From Acidobacteriota bacterium (GTDB lineage: Bacteria; Acidobacteriota; Thermoanaerobaculia; Multivoradales; JBCCEF01): a stretch of DNA of 64,000 nt. This document shows positions 1-64,000 of this stretch, one piece after another. The first letter of the stretch is position 1; each line of letters starts with the position of its first letter. Where the stretch lies: assembly GCA_039028635.1 (NCBI GenBank), contig JBCCHV010000018.1, positions 1 through 64,000 on the forward strand, read 5' to 3'. The translations under genes were made by a program, and so were the position numbers. Below the pieces are notes generated by a model. The model searched no databases, was not told the DNA's origin, and saw nothing but the letters and a program-made list of their open reading frames with translations.

Positions 1-118
1 ATCGGCAACCTGCGACCGAGCCCAGAAGGGCTCGGCGGCGGCTCAGCCGCCGCGACGGGAGAGGAGGCCCAAGAACCGCGCTTCTTGGGCCGGAGAGGGG
101 CGCGTAGCCCCTCTCGGA
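1..118. repeat. Intergenic array of perfect hairpins (REP/BIME-like)
   Basis: Four perfect inverted repeats lie head to tail with almost no spacer. They are an 8 bp stem with loop AGAA (16-35), an 8 bp GC-rich stem with loop TCA (35-53), a 10 bp stem GGCCCAAGAA/TTCTTGGGCC with a 6 nt loop (66-91), and a 9 bp stem GAGAGGGGC/GCCCCTCTC with a 5 nt loop (93-115). No plausible ORF occupies the stretch. A second array of similar design lies at 6908-7023, which suggests a dispersed intergenic element. Whether it acts as terminator, mRNA stabiliser or nucleoid-protein site cannot be told from sequence. Confidence 0.6.
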
Positions 119-139
119 ACAAACAGCTAGCAGCGTTGG

Positions 140-168
140 AAAAGTCGCGAAGCGGACTTTTTCAGCAG
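140..168 (-). terminator. Putative intrinsic terminator after the SLC13 permease gene
   Basis: Just past the permease stop, read on the minus strand, is a stem AAAAGTC/GACTTTT around an 8 nt CGCTTCGC-type loop, ending in T residues. It sits immediately beside the hairpin array. The stem is short and A/T-rich, so termination strength is uncertain. Coordinates are accurate to a few bases. Confidence 0.45.
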
Positions 169-172
169 CCTG

Positions 173-2515
173 CTAGAACGGGAAGAACAGCGGGATCATC
201 GCCGTCATGACGGCGAGCAGGACGATGGTCAGCGGCGTCCCCACCTTGAGGTAGTCCATCGAGCGATAGCCGCCGGCACCCATCACCAGCAGGTTGGCTT
301 TGTGGCTGAAGGGCGTCATGAAGGCGGCCGAGGCGGCCAGGCTGGCTCCCATCATGAAGGGGTAGGGGCTGACCCCCATGCCCTCGGCGGTTTGCAGCAC
401 CACCGGCGTCAGCAGCACCACCGCCGGGGCGCCGTCGAGGCCCTGGCTGAGTATGCTCGACAGCACCACCAGGGCACCGAGGACGGCGTAAGGGCCCCAG
501 GGGCCGGCGAGCTCGCCGACCTGATCGGCGATCAGCTGGGCGGCGCCGGTGCGCTCCATGGCGACCCCCACCGGCAGCACCGCAGCGACCAGGAAGATGG
601 CGCGCCATTCGATCGCCCGGTAGGCCTCTTCCATGGTGACGGCGCCGAGCAGAACCACCACCGTGGCGGCGGTGAAGGCGGCGACGTGAATCGGCTGGAA
701 ACCGGCCATCACCATGGCGACCATCAGCAGCAGTCCGCCGAGGGCGAAGGGCGCCTTGCGGGTGCGGCGCGGCACTTCGTGGCGCGCCGAGAGGACAACG
801 AAGTCGGACTCCGCCGCGAGCTGACCGATCTTCTCCCGCGGGCCCTGCAGCAGCAGGGCGTCACCGACCTCGAGGGCGAGGCGCGCCAGGCGATGATGCA
901 CCGGCTCGCCGCGGCGCCACAGGGCCAGCACCTGAAGGCCATAGCGGTCGCGGAAGCGCAAATCGCCGAGGGACTGACCGATGGCCGCCGAGCGCGGCGC
1001 CACGGAGGCTTCGACGACGGCCACCTCGTCGGACTCGAAAACCGCCGGTTCGGCCGAGCCGACGCCCTCTTCGAGCTCGACATCGCCGAGCTCGACCAGG
1101 CTGACGATGCGCGATGGCTTGCCGGTGAGGAGCAGCCGATCGCCCGCGCGCAGAACCTCGTCCGGAGAAACGATGAGCAGGATCTCCTCGCCGCGAATGA
1201 TGCCGGCGACGGCCGGTCCCGAGAGCTCGCCGAGGCGGCTGCCGGCGAGGGTCATGCCGGCGAGGGCCGAGCCCTCCGGAATGGCGATCTGGAAGAGCTC
1301 GTCACGCATCGGCGAGAGCGCCTTGAAACCGAGGGCGAGGACTTCGAGATCGCGGCTCTCGGACAGCGCTTCGAGGTCGCGGCGGTGGCCGAGGGCGAGG
1401 AGGTGGTCGCCGGCTGCGAGAACTTCCGAGCCGACCTGGCGCAGGAGTAGCTCGTCACCACGCTCGATGGCCAGTACGACGAGGCCGCAGCGCTTGCGGA
1501 AATCGAGCTCACGGAGCGTCTTGCCGACGAAGCTCGAGCCCGCCGACAGGGCCAGTTGGGCGCCGCCGATGCCGCCGCGAGGCAGCGGGATGTCGGCCGT
1601 CGTCGCTTTGCTCACGCGCAGGTTCTTGAGCCGCAGCATCTCTTCCAGGTCGGCGATGCGGCCCTGGATGAAGAGTGAATCGCCGCCGCGCAGCAGGGTG
1701 TCGGCGGCGGGCGCCGGCCGACGCTTGCCGCGCCGTTCGATGGCCACCACCTGAGTGCCCAGGGCGGTGCCGAGCTTGGCTTCGCCGAGGGTCAGGCCGT
1801 TGAGCGGCGAGCTTTCGGGGATGCGGAGGGTGAAGAGCTCTTGGTCGAGCTGGTAGACCTGGGCCAGGTCGCCGGCCTCCGAGAGGGCCGGGCCATGGGT
1901 CTCGCGAGTCGGCAGGAGCCGCCGGCCGAGGGTGGTCATGAAGAGCACGCCGATTGCCAGAATGGCGAGGCCGATGGGGGTGAAGTCGAAGAGCTCGAAG
2001 GGCTCGAGGCCGCGCTCGCGCAGCATTTCCGCGGCCAGGATGTTGGGCGGCGTGCCCACCAGGGTGGTGGTGCCGCCGAGAATGGCACCGAAGGCCAGGG
2101 GCATGAACAGCCGCGACGGCGGGATCTTGGCTTGCCGCGCCAGGGCGGCCACCGCCGGCATCAAGACGGCGGTGGCGGCGATGTTGTTCATGAAGGCCGA
2201 GAGCACGCCGGCGATCAGCATCAAGGTGATGATCAGGGGCACTTCGCGGTTGCCGACCCAGCGGTGCAGGCGCGAGCCCACCATGTCGGCGAGACCGGTG
2301 TGGAGGAGGGCGGCGCTGACGATGAAGATCGACAGCATGGTGATCACCGCCGAGGAGGCGAAGCCGGTGAAGGCCTCGTCGGCAGTGAGGTAGCCGGTGA
2401 GGGTGAGGATCACCAGGCCGGCGAAGGCGGTCAGGTCGACGGGCAGCTTCTCGGTGAGAAACAGGTAGACCATGCCGGCCAGCAGGGCTAGCAGGAAACC
2501 GATCTCGATGGTCAT
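173..2515 (-). CDS. SLC13-family permease with central RCK_C (TrkA-C) domains
   Basis: Predicted inner-membrane transporter of about 780 aa in the SLC13/DASS (divalent anion:Na+ symporter) superfamily. The N-terminal membrane half carries NNIAATAVLMP and VGTPPN, typical of the first re-entrant region. The C-terminal half ends in a MTPFSHKANLLVMGAGGY segment, matching the second. Between them lie four repeats of about 70-80 residues ending in GD-LLL(T/Q/A)G, the pattern of RCK_C ligand-binding domains, as in the large bacterial members of this family. The second Asn-rich transport motif is degenerate (LSQGLDGAPAVV). The start is placed at the internal ATG (MTIEIGF) rather than seven codons upstream, because GGGAGGGAG lies four bases before it. 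The ATP-grasp gene is 129 bp upstream on the same strand. The substrate (sulfate, dicarboxylate or another anion) cannot be deduced. Probably not part of the biosynthetic cluster. Confidence 0.88.
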   Translation of the reverse strand: MTIEIGFLLALLAGMVYLFLTEKLPVDLTAFAGLVILTLTGYLTADEAFTGFASSAVITMLSIFIVSAALLHTGLADMVGSRLHRWVGNREVPLIITLMLIAGVLSAFMNNIAATAVLMPAVAALARQAKIPPSRLFMPLAFGAILGGTTTLVGTPPNILAAEMLRERGLEPFELFDFTPIGLAILAIGVLFMTTLGRRLLPTRETHGPALSEAGDLAQVYQLDQELFTLRIPESSPLNGLTLGEAKLGTALGTQVVAIERRGKRRPAPAADTLLRGGDSLFIQGRIADLEEMLRLKNLRVSKATTADIPLPRGGIGGAQLALSAGSSFVGKTLRELDFRKRCGLVVLAIERGDELLLRQVGSEVLAAGDHLLALGHRRDLEALSESRDLEVLALGFKALSPMRDELFQIAIPEGSALAGMTLAGSRLGELSGPAVAGIIRGEEILLIVSPDEVLRAGDRLLLTGKPSRIVSLVELGDVELEEGVGSAEPAVFESDEVAVVEASVAPRSAAIGQSLGDLRFRDRYGLQVLALWRRGEPVHHRLARLALEVGDALLLQGPREKIGQLAAESDFVVLSARHEVPRRTRKAPFALGGLLLMVAMVMAGFQPIHVAAFTAATVVVLLGAVTMEEAYRAIEWRAIFLVAAVLPVGVAMERTGAAQLIADQVGELAGPWGPYAVLGALVVLSSILSQGLDGAPAVVLLTPVVLQTAEGMGVSPYPFMMGASLAASAAFMTPFSHKANLLVMGAGGYRSMDYLKVGTPLTIVLLAVMTAMIPLFFPF

Positions 2516-2644
2516 CGCGCTCCCTCCCAGGGGCACCTCTGGCCGGCCGGAGGCCCGCTTCGGCGATTCAGCGAGGAGCCGACCCTTCTCTCAGGCACAG
2601 CTCTTCCAGGCGCAGCAGAAGAGCGCAGTCCCGAAGGCCAGTCC

Positions 2645-3868
2645 TTAATGGGCGTGGACCCTCACCTTGCGACCGACGATGTCGAAGATGCGGCGCAGCT
2701 CGTCGTAGTCCGGGTGGCGCATGCGCACCCAGGCGTTCGCCATGTAGCCCGCCTCCACCGGCTGGGTCGGGCTGCCCGGCGGCGGCAGGTGGGCGTCGAT
2801 CACCCACTGGCCGAAGGCGTTCTGCATTTCGTCGATGCCCTCGTAGCCGGCGATGCGGCCGTCGCCGCTCGGGCGCAGGGCGATCATGCCGGCGGAGAAG
2901 CGGCGCGACGCATCCTCTCCGCGGCGCCCATGAACCAGAGTCATGGCCCATTCACGATAGACGTCGATGTCGTTGGCAGCGGAGTAGACGTCCCACACGC
3001 CGACCCCCGGTGGCCGGCAGCCGATCTCCGAGAATTTCAGGCCCTTGGGGCCGAAGAACCACTCCATGTGGGTGGCGGAGGTGCCGATGCCGAGGATCTC
3101 GATGACCTTGCGGCCGAGGTGACGGACCTCTTGGTAGCTCTCCGCCTCGAGGCGGTTGGTGGTCACCAGGTAGGGATTGACCTCGCGGCTGCGCATGGCG
3201 TCGAGGACCCGCGGGTAGTAGTGGGAGATGAACTCGTGAAGCGGCTCGCCGCGCACCGAAAGGGTGTCCCAGAAGCCCTCGTGGCCCTCGATGAACTCCT
3301 CGATGGCGACGGAGCCGCCGTGGGCCAGGCGGTGCTCGGCAATCGCCCGCTCGAGGCCGCGGTCGTCGTCGACCCTTATGGTGCCGGCGGCGCCGGCGCC
3401 GCTGCGCGGCTTGAAGATCAGCGGATAACCGACGCGCTCGGCGAAGGCGCGGGCCTCCGGCGGCGATTCGGCGCCGGTCGACTGAGCGCAGGGAATGCCG
3501 CCCTGGCGCAGCGCTTCCTTCATCGCCGGCTTGTCGCGGCACAGCCAGGCGGTGCGCACCGAGGTGCCGGGAATGCCGCAGGCCTCGCGCACCTTGGCGA
3601 CGGGCAGGATGTGGGCCTCGACGGTGGCCTCCAGCAGGTCGACCCAGGGGCCGCGCTTCTGGATCCGCCGCACCGCCTCGAGCATCGCCCCTTCATCGAC
3701 CACCGAGCGCACTTCTTCGTAGCCGTCGAGCCACGACTTGAGGTCGTCGCTGAGGTAGGCGAGGGGGCGCTCGCCGATGCCGGTGACGCGGGCCCCGACC
3801 TCCTTGAGGGCCTTCACATGCTTTTTCTGGTTGTAGGGAAAGCTTGGTTCAACGAACAGAACGTGCAC
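2645..3868 (-). CDS. ATP-grasp domain protein (carboxylate-amine ligase-like)
   Basis: A 407 aa cytoplasmic protein with an ATP-grasp fold. The N-terminal pre-grasp region begins MHVLFVEPSFPYNQKKH. The central lid carries IFKPRSGAGAAGTI, a glycine-rich ATP-binding loop. IEEFIEGHEGFWDTLSV and the C-terminal HMEWFF...FSEIGCRPPG supply the acidic metal-binding positions typical of the family. Members ligate a carboxylate to an amine or thiol through an acyl-phosphate; the substrate here is unknown. Translation starts at GTG 3868, with GAGGAGGGG a few bases upstream. It lies upstream of the SLC13 gene and the two may be co-transcribed. It is separated from the NRPS cluster by the glycogen genes, so a role in tailoring is possible but unsupported. 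Confidence 0.8.
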   Translation of the reverse strand: MHVLFVEPSFPYNQKKHVKALKEVGARVTGIGERPLAYLSDDLKSWLDGYEEVRSVVDEGAMLEAVRRIQKRGPWVDLLEATVEAHILPVAKVREACGIPGTSVRTAWLCRDKPAMKEALRQGGIPCAQSTGAESPPEARAFAERVGYPLIFKPRSGAGAAGTIRVDDDRGLERAIAEHRLAHGGSVAIEEFIEGHEGFWDTLSVRGEPLHEFISHYYPRVLDAMRSREVNPYLVTTNRLEAESYQEVRHLGRKVIEILGIGTSATHMEWFFGPKGLKFSEIGCRPPGVGVWDVYSAANDIDVYREWAMTLVHGRRGEDASRRFSAGMIALRPSGDGRIAGYEGIDEMQNAFGQWVIDAHLPPPGSPTQPVEAGYMANAWVRMRHPDYDELRRIFDIVGRKVRVHAH

Positions 3869-4088
3869 GGCCCCTCCTCGCTAGGCCGACCCTCCCACCA
3901 GCTCTCCTGGCGGACGGTCGTGGGTTTCTGAAGGCGCAAGGCATCCGTCAGCGTCGACCCATCGCGGCCTCGCTCGAGCTGCTGCGAGGAGTGAAGCGGG
4001 TGGGTAACGCAGCAGATTCTTGGGCATACGGCCTTGCAGCGGAGTGCGGTTGAGAAGGTCGGCTCGAGCTGGTCTTTTGAGTTTCAAG

Positions 4089-4094
4089 ATTATA
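4089..4094 (-). promoter_or_regulatory. Candidate -10 box (TATAAT) for the ATP-grasp gene
   Basis: The minus strand reads a perfect TATAAT in the 249 bp gap (3869-4117) between glgA and the ATP-grasp gene. A TTGAGG lies upstream but 21 bp away, longer than the usual 17, so the -35 is doubtful. It would give a 5' leader of about 215 nt. A 68-codon minus-strand ORF in the gap (3881-4087) looks spurious. I see nothing else in this gap. Confidence 0.3.
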
Positions 4095-4117
4095 GCGATC
4101 CGCGGTGGCCGTCGGCC

Positions 4118-5566
4118 TCAACTCGCGAGGCGACGGTAGAGCTCTTCGTAGAGGGCCCCTTGGCGCTGCCAGGAGAAGTCCTGGGCCATGCCGTTCTGCT
4201 GCAGCCGGCGCCAGCCCGCGCGGTCGCCGTAGGCCTCGAGGGCCTGATTCAGGGCCCAGCGGAAGCCCTGGACGTCGGCGTGCTCGAAGACGAATCCGGT
4301 GCCCTCCCGGCGGCTGCCGTCCCAGGGCTCGACCGTATCCGCCAGGCCGCCGGTGCGACGCACGATCGGAGGGGTGCCGTACTTCAGGCTGTACATCTGG
4401 TTGAGGCCGCAGGGCTCGTAGCGGGACGGCATCAGGAAGATGTCGGCGGCGGCCTCGATGAGATGGGCGAGCTCGTTGCTGTAGGCGCGGATGAAGCAAA
4501 CCTGGCCGGGAAAGCGCTGCTGCAGGCCCTGGAAGAAGCGCTCGACGGAGCGTTCGCCGGTGCCCAGCGCGATCAGCTGGGCGCGGCCCGCCGCCAGGCA
4601 CTCGGGGAGCGCTTCGAAGGTCAGGTCGAAGCCCTTCTGGTGAGTCAGCCGCGAAACCACACCGAGGAGTGGCAGGCCTTGGCGGTAGGGCATGGCGAGC
4701 TGTTCCAGCAGGTGCTGCTTGTTGCTCTCCTTGGGGTCGAGATCGTCGGCACCGTAAGGGTGGGGCAGGTGAGGATCCCCCGCCGGATCCCAGTCGCCGT
4801 AGTCGACCCCGTTGACGATGCCCACCAGCCGGTCCGAGCGCGCCCGCAGCAGGCGGTCGAGGCCGAAGCCGTAGCGCTCCGTCTGGATCTCCCGCGCGTG
4901 GGTGCGGCTGACCGTGGAGAGGCCGTCGGCGTAGAGGATGCCGGTCTTGAGGAAGCCGATCTGATCCGCTGCCAGGTCCTCCTGGTGGAGCAGCCGCGCA
5001 TGGTCGCCGAGACCGAGGTCCGGCAGGATGGAGCCCGGGAAGATGCCCTGGTAGGCGATGTTGTGGATGGTGAGCAGCGTTTTGGTGTCGGCGAACAGGC
5101 GATCCCAGCCGTAGAGGCTGCGCAGGTAGAGGGGCAGCAGGCCGGTGTGCCAGTCGTTGGCGTGCACCACCTCCGGCGCCCACCCCATGCGCTGACAGCT
5201 CTCCAGCACGGCGCGACTGAACAGGATGAAACGGTGGTGCTCGTCGGGGTCGTTGCCGTACAGGCTCGAGCGATGGAAGAGCGCCGGGCAGTCGATCAAA
5301 TAGACCCACAGGGACGAGTCCGGGAGCGGCGTGGTGGCGACCGAAAAGTGGTAGCGCTGGCGGCCGATGTCGAGGGGAATGCGCTGCAGGAACTCGACCG
5401 CGTGGAGCGGCGCCTCGCCGAGGTCGATGCGCGAGTAGAAGGGCAGGAAGGTGCGGACGTCGTGGCCGCGCCGGCTGAGATCCCGCGACAGGGCCGCGAC
5501 GACATCCGCCAGGCCGCCGGTCTTGGCGAAAGGGGCGACCTCGGAGGCGGCGAGGCAGATCTTCAC
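4118..5566 (-). CDS. glgA: Glycogen synthase (ADP-glucose, GT5 family)
   Basis: Transfers glucose from ADP-glucose to the non-reducing end of alpha-1,4-glucan in the cytoplasm. The 482 aa length matches bacterial GlgA (about 480). The N-terminus shows KTGGLADV (residues about 15-22), which binds ADP-glucose. VHANDWHTGLLPLYL follows in the first Rossmann domain, and VSRLTHQKGFDL opens the second. SRYEPCGLNQMYSLKYGTPP (about 382-401) carries the conserved catalytic Glu region, followed by RRTGGLADTV. Translation starts at GTG. glgC ends 9 bp upstream, so glgC-glgA form an operon that makes and then polymerises ADP-glucose. No branching enzyme, debranching enzyme or phosphorylase is in the window. 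Unrelated to the peptide cluster as far as the sequence shows. Confidence 0.95.
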   Translation of the reverse strand: MKICLAASEVAPFAKTGGLADVVAALSRDLSRRGHDVRTFLPFYSRIDLGEAPLHAVEFLQRIPLDIGRQRYHFSVATTPLPDSSLWVYLIDCPALFHRSSLYGNDPDEHHRFILFSRAVLESCQRMGWAPEVVHANDWHTGLLPLYLRSLYGWDRLFADTKTLLTIHNIAYQGIFPGSILPDLGLGDHARLLHQEDLAADQIGFLKTGILYADGLSTVSRTHAREIQTERYGFGLDRLLRARSDRLVGIVNGVDYGDWDPAGDPHLPHPYGADDLDPKESNKQHLLEQLAMPYRQGLPLLGVVSRLTHQKGFDLTFEALPECLAAGRAQLIALGTGERSVERFFQGLQQRFPGQVCFIRAYSNELAHLIEAAADIFLMPSRYEPCGLNQMYSLKYGTPPIVRRTGGLADTVEPWDGSRREGTGFVFEHADVQGFRWALNQALEAYGDRAGWRRLQQNGMAQDFSWQRQGALYEELYRRLAS

Positions 5567-5575
5567 GGGCGTTGC

Positions 5576-6841
5576 CTAGACGGTCGTCCCGGGGGCGATG
5601 GTGGCGCCGCGGTGGACCACGATGACGCCGTCGCGAATCGAGTAGCCGTCGCCGTCGGCGTGGTCCACGCCGGCCTCGTTGATCAGCCGGCAGTCGTCGC
5701 CGATGCGGCTGTCGAGATCGACGATGGCGCCGCGGATGTGGCAGTCGCGACCGATGCCGAGGGGCACCGTCGCCTCCTTGCGATGCTCGTAGGCGGTGGC
5801 TCCCATCACCACGCTACTTTCGATCACAGAGCCGGCCCGGATCAGCGAACGGATGCCGATGATCGAGCGCGCCACCCGGCTGCCGGCGATGATGCCGCCG
5901 TCGGCGAGGATCGACTGGCTGACCTGGCAGTCGCTCAGCTTGCAGCCGGGAAGAAAACGCGGGTGGGTGTAGATCGGTCGGTCCGGGCTGTAGAGGTTGA
6001 GCTCCGGCATCGGCAGGGTGAGCTCGACGTTGGCTTCGTGGAAGCTGCCGATGGTGCCGATGTCGCGCCAGTAGCCGTTGTGGAGAAAGCCGAAGCCGCG
6101 GTGGCTGTCGAGGGCCGCGGGGATGACCTCGCGGCCGAAGTCGTCGTCCTGATTGCCGTCGAGGAGCTCGGCCAGGGCTGCGCTGCGGAAGATGTAGATG
6201 CCCATGCTGGCGAGCAGCATGCCGGGCTCGGCGTCGAGACCCAGGCTGTCGACGGTGGCCCGGTCGAGGGTGAAGCGAGCGATGGTCTCGGGGTCCTGCG
6301 GCTTCTCGACGAACTCGACGATGCGGCCGCTGCGGTCGAGGCGCATCACGCCAAGGCCGTGGGCCTCCTCGGCGGTCACCGGCTTGACGGCGACGGAGAA
6401 GTCGGCGTCGCGCTCGCGGTGGCTGGTGACGAAGCCGGCGACGTCCATCAGATAGAGCTGGTCGCCGGACAGAATCAGAATGTCCTGCGGCCGCGGCTTG
6501 CCGCTCTGCAGCCGGCGCATGTTCTGGCGCACGGCGTCGGCGGTGCCTTGGTACCAATCCCGGTTGTCGAGGCTCTGCTCGGCCGCCAGGATGTGCACGA
6601 AGCCCTGGCTGAAGGCGTCGAAGCGGTAGGTCTGGGCGATGTGGCGGTGCAGGCTGGCGGTGTTGAACTGGGTCATCACATAGACCCGATCGATGCCGGC
6701 GTGCAGACTGTTGCTGATCGGAATGTCGATCAGCCGGAACTTGCCCCCGATGGGGACCGCCGGCTTGGCGCGGTCGCGGGTCAGCGGCCAGAGACGGGTG
6801 CCCTGCCCACCGCCCAGGATCGCGGTGACGACCCCTTTCAT
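5576..6841 (-). CDS. glgC: Glucose-1-phosphate adenylyltransferase (ADP-glucose pyrophosphorylase)
   Basis: Makes ADP-glucose from ATP and glucose-1-phosphate, the committed step of bacterial glycogen synthesis. The 421 aa protein starts MKGVVTAILGGGQGTRLWPL, the nucleotide-binding signature, followed by RAKPAVPIGGKFRLIDIPIS and, further on, DWYQGTADAVRQN. The C-terminal third is a left-handed beta-helix of hexapeptide repeats (GIGRDCHIRGAIVDLDSRIG and similar), normal for GlgC. The start at 6841 was chosen over an upstream in-frame ATG at 6943 because homology begins here and GGGAG lies five bases before it; the extra 34 residues are low-complexity. glgA follows after 9 bp. Confidence 0.95.
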   Translation of the reverse strand: MKGVVTAILGGGQGTRLWPLTRDRAKPAVPIGGKFRLIDIPISNSLHAGIDRVYVMTQFNTASLHRHIAQTYRFDAFSQGFVHILAAEQSLDNRDWYQGTADAVRQNMRRLQSGKPRPQDILILSGDQLYLMDVAGFVTSHRERDADFSVAVKPVTAEEAHGLGVMRLDRSGRIVEFVEKPQDPETIARFTLDRATVDSLGLDAEPGMLLASMGIYIFRSAALAELLDGNQDDDFGREVIPAALDSHRGFGFLHNGYWRDIGTIGSFHEANVELTLPMPELNLYSPDRPIYTHPRFLPGCKLSDCQVSQSILADGGIIAGSRVARSIIGIRSLIRAGSVIESSVVMGATAYEHRKEATVPLGIGRDCHIRGAIVDLDSRIGDDCRLINEAGVDHADGDGYSIRDGVIVVHRGATIAPGTTV

Positions 6842-6907
6842 TGTGCTCCCATAGGGGAGCGATCCTACCGGGAACGCAGCCCCGGTGCTACCGCGATTGT
6901 CGTTTTC

Positions 6908-7023
6908 AGGGGGGCTAAAGGCGCCCCCCTCAGGCGCACGCACATGTCGTGCGCCTTCACCCCCTTCCTCGGCGGCTTGCGCCGCCGCCTCGGGCTTTCG
7001 CCCTCGGAGCCCGTGTGTGGGCT
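6908..7023. repeat. Second intergenic hairpin array
   Basis: Within the 226 bp gap between glgC and the small gene at 7068, five inverted repeats follow one another. They are an 8 bp stem AGGGGGGC/GCCCCCCT (6908-6930), a perfect 9 bp stem AGGCGCACG/CGTGCGCCT with a 7 nt loop (6932-6956), a 7 bp CGGCGGC/GCCGCCG stem (6970-6987), a 4 bp GGGC/GCCC (6992-7003), and AGCCC/GGGCT (7008-7023). The design resembles the array at the left edge. It may terminate minus-strand transcription from the small gene before glgC and marks the left border of the biosynthetic cluster. Confidence 0.55.
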
Positions 7024-7067
7024 AGCGCACGGTTTTCTGCTCCAGGGAGCGGGCGATGGGACAACCG

Positions 7068-7418
7068 CTAATTGACGGTGGAATCCTCGCCGGCCTCCGC
7101 CGGTAGCTTCTCGAGGTAGCCGGTGCCCTTGAAGGTGGCGAGGTCGATGCTGCCGTGGCAGCGCACCCGCACGTAGTCGAGGGTCAGGTCGCCGCACAGG
7201 TGGACGGTGCCCTCGCCGGCCTCGAAGTCGGCCTCGGCGAGGTTGCTGGCCTGATCGTCGAGGCGCACGCCGAGCTCCGTGCCGCCGCGCGTTTCGGTGA
7301 ATTTGAGATGGACGTAGCCGCGATCGATGCAGGCCTTGAAGAGCTCGAGGTTGGGTTCCGGCCGCAGACTCGCTTCGATGCTCTGGCGGTTGGTCAACCG
7401 TTCCACCAAGTCGCTCAT
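7068..7418 (-). CDS. Small conserved-looking protein of unknown function
   Basis: A 116 aa soluble protein with no signal peptide or membrane segment. It starts MSDLVERLTNRQSIEASLRP. After a short helical N-terminus it becomes strand-rich, with alternating hydrophobic and charged residues (VHLKFTET, GTVHLCGDLTLDYVRV, IDLATFKGTGYLEKL), suggesting a small beta-sandwich or barrel. I do not recognise the family. It is not MbtH: it is too long and lacks the conserved Trp and NxExQxS pattern. A good Shine-Dalgarno (GAGGAAG) lies six bases before the ATG. It is divergent from the exporter gene and shares its 146 bp promoter region, which argues for co-regulation with the cluster. Confidence 0.7.
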   Translation of the reverse strand: MSDLVERLTNRQSIEASLRPEPNLELFKACIDRGYVHLKFTETRGGTELGVRLDDQASNLAEADFEAGEGTVHLCGDLTLDYVRVRCHGSIDLATFKGTGYLEKLPAEAGEDSTVN

Positions 7419-7564
7419 GGATCACTTCCTCATTTGTGAAATCTCGATTATGAAATCGAGTTGATGTTGATAGATAAAAATTGTGATAGAAGTATATCAC
7501 TAGGGCCGAAGTTTTGAGCTCTGAGAAGCGGTGAGATGCTTTCGTTGGACGAAAGGGGAAGGCG
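7419..7564. promoter_or_regulatory. Divergent AT-rich promoter region with two palindromes
   Basis: This gap is far more AT-rich than its surroundings and separates the minus-strand small gene from the plus-strand exporter. It holds a perfect inverted repeat CTCGATT-ATGA-AATCGAG at 7443-7460 and a second, GTGATA-gaagta-TATCAC, at 7483-7500. Both have the dyad form of operator sites. No clean -35/-10 pair was convincing on either strand, although TTGATA at 7467-7472 is a possible -35. AAAGGGGAAGG just before 7565 is the exporter's ribosome binding site. I could not fit a good Fur-box consensus. Confidence 0.5.
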
Positions 7565-9247
7565 ATGAAGTTCCTGCGCTTCGTGGCTGGCCAGTCCGGC
7601 CGAGCTCGCTGGATTTTGGCGGCGGCGGCGGCGATCGGTATCTTCAGCGGAGTCTTGAGTGTCGGCTTGGTCGCTCTGATCAACGCCGCCCTCAATGCCG
7701 AAGGCCCCAAGATGGCGGCCATCGGCTGGACCTTCGCCGCCCTCTGCGCTCTCATCACCCTCACCCGCGTGACATCCGTCGTGCTGCTCGCCAACCTCGG
7801 CCAGGGGGTGGTGCGCGAGCTGCGAGTCGATCTCAGCCGGCAGATCTCGGCGGCCCCCCTGCGGCGCATCGAGGAGCTCGGTCCGAATCGCCTTCTCGCC
7901 ACCCTGACGGACGACATCAACGCCATCTCCCAGGCGCTGATCTTCGTGCCTCCGATCTGCCTCAACGGCTCGATCATCGCCGGCTGCCTGATCTATCTCG
8001 GCTTCCTGGATCAGGGATTGCTCGGCATGTTGCTGGTGGCGATGCTGATCGGCATCGTCACCTACTTCGTGCCGGCGCAGCTCGGCATGCGCAAGTTCCA
8101 CGCCGCTCGCGAGCAGCAGGACCATCTCTTCGGCTACTTCGAGGGTTTGATTCGCGGCGGCAAGGAGCTGCGCCTGCACCGGCCGAGGCGGCGGGTTTTC
8201 GGTCGCTTGCTCGCCGGCGTCGCCGATCTCGCCCGCAAGCTGCGGGTCAAGGCGGCCTTGATCTACTCCGCCGCGGAGGCCTGGGGACGGCTGCTGATCT
8301 TCGTGGTCATCGGGGTGCTGCTCTTCGCCCGGCCGGATTTTCTGGGCGCCGACCGCGCCGTGCTCACCGGCTTCACTCTGGTGCTGCTGTTCCTGATGGG
8401 GCCGCTGCAGGCGCTCCTCGACTCGATTCCGGCCCTCGGCATGGCCGAAGTGTCGGCGCAGAAGGTCGCCAGCCTGGGCTTCAGCCTCGATGGCGCGGCC
8501 GGCGGAGCGCCGCGCCCGCCGGCGGTGCCGGCGCGCTCGTGGCAGCGCATCGAGTTTCGCGGCGTCACCCACACCTATCACCGTGAAGGTCAGGATCATC
8601 CCTTCGAGCTCGGCCCCATCGACCTCACCCTCGAACCCGGCGAGCTGGTGTTTCTAGTGGGTGGCAACGGCAGCGGCAAGACCACCTTGGCGAAGGTCTT
8701 CGTCGGCCTTTACGCTCCCGAGCGCGGCGAGATCCTGCTCGATGGCCAGCCGGTGACGGAGACTGATCGGGATGACTTCCGGCAGCTCTTTTCGGTGGTC
8801 TTCTCGGACTTCTATCTCTTCGATCGCCTGCTCGGCCTCGAGGCGCCGGATCTCGATCAGCAAGCCGGCCGCTATCTGCGCGAGCTGCAGATCGACCACA
8901 AGGTGGAGATTCGCGACGGCCAGCTCTCGGCGACGGATCTCTCCCAAGGGCAGCGCAAGCGCCTGGCGCTGCTGACGGCCTATCTCGAAGATCGCCAGAT
9001 CTATGTCTTCGACGAGTGGGCCGCCGACCAGGACCCGGTCTTCAAAGAGGTCTTCTACCGCCGGGTGCTTCCGGACCTCAAGGCGCGCGGCAAGACCGTG
9101 CTGGCGATTTCGCACGACGATCGCTACTTCCACCTGGCCGATCGCCTCGTCAAGCTCGAGGACGGCCGCCTGCGGTTCAGCGGTACCAGTCACGAGTTGC
9201 CCGAATCGCAGCCGCAGCCGGCGCTGGGTTCGAGTCTGTCCCGGTAG
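7565..9247 (+). CDS. Cyclic-peptide/siderophore type ABC exporter (PvdE/SyrD-like half-transporter)
   Basis: A 560 aa half-transporter: an N-terminal membrane domain with about six helices (residues 1-300) fused to a C-terminal ATPase. Walker A is GGNGSGKTT (about 366-374), the ABC signature is LSQGQRKRLAL (about 458), Walker B is IYVFDEWAADQDP (about 479) and the H-loop is AISHDDRY (about 515). The EWAADQDP sequence after Walker B and the overall layout are typical of the cyclic-peptide transporter family that includes PvdE and SyrD. It presumably works as a homodimer in the inner membrane, moving the lipopeptide or its precursor to the periplasm. It stands alone 195 bp before the N-hydroxylase, so it may have its own transcript. 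Its presence supports a secreted NRPS product. Confidence 0.9.
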   Translation: MKFLRFVAGQSGRARWILAAAAAIGIFSGVLSVGLVALINAALNAEGPKMAAIGWTFAALCALITLTRVTSVVLLANLGQGVVRELRVDLSRQISAAPLRRIEELGPNRLLATLTDDINAISQALIFVPPICLNGSIIAGCLIYLGFLDQGLLGMLLVAMLIGIVTYFVPAQLGMRKFHAAREQQDHLFGYFEGLIRGGKELRLHRPRRRVFGRLLAGVADLARKLRVKAALIYSAAEAWGRLLIFVVIGVLLFARPDFLGADRAVLTGFTLVLLFLMGPLQALLDSIPALGMAEVSAQKVASLGFSLDGAAGGAPRPPAVPARSWQRIEFRGVTHTYHREGQDHPFELGPIDLTLEPGELVFLVGGNGSGKTTLAKVFVGLYAPERGEILLDGQPVTETDRDDFRQLFSVVFSDFYLFDRLLGLEAPDLDQQAGRYLRELQIDHKVEIRDGQLSATDLSQGQRKRLALLTAYLEDRQIYVFDEWAADQDPVFKEVFYRRVLPDLKARGKTVLAISHDDRYFHLADRLVKLEDGRLRFSGTSHELPESQPQPALGSSLSR

Positions 9248-9442
9248 GGCAGAGGGTTGGCACTTGTGGTCTGTGAGATTTATTGAATAGATGCAGTCAA
9301 ATGTATTTTCAGGCGCATAAAAGCATGATCATGATAAGGTGAATATAGATTCATGGCCATGCCTTGACGGGCTTCGTAGGGGAGGCGCCGACAACTGCGG
9401 CGAGCCACCTCGCTCTAGGAATTCAGAAATGGAAATAGGCGA
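9248..9442 (+). promoter_or_regulatory. Probable promoter region of the hydroxylase-megasynthase operon
   Basis: A 195 bp AT-rich gap before the long biosynthetic operon. It contains two copies of a CATG-NN-CATG palindrome, CATGATCATG (9324-9333) and CATGGCCATG (9352-9361), centred 28 bp apart. Between and overlapping them is an inverted repeat TGAAT-ATAG-ATTCA (9340-9353). The GATCATGATAAG portion resembles half of a Fur box, but the other half is poor. A seven-codon ORF (ATG at 9429, stop TAG at 9450-9452) overlaps the hydroxylase start out of frame. The hydroxylase ribosome binding site is weak (ATAGGCGA). Confidence 0.45.
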
Positions 9443-10810
9443 ATGCGAATAGCGTCATCCCATCCCTTCGATCAGCGCAATCCCGTCGACCTCCTGGGCA
9501 TCGGCTTCGGCCCATCCAATCTCGCCCTGGCGGCGGCGGTCCAAGAAGAGCTCGTCGAAAGGCGCGGTGAGCGTCTCTCGACTCTGTTCCTGGAGAGCAA
9601 ACCGGGCTTTGCCTGGCATCCCGGCATGTTGATGGAGGATGCCCGGATCCAGCTCTCCTTCCTCAAGGACATTTCCACGCTGCGCGATCCCGGCAGCCGT
9701 TACACCTTCCTCAGATACCTGCAGGAGAAGGGGCGCCTCGATCAGTTCATCAACCTGCGCAACTTCTTCCCGACGCGCATCGAGTTCTGCGATTACTACG
9801 CCTGGGTGGCGCAGCAGCTCGACGACCAGGTGCAGTACGGCGTCCGGGTCGAGGGCGTCGAGCCGGTGACCTCGGCGGATGGTGAGCGGGTCGAGCTGTT
9901 GCGGGTGAGCGCCCGCGACGAGGCCAGCGGTGAGCTTCACCAGGTGCTGGCGAAGAACCTGGTGGTCGCCACCGGTGGCATTCCCTTCCTGCCGCCGGGG
10001 GTCGATCTCGAGGGCAGCGAGCGGGTCTTCCACTCGAAAGACTTTTTGACCGCCATGACCGGCAAGTTCCTCGATCGGCAGGCACCGCACCGCTTCGCGG
10101 TGGTGGGGTCCGGGCAGACCGCGGCGGAGGTCTTTCAATACCTCTACACCCACTATCCCAATGCCGAAGTCACGGCCACCGTCCGGCGCTTCGCCTACAA
10201 GCCGGCGGACGACAGCCACTTCGTCAACGAGATCTTCTTTCCGGAGATGGTGGACAAGCTCTACGAGATGTCGCCACGGCAGCGCGACACGGTGCTGTCG
10301 GCGCACATGGACACCAATTACTCGGCCGTCGACCTCGACCTGATCCAGGAGATCTACGAGGCTTTGTACCAGCGTCGGGTCGAAGGCGACGAGCGGGTCA
10401 AGATTCGTCCCTTCCTGGAGTTGCGCGGTATCGCCGACGGTCGCGACAGCGCCACCCTGCGGTTCTTCAATCTGGTGGACGAGGCCTTCGAGTTCCTCGA
10501 GGTCGATGGCGCCGTGCTCGCCACCGGCTATCACCGGCCGCGCAACCACCGCCTGCTCGAGGCCCTTGGCGACCATCTCGAGCGCGATGCCGGCGGCCAC
10601 TACCTGGTGGACCGCAACTACCGCGTGATGGCCAGCGACGACTTCACGCCGGGAATCTTCCTGCAGGGATTCTGTGAGGACACCCACGGCCTGAGCGACA
10701 CCCTGCTGTCCACCCTGCCGGCGCGCTCGATGGAGATCCTCGACTCGCTGCGTGGCGTGCCCCGGCCGCGGTCTCTGACCCGGCCCGAGGCCGAGGCGGC
10801 GGGATCATGA
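9443..10810 (+). CDS. L-ornithine/L-lysine N-monooxygenase (PvdA/IucD/Spb38-like)
   Basis: A 455 aa FAD- and NADPH-dependent enzyme that hydroxylates the side-chain amine of ornithine or lysine. The FAD motif GIGFGPSN is at residues 19-26. The NADPH motif VVGSGQTAAEV is at about 219-229. ATGYHRP (about 360) and the C-terminal GLSDTLLSTLPARS are hallmarks of this family. Sequence alone does not settle ornithine versus lysine. Its stop overlaps the start of the cupin-MetRS gene (ATGA), implying coupled translation and a shared pathway. In siderophore clusters the hydroxylamine is acylated to a hydroxamate, but no N-acyl or formyl transferase is visible here. With a cupin-MetRS partner, N-N bond formation is the better explanation. 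Confidence 0.92.
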   Translation: MRIASSHPFDQRNPVDLLGIGFGPSNLALAAAVQEELVERRGERLSTLFLESKPGFAWHPGMLMEDARIQLSFLKDISTLRDPGSRYTFLRYLQEKGRLDQFINLRNFFPTRIEFCDYYAWVAQQLDDQVQYGVRVEGVEPVTSADGERVELLRVSARDEASGELHQVLAKNLVVATGGIPFLPPGVDLEGSERVFHSKDFLTAMTGKFLDRQAPHRFAVVGSGQTAAEVFQYLYTHYPNAEVTATVRRFAYKPADDSHFVNEIFFPEMVDKLYEMSPRQRDTVLSAHMDTNYSAVDLDLIQEIYEALYQRRVEGDERVKIRPFLELRGIADGRDSATLRFFNLVDEAFEFLEVDGAVLATGYHRPRNHRLLEALGDHLERDAGGHYLVDRNYRVMASDDFTPGIFLQGFCEDTHGLSDTLLSTLPARSMEILDSLRGVPRPRSLTRPEAEAAGS

Positions 10811-12831
10811 GGAAGGCGCCACTGCACATCCAGGGGGTCGATCCGGAGAAGTTCTACCGCGCCTACGGCATTCAGTGCCAGCAAGTCTACCCCTGGGAAG
10901 GGGTCAGCGAGACGCCCTTCTTCACCGCCTGGGGGGTGGTGCCGCCGGGCGGCACGGCGCGGGCCCACAAGCACCAGGAGCACGAGAGCTTCGTGATCGT
11001 CCAGGGGCGTGGCCGGATGAGGGTCGACGATCAGAGCCGCGAGGTCGGTCCCGGCGACGTCATCCTGATGGAGCCCTTCGCCGAGCACGAGCTGACCAAT
11101 CTCTCGCAGAGCGACGAGCTGCTCTTTCTCGATCTCTGCTGGGAGGACATGGAGCAGGCGGTGCGCCGCAACCGCGCGGCGCTGGCCAGCGATGAGCAGG
11201 CTGCACGGGTGCTGGTGACAGCGACCCCGCCGACGCCCAACGGCGACCTCCACGTCGGTCACCTCTCGGGGCCCTATCTCGGCGCCGACATCTTCACTCG
11301 CTATTGCCGGCAGCGCGGTCGCGAGGCGGCCTATCTCAGCGGTGCCGACGATCATCAGAGCTACACCGAGACCAAGGGGGCGGTCCTCGGCCAGACGCCG
11401 CGTCAGGTGGCGGACCGTTTCGGCGATGCGATCGTCGAAACCCTGCGCCAGGCCGACATCGAGATCAGCCATTTCGCCCGGCCCCTGACCTCGACCCATC
11501 ACCGCGCCCTCACCGCCGAGGTCTTCGCTCGCCTGGTCGACCGCGGCGCGATCGTCAAGCGGCAAGCGCCGACGCTCTACTGCGTGCCCTGCGAGCGCTT
11601 CCTGTTCGAGGCCCACGTGGTCGGCTCCTGCCCCCATTGCGGTGCCTCCTCGAACGGCAATGCCTGCGAGGCCTGCGGTCGCCCCAACGACAGCGCCGAG
11701 CTCCACGATCCCTCCTGCAAGCGCTGTGGCGGGGAGCCCGAGCTGCGCCCACAGGAGCGCTTCTTTTTCCCCCTGGCGCCTTTCGCCGAGCGCCTCGAGC
11801 GCTACTGGGACGGAGTGCAGATGGGAGCCCATCTGCGCTCCCTGTGCGACGTCATGCTCTCCGACGGCCTACCGGACATCGCCGTCAGCCAGCAAAGTGA
11901 CTGGGGGATCCCGGTGCCGGTCGAGGGTTTCGAGGACCAGGCGATCTACGTCTGGTTCGAGATGGCGCCGGGCTACCTGGCGGCGACACGCGAGCTCGGT
12001 GAGCAGGCGGAGGATGCCTTTTGGCGCTCCGCAGAGGCCGAGGTCGTGCAGTTCTTCGGCTTCGACAACGGTTACTTCCACGCCGTGCTGTTCCCCGCCA
12101 TCTTCATGGCCTTCGACGACAGCCTGCGGTTGCCGACGACCTTCGTGACCAACGAGTTCTATCGCTACGAGGGCGAAAAGTTCTCCACCAGCCGCAACCA
12201 TGCCATGTGGGCGCGGGAGCTGCTGGCGGAGGTACCCGTCGACGTGGCGCGCTACTGCCTGGCCTTCGACGGTCCCGAGCGCGAGCAGAGCAACTTCACC
12301 CTCGCCGGCCTGCGCGAAACGGCGCGGCGCGAGCTGATGGACGGCTGGGAGCGCTGGCTGCGCTCGCTAGGTCGCAAGCTCGCTCAGGTCGAAGGTGTGG
12401 TGCCCAGCACCGGCGGCTGGACCGCCGAGCAGCAGAGCTTTTTCCAGTCCCTGATCGATCTCTCGGCGGACGCCGCCGAGGCCTACGAGGCGGCATCTTT
12501 CTCGCCCCAGCGGGCGGCGCGGGTGCTCTCCGAGGTGGTGCGCGAGGCGCATCGCTTCGGCAGTGGTCAGGAGCACTGGCGGGCCCTCCCGGGGCGCTAC
12601 GAAGAGTGGCGCACGGCCCTCGCCCTCGAAGTACTGGCGGCCAAGACGTTGGCCCTGCTGGCCGCTCCGCTGATGCCGCGCTTCAGCGCCCGCCTGCTCT
12701 CGGCCTTGGGCCGTGAAGGCAGTCCGGTGTGGGACGAGATCCCGCGATTCCTGCCCGGCGGCAGCTCCGTCGGAAGCCTCGACGTCGCCTGGTTCTCGCC
12801 GGTCGCGACGCCGCGGTTCGCCGCCGTTTGA
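10807..12831 (+). CDS. Cupin-methionyl-tRNA-synthetase-like didomain protein, putative hydrazine (N-N bond) synthetase
   Basis: A 674 aa fusion. Residues about 40-112 are a cupin: HKHQEHE places metal ligands at H54, H56 and E60, with H94 in PFAEHELTN. Residues about 134-674 are a class I synthetase related to MetRS. The HIGH motif is HVGH (149-152), two zinc knuckles follow (CPHCG...CEACG and CKRCGG), and the KMSKS loop is KFSTS (458-462), with a helical C-terminal domain. A housekeeping MetRS has no cupin. This architecture next to an N-hydroxylase matches Spb40 of the s56-p1 pathway and its triacsin-pathway relative, which join N6-hydroxylysine to glycine to form a hydrazine. By analogy the synthetase domain would activate an amino acid as aminoacyl-AMP, acylate the hydroxylamine oxygen, and the cupin would rearrange it to N-N. 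The precise substrates here are inference. Confidence 0.85.
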   Translation: MRKAPLHIQGVDPEKFYRAYGIQCQQVYPWEGVSETPFFTAWGVVPPGGTARAHKHQEHESFVIVQGRGRMRVDDQSREVGPGDVILMEPFAEHELTNLSQSDELLFLDLCWEDMEQAVRRNRAALASDEQAARVLVTATPPTPNGDLHVGHLSGPYLGADIFTRYCRQRGREAAYLSGADDHQSYTETKGAVLGQTPRQVADRFGDAIVETLRQADIEISHFARPLTSTHHRALTAEVFARLVDRGAIVKRQAPTLYCVPCERFLFEAHVVGSCPHCGASSNGNACEACGRPNDSAELHDPSCKRCGGEPELRPQERFFFPLAPFAERLERYWDGVQMGAHLRSLCDVMLSDGLPDIAVSQQSDWGIPVPVEGFEDQAIYVWFEMAPGYLAATRELGEQAEDAFWRSAEAEVVQFFGFDNGYFHAVLFPAIFMAFDDSLRLPTTFVTNEFYRYEGEKFSTSRNHAMWARELLAEVPVDVARYCLAFDGPEREQSNFTLAGLRETARRELMDGWERWLRSLGRKLAQVEGVVPSTGGWTAEQQSFFQSLIDLSADAAEAYEAASFSPQRAARVLSEVVREAHRFGSGQEHWRALPGRYEEWRTALALEVLAAKTLALLAAPLMPRFSARLLSALGREGSPVWDEIPRFLPGGSSVGSLDVAWFSPVATPRFAAV

Positions 12832-12861
12832 GCGGCCGGTCGGAGAAAGGGGCCTTTTCCG

Positions 12862-14860
12862 ATGGTGGCTGAATTCATGCGTTGGTCCAGCCTGGTGGAT
12901 TTGCTGACGGAGCGTGCCCGGGAGCTTCCCGAGCAGCGCGCCTACACCTTCCTCGACGACGCCGGAGAGGCCGAGGCGACGCTCACCTTCGGTGATCTCG
13001 ATCGCCGGGCGCGGGCGATCGCGTCGGCCCTCCAGGCCGCCGGCCTCGGCGGCCAGCGGGCGATGCTGCTCTACGCCCCGGGGATCGAGTTCGTCGCCGC
13101 CTTCTTCGGCTGCCTGTATGCCGGCGTGGTGGCGGTGCCGGGCTACCCGCCGCGCTCGCGGCGCAGCCTGCCGCGCCTGATGACGGTGGCGCAGGACGCG
13201 CGCGCCGCCGTCGCCCTGACCACCGCCGGCTTGAAGGCCAAGTTCACCGCCCTGGCCGGCGACCTGCCGGACCTGGCGGCGATCCACTGGCTGGCCACCG
13301 ACGAGGTCCCGCTGGCGGCGGCGGAGAGCTGGCGCCAACCGAGCGTCGAGGCCTCGACCCTGGCCTTCCTGCAGTACACCTCGGGCTCGACCTCGGCTCC
13401 CAAGGGAGTGATGGTCTCGCACGGCAATCTGCTCCACAACGAGGAGCTCATTCGCCGTGCCTTCGATCAATCCCGGGAGTCGGTGATCTGCGGTTGGCTG
13501 CCGCTCTACCACGACATGGGGTTGATCGGGAACGTGCTGCAGCCTCTGTACGTCGGTGCGCCCTGCTACCTGCTGTCGCCCTTCGCCTTCCTGCAGCGGC
13601 CGCGCCTGTGGCTCGAGGTGATCGGTCGCTACGGCGCCACCACCAGCGGTGGACCGAACTTCGCTTACGACCTGTGCGTGCGCAAGATTCCGCCGGCGGA
13701 GCGCGCCGGCCTCGACCTGACGAGCTGGCGGGTGGCCTTCAACGGCGCCGAGCCGGTGCGCGCCGGAACCCTCGAGCGCTTCGCGACGGCCTTCGCCGAC
13801 TGCGGCTTCGATCGCCGTGCCTTCCTACCTTGCTACGGCCTGGCCGAGGGCACCCTCTTCGTCACCGGCGAGCCGGTGGCCGAGGCGCCGCGGGTGCGGC
13901 CCTTCGAGGCCGAGGCCCTCGAGCAAGGCCAGGCGATCGAAGCGCCCGGCGGGCGAGACCTGGTGGCTTCCGGGGTGGTCGCCGGCGACCAGCGCATCGC
14001 GATCGTCGATCCCGCCACGGGGCAACCGCGGGCGGCGGGAGAGGTGGGGGAGATCTGGCTCGCAGGACCCAGCGTCACCGGTGGCTACTGGCGCCGTCCC
14101 GAGGCCACCGCCGAGTGCTTCGGAGCGCGCCTGGCGGGTGAGCCGGAGGCCTCCTACCTGCGCACCGGCGACCTCGGCTTCAGCGATGGCGAGCGATTGT
14201 TCGTCACCGGTCGCCTCAAGGACCTGATCATTCTGCGCGGGCGCAACCATTACCCCCAGGACATCGAGCTGACGGTCGAGGGCAGCCACCGGGCGCTGCG
14301 GCCGGGCTGCGGTGCCGCCGTAGCTCACACCGTCGAAGGCGAGGAGCGCTTGGTGGTGCTGCAGGAGGTCGAGCGCAGCGCCCGTCAGGTCGAGCCGGCG
14401 GAGGTCTTCGCGGCGGTCCGCCGCGCCGTTGTCGAGGTGCATCAGGTGGAGCCGGCGCTCGTCGTCCTGCTCAAGGCGGGCTCGATTCCCAAGACCTCGA
14501 GCGGCAAGGTGCAGCGGCGCCTGAGTCGGCGCCGTTGGTTGAAGGGCGAGGTCGAGGTGCTGGCCTCCTGGCCGGCCGCCGCCGGCGCCGAAGAGCCGGC
14601 GCCGCGGGCCGCGCGCCGCCGGGCGGTGATCGCCGGCCTGACGACCCTCGCGGCGCGCCTGCTGAAGGTCGCCGAGGAGGAGATCCGGCCCGACACGCCG
14701 CTGCCCCTCGACTCTCTCGCCGCCCTCGAGCTGCGCGGCGAGGTGGAGGCTTCCCTGGGGGTCGCTTTGCCCCTCGAAGAGCTCTTCGAGAGTCCCTCCC
14801 TGGAGCGTCTCGCGGAGTTGATCGCGGCGACTCCGGCGAAGGAGCCCGCGGCGGTCGAGG
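12862..14860 (+). other. Loading module: fatty acyl-AMP ligase (FAAL) and ACP
   Basis: The FAAL core shows YTSGSTSAPKGVMVSH (from about 13373), YHDMGLIGNVLQPLY and SGGPNFAYDLCVRKI. The last two are characteristic of FAALs rather than acyl-CoA ligases. SSGKVQRRLSR near 14497 supplies the C-terminal Lys region. The ACP follows with PLDSLAALEL; the phosphopantetheine serine codon is 14713-14715. The expected role is ATP-dependent activation of a free fatty acid as acyl-AMP and transfer to the ACP, making the product N-acylated. Chain length cannot be predicted by eye. Confidence 0.92.
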
Positions 14861-17800
14861 AGCCCGCTGTCCAGGACAAGATCGCTGGCGAGCCGGCGCC
14901 GGCCTGGCCCGAGGAGATGGATCTCTCCCTCGGGCAACGCGCCCTGTGGTTTCTCGAAAAGGTCGACCCCGGCCGCGATGCCTACCACATCGCTTTCGCC
15001 GGAGAGGTGGCGGCCGGGGTCTCCCGCGATGCCCTCGCGGACGCTTGGCAGCGCCTGACGCAGCGCCATCGGCTGCTGCGGGCGGGGGTGGTGGAGGTCG
15101 AGGGGGAGCCGCGGCTGCGGGTGGCGGCGGCTCCCGGCGAGCTCGAGACCGCTTCCTTCGCCGGCGACGGCCGCGACCTCGACGGCGAGCTGCAGCGTCA
15201 GGCGAGGCGACCTTTCGATCTCGCCAGCGGCGATCGCCTGGCGCGCTGTCGCTGGATCGACCGGCCCGGTGAACCGCCGATTTTGCTTTTCGTCTTCCAC
15301 CATCTGGTGGCGGACCTCGGCTCCTTGGCGATCGTCGCTGCTGAGCTGGCGCGGCTCCTCGCCGAGCCCGCGGCAGAGCTCGCGCCCTTGACCGGCGATT
15401 ACTCCGAGCTGGTCGCCGCCCAGCAGCCCGATCCCGAGCTCGGCCGCTTCTGGCATGACGAGCTCGATCCGCTGCCGGCGGCTCTCGAGCTGCCCCTCGA
15501 CCGGTCGCGACCACCGGTGCAGCGCTTCACCGCTGGAGTCGAGCGCTTTCGCGTCCCCGGCGACGAGCTGGCGGCCTGGTGCCGCCGCCAGGGGGTGACT
15601 CCCTTTGTCGCTCTGCTGGCCGCCTACCAGGCATTCCTCGGCCGCCTCTCGGGGCAGCGGGTTTTCTGCGTCGGGGCGCCGGCGGCGGGTCGGGATCGCG
15701 CCAGCCGTCGGCTGGTGGGGTACTACGTCAACCCTTTGACCCTACGCGCCGATCTCACCGGCGAGCCCTCCTTCGAACGCCTGGCGGCGGACCTCAAGGA
15801 GCGCGTCCGGCGGGCCGTCGAGCATCAGGCTTACCCCTTCCCGCGGCTGGTGGAGGAGCTCCATCCGGAGCGCGATGCCAGCCGCTCGCCGCTCTTTCAG
15901 GCCTTCTTCTCCTACGCCCGGGGTCGTACCGGCGGTGGCGATCTCGGGGCCTTCGCCCTCGGCGAGGCCGGGGCCACCCTCGAGCTCGGGCCGCTGCGCT
16001 TCGAGCGTCGCGCCCTCGATCCGCAGGCCGCGGCCTTCGATCTCAGCTTGGCGATGGCGACCCGCGGCAGTGAGCTGGTGGGCTCCTTCACCTATGCCCG
16101 CGAGCTCTTCGACCAGGCCACCGTCGAGCGCTGGACGGCGAGCTTCGGGCGCTTTCTGGGCGAGCTCGTGGCCCGTCCCAAGGAGCCCTTTGGCCGCCTG
16201 CCGCTGTTGTCGTCGGAGGAGCGCCGGCAGATCCTTGTCGATTGGAACGACACCCTGCGCGAGGACTCCGGTGAAACCTTCCTCGAGCTGTTCGCGGCGC
16301 GGGTGGCGGCGCATCCCGGCCAGGCGGCCGTCTCGAGCGGTGACGAGGTCTTGAGCTACGGCGACCTCGACCGCGCCAGTCAACGCCTCGCCGAGCGCTT
16401 GCGCGGGCGCGGCATCGGGCCCGGCGATCGGGTCGGAGTCGCCGTGGCGCGCAGTCCGCGTCTGCTCGTCGCCCTCCTCGGCGTGCTGCGGGCGGGCGCC
16501 GCCTATGTGCCCCTCGACCTCGCTTTTCCGGCCCAGCGCTTGAGCTACATGATCGAGGACGCCGGTCTGCGACTGGTGCTCAGCGAGGCGGCGCGGGCCG
16601 ACGATCTGCCGCCCCATCGCGTTCCGGTGCTCGACCTCGCCGAGGCGGCGTCCGGAGATCCCGTCGCCGACGCTCCGCGGCCGCGGCCGCTGGCCGGGGA
16701 AGACACCGCCTACGTCATCTACACCTCGGGCTCGACGGGGCGCCCCAAGGGGGTGGTGGTGCCGCACCGGGCGCTGCGCAACTTCCTGCTGGCGATGGCC
16801 GAGGAGCCGGGACTCGCGGCGGGTCAGTGCCTGCTGGCGGTGACCTCCCTGTCCTTCGACATCTCGGCCCTCGAGCTCTACCTGCCGTTGATCGTCGGTG
16901 GCCGCGTCGAGGTCGCCGGACGCGATGAGACCAGCGATGGCGAGGCCTTGGCGCGGCGCCTCGACACCTGCCGAGCCGATGCCATGCAGGCGACTCCGGC
17001 GACCTGGCGCATGTTGCTCGAAGCCGGTTGGCGGGGCCGCCCGCAGCTCGCGATGCTGTGCGGTGGCGAGGCTTTGCCCGGCGATCTCGCAGCCGAGCTC
17101 CTGCCCCGGGGCCGGGCGCTGTGGAATCTCTACGGCCCCACCGAAACCGCCGTCTGGTCGGCCTGTCAGCCGGTTTCTGGGGAGATCGCCGGCGAGGGTA
17201 GCGTGGCCCTCGGGCGGGCGATTCGCAACACCCGGCTGCTGGTGCTCGACGGTCACGGTGAGCCGTTGCCGATCGGCGTCGCCGGCGAGCTGTTGATCGG
17301 CGGGCGCGGGCTTGCCGACGGTTACCTGCAACGGCCGGCCCTCACCGCCGAGCGCTTCGTGCCCGATCCCCTCGCCGGCCAGCCCGGCGGCGGGGCGCCC
17401 GGGGCGCGCCTCTATCGCACCGGCGATCTGGTGCGCTGGCGGTCTGCTGGCGTTCTCGAGTTCCTCGGCCGCCTCGACCACCAGGTCAAAGTCCGGGGCC
17501 ACCGCATCGAGCTCGGCGAGGTCGAGAGCGTGCTCAGCGCGGTACCGGGAGTCACCCAGGCGGTGGCGGTGGCGCGTCGGGACGGCGGTGGGGAGGCCGA
17601 GCTGGTGGCCTATGTCACCGCCGAGGAGAGCTTCGACGTCGACCTTCTGCGCGGCCTGGCGCGGCGCTCCTTGCCCGAATACATGGTGCCGTCGAGGTTG
17701 GTGCGCCTGGAGTCCTTTCCGCTCACTCCCAACGGCAAGGTCGATCGCCGGGCGCTGCCGGCGCCGCAGGCGGCACGCCCCAAGGTCGCTCCTCAACTTC

Positions 17801-20800
17801 CCGCCGGCTCCCTGGAGGCGACCCTCTCCCAGATCTGGTGCGATCTGCTCGGCCTCGAGGCGGTCGGCCTCGAGGACTCCTTCTTCGATCTCGGTGGCCA
17901 CTCGCTGCTCCTCGGCAAGCTGCGCACGCGGCTGCGTCAGGAGCTCGATCGCGAGGTGGCGGTGGTCGACTTCTTCCGCTTTCCCACCATCACCTCCCTG
18001 GCCGATTTTCTGCGTGGGGATGGCGTGGGTGGCGGTTCGGCTTTGCGCCGGCGCCGTCGTATCGCTGGCAGTCTGGAAGGCGATTCCTCGGTGGCGATCG
18101 TCGGGCTGGCAGGGCGATTTCCGGGAGCCGCCGACGAGGCGGCCCTCTGGCAGCTCCTGACGGCCGGCCGCGAGGGTCTGCGAGATCTGACCGACGAGGA
18201 GCTTGTGGCGGCGGGGGTGTCGCCGGCGCAGGCCGGGGAGCCGGATTACGTGCGGCGCACCGGCGTACTCGCCGACTTTGACACCTTCGATGCCGCGGCC
18301 TTCGGCTTCACCGCCCGCGAAGCGGAGCTGCTCGATCCGCAGCATCGGGTGTTTCTGGAATGCGCCGTCGACGCCCTCGACAACGCCGGCCTCGATCCGC
18401 AGACCTATGGCGGCGCCATCGGCGTCTACGCCGGCGCCGGTCTCAACGGCTACCTGGTGCACCAGCTCGCCGCCGCTGCCGGTGCCGACACCGCCGCTGC
18501 TTACCAGGTGATGATCGGCAACGACAAGGACTTCCTGGCCACCCGCCTGTCCTACGAGCTCGATCTCTCGGGGCCCAGCTTGGCGGTGCAGACGGCCTGC
18601 TCGACCTCCCTGGTGGCGGTCCATCTGGCCTGTCGCAGCCTGCTCGCCGGCGAAGCCGACGCGGCCCTCGCCGGCGGCGTCTCGGTGGCGGTGCCGCACA
18701 CCGCCGGCTACCGCTACCAGAACGGCATGATCCTGTCACCGGATGGCCAGTGCCGGCCCTTCGCCGCCGAGGCCGCCGGTACCGTGCGCGCCAGCGGTGC
18801 CGGTGTGGTGGTGCTCAAGCGACTGGCCGACGCCGAGGCCGATGGCGATCGCATCCGGGCGGTGATTCTCGGCTCGGCGATCAACAACGACGGCCGGCGC
18901 AAGATTGGCTACACGGCGCCGAGCGTCGATCGTCAGGCGGAGGTCATCGCCGAGGCGCAGGCGATCGCCGGCGTGGCGGCCGAGACGGTGACCTATGTCG
19001 AGGCCCACGGTACCGGCACCGAGCTCGGCGACCCGATCGAGATCGCCGCCCTGTCGCAGGTCTTCGGGGACGCCCGGGAGGTCGCCCTCGGGTCCGTCAA
19101 GGGCAACCTCGGCCACCTCGATGCGGCGGCCGGCGTGAGCGGCCTGATCAAAACCGTCCTCGCCCTCGAGCATGGTGAGCTGCCGCCCAATCTGCACCGC
19201 GGCGAGGTCGCCGAGGCGGTGCGCGAATCGCCCTTCCGGCCGGTCGCGGAAAGCACTTCCTGGCAGCGCCCGGACGGTGGCCGGCGGCGCGCCGGCGTCA
19301 GCAGCTTCGGCATCGGGGGCACCAATGCCCACCTGGTGGTGGAGGAGGCGTCGGATCCATCGCTCGCGGCGCCAGCGGAGGCCGGCGAGGAAGCCTTGCC
19401 GACCGCCGCCCAGGCCGAGGACGACGCCGTGCCCCAACTGGTGGTGCTGTCGGCCCACGACGGCCAGGCTCTCGATGAGCTCGGTCGCGATCTCGCGGCC
19501 CATCTGCGCAGCGACGAGGCGCCGCCGCTGGCCGCCGTCGCCCACACCCTGCAGACGGGTCGACGGCGGCTGGCCCATCGCCGGGTGCTGGTGGCTGGCG
19601 ATGGCGCCGATGCCGCCTCCGCCCTCGATCCCCTCGACCCGGCGCGGGTGCTCGAGGCGCGCGGTGACGACGGCCGGGGCGAGAGCGGCCGTCGCGAGGT
19701 GGTGTTCCTGTTCCCCGGTCAGGGCGCCCAGCGTCCCGCCATGGGCAGCCAGCTCTATGGCGACGAGCCGGTCTTCCGGCAGGTCGTCGACCGCGCCTGT
19801 GACCACTACGGGACCGAGTTCGACCTGCGGGCGGTGCTCTTCGCCAGTGGCGAGGGCGGCGGCGAGGCGCTGCGCCAGACGCGCTGGACGCAGCCTGCTC
19901 TGTTCGTCTTCGAGACCGCCCTCGCCGAGCTCTGGAAGAGCTGGGGCATCTCGCCGGCGGCGATGCTCGGCCATTCGCTGGGGGAGTACGTCGCCGCCCA
20001 CCGCGCCGGTGTCTTCTCTTTCGAGGCCGGCCTCGATCTGGTGCGGCGCCGCGGCGAGCTGATCCAGGCCCTGCCGGAGGGCTCGATGGCGGCGGTTTCC
20101 GCCCCCGCCGAAACGGTGGCGCCGACCTTGCCGCCGAGCCTGACGGTGGCCGCGATCAACGACCAGGCGACCTGCGTCGTCGCGGGATCGGGTGAGGCGC
20201 TGGAAGGCTGGATCGCCGGTTCCGGCCTGCGCGCTCGGCCGCTGGTCACCTCCCATGCCTTCCACTCGCCGATGATGGCGCCGGTCGAGGAACCACTGAA
20301 GGAGCTTTTCGCCGCCCTGCCCCTGGAGGCGCCGAAGATTCCCTATGTCTCCAACCTGACGGGCACCAGGATCACCGCCGAGCAGGCCACCGATCCGGCC
20401 TACTGGGCGGCCCACCTGCGTCAGCCGGTGCGCTTCGCCGACGGCCTCCGGCAGCTCGCCGGCGATCCGCGCCGGGTGCTCCTCGAGGTCGGGCCGGGGG
20501 AAACCTCTTTGACCTTCGCGCGCCGCCTCGGGGAAGGGGGCACTGGCTTCGCGCCGTCGGCGCTGGTGCCGACGCTGCCGGTGCCGGCCCTGGCGAAGGA
20601 AGAGGCCGCCAGTTTGCGCCGCGCCCTCGGCCGCCTCTGGCTCGGCGGAGTCGACATCGACTGGGCCGGGCTCTGGTCCCAGGGGGCTCCCACCAAGGTC
20701 GCCCTGCCGGCCTATCCCTGGCAGCGTCAACGCTACTGGGTGGAGAAGACAGTGTCCGCGGTCACCATCGGCGGTGGGGCTGCGCCGGGCGAAGCGGCGG

Positions 20801-22548
20801 TGGATCGCCTCTACGTGCCTTCCTGGAAACGCTCGCTGGCCGCAGCCCCGGTGCCTCAGAACGGCGATCCGCCGCCGGCTCACTGGCGGATCGTGGCGCC
20901 GGCCGAGCTGCCCTTGGCGGCAGCCCTGGTCCGCGAGCTCGAAGCTCGCGGTGTCGCCGTGGAGCGGGTCTCGCATCTCGATCTCGGCACGGCCGATAGC
21001 GTCGGCGATGGAGTGTTGGTCGACCTACGGCCGGGGGCCGGCGCTGGCGCCGAGTCCTTCGATCACTGGATGGCCCTCGGCCAGGCCCTCGCCGCGGATC
21101 CGTCGACGGTGCCTCGGCAGGTAGTGGCGGTGACCGCCGGCCAGCTCGCGGTGACCGGTGGCGAAACGGCCGATCCCGACGGTTTGGCCCTGCTGGGGCC
21201 CCTGCGGGTGATGGCCCAGGAGGTGCCGGGGCTGGTCAGCCGTCACCTCGACCTCGAGGCGTCGGCCTTCGTCACCGAAGAGGCGGCCGTCGCCGACTGG
21301 GCGCGAACCCTCGCCGCCGAGCTTCTCGACGAGCGGGGCGACCGCACCGTCGCCGTGCGCGGGCCCTATCGCTGGCTGCCGACCTTCGAAGAGTTGCCGC
21401 AGCTCGCCGACGACGACTTCCGGCTGCGGGATGGCGTCTATCTGGTGCTGGGTGCCTTCGGCACTGTCGGTCGCGCCCTGACCTCGGCCCTCGTCGACCT
21501 CGGTGCCGCAGAGCTACTGCTGGTCGGGCGGACCGCCGGGGGGACCCTCTCGGCCGATCGGCAAGAGTGGCTGCGAGGCCTCGAAGAACGCGGCGTCAAA
21601 GTGCATCGGGAGTCCCTCGACGCCGCCGACGGGGCCGCCCTCGGGCGACTCGTCGCGGCCTGGTCGGAGCGCTTGCGGGGGGTGGTCGAAGCCGCCGGCG
21701 CCGGCGGCCTCGCGTCGGCCCGGGCCCTCGGCGAAGAACGCCCCGAGAGCTGGGGACGAACCTTCGCCGAGCGCCGCGCCCTGCTCACCGCCCTCGATCA
21801 CGCCCTGGCCGGCGTCGAGCTCGATTTCTGCCTGCTCAGCTCGTCCCTGGCCGGCGAGCTCGGTGGCCTCGGCTATGCCGCCTACGGCGCCGCCCATCGC
21901 TGGGGTGATGCCTTCTGCGAGCGGCCGTCGCGGCCGGTGCCCTGGACCAGCATCGCCTGGGACAACTGGCGAGGTCCCGGGGCCGAAGGGCCGGAGGCCC
22001 TCGACGGCGAGCGCGGCGGCGCCCTGCTGCGCCGCGTTCTCGCCAGCCGCCAGACGGGGCGGGTGCTGGCCTTGGTGGGTGATCTGGCGACGCGCTACCA
22101 GCGCTCTGTAGAGCAGCCGGCAGAAGCTCGCCAGCCTCTGGTCGGCGGCGCCGCGGCGCAGCAGCGGCCCGACCTGCAGAGCCCCTTCGTGGCACCCGGC
22201 GATGCCCTGGAGAAGGCCCTGGCGGAGATCTGGAGCCGGGCCCTGGGAGTCGCGCCGGTAGGGATTCACGACAACTTCTTCGAGCTCGGCGGGACCTCCC
22301 TCGTCGGCATTCAGACGATGGCCGAGGTCAATCAGCGCTTCGCCGCCGAAGTGCCGGCGGTGGGGCTCTACGAAGGCCCGACCATCCATGCCCTCGCCGA
22401 GCTGCTGCGCGCCGCCCTACCGGGTGCCGCCAACGGCGATCCGGCCCCCGAGGCCAAGCTCAGCGCCGGCCAGGCGCGCGGCGACCGACGGCGCCAGGCG
22501 GCGCGCCGCCGGAGCTCGCGCGTGCCGGTGGGCGGGGAGGGGCGATGA
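12862..22548 (+). CDS. Hybrid megasynthase 1: FAAL-ACP-C-A(Gly)-PCP-KS-AT-KR-ACP
   Basis: A 3,228 aa cytoplasmic assembly-line protein that starts the product. In order: fatty acyl-AMP ligase (residues about 6-565), acyl carrier protein (580-660), condensation domain (685-1110), adenylation domain with a glycine-type pocket (1135-1630), peptidyl carrier (1650-1720), ketosynthase (1740-2165), malonyl-type acyltransferase (2280-2580), ketoreductase region (2645-3075) and a terminal carrier (3105-3185). It starts 30 bp after the cupin-MetRS stop, with GGAGAAAGGGG upstream of the ATG. A second in-frame ATG 15 bp later is an alternative start. The stop overlaps the next gene as ATGA. The C-terminus is Arg-rich (RRRQAARRR) with no recognised docking helix. 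Domain details are in the following three entries. Confidence 0.95.
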   Translation: MVAEFMRWSSLVDLLTERARELPEQRAYTFLDDAGEAEATLTFGDLDRRARAIASALQAAGLGGQRAMLLYAPGIEFVAAFFGCLYAGVVAVPGYPPRSRRSLPRLMTVAQDARAAVALTTAGLKAKFTALAGDLPDLAAIHWLATDEVPLAAAESWRQPSVEASTLAFLQYTSGSTSAPKGVMVSHGNLLHNEELIRRAFDQSRESVICGWLPLYHDMGLIGNVLQPLYVGAPCYLLSPFAFLQRPRLWLEVIGRYGATTSGGPNFAYDLCVRKIPPAERAGLDLTSWRVAFNGAEPVRAGTLERFATAFADCGFDRRAFLPCYGLAEGTLFVTGEPVAEAPRVRPFEAEALEQGQAIEAPGGRDLVASGVVAGDQRIAIVDPATGQPRAAGEVGEIWLAGPSVTGGYWRRPEATAECFGARLAGEPEASYLRTGDLGFSDGERLFVTGRLKDLIILRGRNHYPQDIELTVEGSHRALRPGCGAAVAHTVEGEERLVVLQEVERSARQVEPAEVFAAVRRAVVEVHQVEPALVVLLKAGSIPKTSSGKVQRRLSRRRWLKGEVEVLASWPAAAGAEEPAPRAARRRAVIAGLTTLAARLLKVAEEEIRPDTPLPLDSLAALELRGEVEASLGVALPLEELFESPSLERLAELIAATPAKEPAAVEEPAVQDKIAGEPAPAWPEEMDLSLGQRALWFLEKVDPGRDAYHIAFAGEVAAGVSRDALADAWQRLTQRHRLLRAGVVEVEGEPRLRVAAAPGELETASFAGDGRDLDGELQRQARRPFDLASGDRLARCRWIDRPGEPPILLFVFHHLVADLGSLAIVAAELARLLAEPAAELAPLTGDYSELVAAQQPDPELGRFWHDELDPLPAALELPLDRSRPPVQRFTAGVERFRVPGDELAAWCRRQGVTPFVALLAAYQAFLGRLSGQRVFCVGAPAAGRDRASRRLVGYYVNPLTLRADLTGEPSFERLAADLKERVRRAVEHQAYPFPRLVEELHPERDASRSPLFQAFFSYARGRTGGGDLGAFALGEAGATLELGPLRFERRALDPQAAAFDLSLAMATRGSELVGSFTYARELFDQATVERWTASFGRFLGELVARPKEPFGRLPLLSSEERRQILVDWNDTLREDSGETFLELFAARVAAHPGQAAVSSGDEVLSYGDLDRASQRLAERLRGRGIGPGDRVGVAVARSPRLLVALLGVLRAGAAYVPLDLAFPAQRLSYMIEDAGLRLVLSEAARADDLPPHRVPVLDLAEAASGDPVADAPRPRPLAGEDTAYVIYTSGSTGRPKGVVVPHRALRNFLLAMAEEPGLAAGQCLLAVTSLSFDISALELYLPLIVGGRVEVAGRDETSDGEALARRLDTCRADAMQATPATWRMLLEAGWRGRPQLAMLCGGEALPGDLAAELLPRGRALWNLYGPTETAVWSACQPVSGEIAGEGSVALGRAIRNTRLLVLDGHGEPLPIGVAGELLIGGRGLADGYLQRPALTAERFVPDPLAGQPGGGAPGARLYRTGDLVRWRSAGVLEFLGRLDHQVKVRGHRIELGEVESVLSAVPGVTQAVAVARRDGGGEAELVAYVTAEESFDVDLLRGLARRSLPEYMVPSRLVRLESFPLTPNGKVDRRALPAPQAARPKVAPQLPAGSLEATLSQIWCDLLGLEAVGLEDSFFDLGGHSLLLGKLRTRLRQELDREVAVVDFFRFPTITSLADFLRGDGVGGGSALRRRRRIAGSLEGDSSVAIVGLAGRFPGAADEAALWQLLTAGREGLRDLTDEELVAAGVSPAQAGEPDYVRRTGVLADFDTFDAAAFGFTAREAELLDPQHRVFLECAVDALDNAGLDPQTYGGAIGVYAGAGLNGYLVHQLAAAAGADTAAAYQVMIGNDKDFLATRLSYELDLSGPSLAVQTACSTSLVAVHLACRSLLAGEADAALAGGVSVAVPHTAGYRYQNGMILSPDGQCRPFAAEAAGTVRASGAGVVVLKRLADAEADGDRIRAVILGSAINNDGRRKIGYTAPSVDRQAEVIAEAQAIAGVAAETVTYVEAHGTGTELGDPIEIAALSQVFGDAREVALGSVKGNLGHLDAAAGVSGLIKTVLALEHGELPPNLHRGEVAEAVRESPFRPVAESTSWQRPDGGRRRAGVSSFGIGGTNAHLVVEEASDPSLAAPAEAGEEALPTAAQAEDDAVPQLVVLSAHDGQALDELGRDLAAHLRSDEAPPLAAVAHTLQTGRRRLAHRRVLVAGDGADAASALDPLDPARVLEARGDDGRGESGRREVVFLFPGQGAQRPAMGSQLYGDEPVFRQVVDRACDHYGTEFDLRAVLFASGEGGGEALRQTRWTQPALFVFETALAELWKSWGISPAAMLGHSLGEYVAAHRAGVFSFEAGLDLVRRRGELIQALPEGSMAAVSAPAETVAPTLPPSLTVAAINDQATCVVAGSGEALEGWIAGSGLRARPLVTSHAFHSPMMAPVEEPLKELFAALPLEAPKIPYVSNLTGTRITAEQATDPAYWAAHLRQPVRFADGLRQLAGDPRRVLLEVGPGETSLTFARRLGEGGTGFAPSALVPTLPVPALAKEEAASLRRALGRLWLGGVDIDWAGLWSQGAPTKVALPAYPWQRQRYWVEKTVSAVTIGGGAAPGEAAVDRLYVPSWKRSLAAAPVPQNGDPPPAHWRIVAPAELPLAAALVRELEARGVAVERVSHLDLGTADSVGDGVLVDLRPGAGAGAESFDHWMALGQALAADPSTVPRQVVAVTAGQLAVTGGETADPDGLALLGPLRVMAQEVPGLVSRHLDLEASAFVTEEAAVADWARTLAAELLDERGDRTVAVRGPYRWLPTFEELPQLADDDFRLRDGVYLVLGAFGTVGRALTSALVDLGAAELLLVGRTAGGTLSADRQEWLRGLEERGVKVHRESLDAADGAALGRLVAAWSERLRGVVEAAGAGGLASARALGEERPESWGRTFAERRALLTALDHALAGVELDFCLLSSSLAGELGGLGYAAYGAAHRWGDAFCERPSRPVPWTSIAWDNWRGPGAEGPEALDGERGGALLRRVLASRQTGRVLALVGDLATRYQRSVEQPAEARQPLVGGAAAQQRPDLQSPFVAPGDALEKALAEIWSRALGVAPVGIHDNFFELGGTSLVGIQTMAEVNQRFAAEVPAVGLYEGPTIHALAELLRAALPGAANGDPAPEAKLSAGQARGDRRRQAARRRSSRVPVGGEGR
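14861..18060 (+). other. NRPS module C-A(Gly)-PCP (acyl-accepting)
   Basis: The C domain active site reads HHLVADLGS (HH at 15298-15303): the second His and Asp are kept, but the usual Gly after Asp is Leu. It accepts the acyl chain from the ACP, so it is functionally a starter C domain. The A domain has TSGSTGRPKG (about 16725) and YRTGDLV. Pocket residues read by eye are D-I-L-Q-L-G-L-V-W, one conservative change from the classical glycine code DILQLGLIW. The carrier serine (LGGHSL) is codon 17902-17904. The peptide intermediate then passes to the ketosynthase. Confidence 0.85.
18061..22548 (+). other. PKS module KS-AT-(KR)-ACP, malonyl-specific
   Basis: The KS has the active-site Cys in TACSTS (codon 18598-18600), EAHGTGT and KGNLGHL, so it should condense. 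The AT has GHSLGEY (Ser codon 19975-19977) and HAFHS (about 20254-20268); HAFH indicates malonyl-CoA. The KR region (20800-22080) has an altered NADPH loop (GAFGTVG), keeps Ser and Tyr in SSSLAGELGGLGYAAYG, but the tetrad Asn aligns to His and the Lys aligns to Arg, so reduction is doubtful. No DH or ER is present. The ACP serine (GGTSL) is codon 22297-22299. Product step: C2 extension to a beta-hydroxy or beta-keto unit. Confidence 0.82.
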
Positions 22549-25500
22549 GCGGCCAGGAGACGGCCGAGAGCTTCGGCATCGCCATCGTCGGCATGGCCGG
22601 TCGCTTCCCGGGAGCGCCGGACCTGTCGGCCCTGTGGCGCAATCTGGCGGCCGGCGTCGAGTCGGTCGAGTTCTTCGACGACGCCGAGCTGCAGCGCGCC
22701 GGTGTCGCCGAGGAGCTGCGCCGCCATCCGCGCTATGTCGCCGCCGGCAGCGTGCTCGACGACATCGACCTGTTCGATGCCGGCTTCTTCGGCTATGGAC
22801 CGGCGGAAGCGGCCCTGATCGACCCGCAGCAACGCCTCCTCCTGGAATGCTCTTGGCAGGCTCTCGAGGATGCCGGCTACGACGCCCGCGCCTTCGCCGG
22901 CGCCATCGGAGTGTTCGCCGGCTCGACCCTGAGCACTTATCTGCTGCACCTGGCCCTCCACGGCGGACCGGTGAGCGCCGCCAGCGCCGGCCCCGCGTTC
23001 ATGGGCAACGCGCCCGACTTCTTGGCCACTCGGGTGGCCTACAAGCTCGATCTCCAGGGACCCGCCTACACCGTCCACACCGCCTGCTCGACCTCTCTGG
23101 TGGCGGTCCATCTGGCCTGCCAGGCAATGCTCTCCTACGAGACCGACATCGCCCTCGCCGGCGGCGTTTCGCTGCGCGTGCCGCATCGCGTCGGCTACCT
23201 CACGGAGGAGGGCGGCATCACCTCGCCGGACGGCCATACGCGGCCCTTCGACGCCGCCGGCCGCGGCACCATCTTCGGCAACGGCGCCGGCATGGTGGTG
23301 CTGCGGCGGCTCGACGACGCGCTCGCCGACGGCGACCACGTGCTGGCCGTCATCCGGGGCTCGGCGACGAACAACGACGGCGCCGTCAAGGTCGGCTTCA
23401 CGGCCCCCAGCCTGGGCTCCCAGGCGGCGGTGATCGCCGAGGCCCTGGCAGCCGCCGACGTCGATCCGCGCACGGTGAGCTACGTCGAGGCCCACGGCAC
23501 CGGCACCGAGCTCGGCGATCCGATCGAGATCGCGGCCCTCACCAAAGCCTTCCAGCGGCCGCCCGGGGAAACCCCCTACTGCGCCGTCGGCTCGATCAAG
23601 TCGAATATCGGTCACCTCGATGCCGCCGCCGGCATCTCCGGCCTGATCAAGACGGTGATGATGCTGCGGCAGCGTCAGATTCCACCCAGTTTGAACTTCG
23701 AGCGCCCCAACCCCAAGATCGACTTCGCCGCCAGCCCGTTCTACGTCAACACCGAGCTGCGGCCCTGGGAGGTCGCCGAGGGGCCGCGCCGCGCCGGCGT
23801 CAGCTCCTTCGGCTTCGGGGGCACCAATGTTCACCTGGTGCTCGAAGAAGCGCCTGCGCCACCGGCGGTGGCGGAGCCACCGGGTTCGCACCTGTGGTTG
23901 TTGTCGGCGCGCAGCGAGGCGGCCTTGGCCGCCTCCGGCGAGGCCCTGGCGGATCATCTGGAAAGCTCTTCGGTGGCCCTCGGCGACGCCGCCTTCACCC
24001 TGCAGGTGGGTCGCCGGCCCTTCGAGCAGCGGCGGGCGCTGGTCGCCGACGACCGCGGTGAAGCGGTTGCGGCGCTGCGCTCCGGCGCCGGCTGGCATGG
24101 CGCCTGTGAACGCTCCCGTCCACCCCTCGCCTTCCTGTTTCCTGGCCAGGGCTGCCAGTACCCGGGGATGGGTCGGGCTCTCTACGACCGCGAGCCAGAG
24201 GTGCGGCGCTGGATCGACGCTGCCGCCGAAGCCATGGCGCCCTTCGATTTGCCGGCCGCCCTCTGGCACGCCTCGGCGGACCAGCAGCGCGACACCGCCT
24301 TGGCGCAGCCGGCGATCTTCGCCCTCGAGCACGCGCTGGCGTGCCTGTGGATGTCCTGGGGTCTGGCGCCGGCGGCTTTGCTCGGCCATTCGGTGGGCGA
24401 GCTGGTGGCCGCCACCGTCGCCGAGGTGTTGCCCTTCGAGGCCGCCTGTCGCCTGGTGGTGGCGCGCGGGCGGGCGATGGCGGCCTGCGAGCCGGGAGCG
24501 ATGGTCGCCCTGGCGCTGTCGCCGGCGGCAGCCCAGGAGCTGCTGCCGCCGGAGCTCGAGCTGCTGGTCGTCAATGGTCCCGAGGCCTGCGTGGTGGGAG
24601 GACCGATCGACGCGGTCGAGGCCTGGCGCCGCGAGCTCGCCGTCGAGCACCGGCCCCTGCGCACCTCCCACGCTTTCCACAGCCGCGCCATGGAGGCGGC
24701 GATCGAGTCCACCGTCGCCTCCCTCGCCGGGGGCGGTGAGCTGGCGGCGCCGAAGATCCCGCTGATCTCCAACCCGAGCGGCGATTGGCTGAGCGACGAC
24801 GAAGCCCGCGACCCCTCCTACTGGGGCCGCCAGCTACGTCGGCCGGTGCGCTTCGGCGAGGGCGCCGAGAGGCTGCTGGCAGAGCACTCGGGGGCGTTGC
24901 TCGAGGTCGGTCCGGGGCAGGTGCTGGCGAGCCTGGTGCAGCGCCTGCCGGCCGCCCGGCCGGTGGTGGCGTCGTTGCCCGGGCCGCAGGGTGGGGATGA
25001 CCGCGAGACCCTTCTCGGCGCCCTTGGACGCTTGTGGATCGCCGGCTGCGAGCCCGACTGGACGGCGGTCCGGGGAGCGGATCGAGGTCGGCGGGTGCCG
25101 CTGCCGACCTATCCCTTCGAGCGTCAACGCTACTGGTTCGGCCCGGCGCTGGCCGGGGAGGAGCTGGCGGCGGAGACTCCCGCAGCGCCTGAGCCGGTAG
25201 CGGTTGCCGGGCGTCACCCGCGGCCGTCCCTGGCGACTCCCTACGTGGCGCCGGAATCGGCGGCGGAGACCTCCCTGGCCGACCTTTGGAGCGAGGTTCT
25301 CGGGGTTGCGCCGGTGGGTCGTCACGACGACTTTTTCGCCCTCGGTGGCGACTCCCTGATCGCCACCCGCATGTTGGCTCGTCTGCAGGATCTGTTGGGG
25401 ATGGCGGTGCCCCTCGACCGGCTGTTCGCCGGCCCGACGGTCTCGGAGCTGGCCGATCGGCTGGCCCGGGAGGATGGGCACGAGAGTGCCGCGGCGCCTT
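22545..25500 (+). other. PKS module KS-AT-ACP without reductive domains
   Basis: The KS active-site Cys lies in HTACSTSL (codon 23085-23087), with EAHGTGT and KSNIGHL also present. The AT has GHSVGE (Ser codon 24390-24392) and HAFHS, indicating malonyl-CoA. The ACP serine (LGGDSL) is codon 25353-25355. There is no KR, DH or ER between AT and ACP, only the usual post-AT YPFERQRYWF linker. The module should therefore leave a beta-keto group next to the residue added by the following C-A module, unless processed in trans. Confidence 0.85.
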
Positions 25501-28500
25501 CCGACGGGCCCCGGCGGGTCGATCGCTCGGTCCCCCTGCCACTGGCCTACGCCCAGCAGCGACTGTGGTTCTTGCATCACCTCGACGGCACCGGCGCGGC
25601 CTACAACCTGCCCGGGGCGATGCGCCTGCGCGGCCCTCTCGATGCAGGGCGTCTGGAGGCGGCGCTGGCCGCCGCCGTCGAGCGCCACGAGGCGCTGCGT
25701 ACCCGCTTCGTCGCCGAGGCTGGCGAGGCGCGCCAGGAGATCCTGCCGACGGCGGAGCTACCGCTGCGTCGCCTCGAGCTGTCGGCGAAGCCCGCCGAAG
25801 AGCGCCTCGACCTCGGCCTCGCCGCCCTCGCCGAGGACGCCCGTCGGCCCTTCGACCTCGGCCAGGCGCCGCTCGGCCGCGCCCTCTGGGTGCAGCTCGA
25901 CGATCGCGATGGTCTGTTCCAGCTCACCCTCCATCACGTCGTCTCCGACGGCTGGTCCTGGAGCCTGCTGCGGCGCGAGCTGGCGGCCTTTCTCGCCGGT
26001 GCCGAGGCGCCGCCGCCGTTGGCGGTGCAGTATGCCGACTACGCCGTCTGGCAGCGTCAGCAGGCACTCGATCTCGATTTCTGGAAGCAGCGCCTGTCGC
26101 CGTCGCCGCCGCCCCTCGATCTCCCCACCGACCGGCCGCGTCCGGCGGAGCAGAGCTTCCGCGGCGAGACCCTTCCCTTCGCCCTGCCGGCCGCCACCGT
26201 GGCGGCCGTCGAGGCCTGCGCTCAGGAGCATGGCGCCACCGCCTTCATGGTCCTTCTGGCGTCCTTCGAGATGGTGCTCGCCCGCTGGAGCCACCAGCGG
26301 ACCTTCGCCGTCGGCACGCCGGTGGCGAATCGCTCCCGGTCCGAGCTCGAAGGGGTGGTCGGGTTCTTCGTCAACTCGCTGGTGCTGCGCGCCGACCTGA
26401 CGGCGGACCCTTCCCTGGCGTCCCTGGTGGCGGCGGTGCGGGACGAGGCCCTGGCCGCCTTCGGCTACCAGGACGTGCCCTTCGAACGGCTGGTGGACGA
26501 GGTGGTGGCGGAGCGCTCCCTCGGTCAGAGCCCGCTCTTTCAGGTCATGTTCGGGCTCCACAACACGCCGCCCGCGGGCGACATCGCCGGCCTCGAGGTC
26601 GAAGTTCTCGAGCCCGACACGGGCACCGCCAAGCTCGACCTCACCGTCGGCTTGCTGGCCGACGGCGAAGGCTTCGCCGGAACCTGCGAGTACGCCAGCG
26701 ATCTCTTCGATCGCGCCACTGCCGAGCGCCTGCTGGACCATTGGCGGCGGCTGCTCGACGATGCCCTGGCCCGGCCGCAGACCGCCTTCGGCGACCTCGC
26801 TCTGCTCTCGGCGAGCGAGCGGCGCCAGGTGGTGGAGGAGTGGAACGCCACCGCCGAGCCGCTGCCGGAAACCACCCTGCACGGTCTCTTCGAGGCCCAG
26901 GCGGCGCGCTCACCGGCGGCACCTTGTGTGCTCTTCGAAGGCCGGACGCTGACCTTCGGCGAGCTCGACCAGCGCGCGACGGCGCTCGCCCAGCGGCTGC
27001 GGCGGCACGGCGTCGGCGCCGAGTCCCGGGTGGGCATCCACCTCGAGCGTTCGGTCGAGCTGATGATCGCCCTGTTGGCGGTGCTCAAGGCCGGCGGCGC
27101 CTATGTGCCCCTCGATCCCGAGTATCCCGCGGCGCGGCTGCGGGACATGGCCGAGCAGGCCGACCTGGCGCTGATCCTGGCGGCGGACGAGGAGGACGAG
27201 CTCTTCGGTCGCCCCGCCCTGAGGGCGACTGCGGAATCGCCGCCGGCGATCGGCGATGATCGCGAGCTGCCGCGAGTCGATCCCCAGCAGCTCGCCTACG
27301 TCATCTTCACCTCCGGCTCGACCGGTCGCCCCAAGGGCGCCATGAACAGCCACCGGGCGATCGTCAACCGCCTCCTCTGGATGCAGCAACACTTCCGGCT
27401 GGGGGCCGACGACGTGGTGCTGCAGAAGACCCCGATCAGCTTCGACGTCTCCGTGTGGGAGCTGTTCTGGCCGCTGCTCACCGGCGCCCGCCTGGTGCTG
27501 GCTCGTCCCGGCGGGCACCGCGACGGGCGCTACCTGGTCGATCGCATCGTCGCCGACGGCGTCACCACCCTGCACTTCGTGCCCGCGATGCTGCAGGCCT
27601 TTCTGGAGGCGCCGGAGGCCAGCTGTTGCGGCGGTCTACGGCGGGTGGTGTGCAGCGGCGAGGCCTTGCCCTTCGATCTCGAGCAGCGCTTTTTCGCCGC
27701 CCTGCCGGAGGTCGAGCTGCACAATCTCTACGGCCCCACCGAGGCCGCCGTGGACGTCACCGCCTGGCGCTGCCGGCCGGATTCCGAACGGCGTCCGGTG
27801 GCCATCGGCCGACCGATCCACAACCTGCGCATCTACCTCCTCGATCGCCGCTTCCGGCCGGTGCCGGTGGGGGTGGCGGGAGAGCTCTGGATCGGCGGCG
27901 TCGGCCTCGCCCGGGGCTACATCGGCCGCCCGGCGATGACCGCCGACCGCTTTCGGCCGGATCCCTTCGCCGCCGACGGCGGTGGTCGCCTCTACCGCAC
28001 CGGCGATCTCGCCCGCTTCCTGCCGGAGGGCGACATCGACTATCTCGGGCGCGTCGATCACCAGGTCAAGGTGCGGGGCTTCCGCATCGAGCTCGGCGAG
28101 ATCGAAGCGGTGCTGACGGAGCACCCGGCGGTGCGCGAAGCAGCGGTGCTGGCGCGCCAGGACGGCGGCGCCTCGGCGCGCTTGGTGGCCTACCTCACCA
28201 ATCATGGTGAGGTCGACGAGGCAGCTCTCCGGCAGCATCTCGGCGAGCGTCTGCCGGACCACATGGTGCCGGCGGCCTTCGTCTTCCTCGAGGCCTTCCC
28301 CTTGAGCCCGAACGGCAAGCTCGATCGACGGGCTCTGCCGGAGCCGCAGTGGCGAGCCGCCGAGGGCGTTGGCGACGAAGCGCCTCGCGCCGGCCGGGAG
28401 GAGCTTCTGGCCGGCATTTGGCGCGATGTTCTAGGGGTCGACGAGGTCGGTCGCGGCGACAGCTTCTTCCGCCTGGGCGGAGACTCCATCAGCAGTCTGC

Positions 28501-31500
28501 AGGTGGTCGCACGAGCCGGTGCCGCCGGTCTCCGGCTGGAGGCTCGGTCGGTGTTCCAGCACCCCACCCTGGCGGCCCTGGCGGCGGCCGCTGAGGAGGT
28601 CGACGGCAGCTTGCCGGAGCAGGGACCGGTGGTCGGCGAGCAGATCCTGTCGCCGATCCAGCGCTGGTACTTCGAGACCGCCGGCCCGGTGCCGCAGCAC
28701 TGGAACCAGTCGGTGCTGCTCGACCTCGACGACGGGCTGGAGGTGGCGCCGTTGATCGCCGCCTGGAGCGACGTCCTGGCGCATCACGATGGCCTGCGGG
28801 CCCGCTTCCGGGCGGTCGCCGGACCCTCCTGGCAGGCGCGGATCGCCGCTCCCGGTGAGCTGCAGCCGATCGCCGTCTACGACCTGGCGAATCCCGAGGA
28901 TCCGGCCTACCGGGCGGCCCTGGCAGCGATCCAGGGCAGCCTCGACCTGGCCGAGGGTCCGCTGGTCGGAGTCGGTTTGCTGCGCTTCGCCAGCGGCGGG
29001 GGGCGGCTGCTGATCGCCATTCACCATCTGGTGATCGATGGCTACTCCTGGCGCCCATTGCTGGAGGATCTGTGGCTCGTCTACGCGGCTCGCCGGCGCG
29101 GCGAAGGGCCTGTCCTGCCGCCCAAGACGACCTCCTTCGAGGCCTGGAGCCGGACGCTTGCGGAGCAGGACCTGCCGGCTCCGGAGAGCGACTTCTGGCA
29201 GGACGCAGAAGCTTCCGCCGCGGAGCCATGCTTCGCCCAGGCGCCGGCCGAGCAGGAGGTCGAGGCGGCGGTGATTCGCCGCACCTGGGAGCTTTCCGAA
29301 GGCACTACCGAGGCGCTGGTGGGGAGCCTTGCGGCAGCCACCGGCGCGCGTCCGGACGAGCTCCTGCTGGCCGGACTGGCGCGAGCCCTCGGTGAGCTCT
29401 GTGAGCGCACCCGCCTGCGCATCGACCTCGAAGGGCACGGCCGCGATCTGCCGCTCGCGGGAGTCGATCTGTCGCGCACGGTGGGCTGGTTCACCGCGCT
29501 CTACCCTTTGAACCTCGACCTCTCGGCGGTCACGACCGCTGCCGACCTGGTGCGCACCGTCAAGCAGCGCAGTCGCAGCGTGCCGTCCGGCGGCACCGGC
29601 TACCTGCGCTGGCGGCGGGACAGTGCTCCGGCGGCCTCGGCGGAGGTGTTGTTCAACTACCTCGGGCGCCTCGATGGGTTGCTGCCGGAGGACTGCCCGT
29701 GGCGGCCCATCGACGCCGACCCCGGGCCTCAGCGGGCGCCTTCCGGGCGCCGTCGCTATGCCCTCGAGGTCGACGCCGCGATCTTCGAGGGTCGTTTGCG
29801 GATGACCTTGACCTTCGTACCCGGCCGGGTGGCGGAGAGCCTGGCGGCCGATCTCGGCGCCGCCACTCTGCGCTTTCTCGAAGAGCTGGTCGCGACGCCG
29901 CCAGCGGCCCCTTGGCGAGTGCCGGCAGAGTTTCCGCTGGCCGACCTCGATGGCGCCGGCCTCGACCGCGTCCTGGCCTGGGAGCCGGCCCTGCGGGATC
30001 TCTACCCGCTGACGCCGGTGCAGGAAGGGATGCTGTTCCACAGCCTCTATCGGCCGGGCGAAGGGGTGTTCGTCGAGCAGCTGGTCTGCGATCTCGGTGG
30101 CGACCTCGACCGGACGGCCTTCGAGGACGCCTGGCGGGTGGTCGCGGAACGCCATCCGGTCCTTGCCACCTCCTTTCAGTGGCAGGACTTGCCGCGACCG
30201 CACCAGGTGGTCGGGCCGGCCGCGGCGCCCGCCCTCGAAGTCGTCGAGGAGCTCGACCTCGAGGCCGATCGTCGCCGCGGCTTCGACCTTTCCCGGGCGC
30301 CCTTGATGCGTCTCGCCCTGACGCCGCGGCCGGAGGACGGCTGGCGCCTGGTGTGGACCTTCCATCACCTGATTCTCGATGGCTGGTCGGCGGCCCAGGT
30401 GATGTCCGAGGTGCTGACCCTCTACCGTGGTCGACGAGCGACCGATCTGCCGACGGTGGCGCCCTTCCGCGACTACGTCGCCTGGCTCGCCGAGGGCGAC
30501 GACCAGGCGGAGGAAGACTATTGGCGCGGCGTCCTGGGCGACTTCTCGGCGGCGACGCCGCTGGGCGTCGATCGCCCGGCCGGCCGTCCGTCGACGCGCG
30601 GAGACTACGGCGGCGGTCCCGACCGCGGGCGCCGCGAGCGCACCGTGGAGTCCGCCTTGGTCACTCGCCTCGAGCACCAGGCCCGGTGTCACGGTCTCAC
30701 CTTCGCCACCCTGCTGCAGGGTGCCTGGGGCCTGGTGCTGAGCCGCTACAGCGGTCAGCGCGATGTGCTCTTCGGGGCCACCGTCGCCGGTCGACCGGCG
30801 GAGCTGCCCGGGGTCGAGGCTCTCGTCGGGCTGTTCATCAACACCCTGCCGGTGCGGCTGCAGCTTGCCGCTGATGCCACCGTCGGCGAGTGGCTGGAGG
30901 GCTTGCAGGCGGCCTCCGTCGAGCGCCGCCGTTGGGAGCACGCTGCCCTCGGCCGGGTGCAGGGCTGCAGCGCCGTGGCGGCCGGAGAGCCGCTGTTCGA
31001 GAGCCTGCTGGTGATCGAGAACTATCCCTTCGACGAAGCGCTGCTGTCGGCCGATGGCCTGGTCCAGGGCCGTCCCGAGTTCCGCGAGCAGACCAATGAC
31101 CCGCTGGTGCTGGTGGTGACCCCCGGAAGGCAACTCGAGCTGCGCGTCGGCTACGACCGCGAGCGCCTGACCGATGCCGCCGCGGCTGCGGTCCTGGGGC
31201 ACTTCGAGCAGGCCCTCGAAGAGCTCGGCCGGGCTCTCGAGGCGGAGACGGCGATCGCCCTCGGCGACCTCTCCTTGCTCACCGCCGAGGAGCGCCACCA
31301 AGTTCTGGAGGCGTGGAACCGGCCGCCCGTCGACTATCGCGCCGACGGCTTGCTGCACCATGCCACCGAGGGCTGGGCCCAACGTATGCCCGAGGCGGTG
31401 GCGGTGTGGTGCGAGGGCCGCACGTTGACCTACGGCGAGCTCAACGCCCTCGCCAACCGCTTGGCCCATCGCCTGATCCGCCTCGGGGTGGTTCCGGACC

Positions 31501-34500
31501 AGCCGGTCGGGGTGTCCCTCGAGCGCTCGCCGGAGCTGGTGGCGGCGCTGCTCGGCATCTCGAAGGCCGGTGGCGCCTACGTGCCCCTCGATCCCGCCTA
31601 TCCGGAGCAGCGGCGGCGCCAGATCGCCGCCGACGTCGGTCTCGAGCTGCTGGTGGCGGCCGACGGCGCCGGCATCGACGGTCTGCGCACCGTCAGCCTG
31701 GCGCACGTCGGGGGCGAGCACGACCACGACCCGCGGGTCGATATCGGCCCCGAAAACCTCGCCTACATCATCCACACCTCGGGCTCGACGGGGCGGCCGA
31801 AGGGCGTGATGATCCCCCATCGCGGGGTGGTCAATCGCCTGACCTTCGCCCCGGCCGCCGGACACCTGCGATCGGGGGACCGCTTCCTCCACAAGGCGTC
31901 GATCAGCTTCGATGTCTCGGTGTTGGAGATCTTCCTGCCGCTGCTCGCCGGCGGCCGCGTGGTGATGGCCCGCCCGGGCGGGCACCAGGAGCCCAGCCAT
32001 CTCGCCGCCCTGGTGCGCGACCAGGGCGTTCACCAGGGAATCTTCACCCCTTCGCTGCTGCGCCTCTTGCTCGACGAGGAGGCCTTCGCCGAGGCGCCGG
32101 CACTGCACAGCGTGGCGTCGAGCGCCGAGGCCCTGCCGGTGGACCTGCGGGAGCGCTTCTTCGCCGTCTCGAGCGCCGACCTCTACAACCGTTACGGACC
32201 CACCGAGGCGTCGATCGCCGCCACCTCCTGGCACTGCCTGCCGGAGGCGGTGGAGGACCGCGTGCCGATCGGCCGGCCGATCGCCCGGGCGCGCATCTAT
32301 GTGGTCGACGACCAGCTCCGGCCGGTGCCGGCGGGGGTTCCCGGAGAGCTGCTGATCGGCGGACCCGGCCTGGCCCGCGGCTACCTCCGTCGACCGGCTC
32401 TGACCGGTGAGCGCTTCGTGCCCGATCCCTTCGCGTCGCACCCCGGGGCGCGTCTCTACCGCACCGGCGACCGGGTGCGCTGGCGTGCCGACGGCGCCAT
32501 CGAGTTTCTCGGCCGCATCGACCACCAGGTCAAGGTGCGCGGCCATCGGGTCGAGCCCGGCGAGATCGAGGCCGTTCTCGAGTCATTGCCGGGAGTCGAA
32601 GAGGGGTTGGTGGTCGACCGGCCGGTGAGTGGCGGCCACGTGCGCCTGGTGGCCTATGTCCGCGGCGCCGCCGGCGACGGCGGCGGGTTCGATGGCGGTG
32701 GACTCGATGGCGGCGACCTGCGCCGTCTGCTGGGGGAGGTCTTGCCGGAGTACATGGTGCCATCGGCGGTAGTGGTGCTCACAGACATTCCGCGCACCCC
32801 CAACGGCAAGGTCGACCGCCGGGCGCTGCCGGATCCGGACTGGGGTAGCGATCAGCCCCGGCGGCAGGCGACGACGCCAGCGGAGGAGTCCCTGGTGGCA
32901 GTCTGGCAGCAGGTTCTCGGAGTGCCCGAGGTGGGGGTCGACGACGACTTCTTCGAGCTCGGCGGCGACTCCATCCTGAGTATCCGGGTGGTGGCGAAGG
33001 CGCGTCAGGCCGGATTCGAGGTGAGCGTCCGGCAGATCTTCGAGGAGCGCACCGTGGCGCGGCTGGCGGCGGTTGCGGGAAGTGCCGCGGCGACGCGGGC
33101 GGAGCAGGGGCCGGTGGTCGGCGAGGCACCGCTGACGCCGATCCAGCGGCGCTTCCTCGAGCAGCCGGGGCCGGCTCCTGGGTGGTTCAACCAGGCCCTG
33201 GTGCTCGAGCTGCGCCAGGCGCCGGAAGCGGCGTTGCTGGAAGCCGCTCTCGGCGCCTTGCTGAGCCATCACGATGCCCTGCGGGGACGTTTCGAGCTGG
33301 GCGAAGACGGCTGGTCCCAGAGCTTCGGCGCGCCGCTCTCGGCGCCGGTGGAAGGAGCCCAAGGCGGCCCGCTGGTGGTTTCTGTCGAGCTGGCCGGCTT
33401 GGCGCCGGAGCAGGCCGAGGAGCGCTTCGCAGCGGCGGCGGAAGAGGCCCAGCGCAGCCTCGATCTGGAGCACGGTCCGCTGCTGCGGGCGGTGCTCGCG
33501 ACGGGGCCGGAGCCGCGGCTGCTGCTGGTGATCCATCACCTGGTGGTGGACGGCGTTTCCTGGCGCATTCTGGCGGAAGACCTCGAGACCGCCTGGAGTC
33601 AGCTCGCCGCCGGCGAAGAGGTGCGGCTACCGCCCAAAACGACCTCCTTCAAGGCCTGGGCCGACTGGCTCGCCGAGGCGTCGCGCTTCGCCACCGAGGG
33701 CGACTTTTGGGCCCGTCAGGGAAAGCCGGTGATGGCCCTGCCGCAGGACTCTCCGCAGGCCGACTTCGGAGTCGTCGGGGAGGCCGAAGAGGTGGTCGTG
33801 ACCTTGCCGCCGGAGGACACCGAGAAGCTCCTGTCGGAAGTCCCGAAGGCCTACGACACGGGGCTCGACGATGCTCTGTTGGCGACCCTGGGACGGACGC
33901 TGGCGGCGTGGAGCGGTGGCGAACGGGTGCGGGTCGACGTGGAAGCACACGGCCGCGAAGAGCTCAGCACCGAGATCGACCTCACCCGCACCGTCGGCTG
34001 GCTGACGGCGCTCTACCCCCTCACCTTGGCGGTGGCGGCGACGGATGGCGTGCTGGACAGCTTGGTCGCGGTCAAGGAGCTGCGCCGCTCGGTGCCGTCG
34101 GGCGGCCTCGGCCATGGCTTCTGGGCCGAGCGCCGAAGGGCGGCAGGGCAGCCGCCGCCGGTCGCCGAGGTGAGCTTCAACTACCTCGGCCTGGTGGCGG
34201 TGGAATCCGCCCCCAGCGACGATGGCTCCGCCTGGGCGCGACCGGCGGCGGTCTCGCCGGGGCCGACGCGCCATCCGGGAGGAAGCCGTCGCCATCGACT
34301 CGAGGTCGAGGCCCAGCGCGACGAGCGCGGCCTGACCCTGCGCTGGCGCTTCGATCCCGCCAACTATCGGCGCGACACGCTGCTCGCCCTGGCCGAGAGT
34401 CAGCTCGCCGAGCTGCGGGCGTTGATCGCCGCTTGTCAGGCGCCCGGCGTCGGGGGCTACACGCCCTCCGACTTCCCCGACGTCGACCTCGACCAGGATT

Positions 34501-34562
34501 CCCTCGACAGCATTCTGTCGAGCCTCGGCGATTCCCTCGGCGACGAAGGAGGGGTGTCGTGA
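22545..34562 (+). CDS. Hybrid megasynthase 2: KS-AT-ACP-C-A(Ser)-PCP-E-C-A(X)-PCP-E
   Basis: A 4,005 aa protein beginning MSGQETAESFGIAIVG. In order: KS (residues about 8-440), AT (525-840), ACP (900-975), C (995-1435), A for serine (1440-1935), PCP (1950-2020), epimerase (2025-2460), C (2465-2915), A with an unassigned pocket (2930-3435), PCP (3445-3515), epimerase (3520-3965), then a short tail. The tail (TPSDFPDVDLDQDSL onward) is acidic and matches the donor communication-mediating sequence found after terminal E domains. It should pair with the basic N-terminus of megasynthase 3. The start overlaps megasynthase 1's stop (ATGA), and its own stop overlaps the next GTG start (GTGA). Confidence 0.95.
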   Translation: MSGQETAESFGIAIVGMAGRFPGAPDLSALWRNLAAGVESVEFFDDAELQRAGVAEELRRHPRYVAAGSVLDDIDLFDAGFFGYGPAEAALIDPQQRLLLECSWQALEDAGYDARAFAGAIGVFAGSTLSTYLLHLALHGGPVSAASAGPAFMGNAPDFLATRVAYKLDLQGPAYTVHTACSTSLVAVHLACQAMLSYETDIALAGGVSLRVPHRVGYLTEEGGITSPDGHTRPFDAAGRGTIFGNGAGMVVLRRLDDALADGDHVLAVIRGSATNNDGAVKVGFTAPSLGSQAAVIAEALAAADVDPRTVSYVEAHGTGTELGDPIEIAALTKAFQRPPGETPYCAVGSIKSNIGHLDAAAGISGLIKTVMMLRQRQIPPSLNFERPNPKIDFAASPFYVNTELRPWEVAEGPRRAGVSSFGFGGTNVHLVLEEAPAPPAVAEPPGSHLWLLSARSEAALAASGEALADHLESSSVALGDAAFTLQVGRRPFEQRRALVADDRGEAVAALRSGAGWHGACERSRPPLAFLFPGQGCQYPGMGRALYDREPEVRRWIDAAAEAMAPFDLPAALWHASADQQRDTALAQPAIFALEHALACLWMSWGLAPAALLGHSVGELVAATVAEVLPFEAACRLVVARGRAMAACEPGAMVALALSPAAAQELLPPELELLVVNGPEACVVGGPIDAVEAWRRELAVEHRPLRTSHAFHSRAMEAAIESTVASLAGGGELAAPKIPLISNPSGDWLSDDEARDPSYWGRQLRRPVRFGEGAERLLAEHSGALLEVGPGQVLASLVQRLPAARPVVASLPGPQGGDDRETLLGALGRLWIAGCEPDWTAVRGADRGRRVPLPTYPFERQRYWFGPALAGEELAAETPAAPEPVAVAGRHPRPSLATPYVAPESAAETSLADLWSEVLGVAPVGRHDDFFALGGDSLIATRMLARLQDLLGMAVPLDRLFAGPTVSELADRLAREDGHESAAAPSDGPRRVDRSVPLPLAYAQQRLWFLHHLDGTGAAYNLPGAMRLRGPLDAGRLEAALAAAVERHEALRTRFVAEAGEARQEILPTAELPLRRLELSAKPAEERLDLGLAALAEDARRPFDLGQAPLGRALWVQLDDRDGLFQLTLHHVVSDGWSWSLLRRELAAFLAGAEAPPPLAVQYADYAVWQRQQALDLDFWKQRLSPSPPPLDLPTDRPRPAEQSFRGETLPFALPAATVAAVEACAQEHGATAFMVLLASFEMVLARWSHQRTFAVGTPVANRSRSELEGVVGFFVNSLVLRADLTADPSLASLVAAVRDEALAAFGYQDVPFERLVDEVVAERSLGQSPLFQVMFGLHNTPPAGDIAGLEVEVLEPDTGTAKLDLTVGLLADGEGFAGTCEYASDLFDRATAERLLDHWRRLLDDALARPQTAFGDLALLSASERRQVVEEWNATAEPLPETTLHGLFEAQAARSPAAPCVLFEGRTLTFGELDQRATALAQRLRRHGVGAESRVGIHLERSVELMIALLAVLKAGGAYVPLDPEYPAARLRDMAEQADLALILAADEEDELFGRPALRATAESPPAIGDDRELPRVDPQQLAYVIFTSGSTGRPKGAMNSHRAIVNRLLWMQQHFRLGADDVVLQKTPISFDVSVWELFWPLLTGARLVLARPGGHRDGRYLVDRIVADGVTTLHFVPAMLQAFLEAPEASCCGGLRRVVCSGEALPFDLEQRFFAALPEVELHNLYGPTEAAVDVTAWRCRPDSERRPVAIGRPIHNLRIYLLDRRFRPVPVGVAGELWIGGVGLARGYIGRPAMTADRFRPDPFAADGGGRLYRTGDLARFLPEGDIDYLGRVDHQVKVRGFRIELGEIEAVLTEHPAVREAAVLARQDGGASARLVAYLTNHGEVDEAALRQHLGERLPDHMVPAAFVFLEAFPLSPNGKLDRRALPEPQWRAAEGVGDEAPRAGREELLAGIWRDVLGVDEVGRGDSFFRLGGDSISSLQVVARAGAAGLRLEARSVFQHPTLAALAAAAEEVDGSLPEQGPVVGEQILSPIQRWYFETAGPVPQHWNQSVLLDLDDGLEVAPLIAAWSDVLAHHDGLRARFRAVAGPSWQARIAAPGELQPIAVYDLANPEDPAYRAALAAIQGSLDLAEGPLVGVGLLRFASGGGRLLIAIHHLVIDGYSWRPLLEDLWLVYAARRRGEGPVLPPKTTSFEAWSRTLAEQDLPAPESDFWQDAEASAAEPCFAQAPAEQEVEAAVIRRTWELSEGTTEALVGSLAAATGARPDELLLAGLARALGELCERTRLRIDLEGHGRDLPLAGVDLSRTVGWFTALYPLNLDLSAVTTAADLVRTVKQRSRSVPSGGTGYLRWRRDSAPAASAEVLFNYLGRLDGLLPEDCPWRPIDADPGPQRAPSGRRRYALEVDAAIFEGRLRMTLTFVPGRVAESLAADLGAATLRFLEELVATPPAAPWRVPAEFPLADLDGAGLDRVLAWEPALRDLYPLTPVQEGMLFHSLYRPGEGVFVEQLVCDLGGDLDRTAFEDAWRVVAERHPVLATSFQWQDLPRPHQVVGPAAAPALEVVEELDLEADRRRGFDLSRAPLMRLALTPRPEDGWRLVWTFHHLILDGWSAAQVMSEVLTLYRGRRATDLPTVAPFRDYVAWLAEGDDQAEEDYWRGVLGDFSAATPLGVDRPAGRPSTRGDYGGGPDRGRRERTVESALVTRLEHQARCHGLTFATLLQGAWGLVLSRYSGQRDVLFGATVAGRPAELPGVEALVGLFINTLPVRLQLAADATVGEWLEGLQAASVERRRWEHAALGRVQGCSAVAAGEPLFESLLVIENYPFDEALLSADGLVQGRPEFREQTNDPLVLVVTPGRQLELRVGYDRERLTDAAAAAVLGHFEQALEELGRALEAETAIALGDLSLLTAEERHQVLEAWNRPPVDYRADGLLHHATEGWAQRMPEAVAVWCEGRTLTYGELNALANRLAHRLIRLGVVPDQPVGVSLERSPELVAALLGISKAGGAYVPLDPAYPEQRRRQIAADVGLELLVAADGAGIDGLRTVSLAHVGGEHDHDPRVDIGPENLAYIIHTSGSTGRPKGVMIPHRGVVNRLTFAPAAGHLRSGDRFLHKASISFDVSVLEIFLPLLAGGRVVMARPGGHQEPSHLAALVRDQGVHQGIFTPSLLRLLLDEEAFAEAPALHSVASSAEALPVDLRERFFAVSSADLYNRYGPTEASIAATSWHCLPEAVEDRVPIGRPIARARIYVVDDQLRPVPAGVPGELLIGGPGLARGYLRRPALTGERFVPDPFASHPGARLYRTGDRVRWRADGAIEFLGRIDHQVKVRGHRVEPGEIEAVLESLPGVEEGLVVDRPVSGGHVRLVAYVRGAAGDGGGFDGGGLDGGDLRRLLGEVLPEYMVPSAVVVLTDIPRTPNGKVDRRALPDPDWGSDQPRRQATTPAEESLVAVWQQVLGVPEVGVDDDFFELGGDSILSIRVVAKARQAGFEVSVRQIFEERTVARLAAVAGSAAATRAEQGPVVGEAPLTPIQRRFLEQPGPAPGWFNQALVLELRQAPEAALLEAALGALLSHHDALRGRFELGEDGWSQSFGAPLSAPVEGAQGGPLVVSVELAGLAPEQAEERFAAAAEEAQRSLDLEHGPLLRAVLATGPEPRLLLVIHHLVVDGVSWRILAEDLETAWSQLAAGEEVRLPPKTTSFKAWADWLAEASRFATEGDFWARQGKPVMALPQDSPQADFGVVGEAEEVVVTLPPEDTEKLLSEVPKAYDTGLDDALLATLGRTLAAWSGGERVRVDVEAHGREELSTEIDLTRTVGWLTALYPLTLAVAATDGVLDSLVAVKELRRSVPSGGLGHGFWAERRRAAGQPPPVAEVSFNYLGLVAVESAPSDDGSAWARPAAVSPGPTRHPGGSRRHRLEVEAQRDERGLTLRWRFDPANYRRDTLLALAESQLAELRALIAACQAPGVGGYTPSDFPDVDLDQDSLDSILSSLGDSLGDEGGVS
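25501..29930 (+). other. NRPS module C-A(Ser)-PCP-E, predicted D-Ser
   Basis: The C domain active site is HHVVSDGWS (about 25932-25958) and takes a polyketide donor. The A domain has FTSGSTGRPKG. Pocket residues D-V-W-H-V-S-L-V-D are the serine pattern. The carrier serine (LGGDSI) is codon 28485-28487; GGDSI is the form usually paired with an epimerase. The E domain follows with HHLVIDGYSW (29022-29049), EGHGR, RTVGWFTALYPL and FNYLGR, all intact. The outcome should be a D-Ser residue. The A domain is closely related in DNA and protein to module 1 of megasynthase 3. Confidence 0.85.
29931..34562 (+). other. NRPS module C-A(unassigned)-PCP-E, predicted D-amino acid
   Basis: The C domain begins LYPLTPVQEGMLFHSLYR and has HHLILDGWS (about 30364). 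As it follows an E domain it should be a DCL type. The A domain has TSGSTGRPKGVM. Its pocket reads D-V-L-I-A-S-R-I-A, which I do not recognise, and the motif after strand 299-301 is SSAEALP instead of CSGEALP. A pocket Arg (position 322) suggests an acidic or polar side chain. A Gly/Asp-rich tandem insert (GGGFDGGGLDGGDL, about 32680-32720) lies near the C-terminal subdomain. The carrier serine (GGDSI) is codon 32970-32972. The E domain has HHLVVDGVSW (about 33534-33563), EAHGR, RTVGWLTALYPL and FNYLG. Confidence 0.8.
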
Positions 34563-37500
34563 AGCGGCGCGGCATCGAAGCCATCGGCTACCTCTCGCCG
34601 GTGCAGCACGGCATTCTGCTGCACAGCCTCGAGGCGCCGCAGGTCGGGGTGTACCTCGGTCAGACCGCCTGGCTCCTCGACGGCGATCTCGACGACGACG
34701 CCTTCCGCGGCGCCTGGGAGGAAGCCCTGGCCCGCCACGGCGTGCTGCGCACCTCATTCCGCTGGGAGGGCCTCGACGAGCCGGTGCAGGTGGTTCACGA
34801 GCGGGCGGCGCTGCCCCTGACTCGCCTCGACTGGAGCGAGCGGCCGGCCGGCGAGCAAGAGGCGGCCTTCGAAGACCTTCTGGCGGCCGACCGGCGGCAG
34901 CCCTTCGACGTCACCCGGCCGCCCTTGATGCGGCTGGTTCTGGTGCGCCTGGGAGAGCGGAGCCACCGCCTGCTGTGGAGCAGTCACCACGTCCTCCTCG
35001 ACGGCTGGTCGAAGGCCCAGGTGCTGGCCGAGGTGGTGCTGGCCTACGAGGCTACCGTTGCCGGCCGGCCCTTTCGTCTGCCGCAGCCGCGGCCCTACCT
35101 CGACTACATCCGCTGGCTGCGGGGGCAGGACGCCGCCGCCCTCGAGAGCTTCTGGCGACCTCGCCTGGCGGGCTACGGCGAGGCGGTGCGGCTGGCCCGG
35201 CCGGGGTCGGTGGCGGGGGAAGGCGAGGGCGAGAACGGTGTCGTCGACCCGCAGGCGACCCTGCCGGGGGTCGTCGAGGCCGAGTGGAGCGACCGGCAGA
35301 CCGCCGACCTCGAGTCCTTTGCGGCGAGCCGCGGACTGACCGTCAACAGCCTGGCTCAGGCCGCCTGGGCCCTGGTGCTGGGGCGCTATGGCCGCTCTCG
35401 CGATGTCATCTTCGGCGCCGTGCTGTCGGGGCGGCCGACGGATCTCGCGGGCGTCGAGTCGATGGTCGGGCTGTTCATCAACACCCTGCCGCTGCGCGTC
35501 GCCCTGCCCGCCGATGGCCGCGCCTCCGAGCTGCTGAGCGCTCTCGCCGGCGACCAGGTCGGCCTGCTCGAGGTGCAGCACAGCTCCTTGGTGGAGGTGC
35601 AGCGCTGGTCCGAGCTGGCAGCCGGAGAGGAGCTCTTCGAGAGCATCCTGGTGTTCGAGAACTACCCCGCCGACGAGCGTGCCGAGAAGGTGCTCGATCT
35701 CTCGCCGCCACGGGTGATCTCGACCACCAACTATCCGTTGACCGTCACGGTGATGCCGGAGCGACGGTTGCGGCTCCAGATCCAGTACCGGCGCGACCTT
35801 TACGACGCCGTCGACGTCGAGCGCTGGCGCGATCACTTCGGGCGCTGCCTGGAGCTGCTGTCGAGCCGGCCCGAGACCACCCTCGAAGAGCTTCAGGGGC
35901 TGACCGAGGCCGAGCGCCGGCAGGTGGTGGAGACCTGGAACGACACCGACCACCCCTACGCGATCACCACCCTGACCGAGCTGCTCGCCGCCCAGGCCGA
36001 GCGCACGCCGACGGCCACCGCCCTGCTGTACGAAGGCGACAGCATGACCTTCGCCGACCTCGACCGCCGTGCCGCCGACCTCGCCCGGGTGCTGGTCGCC
36101 GCCGGCGTCGGCCCCGAGCAGCGGGTCGGAATCCACCTCGAGCGCTCTCTCGAGCTGATGGTGGCCCTGGTGGCGGTGCTCAAGGCCGGCGGCGCCTACG
36201 TTCCCCTCGACCCGGAGTATCCGCCGGCGCGCCTGAGGGACATGGCGGCCCAGGCGGAGCTGGCGGTGGTGCTCAGCCGCGCCGATCACGAGGCCGCGGT
36301 CGAGCTGTTCGCCGCTTCGGTGCTGCGCCCCGATCAGCGGCCGCTGGAGGAGGCCCAGGCGTCGCTGCCGCGCCGGCACCACCCCGATCAGCTCGCCTAC
36401 ACCATCTTCACCTCCGGCTCGACGGGCCGCCCGAAGGGCGCCATGAACAGCCACCGGGCGATCGTCAACCGTCTGCTTTGGATGCAGCACCACTTCCGCC
36501 TGACGCCCCAGGACACGGTGCTCCAGAAGACGCCGATCAGCTTCGACGTCTCCGTCTGGGAGCTCTTCTGGCCGCTGATCGTCGGCGCGCGGCTGGTGCT
36601 GGCGCGGCCCGCTGGCCATCGCGACGTCGCCTATCTGGTAGACCGCATCGTCGCCGATGAGGTCACCACCCTGCACTTCGTGCCGTCGATGCTCGAGGCC
36701 TTTCTGGAGGCGCCGGAGGCGCGCCGCTGCACCGGCCTGGCGCGCGTCGTCTGCAGTGGCGAGGCGCTGCCCTACGAGCTCGAGCAGCGCTTCTTCGAGG
36801 CCCTGCCGGAGGTCGAGCTGCACAACCTCTACGGCCCGACGGAGGCTGCCGTCGACGTCACCGCCTGGCGCTGCTCGCCGAGCTCCCGGCGGCGGCCGGT
36901 GTCGATCGGCAGAGCGATTCACAACCTGCGCATCTACCTCCTCGACGAGGCCTTCCGGCCGGTCCCGCCGGGAGTCGCCGGTGAGCTCTACATCGGCGGC
37001 GTCGGGCTCGCCCGCGGCTATGTCGGCCGCCCGGGGCTGACTGCCGAGCGCTTTCTGCCGGATCCGCTGGGGAGAACTCCGGGAGCGCGCCTCTACCGCA
37101 CCGGTGACCTAGCGCGCTTTCTGCCGGACGGCGATATCGAGTACCTCGGTCGCCTCGACCACCAGGTCAAGATCCGCGGCTTCCGCATCGAGCTCGGCGA
37201 GATCGAAGCCGCTCTGGTGAGCCATCGGCAGGTGGCTCGGGCGGTGGTGGTGGTGCGCCAGGACGGCCCCGGCAGCGGCCGCCTGGTGGCTTTCCTGGTG
37301 GCGGCCGATGGCGCCGATCCCGCGGTCGACGAGCTGCGCGGCCACCTCGCCGAGCGCCTTCCGGACTACATGGTTCCGGCGGTGCTCGTCCGTCTCGACG
37401 AGATCCCCCTTTCGCCCAACGGCAAGGCCGACCGCAAGGCGCTGATGGCCCACGACCTGCCCGCCGGCGTCGACGGCGGGACGTCGGGGGCGGCGCCGCG

Positions 37501-37735
37501 CACGCCGGCGCAGCAGCTGGTGGCGGGAATCTGGTGTGAAGTCTTGGGGTTGCCGGAAGTCCGTCTGGGGCAGAGCTTCTTCGAGCTCGGCGGCCATTCG
37601 CTGCTCGCCACCCGGGTGGTCTCCCGCCTGCGCCAGGCCTTCGGCGTGTCGTTGCCGGTGGGTTCGCTGTTCGAGTACCCGACGGTCGAAGCGCTGGCGG
37701 CGGCGGCCGAGGCGGCGCGGCGCTCACCGACTAAC
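34559..37735 (+). other. Megasynthase 3 module 1: C-A(Ser)-PCP
   Basis: The C domain opens with SPVQHGILLHSL, the style of C domains that accept from an upstream E, and has HHVLLDGWS (about 34985-35010). The A domain has FTSGSTGRPKGAMNSHRAIVNR, identical over this stretch to the serine A domain of megasynthase 2. Its pocket D-V-W-H-V-S-L-V-D is again serine. The carrier serine (GGHSL) is codon 37598-37600. No E domain follows, so L-Ser is expected unless the next C domain has dual activity. Confidence 0.83.
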
Positions 37736-40700
37736 GAGGGCGAGAGCGTCGAGCTCGAGGCGCAGCCCTACGACGGAGCCGAGGCCGCCTCCTTCGCGCA
37801 GCAGCGCATGTGGCTGCTCGATCGCCTCGAACCCGGCAGCCCGGCCTACAACCTGCCCTTTGCGGTCGACCTCCGCGGCGCCCTCGAGGTGCCGCGGCTG
37901 GTGGCCGCTTTGCGCGCTCTGCTGCACCGTCACGAAGTGCTGCGCACGGTGCTCGAGGACGGTGATGACGGGCTTCTGCAGCGGGTTCTCGAGGACTTGC
38001 CGCCGGCGCTGCGCGAGATCGACCTCGGCTCGCTGCCGTCGGCGCGCCGGGCGGGAGAGATCGAGCGAGTCTCCCAGCAGGCCGCCGCGGCGCCCTTCGA
38101 TTTGCGTCGGGGACCGCTTTACCGGGGCGTCTTTTTCCGGCTCGGATCGTCGGCGGAGGAGGCCCGATCGGAGCCGGCACCGCGCTTTCGCTTTCTCGCC
38201 ACCCTCCACCACGCCATCGCCGATGGCTGGTCCCTCGAGGTGATGACCCGCGAGCTGTCGCAGCTCTACGCGGACAGCTCCGCCCTCGAAGATGCGCCGT
38301 TGGCGCTGCAGTACCGCGACTACGCCCGCTGGCAGCGGCGCTCCTTGACCGCCGAGCGCACCGCCGCCCTGGTCGAAGACTGGCGACGCGACCTCGGCGG
38401 TGCTGTTCCGCCGGCCCTCGAGCTGCCGACGGACCGGCCGCGGCCGGCGGTCCAGACCTTCCGCGGCGCCACCCTGCGGCGCCTGCTGCCGGCCGCTGAC
38501 GAGGCCGCCTTCGAGGCCTTCTGCCGACAGCGCGGCATCACCCTGTTCATGGGGCTGATGGGGGTCTGGATGGCGCTCCTGGCGCGCTATTCCGGAGCCC
38601 GCGAGCTGACCGTCGGCACGCCGGTGGCGAATCGGCCGCGGGCCGAGCTCGAGGGCCTGATCGGCTTCTTCGTCAACACCCTGACGATCCGTGGCGAGGT
38701 CGCGCCGGCGACCGCCTTCGACGACCTCGCCGGGGCGCTGCGCGACACCACCTTGAGCGCCTTCGCCAAGCAGGAGCTGCCCTTCGAGCGCCTGGTGGAG
38801 GCGCTGCAGCCGGAGCGCGATCTCTCCCGCGAGCCGCTCTTCCAGGTGATGATGATCCTGCAGAACACGCCGCAGCGGCGCCTCGACTTTGCCGGCGTCG
38901 AGGCCGCCCCGGCGAGCTTCGGCGGCACCACCTCGCGCTTCGACATCACCCTCTCCCTGACTTCCCGTGACGAAGGCCTCGAAGAGGTCTGGACCTACCG
39001 CACGGACCTCTTCGACGGCAGCACCATGGAGCGCCTGCGACGCCACTTCGTGGCCTTGCTGGCCGAGGTCCAGCGGCGTCCGGAGACGGCCCTCCGGGAG
39101 CTGCCCTTGCTCGCCACCAGCGAGCGTCACCAGCTGCTGTGGGAGTGGAACGACGCGGCGCGCGCCTATCCGGCCCAGACCTGGCACCAGGCCTTCGCGG
39201 ATCTGGTCGCCGCTTGGCCCGATCGGGTGGCCGTCTGGATGGACCGGGGCGGCCTCTCCTTCGGCGCCCTCGACGCTGCCGCCGAGGCCCTCGCCGACCG
39301 GCTGGCGGCGAACGGCATCGGCCCCGAGATCGGGGTGGCGGTCAGCCTCGAGCGCTCGCCGGAGATGGTGGTGGCTTTGCTCGCCATCGCCAAGGCCGGG
39401 GGCTGGTATCTGCCCCTCGATCCGGCGCTGCCGGCGGGGCGCCTGCGCTTCATCGCCGCCGACTCGGGGGTGGCGCTGGTGCTGTCGTCGCGCCGGGTCT
39501 TGAGCGAAGTCGCAGCGCTGCTGCCGGCCGGTCTGCCGGCGCTGGTGCTCGACGAGAAGGTGACGGACGCGCCGCCGGCGCCGCGCCCGCGGGTCGATCC
39601 GGCGATGGCCGCCTACGTGCTCTACACCTCCGGCTCGACGGGACGCCCAAAAGGAGTGCAGGTACCGCATGGTGCGCTGCTGAGCTTCCTGCGTTCGATG
39701 GCCGAGGCGCCCGGTCTCGAGGCCGACGACGTCCTGCTCGCCGTCACCACCCTGTCCTTCGACATCGCCGGCCTCGAGCTCTTCTTGCCGCTGCTCACCG
39801 GCGCCCGGCTGGTGATCGCCGGACGGGAACAGGCGGCCGATGGCGCCGCGCTGCGCCGCCAGATCGAAGACACCGGCACCACCGTTCTCCAGGCCACCCC
39901 GGCCACCTGGCGATTGCTGGTGGAGGGGCGTTGGCCGACGACGCGCCTGAAGGTTCTGTGCGGTGGTGAGGCGCTGCCGCGGGAGCTGGCGGATCAGCTG
40001 GTGGCGCGTGGCTCCGAGGCCTGGAACCTCTACGGGCCGACGGAAACCACCATCTGGTCGGCCCGGCGCCGCCTGGGCCGCGAAGCGACCGTCTCCATCG
40101 GCCGGCCGATCGCCAACACCCGCATCCAGATTCTCGACCCGCTGGGGCGGCCGGCGCCGGTCGGCGTGGCCGGCGAGCTGCTGATCGCCGGCGCCGGCCT
40201 GGCGCGCGGCTATCTCGGCCGTCCGGCCCTCACCGCCGAGCGCTTCGTACCCGATCCCTGGGCGCCGGAGGCCGGCAGTCGCCTCTATCGCACCGGTGAT
40301 CTGGCGCGCTGGCGGGCCGACGGCGAGATCGATTTCCTCGGCCGCCTCGATCACCAGGTCAAGGTGCGCGGCTTTCGCATCGAGTTGGGCGAGATCGAAG
40401 CCGTCCTGGAGGCCCAGCCGGAAGTGGCCCAGGCGGTGGTGGTGGCGATCCCGGGGACCGGCCCCGCGGCCGGCGAATCTCACCTCGTGGCCTGGCTGGT
40501 GGGGGAGGAGCTGGACGCCAAGGAGCTGGATGCCGCCGAGCTGCGCCGCCGCCTGCTCGCCTCGCTGCCGGACTCCATGGTGCCGGTTGCCTTCTCGTGG
40601 CTGCCGGAGCTGCCCCTCACGCCCAACGGCAAGGTCGACCGCAAGGCGTTGACGGGGCGCGGCTTGCCGCAGGCCGAACGGCCCGGCGGCCGGCCGCCGA

Positions 40701-43700
40701 CGGAGGGCTTGGAGCAACGCTTGGCGGAGCACTTCGCGGCCGTTCTCGGGCGACGCGGGGTTGCTGCCGACGAGGATTTCTTCGGCCTCGGCGGCCACTC
40801 CCTGGCGGCGGCGCGGCTGCTGGCGCGGCTCAGCGACGATCTGGGGCGGGAGCTGCCCCTGCGGGCCCTGTTCGAGGCCCCGACGGTCGCAGGCCTCGCG
40901 GCGCGCCTGGCCGAGCTGCCGGCTGATCCGGCGGACGATCGGCTCGCCGGCGAAACGGCGGTCGACGCCTTGTCGCCGGCGCCGGCGGGCTCTGGGGATG
41001 CACCGCTGTCCTTCGCTCAGCAGCGCCTCTGGTTCCTCGATCACCTCGCGCCGGGTATGGCGACCTACAACCTGGCGGTGGTGCTCGATCTGCGCGGTGA
41101 CCTCGATGGGGCCGCCCTGGCCGCCGTCAGCGATCAGATCTTGCGGCGTCACGAGGTGCTGCGGACGCGCTATCCGGAGGCCGATGGCGTGCCGGTGCAG
41201 CGGGTCGACGCGGCGAACGGCGAAGTCCTGCAGCGCCTCGATCTGACGGCGCTGCAGGAAGCGCGACGGATGGCGCTCGCCGAGAGCATCCTGGCCGCCG
41301 AGATCGCGCGGCCCTTCGACCTCGGCGCCGGGCCGGTGATGCGCTTGCTGTTGGTGCGCCTGGCAGAGGATCACCATCGCCTCGCCCTCACCCTCCATCA
41401 CATCGCCGGCGACGCCTGGTCGATGGGAGTGCTGGTCGACGAGCTGTCCTCCGGCTACGCCGCCCGCCGGCGGGCTGGCGATGCGCGCCTCGCGGACCTG
41501 CCGGTGCAGTACGGCGACTACGCCCGCTGGCAGCGGGCTCGGCTGAACCCGCAGCGAGTCGAAGGCCTACTCGCCTACTGGCGCCGGCGCCTGGGGGAGC
41601 GGCCCGAGGTGCTCGAGCTGCCCACCGATCGCCCGTGGCCGGCGGTGCCGAGTCATCGCGGTGGCACCGTTCGCGACCAGCTCTCGGGAGCGACCGCCGG
41701 GCGCCTCGAGGCCTTCGCCGCGGCCCATGGCGCGACCGCCTTCATGGTCCTGCTGGCGGCCTATCAGGGCCTGCTGGCGCGCCTCAGCGGCCAGCGCCAG
41801 GTGATCGTCGGGTCACCCGTCGCCAACCGCCCGCGGCCTGAGCTCGAAGGCCTGGTGGGTTTCTTCGTCAACACCTTGCCGCTGGCAGCGACGGTCGAGG
41901 GCGAAGACAGCTTCGAGTCGCTGCTCGAGAAGGTGCGGCACGGGGTGCTCGACGATCTGGCGCATCAGGACCTGCCCTTCGAACGCCTGGTGGAAGAGCT
42001 CTCGACCGACCGCGAGCGCGCCCGCGAGGCCCTCTTCCAGGTGATGTTGGTGGTGCAGAACGCGCCCCGCGAGTCGTTGCGCCTGCCGGGCCTCGAAATC
42101 GCCATCGATGAGCCCGAGCTCGGCGTCGCCAAGTTCGATCTCACCCTGCAGGCCATCCCGCGGCAGAGCGGCGGCTTCGAGCTCGCCCTCAACTACGCCA
42201 AGGACCTGTTCGACGAGGTTTCCGCCCGCCGTTTGCTGGAGCGCTATGGGCGCTTCCTCGCCCATGGCCTGGAAAGCCCCGAAAAGAGCCTGGCGTCCCT
42301 CGACTGGCTGTCGCCCATCGAGCGTCAAGCGGTGCTCGACGAGTGGGGGCAGGGCGATCCCCTGACGCCGGTTCCGATGTCCCTCGTCGACCTGTTCACC
42401 ATCGTCTGCCAGGAACGTCCGGACTTGGTGGCGCTGGCCTGGGAAGGCGGCGCCATCAGTTACGGCGAGCTCGACCGCCGTAGCGACCGTCTGGCGCAGC
42501 ACCTGCGGGCGGCGGGGGTCGGCACCGACTGCACCGTGGGCCTGTTCCTCGAGCGCTCCCCAGATTGGGCCCTCGCCATCCTCGCCGTCAGCAAGGCGGG
42601 CGGCGCCTGGGTGCCCCTCGATCCGGCCTATCCGGCCGAGCGCCTCGGCTACATGATCGAGACCGCCGCCTGCCGGCTGGTGGTGGCCCATCGGGCGATC
42701 GCCGAGAGCCTCCCGAAGGCGGCTCCGAAGGTGAGCATTCTCGAAGACCTGCTCGCCGCGGCGGCGCCGCCCGTGTCCTTGCCGGCGGTGCCGATGGACG
42801 CCCTCGCCTACGTCATCTTCACCTCCGGCTCGACCGGCCGGCCGAAGGGCGTCGGGGTTTCCCATCAGGGCCTCGCCGGCTTGGTGCACACGGGACGGTT
42901 GGCCCTCGATCTCGACGGCCCGTCGCGCATCTTGCAGTTCGCTTCGCCGAGCTTCGACGGCTCGGTGGCGGAGATCGTGCCGACCCTGGCGAGCGCCGCC
43001 ACCCTGTGCTTTGCGGACTCCAGCGCGCTGATGCCCAGCCCGGCTTTCGGCGACCTGCTCGAGCGCCTCGCGATCACCGCCTCCTTCCTGCCCCCGTCGT
43101 CCTTGAGCGCGATTCCCGAGCGCCCCTATCCGGCCTTCCGCCGGCTGGTGGTCGCCGGCGAGGCGTGCAGCCCACAGGTGGCCCAGCGCTGGTCGACGGA
43201 GCACCGCCGGGTGGTCAACGGCTACGGCCCCACCGAGGCCACGGTGTGGGTCAGCAGCCTGCTGTTCGAGGACCGCATGCATCTCGGCAGCGCCAACGTC
43301 GGCTGCCGCCTGCTGGTGCTCGATCGCCGCCAGCGGCCGGTCCCTCCGGGAGCTCCCGGTGAGCTGTGCGTCGCCTCGCCGGGACTGGCGCGGGGCTATC
43401 TCGGGCTGCCGGCGAGGACCGCCCAGAGCTTCGTTCCGGATCCCTTCCCGGGAGCCTCCGCCGGCGGCCGTCTCTACCGTACCGGCGATCTGGTGCGCTG
43501 GAACCATCGCGGCGAGCTCGAGTTCCTCGGTCGCCTCGATCACCAGGTCAAGGTGCGCGGCTTTCGCATCGAGCTGGGCGAGATCGAGGCCGCTCTCGCC
43601 GCCCACGAAGAGGTGCTGCAGAGCTGCGTAGTGGTCGACGGCAGCGGGGCCGACAAGCGGCTGGTGGCCTATCTGGTCGGTCCGTCGGGGGACGACTCGC

Positions 43701-46700
43701 CGCCCGCCGAGGCCGGTGAGCTGATCGCAGACCGGCTGGCGGCGGAAGAGATCAAGGGCTGGCTGGAGGAGACGCTGCCGGACTACATGGTGCCGCCGGT
43801 GATTCTCTGGCTCGCGGCCTTGCCGGTGACCGCCAATGGCAAGGTCGATCGCCGCGCCCTGCCGGCGCCGCCGGCCGTCGACGGCGGCGGGGCGGCACCG
43901 CGCACGCCCCTCGAGGAGCTCCTCGCCGGCTTGTGGGCGGAGACCTTGCGCCTCGAACAGGTGGGGGCCGACGGCGCCTTCTTCGAGCTCGGCGGCCACT
44001 CGCTGATGGCGACCCAGCTGATGGCCCGCATCCGCCAGGCCCTGGGCCTCGACCTCCCGTTGAGCGCTCTCTTCGAGGCCTCGACGCCGCGCGCCATGGC
44101 CGCCGTCGTCGAGCAGGCGCGCCAAGGCGAGGAGATCCCACCGATCACGCCGGTGGCCGGCGATCGCGACCTGCCGCTGTCCTACTCCCAGCTCCGCCAG
44201 TGGCTGCTGGTCGAGCTCGATCCGGCGACGGCGGTCTACAACATTCCCTCGGCGGTGCTCTTCGCAGGCCGCCTCGAGGTGGCCGTGCTGGCGGCGACGC
44301 TGGGGGAGATCGAGCGCCGCCACGAGGCCCTGCGCACCGTCTTTCCGCAGCGCGATGGCGAGCCGACTCAGCGAATCCTGGCGCCGGCTGGGGCCCGTCT
44401 ACCGCTGATCGACCTCGCCGCCTTGCCGACCTCGCGGCGCACCGCCGAGCGCGAGCGCCTGCGCCGGGACGAGGCCCGGCGGCCCTTCGACCTCGCCCGT
44501 GGACCGCTGATTCGGACCACCCTGCTGCGCGAAGGGGAGGACCGCCATGTCCTGCTGGTCACCCTGCATCACATCGTCGGTGACGGCTGGTCTCTCGGCG
44601 TCTTCACGCGCGAGCTCGGCAGTCTGTTCGAAGCCCTCGCCCGGGAACTGCCGTCGCCGCTGTCGCCGCTGTCGCCGCTGCCGCTGCGCTATGCCGACTA
44701 CGCCGCCTGGCAGCGCTCTTGGCTGAGCGGCGAAGTGCTTGCGCGCCAGGTCGACTACTGGCGCCAGCGCCTCGGCGACGGCGGCTCGGTGCTGCAGCTA
44801 CCCACCGATCGCCCGCGGCCGGCCCTGCAGAGTCACCGTGGCGGCGAAGTCACCTTCGCCCTCGGCGACGACGTCGCCGCCGGTCTGCGGCAGCTCGCCC
44901 GGCGCCAGGGGGCGACCCTCTTCATGGTGCTGCTGACCGCCTTCAAGGCGCTGCTGGCGCGCTTCTCGCGGCAGGACGACATCGCCGTCGGCACCTACGT
45001 CGCCAATCGCCGCTGGCGCGAGATCGAAGAGCTGATCGGCTTTTTCGTCAATACCCTGGTGCTGCGCAGCGATCTCACCGGCAACCCGGCCTACGACCGG
45101 CTCCTCGAGCGCGTGCGCGCCGTCACCCTGGGGGCCTACGAGCACCAGGACGTGCCCTTCGAGACCCTTCTCGAGGAGCTGCGTCCGGAGCGCGATCTCA
45201 GCCGTTCTCCCTGGTTCCAGGTGCTCTTCGGCTTCCAGAACTTCTTCGTGCCGCAGCTCGATCTGCCGGACCTCGCCGTCGGGCCGCTGCCGTCGGAAGG
45301 CGACCCGGAGGTCCATTTCGACCTCACTCTGTGGATGATCGAGGGTGACGACGATGGTTCCCTGCGCGGCTCCTGGCAGTACAACGCCGACCTCTTCGAT
45401 CGCACCACCGCCGAGCGTTGGGTGCGCTCCTTCGAGTCTCTGCTCGGCGCCCTGGTGGCGGAGCCGGAGCTGGCGCTCCTCGATCTGCCGCTGCTCGCCG
45501 AGGCCGAACGTCACCAGCTGCTGCGGGAGTGGAACGACGTCGGCGATGCATTTCCGGCCGCCAGCCTCGACCAGCTCTTCCGGGAGAGCGCTCAGCGCTG
45601 GCCGGACTCGGTGGCGGTGGTCTGCGGCCAGGACCAGATCACCTATCGTGCCCTCGATGAGCTCGCCGAGGGGCTGGCCCAGCACCTGCGCGCCGTCGGT
45701 GCCGGGCCGGATTCGCCGGTGGCACTGCTGATCGACCGCCATGTCGATCTGATGGTCGGCCTGTTCGGAATCCTGCGCGCCGGCGCCGCCTACATCCCTC
45801 TCGATCCGGCGATTCCGGCGGAGCGCTTGGCCTACATCCTCGACGATGCGCGACCGGCGGCGCTGGTGAGCGTGTCGCGGCTGCCGCTGCCGACGCTGCC
45901 CGCCGGTCTGCCGGTGCTCCACCTCGACCGTCGGCGCGCGCCGGCGCCGGCCGCGGGCTCGGCGCCGACGCCGCCGGAAGGCCTCGCCTACATCATTTAC
46001 ACCTCCGGCTCGACGGGGCGGCCCAAGGGGGTGGCGGTGCAGAACCACTCGGTGGCCAACTACATCCGCAGCGCCGCCGAGATCTTCGCCCTCGGACGGC
46101 GGGATCGGGTCCTGCAGTTCGTGTCGATCGGCTTCGATCACGCCGCCGAGGAGATCTTCCCGATCCTCGGCCGCGGCGGCGCCCTGGTGCTGCGGCGCGA
46201 AGAGATGATCTCCTCGCCAGGCCACTTCCTCGATCGCCTGAACGACCTGCAGGTCACCCAGCTCAGCCTGCCGACGACCTATTGGCAGGAGCTCGCCACC
46301 GCCCTGCCGCAGCGCCCGGCGGGCGACCCGGCGCCGCTGCGGCTGGCGGTTTTCGGCGGCGACCGGGCGATTCCGGAGCGGGTCGAGGCTTGGTGGAGCT
46401 GGTCCCTGCCGGGCTTTCGGATGATCAACAACTACGGGCCGACGGAGGCCACCGTGGTCGCCACCATGAGCGAGCTGCGGCGCCTTCGGCGGCCCTCCGG
46501 CGAGCTGCCCATCGGTCGCCCGGTGCACGGAGTCCAGGGCTACGTCGTCGCTCCCGATCTCGCCGCCGTACCCCTCGGGGCGCCGGGCGAGCTCTGCCTC
46601 GCCGGTGCCGGTCTCGCCAGGGGCTATCTCGGCCGACCGGCCCTGACCGCCGAGAAGTTCGTGCCGGAGCCCTTCTCGGGAATCGCCGGGGCGCGCATGT

Positions 46701-49700
46701 ATCGCACCGGCGATCGCGTGCGCTCCCTCCCCGACGGCGAGCTCGAGTTCCTCGGTCGCATCGACCACCAGGTCAAGGTGCGCGGCTTCCGCATCGAGCT
46801 GAGTGAGATCGAAGCGGTCCTGCGGGAGGACTCGGCGGTGGCCGAGGCGGTGGTGCTGGCGCGCCAAGACGGTCCCGGCGAAAAGCGCCTGTGCGCCTAC
46901 CTGGTCGCTGCCGAAGGCCACCCGGCGCCGTCCCGCGAGGCTCTGCGCAGCCAGCTCAAGAAGCGCCTGCCGGACTACATGGTGCCGCCTGATTTCGTCG
47001 TCCTCGCGGCCCTGCCGATGACCTCCAGCAACAAGGTCGATCGTCGGGCGCTGCCGGCACCGGACCGTGAGATCGCCAGCACCGCCGACTACGTGGCGCC
47101 GCGCGGCGAGATCGAAGAGCGCCTGTCGGAGATCTTCGCCGAGGTGCTCGAGGTCGAGCGGGTGGGGGTGGAAGACGATTTCTTCGAGCTTGGCGGTCAT
47201 TCCCTGCTGGCGACGCGCGTCATCGCCCGGCTGCCGCAGGCCTTCGGCCAGGCTCTCGCCCTGCGCACCCTCTTCGAAGCGCCGACGGTGGCGGCCCTCG
47301 CCAGGCACCTCAGCGGCGGCGGTGGGGTGGAGCAGCAGGGGAGCGATCCGGGGCCGGTGGTACCGCGCCGGCGCTCCGGGCCGCAGCCGCTGTCCTTCGC
47401 GCAGCAGCGTCTCTGGCTGCTCGATCAGCTCGATCCCGGCAGCGCCGCCTACAACATCCCGGCGGTGGTGCGCCTGCGCGGTCGGCTGCGGGTTTCGGCC
47501 CTGCGCGCCACCCTCGAATCGCTGGTGGCGCGTCACGAAACACTGCGCACCACGATGGTCGCGAGCGCTGAGGACCCGGCTCAGGTGGTGCATCCGGAGC
47601 TCCCCGGCGATTCCCCTCTGCTGCCGCTGGTCGATCTCACGGCCCTGGCGCCGCAGCGGCGGCTGCAGGTCGCCGAAGGTCTGGCCTTCGCCGAGGCGGC
47701 TCGGCCCTTCGACCTGGTGCGCGGGCCGTTGCTGCGGGCCCACCTGGCGCAGCTCGAAGACGACCATCACATGCTGTTCGTCACCCTCCATCACATCGTC
47801 GGCGACGGCTGGTCGGTAGGGGTTTTCGTGCGTGAGCTCGGCGCGGGCTATCGCGCCTTGCACGGTGGCCGGAAGCCCGACTTCGAGCCTCTGCCGGTGC
47901 AGTACGTCGACTTCGCCCTCTGGCAGCGCGAATGGCTCTCGGGCGACGTTCTGGAGGGGCAGGTCGACTGGTGGCGCCAGCGCCTCGGCGCCTCGCCGCC
48001 GGTGCTCGAGCTGCCCACGGACCGGCCGCGACCGGCGACCCAGAGTCTCCAGGGGGCGATGCGGGAGGTCGTCTTCCCGGAGGTGATCGCCGACCTCGGG
48101 CGCCTCGCCGGGGAGACCGGCACCACCCCCTACATGATCCTCCTGGCGACCCTCCAAGTGCTGCTCCACCGCTACAGCGGCCAGGACGAGATCTCCGTCG
48201 GCAGCCCGATCGCCAATCGTCCGCGGCCCGAGCTCGAGGGCCTGATCGGCTTCTTCGCCAACACCCTGGTGATGGCTTCGCGGCTGCGTCCGACGCCCAC
48301 CTTCGAGGACTTCCTGCAGCAGGTCAAGGAGACCACCCTGGGCGCCTACGCCCACCAGGATCTGCCCTTCGAGAAGCTGGTGGAGGTGCTCGAGCCGCGC
48401 CGCGACCTGTCTCGCCATCCGCTCTTCCAGGCGATGTTGGTGATGCTCAATGCGCCGCAAGGGCAGGCCGACCTTCCGGATCTCGAGCTCACCCCCCTGC
48501 CCGCCGCCAACGCCACCGCCAAGTTCGATCTCACCCTGATGGTGTGGGAGCGGCCGCGGGACCTGACGGTGCAGATCGAGTACGACACGGCGCTCTTCGA
48601 CGAGGCGACGGCGCTGCGCCTGCTGAGCCACTTCCGCCGCCTCCTGGAGTCGGCCTTGGCCCATCCCGAACGCTCGGTGGGCGATCTCGACATGCTGTCG
48701 GCGGCCGAGCGCTGGCAGCTGCTCAACGACTGGAACCGCAATCAGGCGGTGGCCTCGGGCACGCTCCATGGGCTGTTCGCCGACACCGCCGCCGTCCATC
48801 CCGATGCGGTGGCCGTCACCGCCGATGGCGCCCACCTGAGCTATGGCGAGCTGACGCGGCGCGCTCGCGCCTGGGCGGCGCTGCTGCGGCGCCACGGGGT
48901 GGCCGGGGAGCGCACCGTGGCGCTGTGCGTCGAGCGCGGCCTGGACCTGCCGGTGGCGGTGCTCGCCACCCTCGAGGCGGGCGGCGTGTGCGTGCCCCTC
49001 GATCCGGCCTATCCGCCGGAACGCTTGGCCTGGATGCTGGAGGACTGCGGTGCCGCGGTGGTGGTGGCGGCGCGGCGCTACGGTCACCTGGTGACCGGCG
49101 ACGACGATCGCCCGGTGCTGTGGGTCGAGGATCTGGTTCCGGCGGCGAGGGCGGCCGCGGCGCCGGAGGCCGCGCCGGCTTCGCCGAGCTCGCCGGACCA
49201 CCTCGCTTACGTCATCTACACCTCCGGCTCGAGCGGCCTGCCCAAGGGCGTCGCGATGCGCCACGGCGCGATCACTCAGCTGGTCAACTGGCAGGCCCAG
49301 AGTGGCGTGCCGCGCCGCGACGGCAGTCGCACCCTGCAGTTCTCGGCCCTCTCCTTCGACGTTTCCTTCCAGGAGATGTTCACCACCTGGCAGCGCGCCG
49401 GCACCCTGGTCCTGGTGCCGGACGAGCTGCGGCGCGATCCATTCCTGCTCCTGGCGCGGCTGCAGCGGGAGGCGGTCGAAACCCTCTACCTGCCCTTCGT
49501 CGGGTTGCAGCAGCTCGCCGAAGCGGTGGCCGAGGTGGGGGAGGTGCCCGGGGCTCTGCGCGAGATCGTCACCGCCGGCGAGCAGCTGCGCATGACCGGC
49601 GAAGTGCGAGCCCTGATGGCCGGGCTGCCGGAGGGGCGGCTGCACAACCACTACGGCCCCTCCGAGACCCACGTCGTCACCGCCTGGAATCGCTCCGCCG

Positions 49701-52700
49701 AGGAGGCCGAAGAGCAGCCCTGGCCCGATCTGCCGCCCATCGGCCGGCCGGTGGCGGCGGCCCGCGCCTATCTTCTCGACCGCCTCGGCCAGCCGGCCCT
49801 GGTGGGGGTCGCGGGGGAGCTGTTCTTCGGCGGCGGCTGCCTGGCTCGCGGCTATCTCGGGCAGCCTCGGCGCACCGCCGAAAGCTTCCTGCCGGATCCC
49901 TTCTCGACCGTCCCCGGGGCGCGCATGTACCGCACCGGCGATCTCGGTCGCTGGCGTTCCGACGGTGACCTCGAATTCCTCGGCCGCGCCGACACCCAGG
50001 TCAAGATCCGGGGATTCCGGGTCGAGCCCGGCGAGGTCGAGCAGGCCCTCGGTTATCACCCGGCGGTCCGTACCTCGGTGGTGGTGGCGCGCGGCGACGG
50101 CGAGCTGCGGTTGGTGGCCTACGTGGTGGCGCGCGGCGAGCGGCCGCGCGACCTACGCTCCTTCCTGGCCCAGCGCCTGCCGGAATACCTGATACCGGCC
50201 CAGTTCGTTTTCCTCGAGAGCTTGCCGCTGACCCCGAGCGGCAAGGTCAATCAGCGCGAGCTGCCGGATCCCGCGGCGCCGGTCGCTTCGGCGGCGGCGA
50301 TGGTGGTGCCGCGCTCACCCCTCGAAGAGCTGGTGGCCGGCGTCTGGTGCGAGGTGCTGGAGCGGTCCGCGGTGTCCGTGCTCGACGACTTCTTCGCCCT
50401 CGGCGGCCAGTCCCTGCTGGCGACCCGGGTGGTGTCGCGGCTGCGTCGGGCCCTGGGCGTCGACCTCGCCGTCAAGACCTTCTTCGAGCGCCCCACCGTC
50501 GCCGGCCTGGCGGCCCATCTCGAAGACGCGACCCCGGGCGTGGCGGCGCCGCCGATCGAGCCGGTTTCGCGGCAGGAAGATCTGCCTCTGTCCTTCGGCC
50601 AGCAGCGCTTGTGGTTTCTCGACCAGATGGCCGCCGGCGGCAGCGCCTACAACATTCCGGCGACGGTGCGGCTGCGTGGCGACCTGGAGGTCGCCGCCAT
50701 GGCCTTCGCCCTCGACGCGGTGGTGCGACGCCACGAGGCGCTGCGCACCGTCTTCCGGCGGCGCGGCCGCCGGCCTCACCAGGTGGTGCTGCCCTGGCAG
50801 CCGCGCCCCTTGCCGTTGATCGATCTCTCGGGTCTCGCCGCCGACGCCCGGCACCACGAGGGGATTCGCCTCGACGAGGCCGAGGCTTTGCGCGGCTTCG
50901 ATCTCGCCATCGGTCCATTGATGCGGTCGTTCTTGATTCGCTTCGCCGCCGGCGATCACCTGCTGGTCACCAACACCCATCACATCGTTTCCGACGGCTG
51001 GTCGGTGGGTGTCCTGGTGCGCGAGCTCTGCGCCGGCTATCGGGAGGCCCTCGAGGGCCGCCAACTGGACCTCGAGCCGCTGCGAATCCAGTTCGGTGAC
51101 TTCGCCGCCTGGCAGCGCCAGTGGCTGGCGGGGGAGGTCCTCGACGAGCAGCTCGACTGGTGGCGCGAGCGCCTCGATGGCTTCCTCGATCCCCTCGAGC
51201 TGCCCGCCGACCGGCCGCGACCGCCGCGTCAGGATCCGCGCGGCGACACCCGGGCGTTCTTGATCGACGAGGCCCTCGCCGAGGCCCTGCAAGAGCTCTC
51301 TGGACAGCGTGGCGCCACCCTCTTCATGACCCTGTTGGCGGCTTTCCAGGTCCTCCTGTCGCGACTCAGTGGTCAGACCGCCCTCGCCGTCGGCTCGCCG
51401 ATCGCCAACCGTCACCGCGAGGAGATCGAGGATCTCATCGGCTTCTTCGTCAACACCCTGGTGCTCGCCGGCCGCCCCCTGCCGGAGAAGTCCTTCGTCG
51501 CATTTCTGGACGAGATCCGGCGCTTCACTCTCGGCGCTTACGGCCACCAGGATCTGCCCTTCGAGAAGCTGGTCGAGGTGCTCCATCCGGAGCGTGATCT
51601 GTCGCGCTCGCCCCTCTTCCAGGTCGCTTTCGTGCTGCAGAACGCCCCTCTCGACGTCCTCGAGCTGCCGGGTCTCGAGGCCGAGCCGACGATGGCGGCG
51701 GCGGCGGTGGCCAAGTTCGACCTCACTCTCACCGCCTCGCAGACGGACGGCCGTCTGCTGTTGACCTGGAACTTCGCCACCGCCCTCTTCGACGCCAGCA
51801 CCATCGAGCGCGTCCACCGCGCCTTCGAGGTCCTGCTCGCCGGTGTGGTGGCGAATCCGGCGGCCGAGATCGGTCGCTTGCCGCTGCTGACGGCGGCGCA
51901 GCGGGTCGAGCTGCTCGACGACTGGGGCCACGGCCCCCGGTTCGCCGCTCCCGGGTCCGCCGCCCGAGGGTCCGTCCCGCTGCTCCCGGAGGTGATCGCG
52001 ACCTGGGCCGGCGAGCAGCCGCAGGCGGTGGCGGTGGTGTCGTCCGCCGGCACCTTGACCTACGGTGATCTGGCGGCCCGATCCCGCCGGCTGGCGGCCG
52101 AGCTGCGGCGCCTCGGCGGTCGTCCGGGGGAGGTCGTCGCCGTCGCCCTCGATCGCACCGTGGAGCAGGTGGTGGCCTTCGTCGCCACCCAGTGGGCTGG
52201 CCTCTGTTACCTGCCCCTCGATCCCGCCTATCCGGCGCCGCGCCTCGCCTTCATGGCGGCGGACGCGCGCCCGGCAGCGCTGCTGGTGCCGGCAGAGCGC
52301 CCCGCCTGGGCGGCGGATCTCGCTTCGCCGGTCGTGGCGATCGAGGACCTGCAGCAGCAGGGCGAGGGCTCCGCTCCGCAAATCACGGCCGACGTTCGCG
52401 ATGCGGCGCTACCGGCCTACGTCGTCTACACCTCCGGATCGACGGGCCGGCCCAAGGGGGTACAGATCACCGCCGGCGCCTTGGCGAATTTGGTGGCGGA
52501 GCAGCGGCGATTGCTCGGCCGCGGACCGGCCGATCGGGTGCTGCAATTCGCCGCCCTGTCCTTCGATGCCAGCGTCTGGGAGATGGCTCTCGCCTTCGGC
52601 GCCGGTGCCGCTCTGGTGGTCGCCCCGGCGAGCGAGCTGGTGCCGGGACCGGCCCTCGATGGCCTGATCCGTCGTCAGCGCGTCACCTGCCTCACCCTGC

Positions 52701-55700
52701 CTCCCTCGAGCCTGGCGCAGCTCTCTCCGCCCGCCGCGGAGAGCACCCTCGAGCTGGTGATCTCGGCGGGCGAGGCACTGCCCGCGGCGGTGGCTCGAGA
52801 GTGGGCTGCCGCGACCTCCCTGATCAACGCCTACGGCCCGTCCGAGACCACCGTTTGCGCCACTCTCGGTGAGGTCGTCGAGGGCGGCCACGAGATCGCG
52901 ATCGGGCGCCCCCTGGCCGGCTTCGTGGCGCGGGTGCTCGATGCGCGTGGCGAGCTGGTCCCGGTGGGGGTTGCCGGTGAGCTTTGCCTGGCAGGCCCCG
53001 CCCTCGCCATCGGCTACCTTGGACGCCCGGCTTTGACGGCGGAGCGTTTCCGGCCCTACCCGGACGGCAACGGCGAGCGCCTCTACTACACCGGGGATCG
53101 CGTTCGCTGGAGTCCCTCGGGTGAGCTCGAGTACCTCGGACGCCGCGACGACCAGGTCAAGCTGCGGGGTTTTCGCATCGAGCCGGGGGAGGTTGAAGCC
53201 GCCCTGGCGACCTTGCCGGAGGTCGACCAGGCGGCGGTGGTGGTGCAGGAGGACCAGCTGGTCGCCCACGTCGTGCCGCGAGGGTCCTTCGATGCGGCGG
53301 CGCTGCGAGCCCGCCTGGGCGAAGAGCTGCCGGCTCATCTCGTGCCTCACCGGCTATTGCGCCTGCAGGCTCTACCGCGAACCGCCGTCGGCAAGGTCGA
53401 TCGGATGCTCTTGGCCGAGGCACCCTCACCGGCAGAGGACGACGCTGGCGCGGCGCAGATCACGCTGCCCCGCAACCCTCTCGAGGCCCGGCTGGTCGAG
53501 CTCTGGTGCGAGGTTCTCGAGCGTCGCGAGATCGGTATCGAGGAGGATTTCTTCGACCTCGGCGGGCAGTCCATGCGTGCCCTGCGGCTGACCCAGCGGA
53601 TCGCCGAAGAGCTCGACGTCGCCCTGCCGGTGCGGGTCTTCTTCGAGGCCCCGACGGTGGCGGCGATGGCGCAGCACATCGCGGCCGAGGGGCAGCCGTC
53701 GCTCGGAGCCGGCGACAGAGCCGGCGGCCCGCCGTCGGTGGCGATCCCGGAAGGCGGGGGTGGCGGCGACGACGAGCCCTGCTTGCAAGACCTCTTCGCC
53801 ACGGCGGTGGCGTGGAACCCGCAGGCTGCGGCGGTGATCGAGGGCGAAGCGACCCTCACCTACGAGGAGCTCGATCGTCGCTCCGGCTCCTTGGCACGGC
53901 GCCTGGTGATGGCCGGCGTCGAGCCCGGCGAGATGGTCGGTCTTTGCCTCGAGCGGTCGACCGCCTGGGTGGTGGCGATGCTGGCGATCCTCAAGGCCGG
54001 GGCCGCCTACCTGCCGCTCGATCCGAGCTATCCGCGGGAGCGCCTGGCGACGATGATCGACGATGCCGAGGTGACGACGGCGGTGGTCAGCGCCGAGACC
54101 GCCGATCTCCTGCCGGAGGACGACGACCTCGAGCTGCTCCTGCCGCGCGGCTCCAAGAAGCCCCTCTCGCGGTCCGTCGACGGCCGGCAGGTGGCTTACA
54201 TGATGTACACCTCCGGATCGACCGGTCGCCCCAAGGGCGTGCGGGTGCCCCACCGCGCCGTGATCCGCCTGGTGTGCGACACCAACTACCTGCAGATCGA
54301 CCCTCGGGATCGCTTGGGCTTCGTCGCCAATCCGGCCTTCGATGCCGCCACCTTCGAGCTCTGGGGGGCTCTCCTCAACGGCGCCGCGGTGGTGGTGGTC
54401 CCGCCGGCGACCGCTCTCTCGCCGGCGGCCCTGGGGGAGGAGATCCGGCGCCGTGGCATCACCACCTGCTTCTTCACGACCTCTCTGTTCCAGCGCTTGG
54501 CGCGCCACCACCAGGATGTTCTGGCGCCGCTTTCGACGGTGCTCTTCGGCGGCGAGACCTGTTCGCCGACAGTGGTGCGAGAGTACTTCGCCGCCAACCC
54601 TGACCAGCGTCTGGTCAACTGCTACGGTCCGACCGAGAACACCACCTTCACCACCTGCCAGGTGATCGACGCCGAGGTCGTCGCCGAGTCGGCGATTCCC
54701 ATTGGCTCGGTGATCACCGGCACGGAGGCCTACGTCGTCGATGGCGACTTCGAGCGCGTCGCGACCGGCGAGGCGGGGGAGCTGGTGGTCGGTGGTCGCG
54801 GTCTCGCCCAGGGCTATCACCGGCGGCCGGCGCTCACCGCCGAGCGCTTCCAGCCGGACCCTCTCGGGGAGGTCCCCGGTCAGCGCCTCTACCGCACCGG
54901 TGATCGGGTTCGGCAACGGGCGGACGGTGGCTTCGACTTCATGGGCCGGTCCGATCGCCAGATCAAGCTGCGCGGCTTCCGCATCGAGCTCGGCGAGATC
55001 GAAGCCGCCCTCGAAGTCCTGCCGGGTATCGATCAGGCGCGGGTCGAGCTGCGCGTCACGGATGGCGACGACCGTCGTCTTCACGCCTTTGTCGCGCCCT
55101 TCGACGGCGACCTCCAGGAGCTGCGCGACGGCCTGGCGGCCCGCCTTCCGGCCTACATGGTGCCGGCGTCCTTCGCCACCATCGATCGCTTCCCGCTGAC
55201 CGCCAACGGCAAGGTCGACGGCGCCGCCCTCGAGCGCACCGCACGCGTGCTCGGCGGCAGCGCCGAGGAGGCCGCCGACGGACCTCCGGCGGAGACCATC
55301 GAGGCCATGCTGGTGGATCTTTGGAAAGAGGTCTTGGAGGTCGAGCAGGTGGGCCTCGAGGACGATTTCTTCGCCCTCGGCGGTCACTCCCTGCTCGCCA
55401 CCGAAGTGGTCGCCGGAGTCGAGGAGGTCTACGGCGTCGAGCTCTCGCTGGTGGCGCTGTTCGAGAATCCGACGATCGCGGGGACGGCGGCGGCGATTGC
55501 CGAGCTGCTACGTCAGGAGGGCCGCGAAGCGATCCTGGCCGCGGACCTGCCTACCACCGTTGAGAAGACGCCGAGGGACGAAGCGCTGGCTCCTGTTCCC
55601 ATCGCCGCCGAGCGTCTGGCGCCGGCGACCTTCTCGCAGCAACGCCTGTGGTTCCTCGACCGCCTCGACCCGGGCTCGGCGACCTACAACGTGCCGGCGG

Positions 55701-58700
55701 CGGTCGAGCTGCGCGGCGAGCTCGAGGTCGCCGCCCTCGCCGGTGCCCTGCGCGCCATCGTCGAGCGCCAGGGGGTGCTGCGCACCACCTTCGAGGAGAA
55801 CGACGGGCGCTGCGAGCAGCGCATCGGAGCCTGGCCGCCGGGAGCGCTCTTGCCGCTGATCGATCTCTCGGCTCTGCCGCCGGCCAAACGGGACGGCGAG
55901 CTCGACCGCCAGGTGCTGGCCGGCGGTGCCGAAGGCTTCGATCTCGAGCGCGGTCCGCTCTTCCGGGCCCGCCTGCTGCGCCTCGGAGGCCGGAGTCATC
56001 GCCTGCAGGTGACCCTCCACCACATCATCAGCGATGCCTGGTCGGTGGGGGTCTTCGTGCGCGAGCTGTCGTTGATTTACCGCGCCGCCTGCAGCGGCTC
56101 CCGCTCACCCCTGGTGCCGCTGCCGCAGCAGTTCGCCGATCATGCCGAACGCCTGGCGGAGGAGTTCTCGGAGGAGCGGGTGGGGGCCGAGCTGGTGATC
56201 GCCGCCGAGCGCCTGCAGGAGTTCATCGATCCCCTCGAGCTGCCCACCGACCGGCCGCGACCGCCGCTTCAGAGCTTCGCCGGGGAGACCCACGTCTCGC
56301 ACTTCGAGCCCGAGCTCGCTCAGCGCCTCGAGGCGCTGGCCCGCCAGCACAAGGGCACGCTGTTCATGGCTCTGTTGGCGGCTTTCGGGGCTCTCCTCGG
56401 GCGCTGGTCCGGGCGCGACCGGTTGACCGTCGGCTCGCCGATCGCCAATCGCGGCAAGGGCGAGATCGACGGTCTGATCGGCTTCTTCACCAACACCATC
56501 GTGGTGCCCGTCGATCTCACCGGGGATCCCTCCTTCCGCGAGCTGCTCGATCGCTCCCGTCGCTCCAGCCTCGACGCCTTCTCGCGCCAGCACCTGCCCT
56601 TCGAGCGGCTGGTCGACGCCCTCGAGCCGGATCGCGATCCGACGCGCCAGCCGCTCTTCCAGGTGATGCTGGTACAGCAGGCGCAGAGTCGCTCGGGTCT
56701 CGCCATGGCGGGTCTCGAGCTGGCGCCTGTCGAGGTGCCGAACACCACCTCGAAATTCGACCTCACGCTCTTCGTCTACGCCGATGACGAAGAGCTCGAG
56801 CTGCGCCTGGAGTACGCCACGGCGCTGTTCGACGGCGCCACCATCGATCGCTTCGTCGGTGCCCTCGAGCGCCTGCTGCGGGCGGTCCTCGACGATCCCG
56901 ACCGGCCGCTGTCGCGGCTGCCCTGGACTTCCGCCGAGGAGCGTCGCCAGATCGCCCATTGGAACGCCACCGAAGAGCCGGCCGCGGCCGGCGCGGTGCG
57001 CTCCCTCGATGCCCTCTTCCGTCGCCAGGCGGTGGCGACCCCCTCGGCACCGGCGGTGATCGCTACCGAGGGCCGTTTGAGCTACCGCGAGCTCGACCGG
57101 CGATCCGATGACCTGGCGCGGCGCCTGGTGGCCGCTGGCGTGGCGTGCGACGCGGTGGTCGCCATCTGCGTCGGCCGAACCCTCGACCTCGCCACCGCCG
57201 TCCTCGCCGTGCTCAAGGCCGGCGGAGCCTGCCTGTCCCTCGATCCCGCCTATCCCGCCGAGCGACTGACCTTCATGGTGGCGGACAGCAAGGCGCGGGT
57301 CTTGATCTCCGACGGGACCCCTGTGGAGCTCGCAGCGGACGACCTTCCGGTGGTGACCGTCGGTGGGGTCGAGGAGCCGCCGGCGACGGTCGCCGAGGCG
57401 CGCCTGGCGGGAGGATTGTCCGACTCCCTGGCCTACGTCATCTACACCTCCGGCTCGACCGGTCGGCCGAAGGGTGTGGCGATGCGCCACGGGGCGCTGG
57501 TCAGCCTCGCCGAGTGGCAGCGCCGCCATCGCATTCCCAGTCGTCCGGACGGCGCGGTGCTGCAGTTCGCCGCCCTCAGCTTCGACGTCTCCTTCCAGGA
57601 GATGTTCGCCACCTGGGGCGCCGGCGGTGCCCTGGTGATGGTCTCGGAGGAGATGCGGCGCGATGCCTTCGCCCTGGCAGGACACCTCGCCGAGCAGCGG
57701 GTCGAGACCCTCTACTTGCCCTTCGTCGCCCTCCAGGGGCTGGCCGAGGCGGTGCGCGGCGGGGCGCCCGTGCCGCACAGCCTGCGCGACATCATCACCG
57801 CCGGCGAGCAGCTGCGGGTGACGCCACAGGTGCGGGCATTGCTCGATCGCCTGCCGGGGGCGCGGTTGCACAACCACTACGGTCCTTCCGAGACCCATGT
57901 CGTCACCGCCTGGACCGGCGAGGCCGGCGAGGCGCTGCCGGAGCTGCCGCCGATCGGTGGTCCGGTGGCCAACACGCGCGTCCAGGTGCTCGCTACCGGC
58001 GGCACCCTGGCCCCCCTCGGCGTCCCCGGAGAGCTCTGCTTCGGCGGTGAATGCCTGGCCCGCGGCTACCTGCATCGGCCTGCTCTGACGGCGGAACGCT
58101 TCGTTCCCGACCCTTGGGGGCCGCCCGGCGGACGCCTCTACCGCACCGGCGACCTCGGCCGCTGGCTCGGCGCCGGCGAGCTCGAGTTCCTCGGTCGCCT
58201 CGATGGCCAGATCAAGGTGCGCGGATTCCGCGTCGAGCCCGGCGAGATCGAACAAGCGCTGGGCGCCCATCGGGCCGTCGAGCAGGCGGTGGTGGTGGCT
58301 CACGGCGAGGCTGGCGGCCGGCGCCTGGTGGCCTACGTGACCCTCACCGAGGATGGACCCGAGGCGAGCAGCGAAGAGCTCATCGATCACCTCGTCGACC
58401 GCCTGCCGGAGCCCCTGGTGCCGTCTGTCGTGGAGATTCTCCCGGCGTTGCCGCTGACGCCCTCGGGCAAGATCGATCGCCGCTCTCTACCGGCTCCTTC
58501 CTTTGCCGACGCGGCTTCCGGAGGCGCCTCGCGGCCGCCCCAGGGGGCCGTCGAGGAGCAGGTGGCGGCCATCTGGGAGGAAGTCTTGGGAATCTCTGGC
58601 ATCGGCGCCGAAGAATCCTTCTTCCGGCTCGGCGGCCACTCTCTCCTCGCCACCCAGGTGGCCTCGCGGTTGAGCAGCGCTCGGGGACGCCAGGTGCCCG

Positions 58701-61700
58701 TCCGGCTGCTCTTCGAGGCGCCCACCGTCCGACAGCTGGCGCGGCGCCTCGACGACCTCTCGGCGGCGGTCGAGGCGGTGACCGTGGGGGAGCTCGAGGA
58801 TTCCGCCCCGCCGCTCTCTTTCTCCCAACAGAGGCTGTGGTTCCTGGAGCAGCTCACTCCCGGCAAGGCGACCTACAACCTGGCGGCGGCGGTAGCCCTC
58901 GAGGGCGATCTGGCGGTCGGACCGCTGCGGGCCGCCCTGGGCGAGATCTATCGTCGACACGAGGCTCTGAGGACCACCTTCGCGACGGTCGCTGGCAGTC
59001 CAGTCCAGGTGGTCCGAGGAGCCCGGTCGACGACCTTCCCGGTAATCGACCTGAGCCGATTGCCGGCGCCGCTGCGCGACGCCGAGGCCGATCGCTGGCG
59101 CCGCTTCGAGGTCGCCACCGGCTTCGACCTCGAGCGCGGGCCTCTGCTGCGCGTCCGCCTGCTGCGCCTCGACAAGGGCTGTCATCACCTGCTCTTCGCC
59201 ATGCACCACATCATCTCCGACCTGTGGTCGATGGGTGTCTTCGTAGGCGAGCTTTCGACCCTCTACGAGTGTGCCCGGGCGGGCCAGCGGTCGCCCTTGG
59301 CGGAGCTGGAGATGCAGTATCCGGAGTTCGCCCGCTGGCAGCGTCGCTGGCTTTCGGGCGAAGTCGAGGAGGAGCTCGCCAGCCACTGGCGCGAGCACTT
59401 GGCCGGTGCACCGGAGAGCCTCGACCTGCCCTTCGATCGGCCACGACCGGCGCTGCCGACCTATCGCGGCGACAACCTCGAGATCACCCTGCCGGAGGAT
59501 CTGTCGGCCTGGATGTCTGACTTGGCGCGGCAGCACGACGGCACCCTGTTCATGGTGCTGGTGGCGGCTTTCTCGGCGTTGTTGAGTCGCTACAGCGGTA
59601 GCGACGATCTGCTCCTCGGAACCCCCGTCGCCAACCGCAACCGTCTCGAGACGGAGCCCCTGATCGGCTTCTTCGTCAACACCCTGGTGCTGCGTGTCGG
59701 CGTCGAGCCGGGGCTCACCTTCGGCGAGCTCCTGGAAGGCGTTCGGTCGACTACCCTCGACGCCTACGGCCATCAGGACTACCCCTTCGAACGTCTCGTC
59801 GAGGCGGTCGGCGCGCAGCGCGATCTGCGCCGCGAGGCGCTCTTCCAGGTGCTGGTGGCGGTGCAGAACGCTCCCCTCAGCAGGTTCGAGCTGCCGGGCC
59901 TCGAGCTGCGCTCCCTCGACCTGCCGAGCCCGGTCGCCAAGTTCGACCTCTCCCTCTACGGGGCGGAGCGGTCCGGTGGCGTCGAGCTCGACTTCAACTT
60001 CAGCACCGACCTCTTCGACCGGGTCACCATCGAGCGTCTGGCGGGGCATCTGACGGAGCTCCTCGAGGCGGTGCGTAAGGAGCCCGCCACGGCGCTACGC
60101 CGGCTGCCTCTGCTGACCTCCGGCGAGCGCCTCCAGCTCAGCTCCATGGGGCGCCGCCGCGCCACCTTCGAGGACCGCCGCTCGCTGCCCGATCTGTTCC
60201 GCCGGGTGGTGGTCTCGGCTCCCGATCGGGTGGCCTTGGTGTGCGGCGAGCGTCAGATCACCTACGGCGCCCTCGACCAGCGATCGACGGCCCTGGCGAT
60301 CCGCCTCGGCGTCGCTCCGGGGGCACGGGTCGGCCTCGCCGTCGAGCGCAGCGAGGACATCGCCGTGGCGATCTTGGCGATCCTCAAGGCCGGCGCCGCC
60401 TACGTGCCGCTCGATCCCGCCTATCCGGCCGAGCGCCTGCGCTTCGTGGCGCGCGATGCCGACCTGGCGGCGTTGGTGGTGGCGGGCTCGGGGGACGATG
60501 CCGCTTGGAACGACGGGCCTTGGGACGACCTGCCCAGAATCGACCTGGAACGGGTCGACCTGGCGGCGCAGCCGTCTTCGGGGCCCTGGCGACCGCCGGC
60601 GATCGCCGCCGACAGCCTGGCCTATCTCATCTACACCTCCGGCTCGACCGGGCGACCGAAGGCGGTGGGTGTGTCGCACCACAACGTCATTCGGCTGTTG
60701 CGGGCGGCGGAGGAGGGTTTCGACTTCGGGGCCGACGACGTCTGGACCCTGTTCCACTCCTACGCCTTCGACTTTTCCGTTTGGGAGCTGTGGGGCGCTT
60801 TCGCCTGGGGTGGCCGTCTGGTGGTGGTTCCTCACTGGACCAGCCGCTCACCGGAAGATTTCTGGCAGCTCCTGGTGGCGCAGCAGGTGACGGTTCTCAA
60901 CCAGACCCCGTCGGCCTTCCTGCAGCTGGTGCCGGCGGCCCTGGAAGATCGCGCTGGGGACGGTGGCTCGACGGCGGGCGATGCCCTGCGCGAGGTGATC
61001 TTCGGGGGCGAAGCCCTCGAGCCCTCTCTGCTGACTTCCTGGGCCCAAGACTTCGCCCTCGGCCGGCCTCGGTTGGTCAACATGTACGGCATCACCGAGA
61101 CCACCGTCCACGTTACGTTCCGGCCCCTCGTCGCGGCCGATCTGGAGCGGTCCGAGCGCAGTCCCATCGGTGCGCCGCTGGCCGATCTCTCGCTGCAGGT
61201 GGTCGAGGCCAGCGGGGAGCCGGCGCCCTTCGGCGTCGCCGGCGAGCTGCGGGTCGGTGGCGCCGGCCTGGCCTGGGGCTACCTCGGCCGTCCGGCCCTC
61301 ACCGCCGAGCGTTTCGTCCCCGATCCCGAGGTCGCCGGCGGCCGGTCGTACCGCAGCGGCGACCTGGCACGCCGTCGGCCGGACGGCGAGATCGAATACC
61401 TCGGGCGCATCGATCAGCAAGTGCAGCTGCGCGGCTTCCGGGTCGAGCTGGGTGAGATCGAGGCCGTCCTCGCGGAAGACCCGCGGGTGTCGCGGGCGGT
61501 GGTTCTGGTGGTCGAGCCGGGCAGCCGTCTGGTGGCCTTCTGGACCACCCGCGAGGGTGGTGACCAGGCGCCGATCGGAGACCTCCGGGAGCTGCTGCAG
61601 CGGCGCCTGCCGGACTACATGGTGCCGGGGCAGCTGGTGCCCATCGAGCGCCTGCCGTTGACTGCCAACGGAAAAGTCGATCGCGCTCGCTTGGTCGCCG

Positions 61701-64000
61701 CCGCCGAGGCCGGTGCGGAGGCCGCGATGGCGCCGCGCAACGATCTCGAAGCGAGTCTGGCCGAGATCTGGTGCGAGGTCCTCGGGCGGTCCGAGGTCGG
61801 AGTCTTCGACAGCTTTTTCGAGCTCGGCGGCCATTCGCTGCTCGCCACCCAGGTGGTGTCGCGGGTGCGCAGCCGCCTCGGCCGGGAGATCGCGCTGCCG
61901 GCCTTCTTCGCCGCTCCGACGATCGCCGCCATGGCCGGCTCTCTCGGCCACGAAGTCGCTGCCGCGCCGGAGCGCCGGCCCGATCTCGAGGCCTTGGCCC
62001 CGCTGTCCTTCGCCCAGCAGCGCCTGTGGGTGATCGACCAGCTCGACCCCGGCAATCCGGTCTACAACGTTCCAACCGCCCTCGAGCTCGCCGGCGGCCT
62101 CGAAGTGCCGGCGCTGGCCGCCGCCTTGAGCGAGATCGCGCGCCGGCACGAAGCCCTCCGGACGGTGTTCGTGCCTGGTCCTTGGCAGGAAGTCCAGCCG
62201 GCGCGGCCAGTGGCGCTGCCGCTGGTCGACTGGAGCGGTCTCGCGGCGGCCCATCGCGAAGCGGAGGAGGCGCGCTGGCTCGAGCGCGAGGCGGCCCATC
62301 GCTTCGATCTCGCGCGCGGGCCGCTGTGGCGCGTTCTCCTCTTCCGCCTCGGTGCCGAGCGCCACCTGCTGTGGGTCAATCAACACCATGTGGTTTCCGA
62401 TGGCTGGTCGATGGGGGTCCTGATCGAAGAGCTGTCGCACCTCTATGGCGCCGCCCGGGTGGCGGCGGGAGAGGATTCTCCTGGGCCGCGCACGGTGACC
62501 TCACCGCTGCCGGCGCTGGCGCTGCAGTATCCCGACTTCGCCCTCTGGCAGCGCCGCTGGCTCGAGGGGGATGTTCTGCAGGGCCAGCTCGACTTCTGGA
62601 CCGAGGCCCTCGGCGGCGGCACGCCGGAACCCCTCGACCTGCCCACCGACCGGCCGCGGTCGGCGGTGCAGAGCCATCGGGGGTCGGATGTCGAAGACCG
62701 GATCGACGACGAGCTGGGACGCCGACTGCGACAGTTCGCCGGGGAGGCCGGAGCGACCCCCTTCATGGCTCTTCTGGCTCTGTTCGGAGCCCTGCTGGGG
62801 CGCTATGCCGAGAGCCGCCGGGTGGTCATCGGGAGCCCCATCGCGAACCGCCACCATGCCGACCTCGAGCCGCTGATCGGCTGCTTCGTCAACACCCTGG
62901 CGTTGACCTGCGATCTGGCGGCGGACCCGAGCCTGGAGGAGCTGTTGGCGCGCACCCAGCGGTCGACTCTGGCGGCCTTCGCGCACCAGGACCTGCCCTT
63001 CGAAAAGCTGGTCGAGGCTCTGCAGCCGGAACGCGACTTCTCTCGTGAGCCCATCTTCCAGGTCCTCTTCACGCTGCAGAACGCGCCCGCCGGAAAGCTC
63101 GAGCTGCCCGGGCTGGAGGTCGCCGGCCGGGGCGGCGCCAGCACCGTCGCCAAGTTCGATCTCACCCTGACGGCGGAGGAGGCGGGCGATGGTTTCGTCC
63201 TCACCCTCAACTACGCCACCGACCTCTTCGAGTCAGCCACGGCGACGCGCCTGCTGTCTCACTACCAGGCCCTGTTGAGGCGCTCCCTGGCGGCTCCGGA
63301 CGAGCCCTTGGCGCGCCTTTCCCTGCTGTCCGACGAGGAGCGTCACCAGCTGGTGGTGGCCGGCAACCGCAACGCCGCGCCCTACGAGCGTGAGGCCTCG
63401 ATCGCGACCCTCTTCGAGCGGCGGTCGCAGGCAGCGCCCGACGCCATCGCGCTGGTCTGTGGCCCGCGCCATCTCACCTACCGGGCCCTCGATGCGGCGG
63501 CGGACCGCCTGGCGGGCGCCCTGTGCCACCGGGGAGTGGGCGGTGAGGATCGCGTTGGCCTATGCGTCGAGCGCTCCCTCGAAACGGTGGTCGGTGCCCT
63601 CGCCATTCTCAAGGCCGGCGCCGCCTATGTCGCCCTCGACCCGTCCTATCCGGAGGAGCGCCTGCGCTACCTGATGACCGACTCGGGGATGACCGCCCTG
63701 GTCGCCGATGCCGAGTCCCGTGATCGCTTGCCGGCGGAATCTCTGCCGGCGGTCTGGCTCGACCCGCGACCGGAGGCGCCTTCGCCGGAGGCCGAGTTCG
63801 CTGCGGCGGGATCCGCCGAAAGGCGACCCGAGGTGGGGCCGCAGCACCTCGCTTGTCTGCTCTACACCTCCGGCTCGACGGGACGACCCAAGGGGGTCGG
63901 CATTTCCCATCGCGGGGTGCTGCGCTTGGCGGCGGCCCTCGAGCAGGGCGGGCGCGACCAGGTCTGGCTGCACCTGGCGCCGATCGCTTTCGATGCCTCG
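34559..64000 (+). CDS. Giant NRPS megasynthase 3 (partial at right edge), at least 9.5 modules
   Basis: A GTG start at 34559 overlaps the previous stop (GTGA). The frame then stays open to the last base: 9,814 codons, over 1 MDa, with the 3' end outside the window. I checked that NRPS motifs stay in this one frame from 34.6 to 63.9 kb. Order: C-A(Ser)-PCP, C-A(Gly)-PCP, C-A(X)-PCP, C-A(X)-PCP, C-A(Pro)-PCP, C-A(Phe)-PCP, A(Val/Ile-like)-PCP lacking C, C-A(Pro)-PCP, C-A(Thr)-PCP, C-A(partial). No epimerase, methyltransferase or thioesterase is seen. The basic N-terminus (MKRRGIEAIGYLSPVQHG) fits an acceptor communication sequence for the acidic tail of megasynthase 2. No MbtH gene accompanies it in the window. 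Confidence 0.95.
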   Translation, partial: MKRRGIEAIGYLSPVQHGILLHSLEAPQVGVYLGQTAWLLDGDLDDDAFRGAWEEALARHGVLRTSFRWEGLDEPVQVVHERAALPLTRLDWSERPAGEQEAAFEDLLAADRRQPFDVTRPPLMRLVLVRLGERSHRLLWSSHHVLLDGWSKAQVLAEVVLAYEATVAGRPFRLPQPRPYLDYIRWLRGQDAAALESFWRPRLAGYGEAVRLARPGSVAGEGEGENGVVDPQATLPGVVEAEWSDRQTADLESFAASRGLTVNSLAQAAWALVLGRYGRSRDVIFGAVLSGRPTDLAGVESMVGLFINTLPLRVALPADGRASELLSALAGDQVGLLEVQHSSLVEVQRWSELAAGEELFESILVFENYPADERAEKVLDLSPPRVISTTNYPLTVTVMPERRLRLQIQYRRDLYDAVDVERWRDHFGRCLELLSSRPETTLEELQGLTEAERRQVVETWNDTDHPYAITTLTELLAAQAERTPTATALLYEGDSMTFADLDRRAADLARVLVAAGVGPEQRVGIHLERSLELMVALVAVLKAGGAYVPLDPEYPPARLRDMAAQAELAVVLSRADHEAAVELFAASVLRPDQRPLEEAQASLPRRHHPDQLAYTIFTSGSTGRPKGAMNSHRAIVNRLLWMQHHFRLTPQDTVLQKTPISFDVSVWELFWPLIVGARLVLARPAGHRDVAYLVDRIVADEVTTLHFVPSMLEAFLEAPEARRCTGLARVVCSGEALPYELEQRFFEALPEVELHNLYGPTEAAVDVTAWRCSPSSRRRPVSIGRAIHNLRIYLLDEAFRPVPPGVAGELYIGGVGLARGYVGRPGLTAERFLPDPLGRTPGARLYRTGDLARFLPDGDIEYLGRLDHQVKIRGFRIELGEIEAALVSHRQVARAVVVVRQDGPGSGRLVAFLVAADGADPAVDELRGHLAERLPDYMVPAVLVRLDEIPLSPNGKADRKALMAHDLPAGVDGGTSGAAPRTPAQQLVAGIWCEVLGLPEVRLGQSFFELGGHSLLATRVVSRLRQAFGVSLPVGSLFEYPTVEALAAAAEAARRSPTNEGESVELEAQPYDGAEAASFAQQRMWLLDRLEPGSPAYNLPFAVDLRGALEVPRLVAALRALLHRHEVLRTVLEDGDDGLLQRVLEDLPPALREIDLGSLPSARRAGEIERVSQQAAAAPFDLRRGPLYRGVFFRLGSSAEEARSEPAPRFRFLATLHHAIADGWSLEVMTRELSQLYADSSALEDAPLALQYRDYARWQRRSLTAERTAALVEDWRRDLGGAVPPALELPTDRPRPAVQTFRGATLRRLLPAADEAAFEAFCRQRGITLFMGLMGVWMALLARYSGARELTVGTPVANRPRAELEGLIGFFVNTLTIRGEVAPATAFDDLAGALRDTTLSAFAKQELPFERLVEALQPERDLSREPLFQVMMILQNTPQRRLDFAGVEAAPASFGGTTSRFDITLSLTSRDEGLEEVWTYRTDLFDGSTMERLRRHFVALLAEVQRRPETALRELPLLATSERHQLLWEWNDAARAYPAQTWHQAFADLVAAWPDRVAVWMDRGGLSFGALDAAAEALADRLAANGIGPEIGVAVSLERSPEMVVALLAIAKAGGWYLPLDPALPAGRLRFIAADSGVALVLSSRRVLSEVAALLPAGLPALVLDEKVTDAPPAPRPRVDPAMAAYVLYTSGSTGRPKGVQVPHGALLSFLRSMAEAPGLEADDVLLAVTTLSFDIAGLELFLPLLTGARLVIAGREQAADGAALRRQIEDTGTTVLQATPATWRLLVEGRWPTTRLKVLCGGEALPRELADQLVARGSEAWNLYGPTETTIWSARRRLGREATVSIGRPIANTRIQILDPLGRPAPVGVAGELLIAGAGLARGYLGRPALTAERFVPDPWAPEAGSRLYRTGDLARWRADGEIDFLGRLDHQVKVRGFRIELGEIEAVLEAQPEVAQAVVVAIPGTGPAAGESHLVAWLVGEELDAKELDAAELRRRLLASLPDSMVPVAFSWLPELPLTPNGKVDRKALTGRGLPQAERPGGRPPTEGLEQRLAEHFAAVLGRRGVAADEDFFGLGGHSLAAARLLARLSDDLGRELPLRALFEAPTVAGLAARLAELPADPADDRLAGETAVDALSPAPAGSGDAPLSFAQQRLWFLDHLAPGMATYNLAVVLDLRGDLDGAALAAVSDQILRRHEVLRTRYPEADGVPVQRVDAANGEVLQRLDLTALQEARRMALAESILAAEIARPFDLGAGPVMRLLLVRLAEDHHRLALTLHHIAGDAWSMGVLVDELSSGYAARRRAGDARLADLPVQYGDYARWQRARLNPQRVEGLLAYWRRRLGERPEVLELPTDRPWPAVPSHRGGTVRDQLSGATAGRLEAFAAAHGATAFMVLLAAYQGLLARLSGQRQVIVGSPVANRPRPELEGLVGFFVNTLPLAATVEGEDSFESLLEKVRHGVLDDLAHQDLPFERLVEELSTDRERAREALFQVMLVVQNAPRESLRLPGLEIAIDEPELGVAKFDLTLQAIPRQSGGFELALNYAKDLFDEVSARRLLERYGRFLAHGLESPEKSLASLDWLSPIERQAVLDEWGQGDPLTPVPMSLVDLFTIVCQERPDLVALAWEGGAISYGELDRRSDRLAQHLRAAGVGTDCTVGLFLERSPDWALAILAVSKAGGAWVPLDPAYPAERLGYMIETAACRLVVAHRAIAESLPKAAPKVSILEDLLAAAAPPVSLPAVPMDALAYVIFTSGSTGRPKGVGVSHQGLAGLVHTGRLALDLDGPSRILQFASPSFDGSVAEIVPTLASAATLCFADSSALMPSPAFGDLLERLAITASFLPPSSLSAIPERPYPAFRRLVVAGEACSPQVAQRWSTEHRRVVNGYGPTEATVWVSSLLFEDRMHLGSANVGCRLLVLDRRQRPVPPGAPGELCVASPGLARGYLGLPARTAQSFVPDPFPGASAGGRLYRTGDLVRWNHRGELEFLGRLDHQVKVRGFRIELGEIEAALAAHEEVLQSCVVVDGSGADKRLVAYLVGPSGDDSPPAEAGELIADRLAAEEIKGWLEETLPDYMVPPVILWLAALPVTANGKVDRRALPAPPAVDGGGAAPRTPLEELLAGLWAETLRLEQVGADGAFFELGGHSLMATQLMARIRQALGLDLPLSALFEASTPRAMAAVVEQARQGEEIPPITPVAGDRDLPLSYSQLRQWLLVELDPATAVYNIPSAVLFAGRLEVAVLAATLGEIERRHEALRTVFPQRDGEPTQRILAPAGARLPLIDLAALPTSRRTAERERLRRDEARRPFDLARGPLIRTTLLREGEDRHVLLVTLHHIVGDGWSLGVFTRELGSLFEALARELPSPLSPLSPLPLRYADYAAWQRSWLSGEVLARQVDYWRQRLGDGGSVLQLPTDRPRPALQSHRGGEVTFALGDDVAAGLRQLARRQGATLFMVLLTAFKALLARFSRQDDIAVGTYVANRRWREIEELIGFFVNTLVLRSDLTGNPAYDRLLERVRAVTLGAYEHQDVPFETLLEELRPERDLSRSPWFQVLFGFQNFFVPQLDLPDLAVGPLPSEGDPEVHFDLTLWMIEGDDDGSLRGSWQYNADLFDRTTAERWVRSFESLLGALVAEPELALLDLPLLAEAERHQLLREWNDVGDAFPAASLDQLFRESAQRWPDSVAVVCGQDQITYRALDELAEGLAQHLRAVGAGPDSPVALLIDRHVDLMVGLFGILRAGAAYIPLDPAIPAERLAYILDDARPAALVSVSRLPLPTLPAGLPVLHLDRRRAPAPAAGSAPTPPEGLAYIIYTSGSTGRPKGVAVQNHSVANYIRSAAEIFALGRRDRVLQFVSIGFDHAAEEIFPILGRGGALVLRREEMISSPGHFLDRLNDLQVTQLSLPTTYWQELATALPQRPAGDPAPLRLAVFGGDRAIPERVEAWWSWSLPGFRMINNYGPTEATVVATMSELRRLRRPSGELPIGRPVHGVQGYVVAPDLAAVPLGAPGELCLAGAGLARGYLGRPALTAEKFVPEPFSGIAGARMYRTGDRVRSLPDGELEFLGRIDHQVKVRGFRIELSEIEAVLREDSAVAEAVVLARQDGPGEKRLCAYLVAAEGHPAPSREALRSQLKKRLPDYMVPPDFVVLAALPMTSSNKVDRRALPAPDREIASTADYVAPRGEIEERLSEIFAEVLEVERVGVEDDFFELGGHSLLATRVIARLPQAFGQALALRTLFEAPTVAALARHLSGGGGVEQQGSDPGPVVPRRRSGPQPLSFAQQRLWLLDQLDPGSAAYNIPAVVRLRGRLRVSALRATLESLVARHETLRTTMVASAEDPAQVVHPELPGDSPLLPLVDLTALAPQRRLQVAEGLAFAEAARPFDLVRGPLLRAHLAQLEDDHHMLFVTLHHIVGDGWSVGVFVRELGAGYRALHGGRKPDFEPLPVQYVDFALWQREWLSGDVLEGQVDWWRQRLGASPPVLELPTDRPRPATQSLQGAMREVVFPEVIADLGRLAGETGTTPYMILLATLQVLLHRYSGQDEISVGSPIANRPRPELEGLIGFFANTLVMASRLRPTPTFEDFLQQVKETTLGAYAHQDLPFEKLVEVLEPRRDLSRHPLFQAMLVMLNAPQGQADLPDLELTPLPAANATAKFDLTLMVWERPRDLTVQIEYDTALFDEATALRLLSHFRRLLESALAHPERSVGDLDMLSAAERWQLLNDWNRNQAVASGTLHGLFADTAAVHPDAVAVTADGAHLSYGELTRRARAWAALLRRHGVAGERTVALCVERGLDLPVAVLATLEAGGVCVPLDPAYPPERLAWMLEDCGAAVVVAARRYGHLVTGDDDRPVLWVEDLVPAARAAAAPEAAPASPSSPDHLAYVIYTSGSSGLPKGVAMRHGAITQLVNWQAQSGVPRRDGSRTLQFSALSFDVSFQEMFTTWQRAGTLVLVPDELRRDPFLLLARLQREAVETLYLPFVGLQQLAEAVAEVGEVPGALREIVTAGEQLRMTGEVRALMAGLPEGRLHNHYGPSETHVVTAWNRSAEEAEEQPWPDLPPIGRPVAAARAYLLDRLGQPALVGVAGELFFGGGCLARGYLGQPRRTAESFLPDPFSTVPGARMYRTGDLGRWRSDGDLEFLGRADTQVKIRGFRVEPGEVEQALGYHPAVRTSVVVARGDGELRLVAYVVARGERPRDLRSFLAQRLPEYLIPAQFVFLESLPLTPSGKVNQRELPDPAAPVASAAAMVVPRSPLEELVAGVWCEVLERSAVSVLDDFFALGGQSLLATRVVSRLRRALGVDLAVKTFFERPTVAGLAAHLEDATPGVAAPPIEPVSRQEDLPLSFGQQRLWFLDQMAAGGSAYNIPATVRLRGDLEVAAMAFALDAVVRRHEALRTVFRRRGRRPHQVVLPWQPRPLPLIDLSGLAADARHHEGIRLDEAEALRGFDLAIGPLMRSFLIRFAAGDHLLVTNTHHIVSDGWSVGVLVRELCAGYREALEGRQLDLEPLRIQFGDFAAWQRQWLAGEVLDEQLDWWRERLDGFLDPLELPADRPRPPRQDPRGDTRAFLIDEALAEALQELSGQRGATLFMTLLAAFQVLLSRLSGQTALAVGSPIANRHREEIEDLIGFFVNTLVLAGRPLPEKSFVAFLDEIRRFTLGAYGHQDLPFEKLVEVLHPERDLSRSPLFQVAFVLQNAPLDVLELPGLEAEPTMAAAAVAKFDLTLTASQTDGRLLLTWNFATALFDASTIERVHRAFEVLLAGVVANPAAEIGRLPLLTAAQRVELLDDWGHGPRFAAPGSAARGSVPLLPEVIATWAGEQPQAVAVVSSAGTLTYGDLAARSRRLAAELRRLGGRPGEVVAVALDRTVEQVVAFVATQWAGLCYLPLDPAYPAPRLAFMAADARPAALLVPAERPAWAADLASPVVAIEDLQQQGEGSAPQITADVRDAALPAYVVYTSGSTGRPKGVQITAGALANLVAEQRRLLGRGPADRVLQFAALSFDASVWEMALAFGAGAALVVAPASELVPGPALDGLIRRQRVTCLTLPPSSLAQLSPPAAESTLELVISAGEALPAAVAREWAAATSLINAYGPSETTVCATLGEVVEGGHEIAIGRPLAGFVARVLDARGELVPVGVAGELCLAGPALAIGYLGRPALTAERFRPYPDGNGERLYYTGDRVRWSPSGELEYLGRRDDQVKLRGFRIEPGEVEAALATLPEVDQAAVVVQEDQLVAHVVPRGSFDAAALRARLGEELPAHLVPHRLLRLQALPRTAVGKVDRMLLAEAPSPAEDDAGAAQITLPRNPLEARLVELWCEVLERREIGIEEDFFDLGGQSMRALRLTQRIAEELDVALPVRVFFEAPTVAAMAQHIAAEGQPSLGAGDRAGGPPSVAIPEGGGGGDDEPCLQDLFATAVAWNPQAAAVIEGEATLTYEELDRRSGSLARRLVMAGVEPGEMVGLCLERSTAWVVAMLAILKAGAAYLPLDPSYPRERLATMIDDAEVTTAVVSAETADLLPEDDDLELLLPRGSKKPLSRSVDGRQVAYMMYTSGSTGRPKGVRVPHRAVIRLVCDTNYLQIDPRDRLGFVANPAFDAATFELWGALLNGAAVVVVPPATALSPAALGEEIRRRGITTCFFTTSLFQRLARHHQDVLAPLSTVLFGGETCSPTVVREYFAANPDQRLVNCYGPTENTTFTTCQVIDAEVVAESAIPIGSVITGTEAYVVDGDFERVATGEAGELVVGGRGLAQGYHRRPALTAERFQPDPLGEVPGQRLYRTGDRVRQRADGGFDFMGRSDRQIKLRGFRIELGEIEAALEVLPGIDQARVELRVTDGDDRRLHAFVAPFDGDLQELRDGLAARLPAYMVPASFATIDRFPLTANGKVDGAALERTARVLGGSAEEAADGPPAETIEAMLVDLWKEVLEVEQVGLEDDFFALGGHSLLATEVVAGVEEVYGVELSLVALFENPTIAGTAAAIAELLRQEGREAILAADLPTTVEKTPRDEALAPVPIAAERLAPATFSQQRLWFLDRLDPGSATYNVPAAVELRGELEVAALAGALRAIVERQGVLRTTFEENDGRCEQRIGAWPPGALLPLIDLSALPPAKRDGELDRQVLAGGAEGFDLERGPLFRARLLRLGGRSHRLQVTLHHIISDAWSVGVFVRELSLIYRAACSGSRSPLVPLPQQFADHAERLAEEFSEERVGAELVIAAERLQEFIDPLELPTDRPRPPLQSFAGETHVSHFEPELAQRLEALARQHKGTLFMALLAAFGALLGRWSGRDRLTVGSPIANRGKGEIDGLIGFFTNTIVVPVDLTGDPSFRELLDRSRRSSLDAFSRQHLPFERLVDALEPDRDPTRQPLFQVMLVQQAQSRSGLAMAGLELAPVEVPNTTSKFDLTLFVYADDEELELRLEYATALFDGATIDRFVGALERLLRAVLDDPDRPLSRLPWTSAEERRQIAHWNATEEPAAAGAVRSLDALFRRQAVATPSAPAVIATEGRLSYRELDRRSDDLARRLVAAGVACDAVVAICVGRTLDLATAVLAVLKAGGACLSLDPAYPAERLTFMVADSKARVLISDGTPVELAADDLPVVTVGGVEEPPATVAEARLAGGLSDSLAYVIYTSGSTGRPKGVAMRHGALVSLAEWQRRHRIPSRPDGAVLQFAALSFDVSFQEMFATWGAGGALVMVSEEMRRDAFALAGHLAEQRVETLYLPFVALQGLAEAVRGGAPVPHSLRDIITAGEQLRVTPQVRALLDRLPGARLHNHYGPSETHVVTAWTGEAGEALPELPPIGGPVANTRVQVLATGGTLAPLGVPGELCFGGECLARGYLHRPALTAERFVPDPWGPPGGRLYRTGDLGRWLGAGELEFLGRLDGQIKVRGFRVEPGEIEQALGAHRAVEQAVVVAHGEAGGRRLVAYVTLTEDGPEASSEELIDHLVDRLPEPLVPSVVEILPALPLTPSGKIDRRSLPAPSFADAASGGASRPPQGAVEEQVAAIWEEVLGISGIGAEESFFRLGGHSLLATQVASRLSSARGRQVPVRLLFEAPTVRQLARRLDDLSAAVEAVTVGELEDSAPPLSFSQQRLWFLEQLTPGKATYNLAAAVALEGDLAVGPLRAALGEIYRRHEALRTTFATVAGSPVQVVRGARSTTFPVIDLSRLPAPLRDAEADRWRRFEVATGFDLERGPLLRVRLLRLDKGCHHLLFAMHHIISDLWSMGVFVGELSTLYECARAGQRSPLAELEMQYPEFARWQRRWLSGEVEEELASHWREHLAGAPESLDLPFDRPRPALPTYRGDNLEITLPEDLSAWMSDLARQHDGTLFMVLVAAFSALLSRYSGSDDLLLGTPVANRNRLETEPLIGFFVNTLVLRVGVEPGLTFGELLEGVRSTTLDAYGHQDYPFERLVEAVGAQRDLRREALFQVLVAVQNAPLSRFELPGLELRSLDLPSPVAKFDLSLYGAERSGGVELDFNFSTDLFDRVTIERLAGHLTELLEAVRKEPATALRRLPLLTSGERLQLSSMGRRRATFEDRRSLPDLFRRVVVSAPDRVALVCGERQITYGALDQRSTALAIRLGVAPGARVGLAVERSEDIAVAILAILKAGAAYVPLDPAYPAERLRFVARDADLAALVVAGSGDDAAWNDGPWDDLPRIDLERVDLAAQPSSGPWRPPAIAADSLAYLIYTSGSTGRPKAVGVSHHNVIRLLRAAEEGFDFGADDVWTLFHSYAFDFSVWELWGAFAWGGRLVVVPHWTSRSPEDFWQLLVAQQVTVLNQTPSAFLQLVPAALEDRAGDGGSTAGDALREVIFGGEALEPSLLTSWAQDFALGRPRLVNMYGITETTVHVTFRPLVAADLERSERSPIGAPLADLSLQVVEASGEPAPFGVAGELRVGGAGLAWGYLGRPALTAERFVPDPEVAGGRSYRSGDLARRRPDGEIEYLGRIDQQVQLRGFRVELGEIEAVLAEDPRVSRAVVLVVEPGSRLVAFWTTREGGDQAPIGDLRELLQRRLPDYMVPGQLVPIERLPLTANGKVDRARLVAAAEAGAEAAMAPRNDLEASLAEIWCEVLGRSEVGVFDSFFELGGHSLLATQVVSRVRSRLGREIALPAFFAAPTIAAMAGSLGHEVAAAPERRPDLEALAPLSFAQQRLWVIDQLDPGNPVYNVPTALELAGGLEVPALAAALSEIARRHEALRTVFVPGPWQEVQPARPVALPLVDWSGLAAAHREAEEARWLEREAAHRFDLARGPLWRVLLFRLGAERHLLWVNQHHVVSDGWSMGVLIEELSHLYGAARVAAGEDSPGPRTVTSPLPALALQYPDFALWQRRWLEGDVLQGQLDFWTEALGGGTPEPLDLPTDRPRSAVQSHRGSDVEDRIDDELGRRLRQFAGEAGATPFMALLALFGALLGRYAESRRVVIGSPIANRHHADLEPLIGCFVNTLALTCDLAADPSLEELLARTQRSTLAAFAHQDLPFEKLVEALQPERDFSREPIFQVLFTLQNAPAGKLELPGLEVAGRGGASTVAKFDLTLTAEEAGDGFVLTLNYATDLFESATATRLLSHYQALLRRSLAAPDEPLARLSLLSDEERHQLVVAGNRNAAPYEREASIATLFERRSQAAPDAIALVCGPRHLTYRALDAAADRLAGALCHRGVGGEDRVGLCVERSLETVVGALAILKAGAAYVALDPSYPEERLRYLMTDSGMTALVADAESRDRLPAESLPAVWLDPRPEAPSPEAEFAAAGSAERRPEVGPQHLACLLYTSGSTGRPKGVGISHRGVLRLAAALEQGGRDQVWLHLAPIAFDAS
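37736..40935 (+). other. Megasynthase 3 module 2: C-A(Gly)-PCP
   Basis: The C domain starts SFAQQRMWLLDRL and has HHAIADGWS (about 38207-38233). The A domain has YTSGSTGRPKGVQV. Its pocket D-I-L-Q-L-G-L-I-W equals the classical glycine code. The carrier serine (GGHSL) is codon 40799-40801. The A domain resembles the glycine A domain of megasynthase 1. Confidence 0.85.
40936..44145 (+). other. Megasynthase 3 module 3: C-A(unassigned)-PCP
   Basis: The C domain active site is HHIAGDAWS (about 41395-41424), with the second His and the Asp kept. The A domain has FTSGSTGRPKGVGV and the core FASPSFDGSVAEIVPTL. The pocket reads D-G-A-F-V-A-G-V-W, which I cannot match to a known residue; it is small and hydrophobic in character. 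The carrier serine (GGHSL) is codon 44000-44002. Confidence 0.78.
44146..47335 (+). other. Megasynthase 3 module 4: C-A(unassigned, FDHAAEE type)-PCP
   Basis: The C domain opens SYSQLRQWLLVELDP and has HHIVGDGWS (about 44567-44593). A tandem 9 bp repeat (CTGTCGCCG) encodes a PLSPLSPLP linker near 44650-44690. The A domain has YTSGSTGRPKGVAVQNHSVAN and an unusual core GFDHAAEEIFP. The pocket reads D-H-E-S-V-G-N-V-V, starting like the cysteine code (DHES) but diverging after it, so I leave it open. The A10 motif is SSNKVDRR rather than xNGKVDRR. The carrier serine (GGHSL) is codon 47201-47203. Confidence 0.78.
47336..50545 (+). other. Megasynthase 3 module 5: C-A(Pro-like)-PCP
   Basis: The C domain has SFAQQRLWLLDQLDPG and HHIVGDGWS (about 47789-47815). 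The A domain has TSGSSGLPKGVAMRHG, SFDVSFQEMF and HNHYGPSETHVVTAW. Pocket residues D-V-Q-Y-V-A-H-V-V follow the proline pattern DVQxxAHVV. The carrier serine is in GGQSL (codon 50411-50413). This A domain is closely related to module 8. Confidence 0.8.
50546..53720 (+). other. Megasynthase 3 module 6: C-A(Phe)-PCP
   Basis: The C domain has SFGQQRLWFLDQMA and HHIVSDGWS (about 50979-51003). The A domain has YTSGSTGRPKGVQI. Its pocket D-A-W-T-I-A-A-V-C matches the phenylalanine code. The carrier motif is LGGQSMRAL (Ser codon 53570-53572). After this carrier the protein runs through a Gly/Asp-rich linker of about 35 residues straight into the next A domain, with no C domain between. Confidence 0.83.
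53721..55530 (+). other. Megasynthase 3 module 7: A(Val/Ile-like)-PCP, condensation domain absent
   Basis: The A domain starts around 53780 (CLQDLFATAVAWNPQ), directly after the module 6 carrier and an EGGGGGDDE linker. It has YTSGSTGRPKGVRV and YRTGDRV, so it looks complete. The pocket reads D-A-F-F-L-G-C-T-F, a branched aliphatic type (Val/Ile). The carrier serine (GGHSL) is codon 55388-55390. The missing C domain means no obvious catalyst joins the residue on the module 6 carrier to the one loaded here. Confidence 0.82.
55531..58785 (+). other. Megasynthase 3 module 8: C-A(Pro)-PCP
   Basis: The C domain has TFSQQRLWFLDRLDPG and HHIISDAWS (about 56018-56043). The A domain has YTSGSTGRPKGVAMRHG, SFDVSFQEMF and HNHYGPSETHVVTAW. 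The pocket D-V-Q-Y-I-A-H-V-V fits proline. The carrier serine (GGHSL) is codon 58640-58642. Its A domain parallels module 5 over its length. Confidence 0.82.
58786..61965 (+). other. Megasynthase 3 module 9: C-A(Thr)-PCP
   Basis: The C domain has SFSQQRLWFLEQLTPG and HHIISDLWS (about 59204-59229). The A domain has YTSGSTGRPKAVGV and MYGITETTVHVTF. The pocket D-F-W-N-I-G-M-V-H equals the classical threonine code. The carrier serine (GGHSL) is codon 61835-61837. A Thr hydroxyl is a common macrolactonisation point, but the release step is outside the window. Confidence 0.85.
61966..64000 (+). other. Megasynthase 3 module 10: C-A, cut by the window edge
   Basis: The C domain has SFAQQRLWVIDQLDPG and HHVVSDGWS (about 62384-62409). 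The A domain begins about 63390 and reaches YTSGSTGRPKGVGISHRG (about 63863) before the window ends at ...IAFDAS. Only the first two pocket residues (D-A) are visible, so specificity cannot be read. Confidence 0.85.

What the first reader, a model, noticed from the sequence alone, without database searches (positions are those of the whole stretch)
9443..12831. Predicted N-N bond (hydrazine) machinery coupled to a giant acyl-PKS-NRPS line
The sequence shows an ornithine/lysine N-hydroxylase whose stop overlaps (ATGA) a cupin-MetRS didomain protein, followed after 30 bp by megasynthases. Cupin-MetRS fusions paired with N-hydroxylases are known from the s56-p1 (Spb38/Spb40) and triacsin pathways, where they join N6-hydroxylysine to glycine as a hydrazine. 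I know of no described case feeding an assembly line of this size. No Spb39-like oxidase that would cleave the hydrazino-lysine product is seen, so the intact N-N amino acid may itself be a building block.
Basis: partly seen in the sequence, partly recalled or inferred. Interest (0 to 1): 0.88.

Follow-up and report, generated by a model that had tools for sequence, protein, structure and literature searches.

The report
Hydrazine-forming enzymes beside giant lipopeptide synthetase
A bacterium carries two enzymes that very probably join two amino acids through a rare nitrogen-nitrogen bond, in one gene row with one of the largest peptide-building machines seen, and one building site of that machine has an unusual pocket found in every related genome that has such enzymes.

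Summary
Genes 9443-10810 (Lys/Orn N-hydroxylase) and 10807-12831 (cupin + MetRS-like) overlap as ATGA, and a FAAL-PKS-NRPS line follows after 30 bp. The didomain protein is a hydrazine synthetase (HS): all four PyrN metal ligands and the catalytic Lys are kept, it has KFSTS instead of KMSKS, and it falls in the HS clade (100/100), apart from the genome's separate housekeeping MetRS. Two claims change. (i) The window lacks an HS-product oxidase, but the genome has one (contig C29); its orthologues occur in 12/13 HS genomes and 0/46 others of the order. It appears to belong to a second HS locus (C111). (ii) Glycine as partner is not supported. New lead: module 5 has an adenylation pocket with Arg322 (DVLIASRIAK). 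In the order, the best-matching A domain has Arg322 in 13/13 HS genomes and 1/17 without HS (held-out genomes 8/8 versus 0/16); the exception, G005, lacks HS. A known enzyme family is coupled to a giant lipopeptide line; whether intact or cleaved hydrazine is loaded is open.

The parts
7565..9247 (+). cyclic-peptide-export type ABC transporter (likely product exporter)
   Evidence: TIGR01194 4.2e-157 above its cut-off; orthologue in the same place in G001
9443..10810 (+). flavin N-hydroxylase of a basic amino acid (Lys/Orn/Dab class)
   Evidence: PF13434 9.5e-105; best PDB match MbtG, Lys N6-monooxygenase, 2.7e-104; motifs GIGFGPSNLAL, SFLKDIS, GSGQTAAE, DTNYS, LATGYH present
10807..11172 (+). 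cupin domain of the hydrazine synthetase; ligands H54, H56, E60, H94
   Evidence: Cupin_2 1.6e-13; ligands conserved with PyrN H50/H52/E56/H90, numbering shifted by 4; RHS1 (5UQP) matched at 1.4e-4
11191..12831 (+). MetRS-like domain of the hydrazine synthetase; HVGH at aa 149, KFSTS at aa 458 (same Lys number as PyrN K458)
   Evidence: tRNA-synt_1g 5.1e-91; HS clade 100/100; KFST in all HS rows, KMSKS-type in housekeeping rows
12862..22548 (+). megasynthase 1: FAAL-ACP-C-A(Gly, DILQLGLVWK)-T-KS-AT-KR-ACP
22545..34562 (+). megasynthase 2: KS-AT-ACP-C-A(Ser, DVWHVSLVDK)-T-E-C-A(DVLIASRIAK)-T-E
31365..32825 (+). A domain with Arg at pocket position 322: candidate loader of the hydrazine-derived monomer
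   Evidence: code by alignment to the Ser domain; same class of pocket in 13/13 HS genomes, 1/17 genomes without HS
34559..64000 (+). megasynthase 3, cut by the window end; whole gene 34559-85126 of contig C18, 16,855 aa, 16 A-T modules and TE

Best explanation
The locus is a lipopeptide gene cluster with a built-in hydrazine-forming cassette. The N-hydroxylase oxidises the side-chain amine of a basic amino acid (Lys, Orn or Dab). The MetRS-like domain adenylates a second amino acid and esterifies it to that hydroxylamine, and the zinc cupin domain rearranges the ester to a hydrazine. The FAAL starts a fatty-acyl chain, extended by Gly, two polyketide units, Ser (epimerised) and a monomer X (epimerised), then by the 16 modules of the third synthetase, and is released by its TE; the ABC transporter exports the product. 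X, chosen by the Arg322 pocket of module 5, is proposed to be the hydrazine-derived amino acid, either intact or after trimming by an oxidase encoded elsewhere. Shown by sequence: gene order, domains, catalytic residues, family membership, codes, co-occurrence. Inferred: that the N-N product enters this line (about 0.75), through module 5 (about 0.5), intact rather than cleaved (about 0.3 overall).
For: HS identity: Pfam, ligands and Lys458 (against PMC8664883), KFSTS signature, tree 100/100 apart from seven housekeeping MetRS, separate housekeeping MetRS in the genome at C1. Coupling: ATGA and 30-bp spacing, same order HS-FAAL line in G001; other HS genes next to NRPS lines in G020 C552 and C491, G001 C19, G008 C116, G044 C45. 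Module 5: Arg322 in 13/13 HS genomes, 1/17 without (Fisher 1.2e-7); held-out genomes 8/8 versus 0/16 (1.4e-6); NRPS-rich genomes only 13/13 versus 1/7 (1.8e-4). Contrasts inside one genus: G014 (HS, Arg) against G006 and G028 (no HS, Ser code); G044 against G033. Arg322 domain and HS lie within 13-34 kb on one contig in G000 C18, G001 C18, G001 C19, G020 C491 and G029 C54. No paper in the library prints these codes.
Against: G005 has the same code (DVLIASRIAK, DVLVASRIAK) in FAAL lines but no HS, N-hydroxylase or oxidase orthologue. In G007, G023 and G040 no NRPS lies beside the HS on the contig. A code is a correlation; no substrate is known. The genomes are related, so the p-values overstate independence. 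G001 lacks an N-hydroxylase in its cluster, so it would have to act in trans. The oxidase on C29 could cleave the product.
Confidence: 0.6

Rival explanations
1. The HS product is cut by the DAO-family oxidase encoded on contig C29, acting in trans, to a small hydrazino acid (as hydrazinoacetic acid in s56-p1, triacsin and azaserine, or an omega-hydrazino acid as with Apy10), and that smaller unit is loaded.
For: Oxidase orthologue at C29:70910-72106, present in 12/13 HS genomes and 0/46 others of the order, Fisher 1.2e-11; in G008 C116 the order is oxidase, N-hydroxylase, HS, start of a condensation domain; the oxidases of the azaserine-type plasmids are also PF01266.
Against: In G000 the oxidase sits at a contig end and groups with the G001 C5 copy (100/100), which lies near that genome's N-hydroxylase, so it seems to belong to the second HS locus (C111). 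No dedicated oxidase lies in the window or on contig C18. It is not close to the azaserine-type oxidases (no phmmer match at 1e-6).
Confidence: 0.35
2. The cassette makes a separate small hydrazine metabolite and merely lies next to the lipopeptide line.
For: HS loci without neighbouring NRPS exist (G007, G023, G040).
Against: 30-bp spacing and same strand; HS-FAAL-line order kept in G001 at 70% identity although no N-hydroxylase lies there; Arg322 co-occurrence.
Confidence: 0.2
3. Hydroxamate siderophore cluster: the N-hydroxylase makes hydroxy-Orn/Lys for iron chelation.
For: N-hydroxylase family and a cyclic-peptide-type exporter.
Against: The neighbour is an HS with full catalytic residues; the antiSMASH metallophore rule treats Orn hydroxylase plus MetRS-like as a non-siderophore signature (PMC12971057); no acyl- or formyltransferase gene lies between the genes.
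Confidence: 0.06
4. The protein is a spare or self-resistance methionyl-tRNA synthetase.
For: Pfam and NCBIfam hits to MetRS.
Against: Below all NCBIfam MetRS cut-offs; fused zinc cupin; KFSTS and EM replacing the KMSKS and A256 of MetRS; outside the housekeeping clade; housekeeping gene present elsewhere.
Confidence: 0.02

Closest known systems
PyrN (pyrazomycin) / Spb40 (s56-p1) / Tri28 (triacsin) hydrazine synthetases
   Same: cupin + MetRS-like didomain, H-H-E-H ligands, catalytic Lys458 (PyrN), paired N-hydroxylase
   Different: pocket motifs unlike the azaserine-type (Gly) rows; no oxidase or saccharopine dehydrogenase beside it; followed by a 21-module line rather than small-molecule enzymes (known ones from PMC11705231 and PMC8664883)
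Azaserine cluster (AzsN/AzsO; similar plasmid clusters in S. lavendulae pSA3239 and S. meliloti pSmeSM11b)
   Same: N-hydroxylase, HS and an NRPS side by side
   Different: single module that loads Ser while the hydrazine unit travels on a carrier domain of the HS (PMC10445470); has an adjacent DAO oxidase; HS in another clade
Piperazate (KtzI/KtzT) peptides
   Same: an N-hydroxylase-derived N-N amino acid used as an NRPS monomer (PMC11705231)
   Different: one amino acid cyclised by a heme enzyme; here two amino acids are joined by a tRNA-synthetase relative and a zinc cupin
Kolossin synthetase (15 modules, PMC6262359)
   Same: giant single-chain NRPS
   Different: 16 modules here, preceded by FAAL/PKS proteins and an HS cassette

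Membership tests
Zinc cupin/MetRS-like hydrazine synthetase | N-terminal cupin with H, H, E, H ligands (PyrN 50, 52, 56, 90), Glu invariant | tested here: met
   H54, H56, E60, H94; all four kept in 22 of 25 HS-type cupins, the last three in all 25
Zinc cupin/MetRS-like hydrazine synthetase | MetRS-like ATP-binding domain with catalytic Lys of the KMSKS loop | tested here: met
   HVGH at 149, K458FSTS
Zinc cupin/MetRS-like hydrazine synthetase | Phylogenetically apart from housekeeping MetRS | tested here: met
   26 HS-type rows versus 7 housekeeping rows, 100/100
Zinc cupin/MetRS-like hydrazine synthetase | Paired N-hydroxylase | tested here: met
   overlapping gene 9443-10810, PF13434 9.5e-105
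Zinc cupin/MetRS-like hydrazine synthetase | Forms an N-N bond from an N-hydroxy amino acid and a second amino acid | not testable with these tools
   needs an enzyme assay
Hydrazinoacetic-acid (Spb38-40) pathway | Spb39-type oxidase with the pair | tested here: inconclusive
   absent from the window; a DAO-family orthologue at C29, probably tied to the second HS locus
Hydrazinoacetic-acid (Spb38-40) pathway | Glycine-specific MetRS-like pocket | tested here: inconclusive
   pocket motifs differ from azaserine-type rows; the published eight-residue pocket code was not available to me
Hydroxamate siderophore NRPS | No N-N-forming enzyme with the N-hydroxylase | tested here: not met
   HS encoded in the same operon
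FAAL-initiated lipopeptide NRPS/PKS | FAAL-ACP start followed by condensation modules and TE | tested here: met
   fatty-acid-AMP ligase 1.3e-151, C/A/T/KS/AT/KR domains, TE-like end of gene 3 with GWSMGG motif

The most novel reading that the evidence does not exclude
The intact hydrazine of two amino acids, made by the HS, is itself an NRPS monomer, selected by a so far unlabelled class of adenylation pocket with Arg322 that pairs with its second carboxylate; each HS clade of this order has its own variant of the pocket (DVLI.[SG]RIAK, DV[LVA]S.GR[IV]SK, DV[LI].FARIGK).
Probability: 0.28. Interest if true: 0.87.

Novelty: new variant of a known kind. Interest (0 to 1): 0.72.

Why it matters
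Hydrazine synthetases are known from small molecules. Here one is wired into a 21-module lipopeptide line. If the Arg322 pocket does load the product, it gives a sequence code by which N-N-containing peptides could be found in genomes, and an assembly-line route to hydrazine-bearing lipopeptides. The claim is testable with two soluble proteins and one excised A domain.

Tried and rejected
The only genome-contig scan gave one named relative (Micromonospora sp. KC606). No HS in the rest of the class (149 genomes); in a phylum sample (396 genomes, cut at 1e-80) the only matches outside the order were stand-alone proteins of about 550-790 aa that align to the MetRS-like part only, so no test of the Arg322 link outside the order was possible. 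The named HS clusters with NRPS that I could read (S. lavendulae, S. meliloti, Streptomyces NBC_01483) have no Arg322 domain. Literature searches for the codes found nothing. The first code extraction was misaligned at 299/301 and was replaced. The tree of MetRS-like domains joins two long branches (L120 and G029 C54:508176); I draw nothing from them.

Full report
Naming. HS = hydrazine synthetase (cupin + MetRS-like protein). G000 is the window's own genome (6.28 Mb, 117 contigs, 95% complete); the window is the first 64 kb of its contig C18 (98,839 bp). G001 is the other genome of the genus; other G numbers are genomes of the same order.

Observation. The two genes, the ATGA overlap at 10807 and the 30-bp gap to the next ATG at 12862 are as described. 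Pfam assigns Lys_Orn_oxgnase to the first, and Cupin_2 plus tRNA-synt_1g to the second. The first two megasynthases read FAAL-ACP-C-A-T-KS-AT-KR-ACP and KS-AT-ACP-C-A-T-E-C-A-T-E. The ORF list hides frames that run off the window; a third gene starts at GTG 34559, overlapping the stop of the second, and ends at 85126 of the contig: 16,855 aa, 16 A-T modules and a thioesterase-like end. The line thus has 21 modules after the loading unit. A review cited 15 modules as the largest known NRPS in 2018 (PMC6262359). In G001 the same gene order exists with 17 modules in the last protein.

Identity of the didomain protein. In PyrN, E56A and H52A of the four cupin ligands H50, H52, E56, H90, and K458A of the MetRS-like domain, destroy activity (PMC8664883). 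The window protein has H54, H56, E60, H94 and K458. Its nucleotide-binding loop reads KFSTS; every HS-type row reads KFST, whereas the housekeeping rows read K(M/V/I)(S/A)KS. All 26 HS-type rows separate from seven housekeeping MetRS with 100/100 support. The genome's own housekeeping MetRS is on contig C1. The best PDB match, 9vq4, is labelled methionine-tRNA ligase but carries the same KFST signature.

Substrates. The N-hydroxylase is closest in the PDB to MbtG, a Lys N6-hydroxylase, which does not settle Lys against Orn or Dab. The MetRS-like pocket motifs (TATPPTPNG, GADDHQSY, VWFEMAPGY, FGFDNGYFH) differ from the azaserine-type rows (FSTPPTPNG, GSDDYQSY, VWPEMSYGF, FGYDNSFYH), so glycine should not be assumed.

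The oxidase. No DAO-family gene was found in the window. A search with the oxidase that precedes the N-hydroxylase in G008 found an orthologue in G000 at C29:70910-72106. Among 59 genomes of the order the orthologue (365 bits or more; next 122) occurs in 12 of 13 HS genomes and none of 46 others. The G000 copy groups with the copy at G001 C5, where the order is EamA-type gene, N-hydroxylase, AdoMetDC-like, oxidase. The second HS of G000, on the 5.6-kb contig C111, has an EamA gene and the second N-hydroxylase beside it. I infer that C29 and C111 were one locus and that the oxidase serves the second HS first; the AdoMetDC-like gene of G000, which would lie between them, was found on a third contig, C101, so this joining is a guess. 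The oxidase could still act on the window's product.

HS clades. The window HS, G001 C18 and G008 C116 form one clade (98/96); ten others, including G000 C111 and G001 C19, form a second (98/93); G016, G023 and G029 lie in a third. A gene related to S-adenosylmethionine decarboxylase occurs in exactly the ten genomes of the second clade and in no other of the 59. So there are probably two hydrazine pathways in this genome.

Where the N-N unit may enter. Codes extracted by alignment to the Ser domain give: gene 1 Gly; gene 2 Ser and DVLIASRIAK; gene 3 Ser, Gly, DGAFVAGVWK, DHESVGNVVK, Pro, Phe/Tyr-like, DAFFLGCTFK, Pro, Thr, DALFIGATIK, Gln, Pro, Val, DALFIGATIK, DALFIGATIK, Ala (residue names from my knowledge of canonical codes). 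DVLIASRIAK is unusual by its Arg322. I built a profile of nine such pocket regions and searched the 59 genomes. The best-matching A domain has Arg322 in all 13 HS genomes and, among 17 HS-negative genomes for which a locus was returned, only in G005. For genomes not used in the profile the count is 8/8 against 0/16. G006, G021 and G033, with about 70 or more A-domain matches each and no HS, give Ser codes. The pocket variant follows the HS clade: I at position 278 in G000 and G001 C18, S in genomes of the second clade, DVLSFARIGK and DVILFARIGK in G016 and G023. Arg322 and HS share a contig within 13-34 kb in five cases. This is the main new finding. Its weak point is G005, which has the first-type pocket twice, in or next to FAAL lines, without HS, N-hydroxylase or oxidase; either it lost the supply genes or the pocket takes an amino acid that exists without them.

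Mechanism. Steps 1 and 2 (N-hydroxylation; adenylation, ester formation, cupin rearrangement) follow from established chemistry of the family (PMC8664883, PMC11705231). Steps 3 and 4 (loading at module 5; assembly, release and export) are inference. Azaserine shows that an HS and an NRPS can cooperate in another way, with the hydrazine unit on a carrier domain (PMC10445470), and piperazate shows that N-N amino acids can be ordinary monomers.

Verdict. Confirmed observation; HS identity near certain by sequence; coupling to the giant line likely; intact incorporation unproven. New variant of a known kind.

Noticed in passing
34559-64000 (to 85126 of contig C18): One NRPS gene of about 50.6 kb, 16,855 aa, 16 modules and a TE-like end; the G001 counterpart has 17 modules. 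Among the largest single-chain NRPS proteins I can find a reference for.
   Followed up: partly
G000:C101:7566-7976, L025:4449-4991, L057:11021-11500: An AdoMet-decarboxylase-like gene (PF02675, below the NCBIfam cut-off) occurs in exactly the ten genomes that carry the second HS clade, often beside N-hydroxylase or HS; a candidate decarboxylase of a hydrazine pathway.
   Followed up: partly
L037:5931-8390 and L040:650-3223 (G023, G016): HS proteins with two tandem cupin domains, both with H.H...E motifs, before the MetRS-like domain.
   Followed up: partly
G029:C54:508176-509531 (in L039): A stand-alone MetRS-like protein of 587 aa, about 28 kb from a complete HS, with a long branch near the Deinococcus form.
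   Followed up: no
G000:C111 and G000:C95: Second HS/N-hydroxylase pair, and an NRPS with an Arg322 domain (DVLSIGRVSK) similar at DNA level to the NRPS beside the second HS in G001 C19; probably one split cluster.
   Followed up: partly
L116 (Rhizobium rhizogenes pC5.7b, 5615-10025): Plasmid-borne N-hydroxylase, DAO oxidase and HS next to a PEP-mutase-like and a Rieske gene on the other strand.
   Followed up: no
176-2536 (-), 2648-3868 (-), 5579-6943 (-): DASS/CitMHS transporter, ATP-grasp protein and GlgC-like nucleotidyltransferase upstream of the cluster, probably outside it.
   Followed up: no
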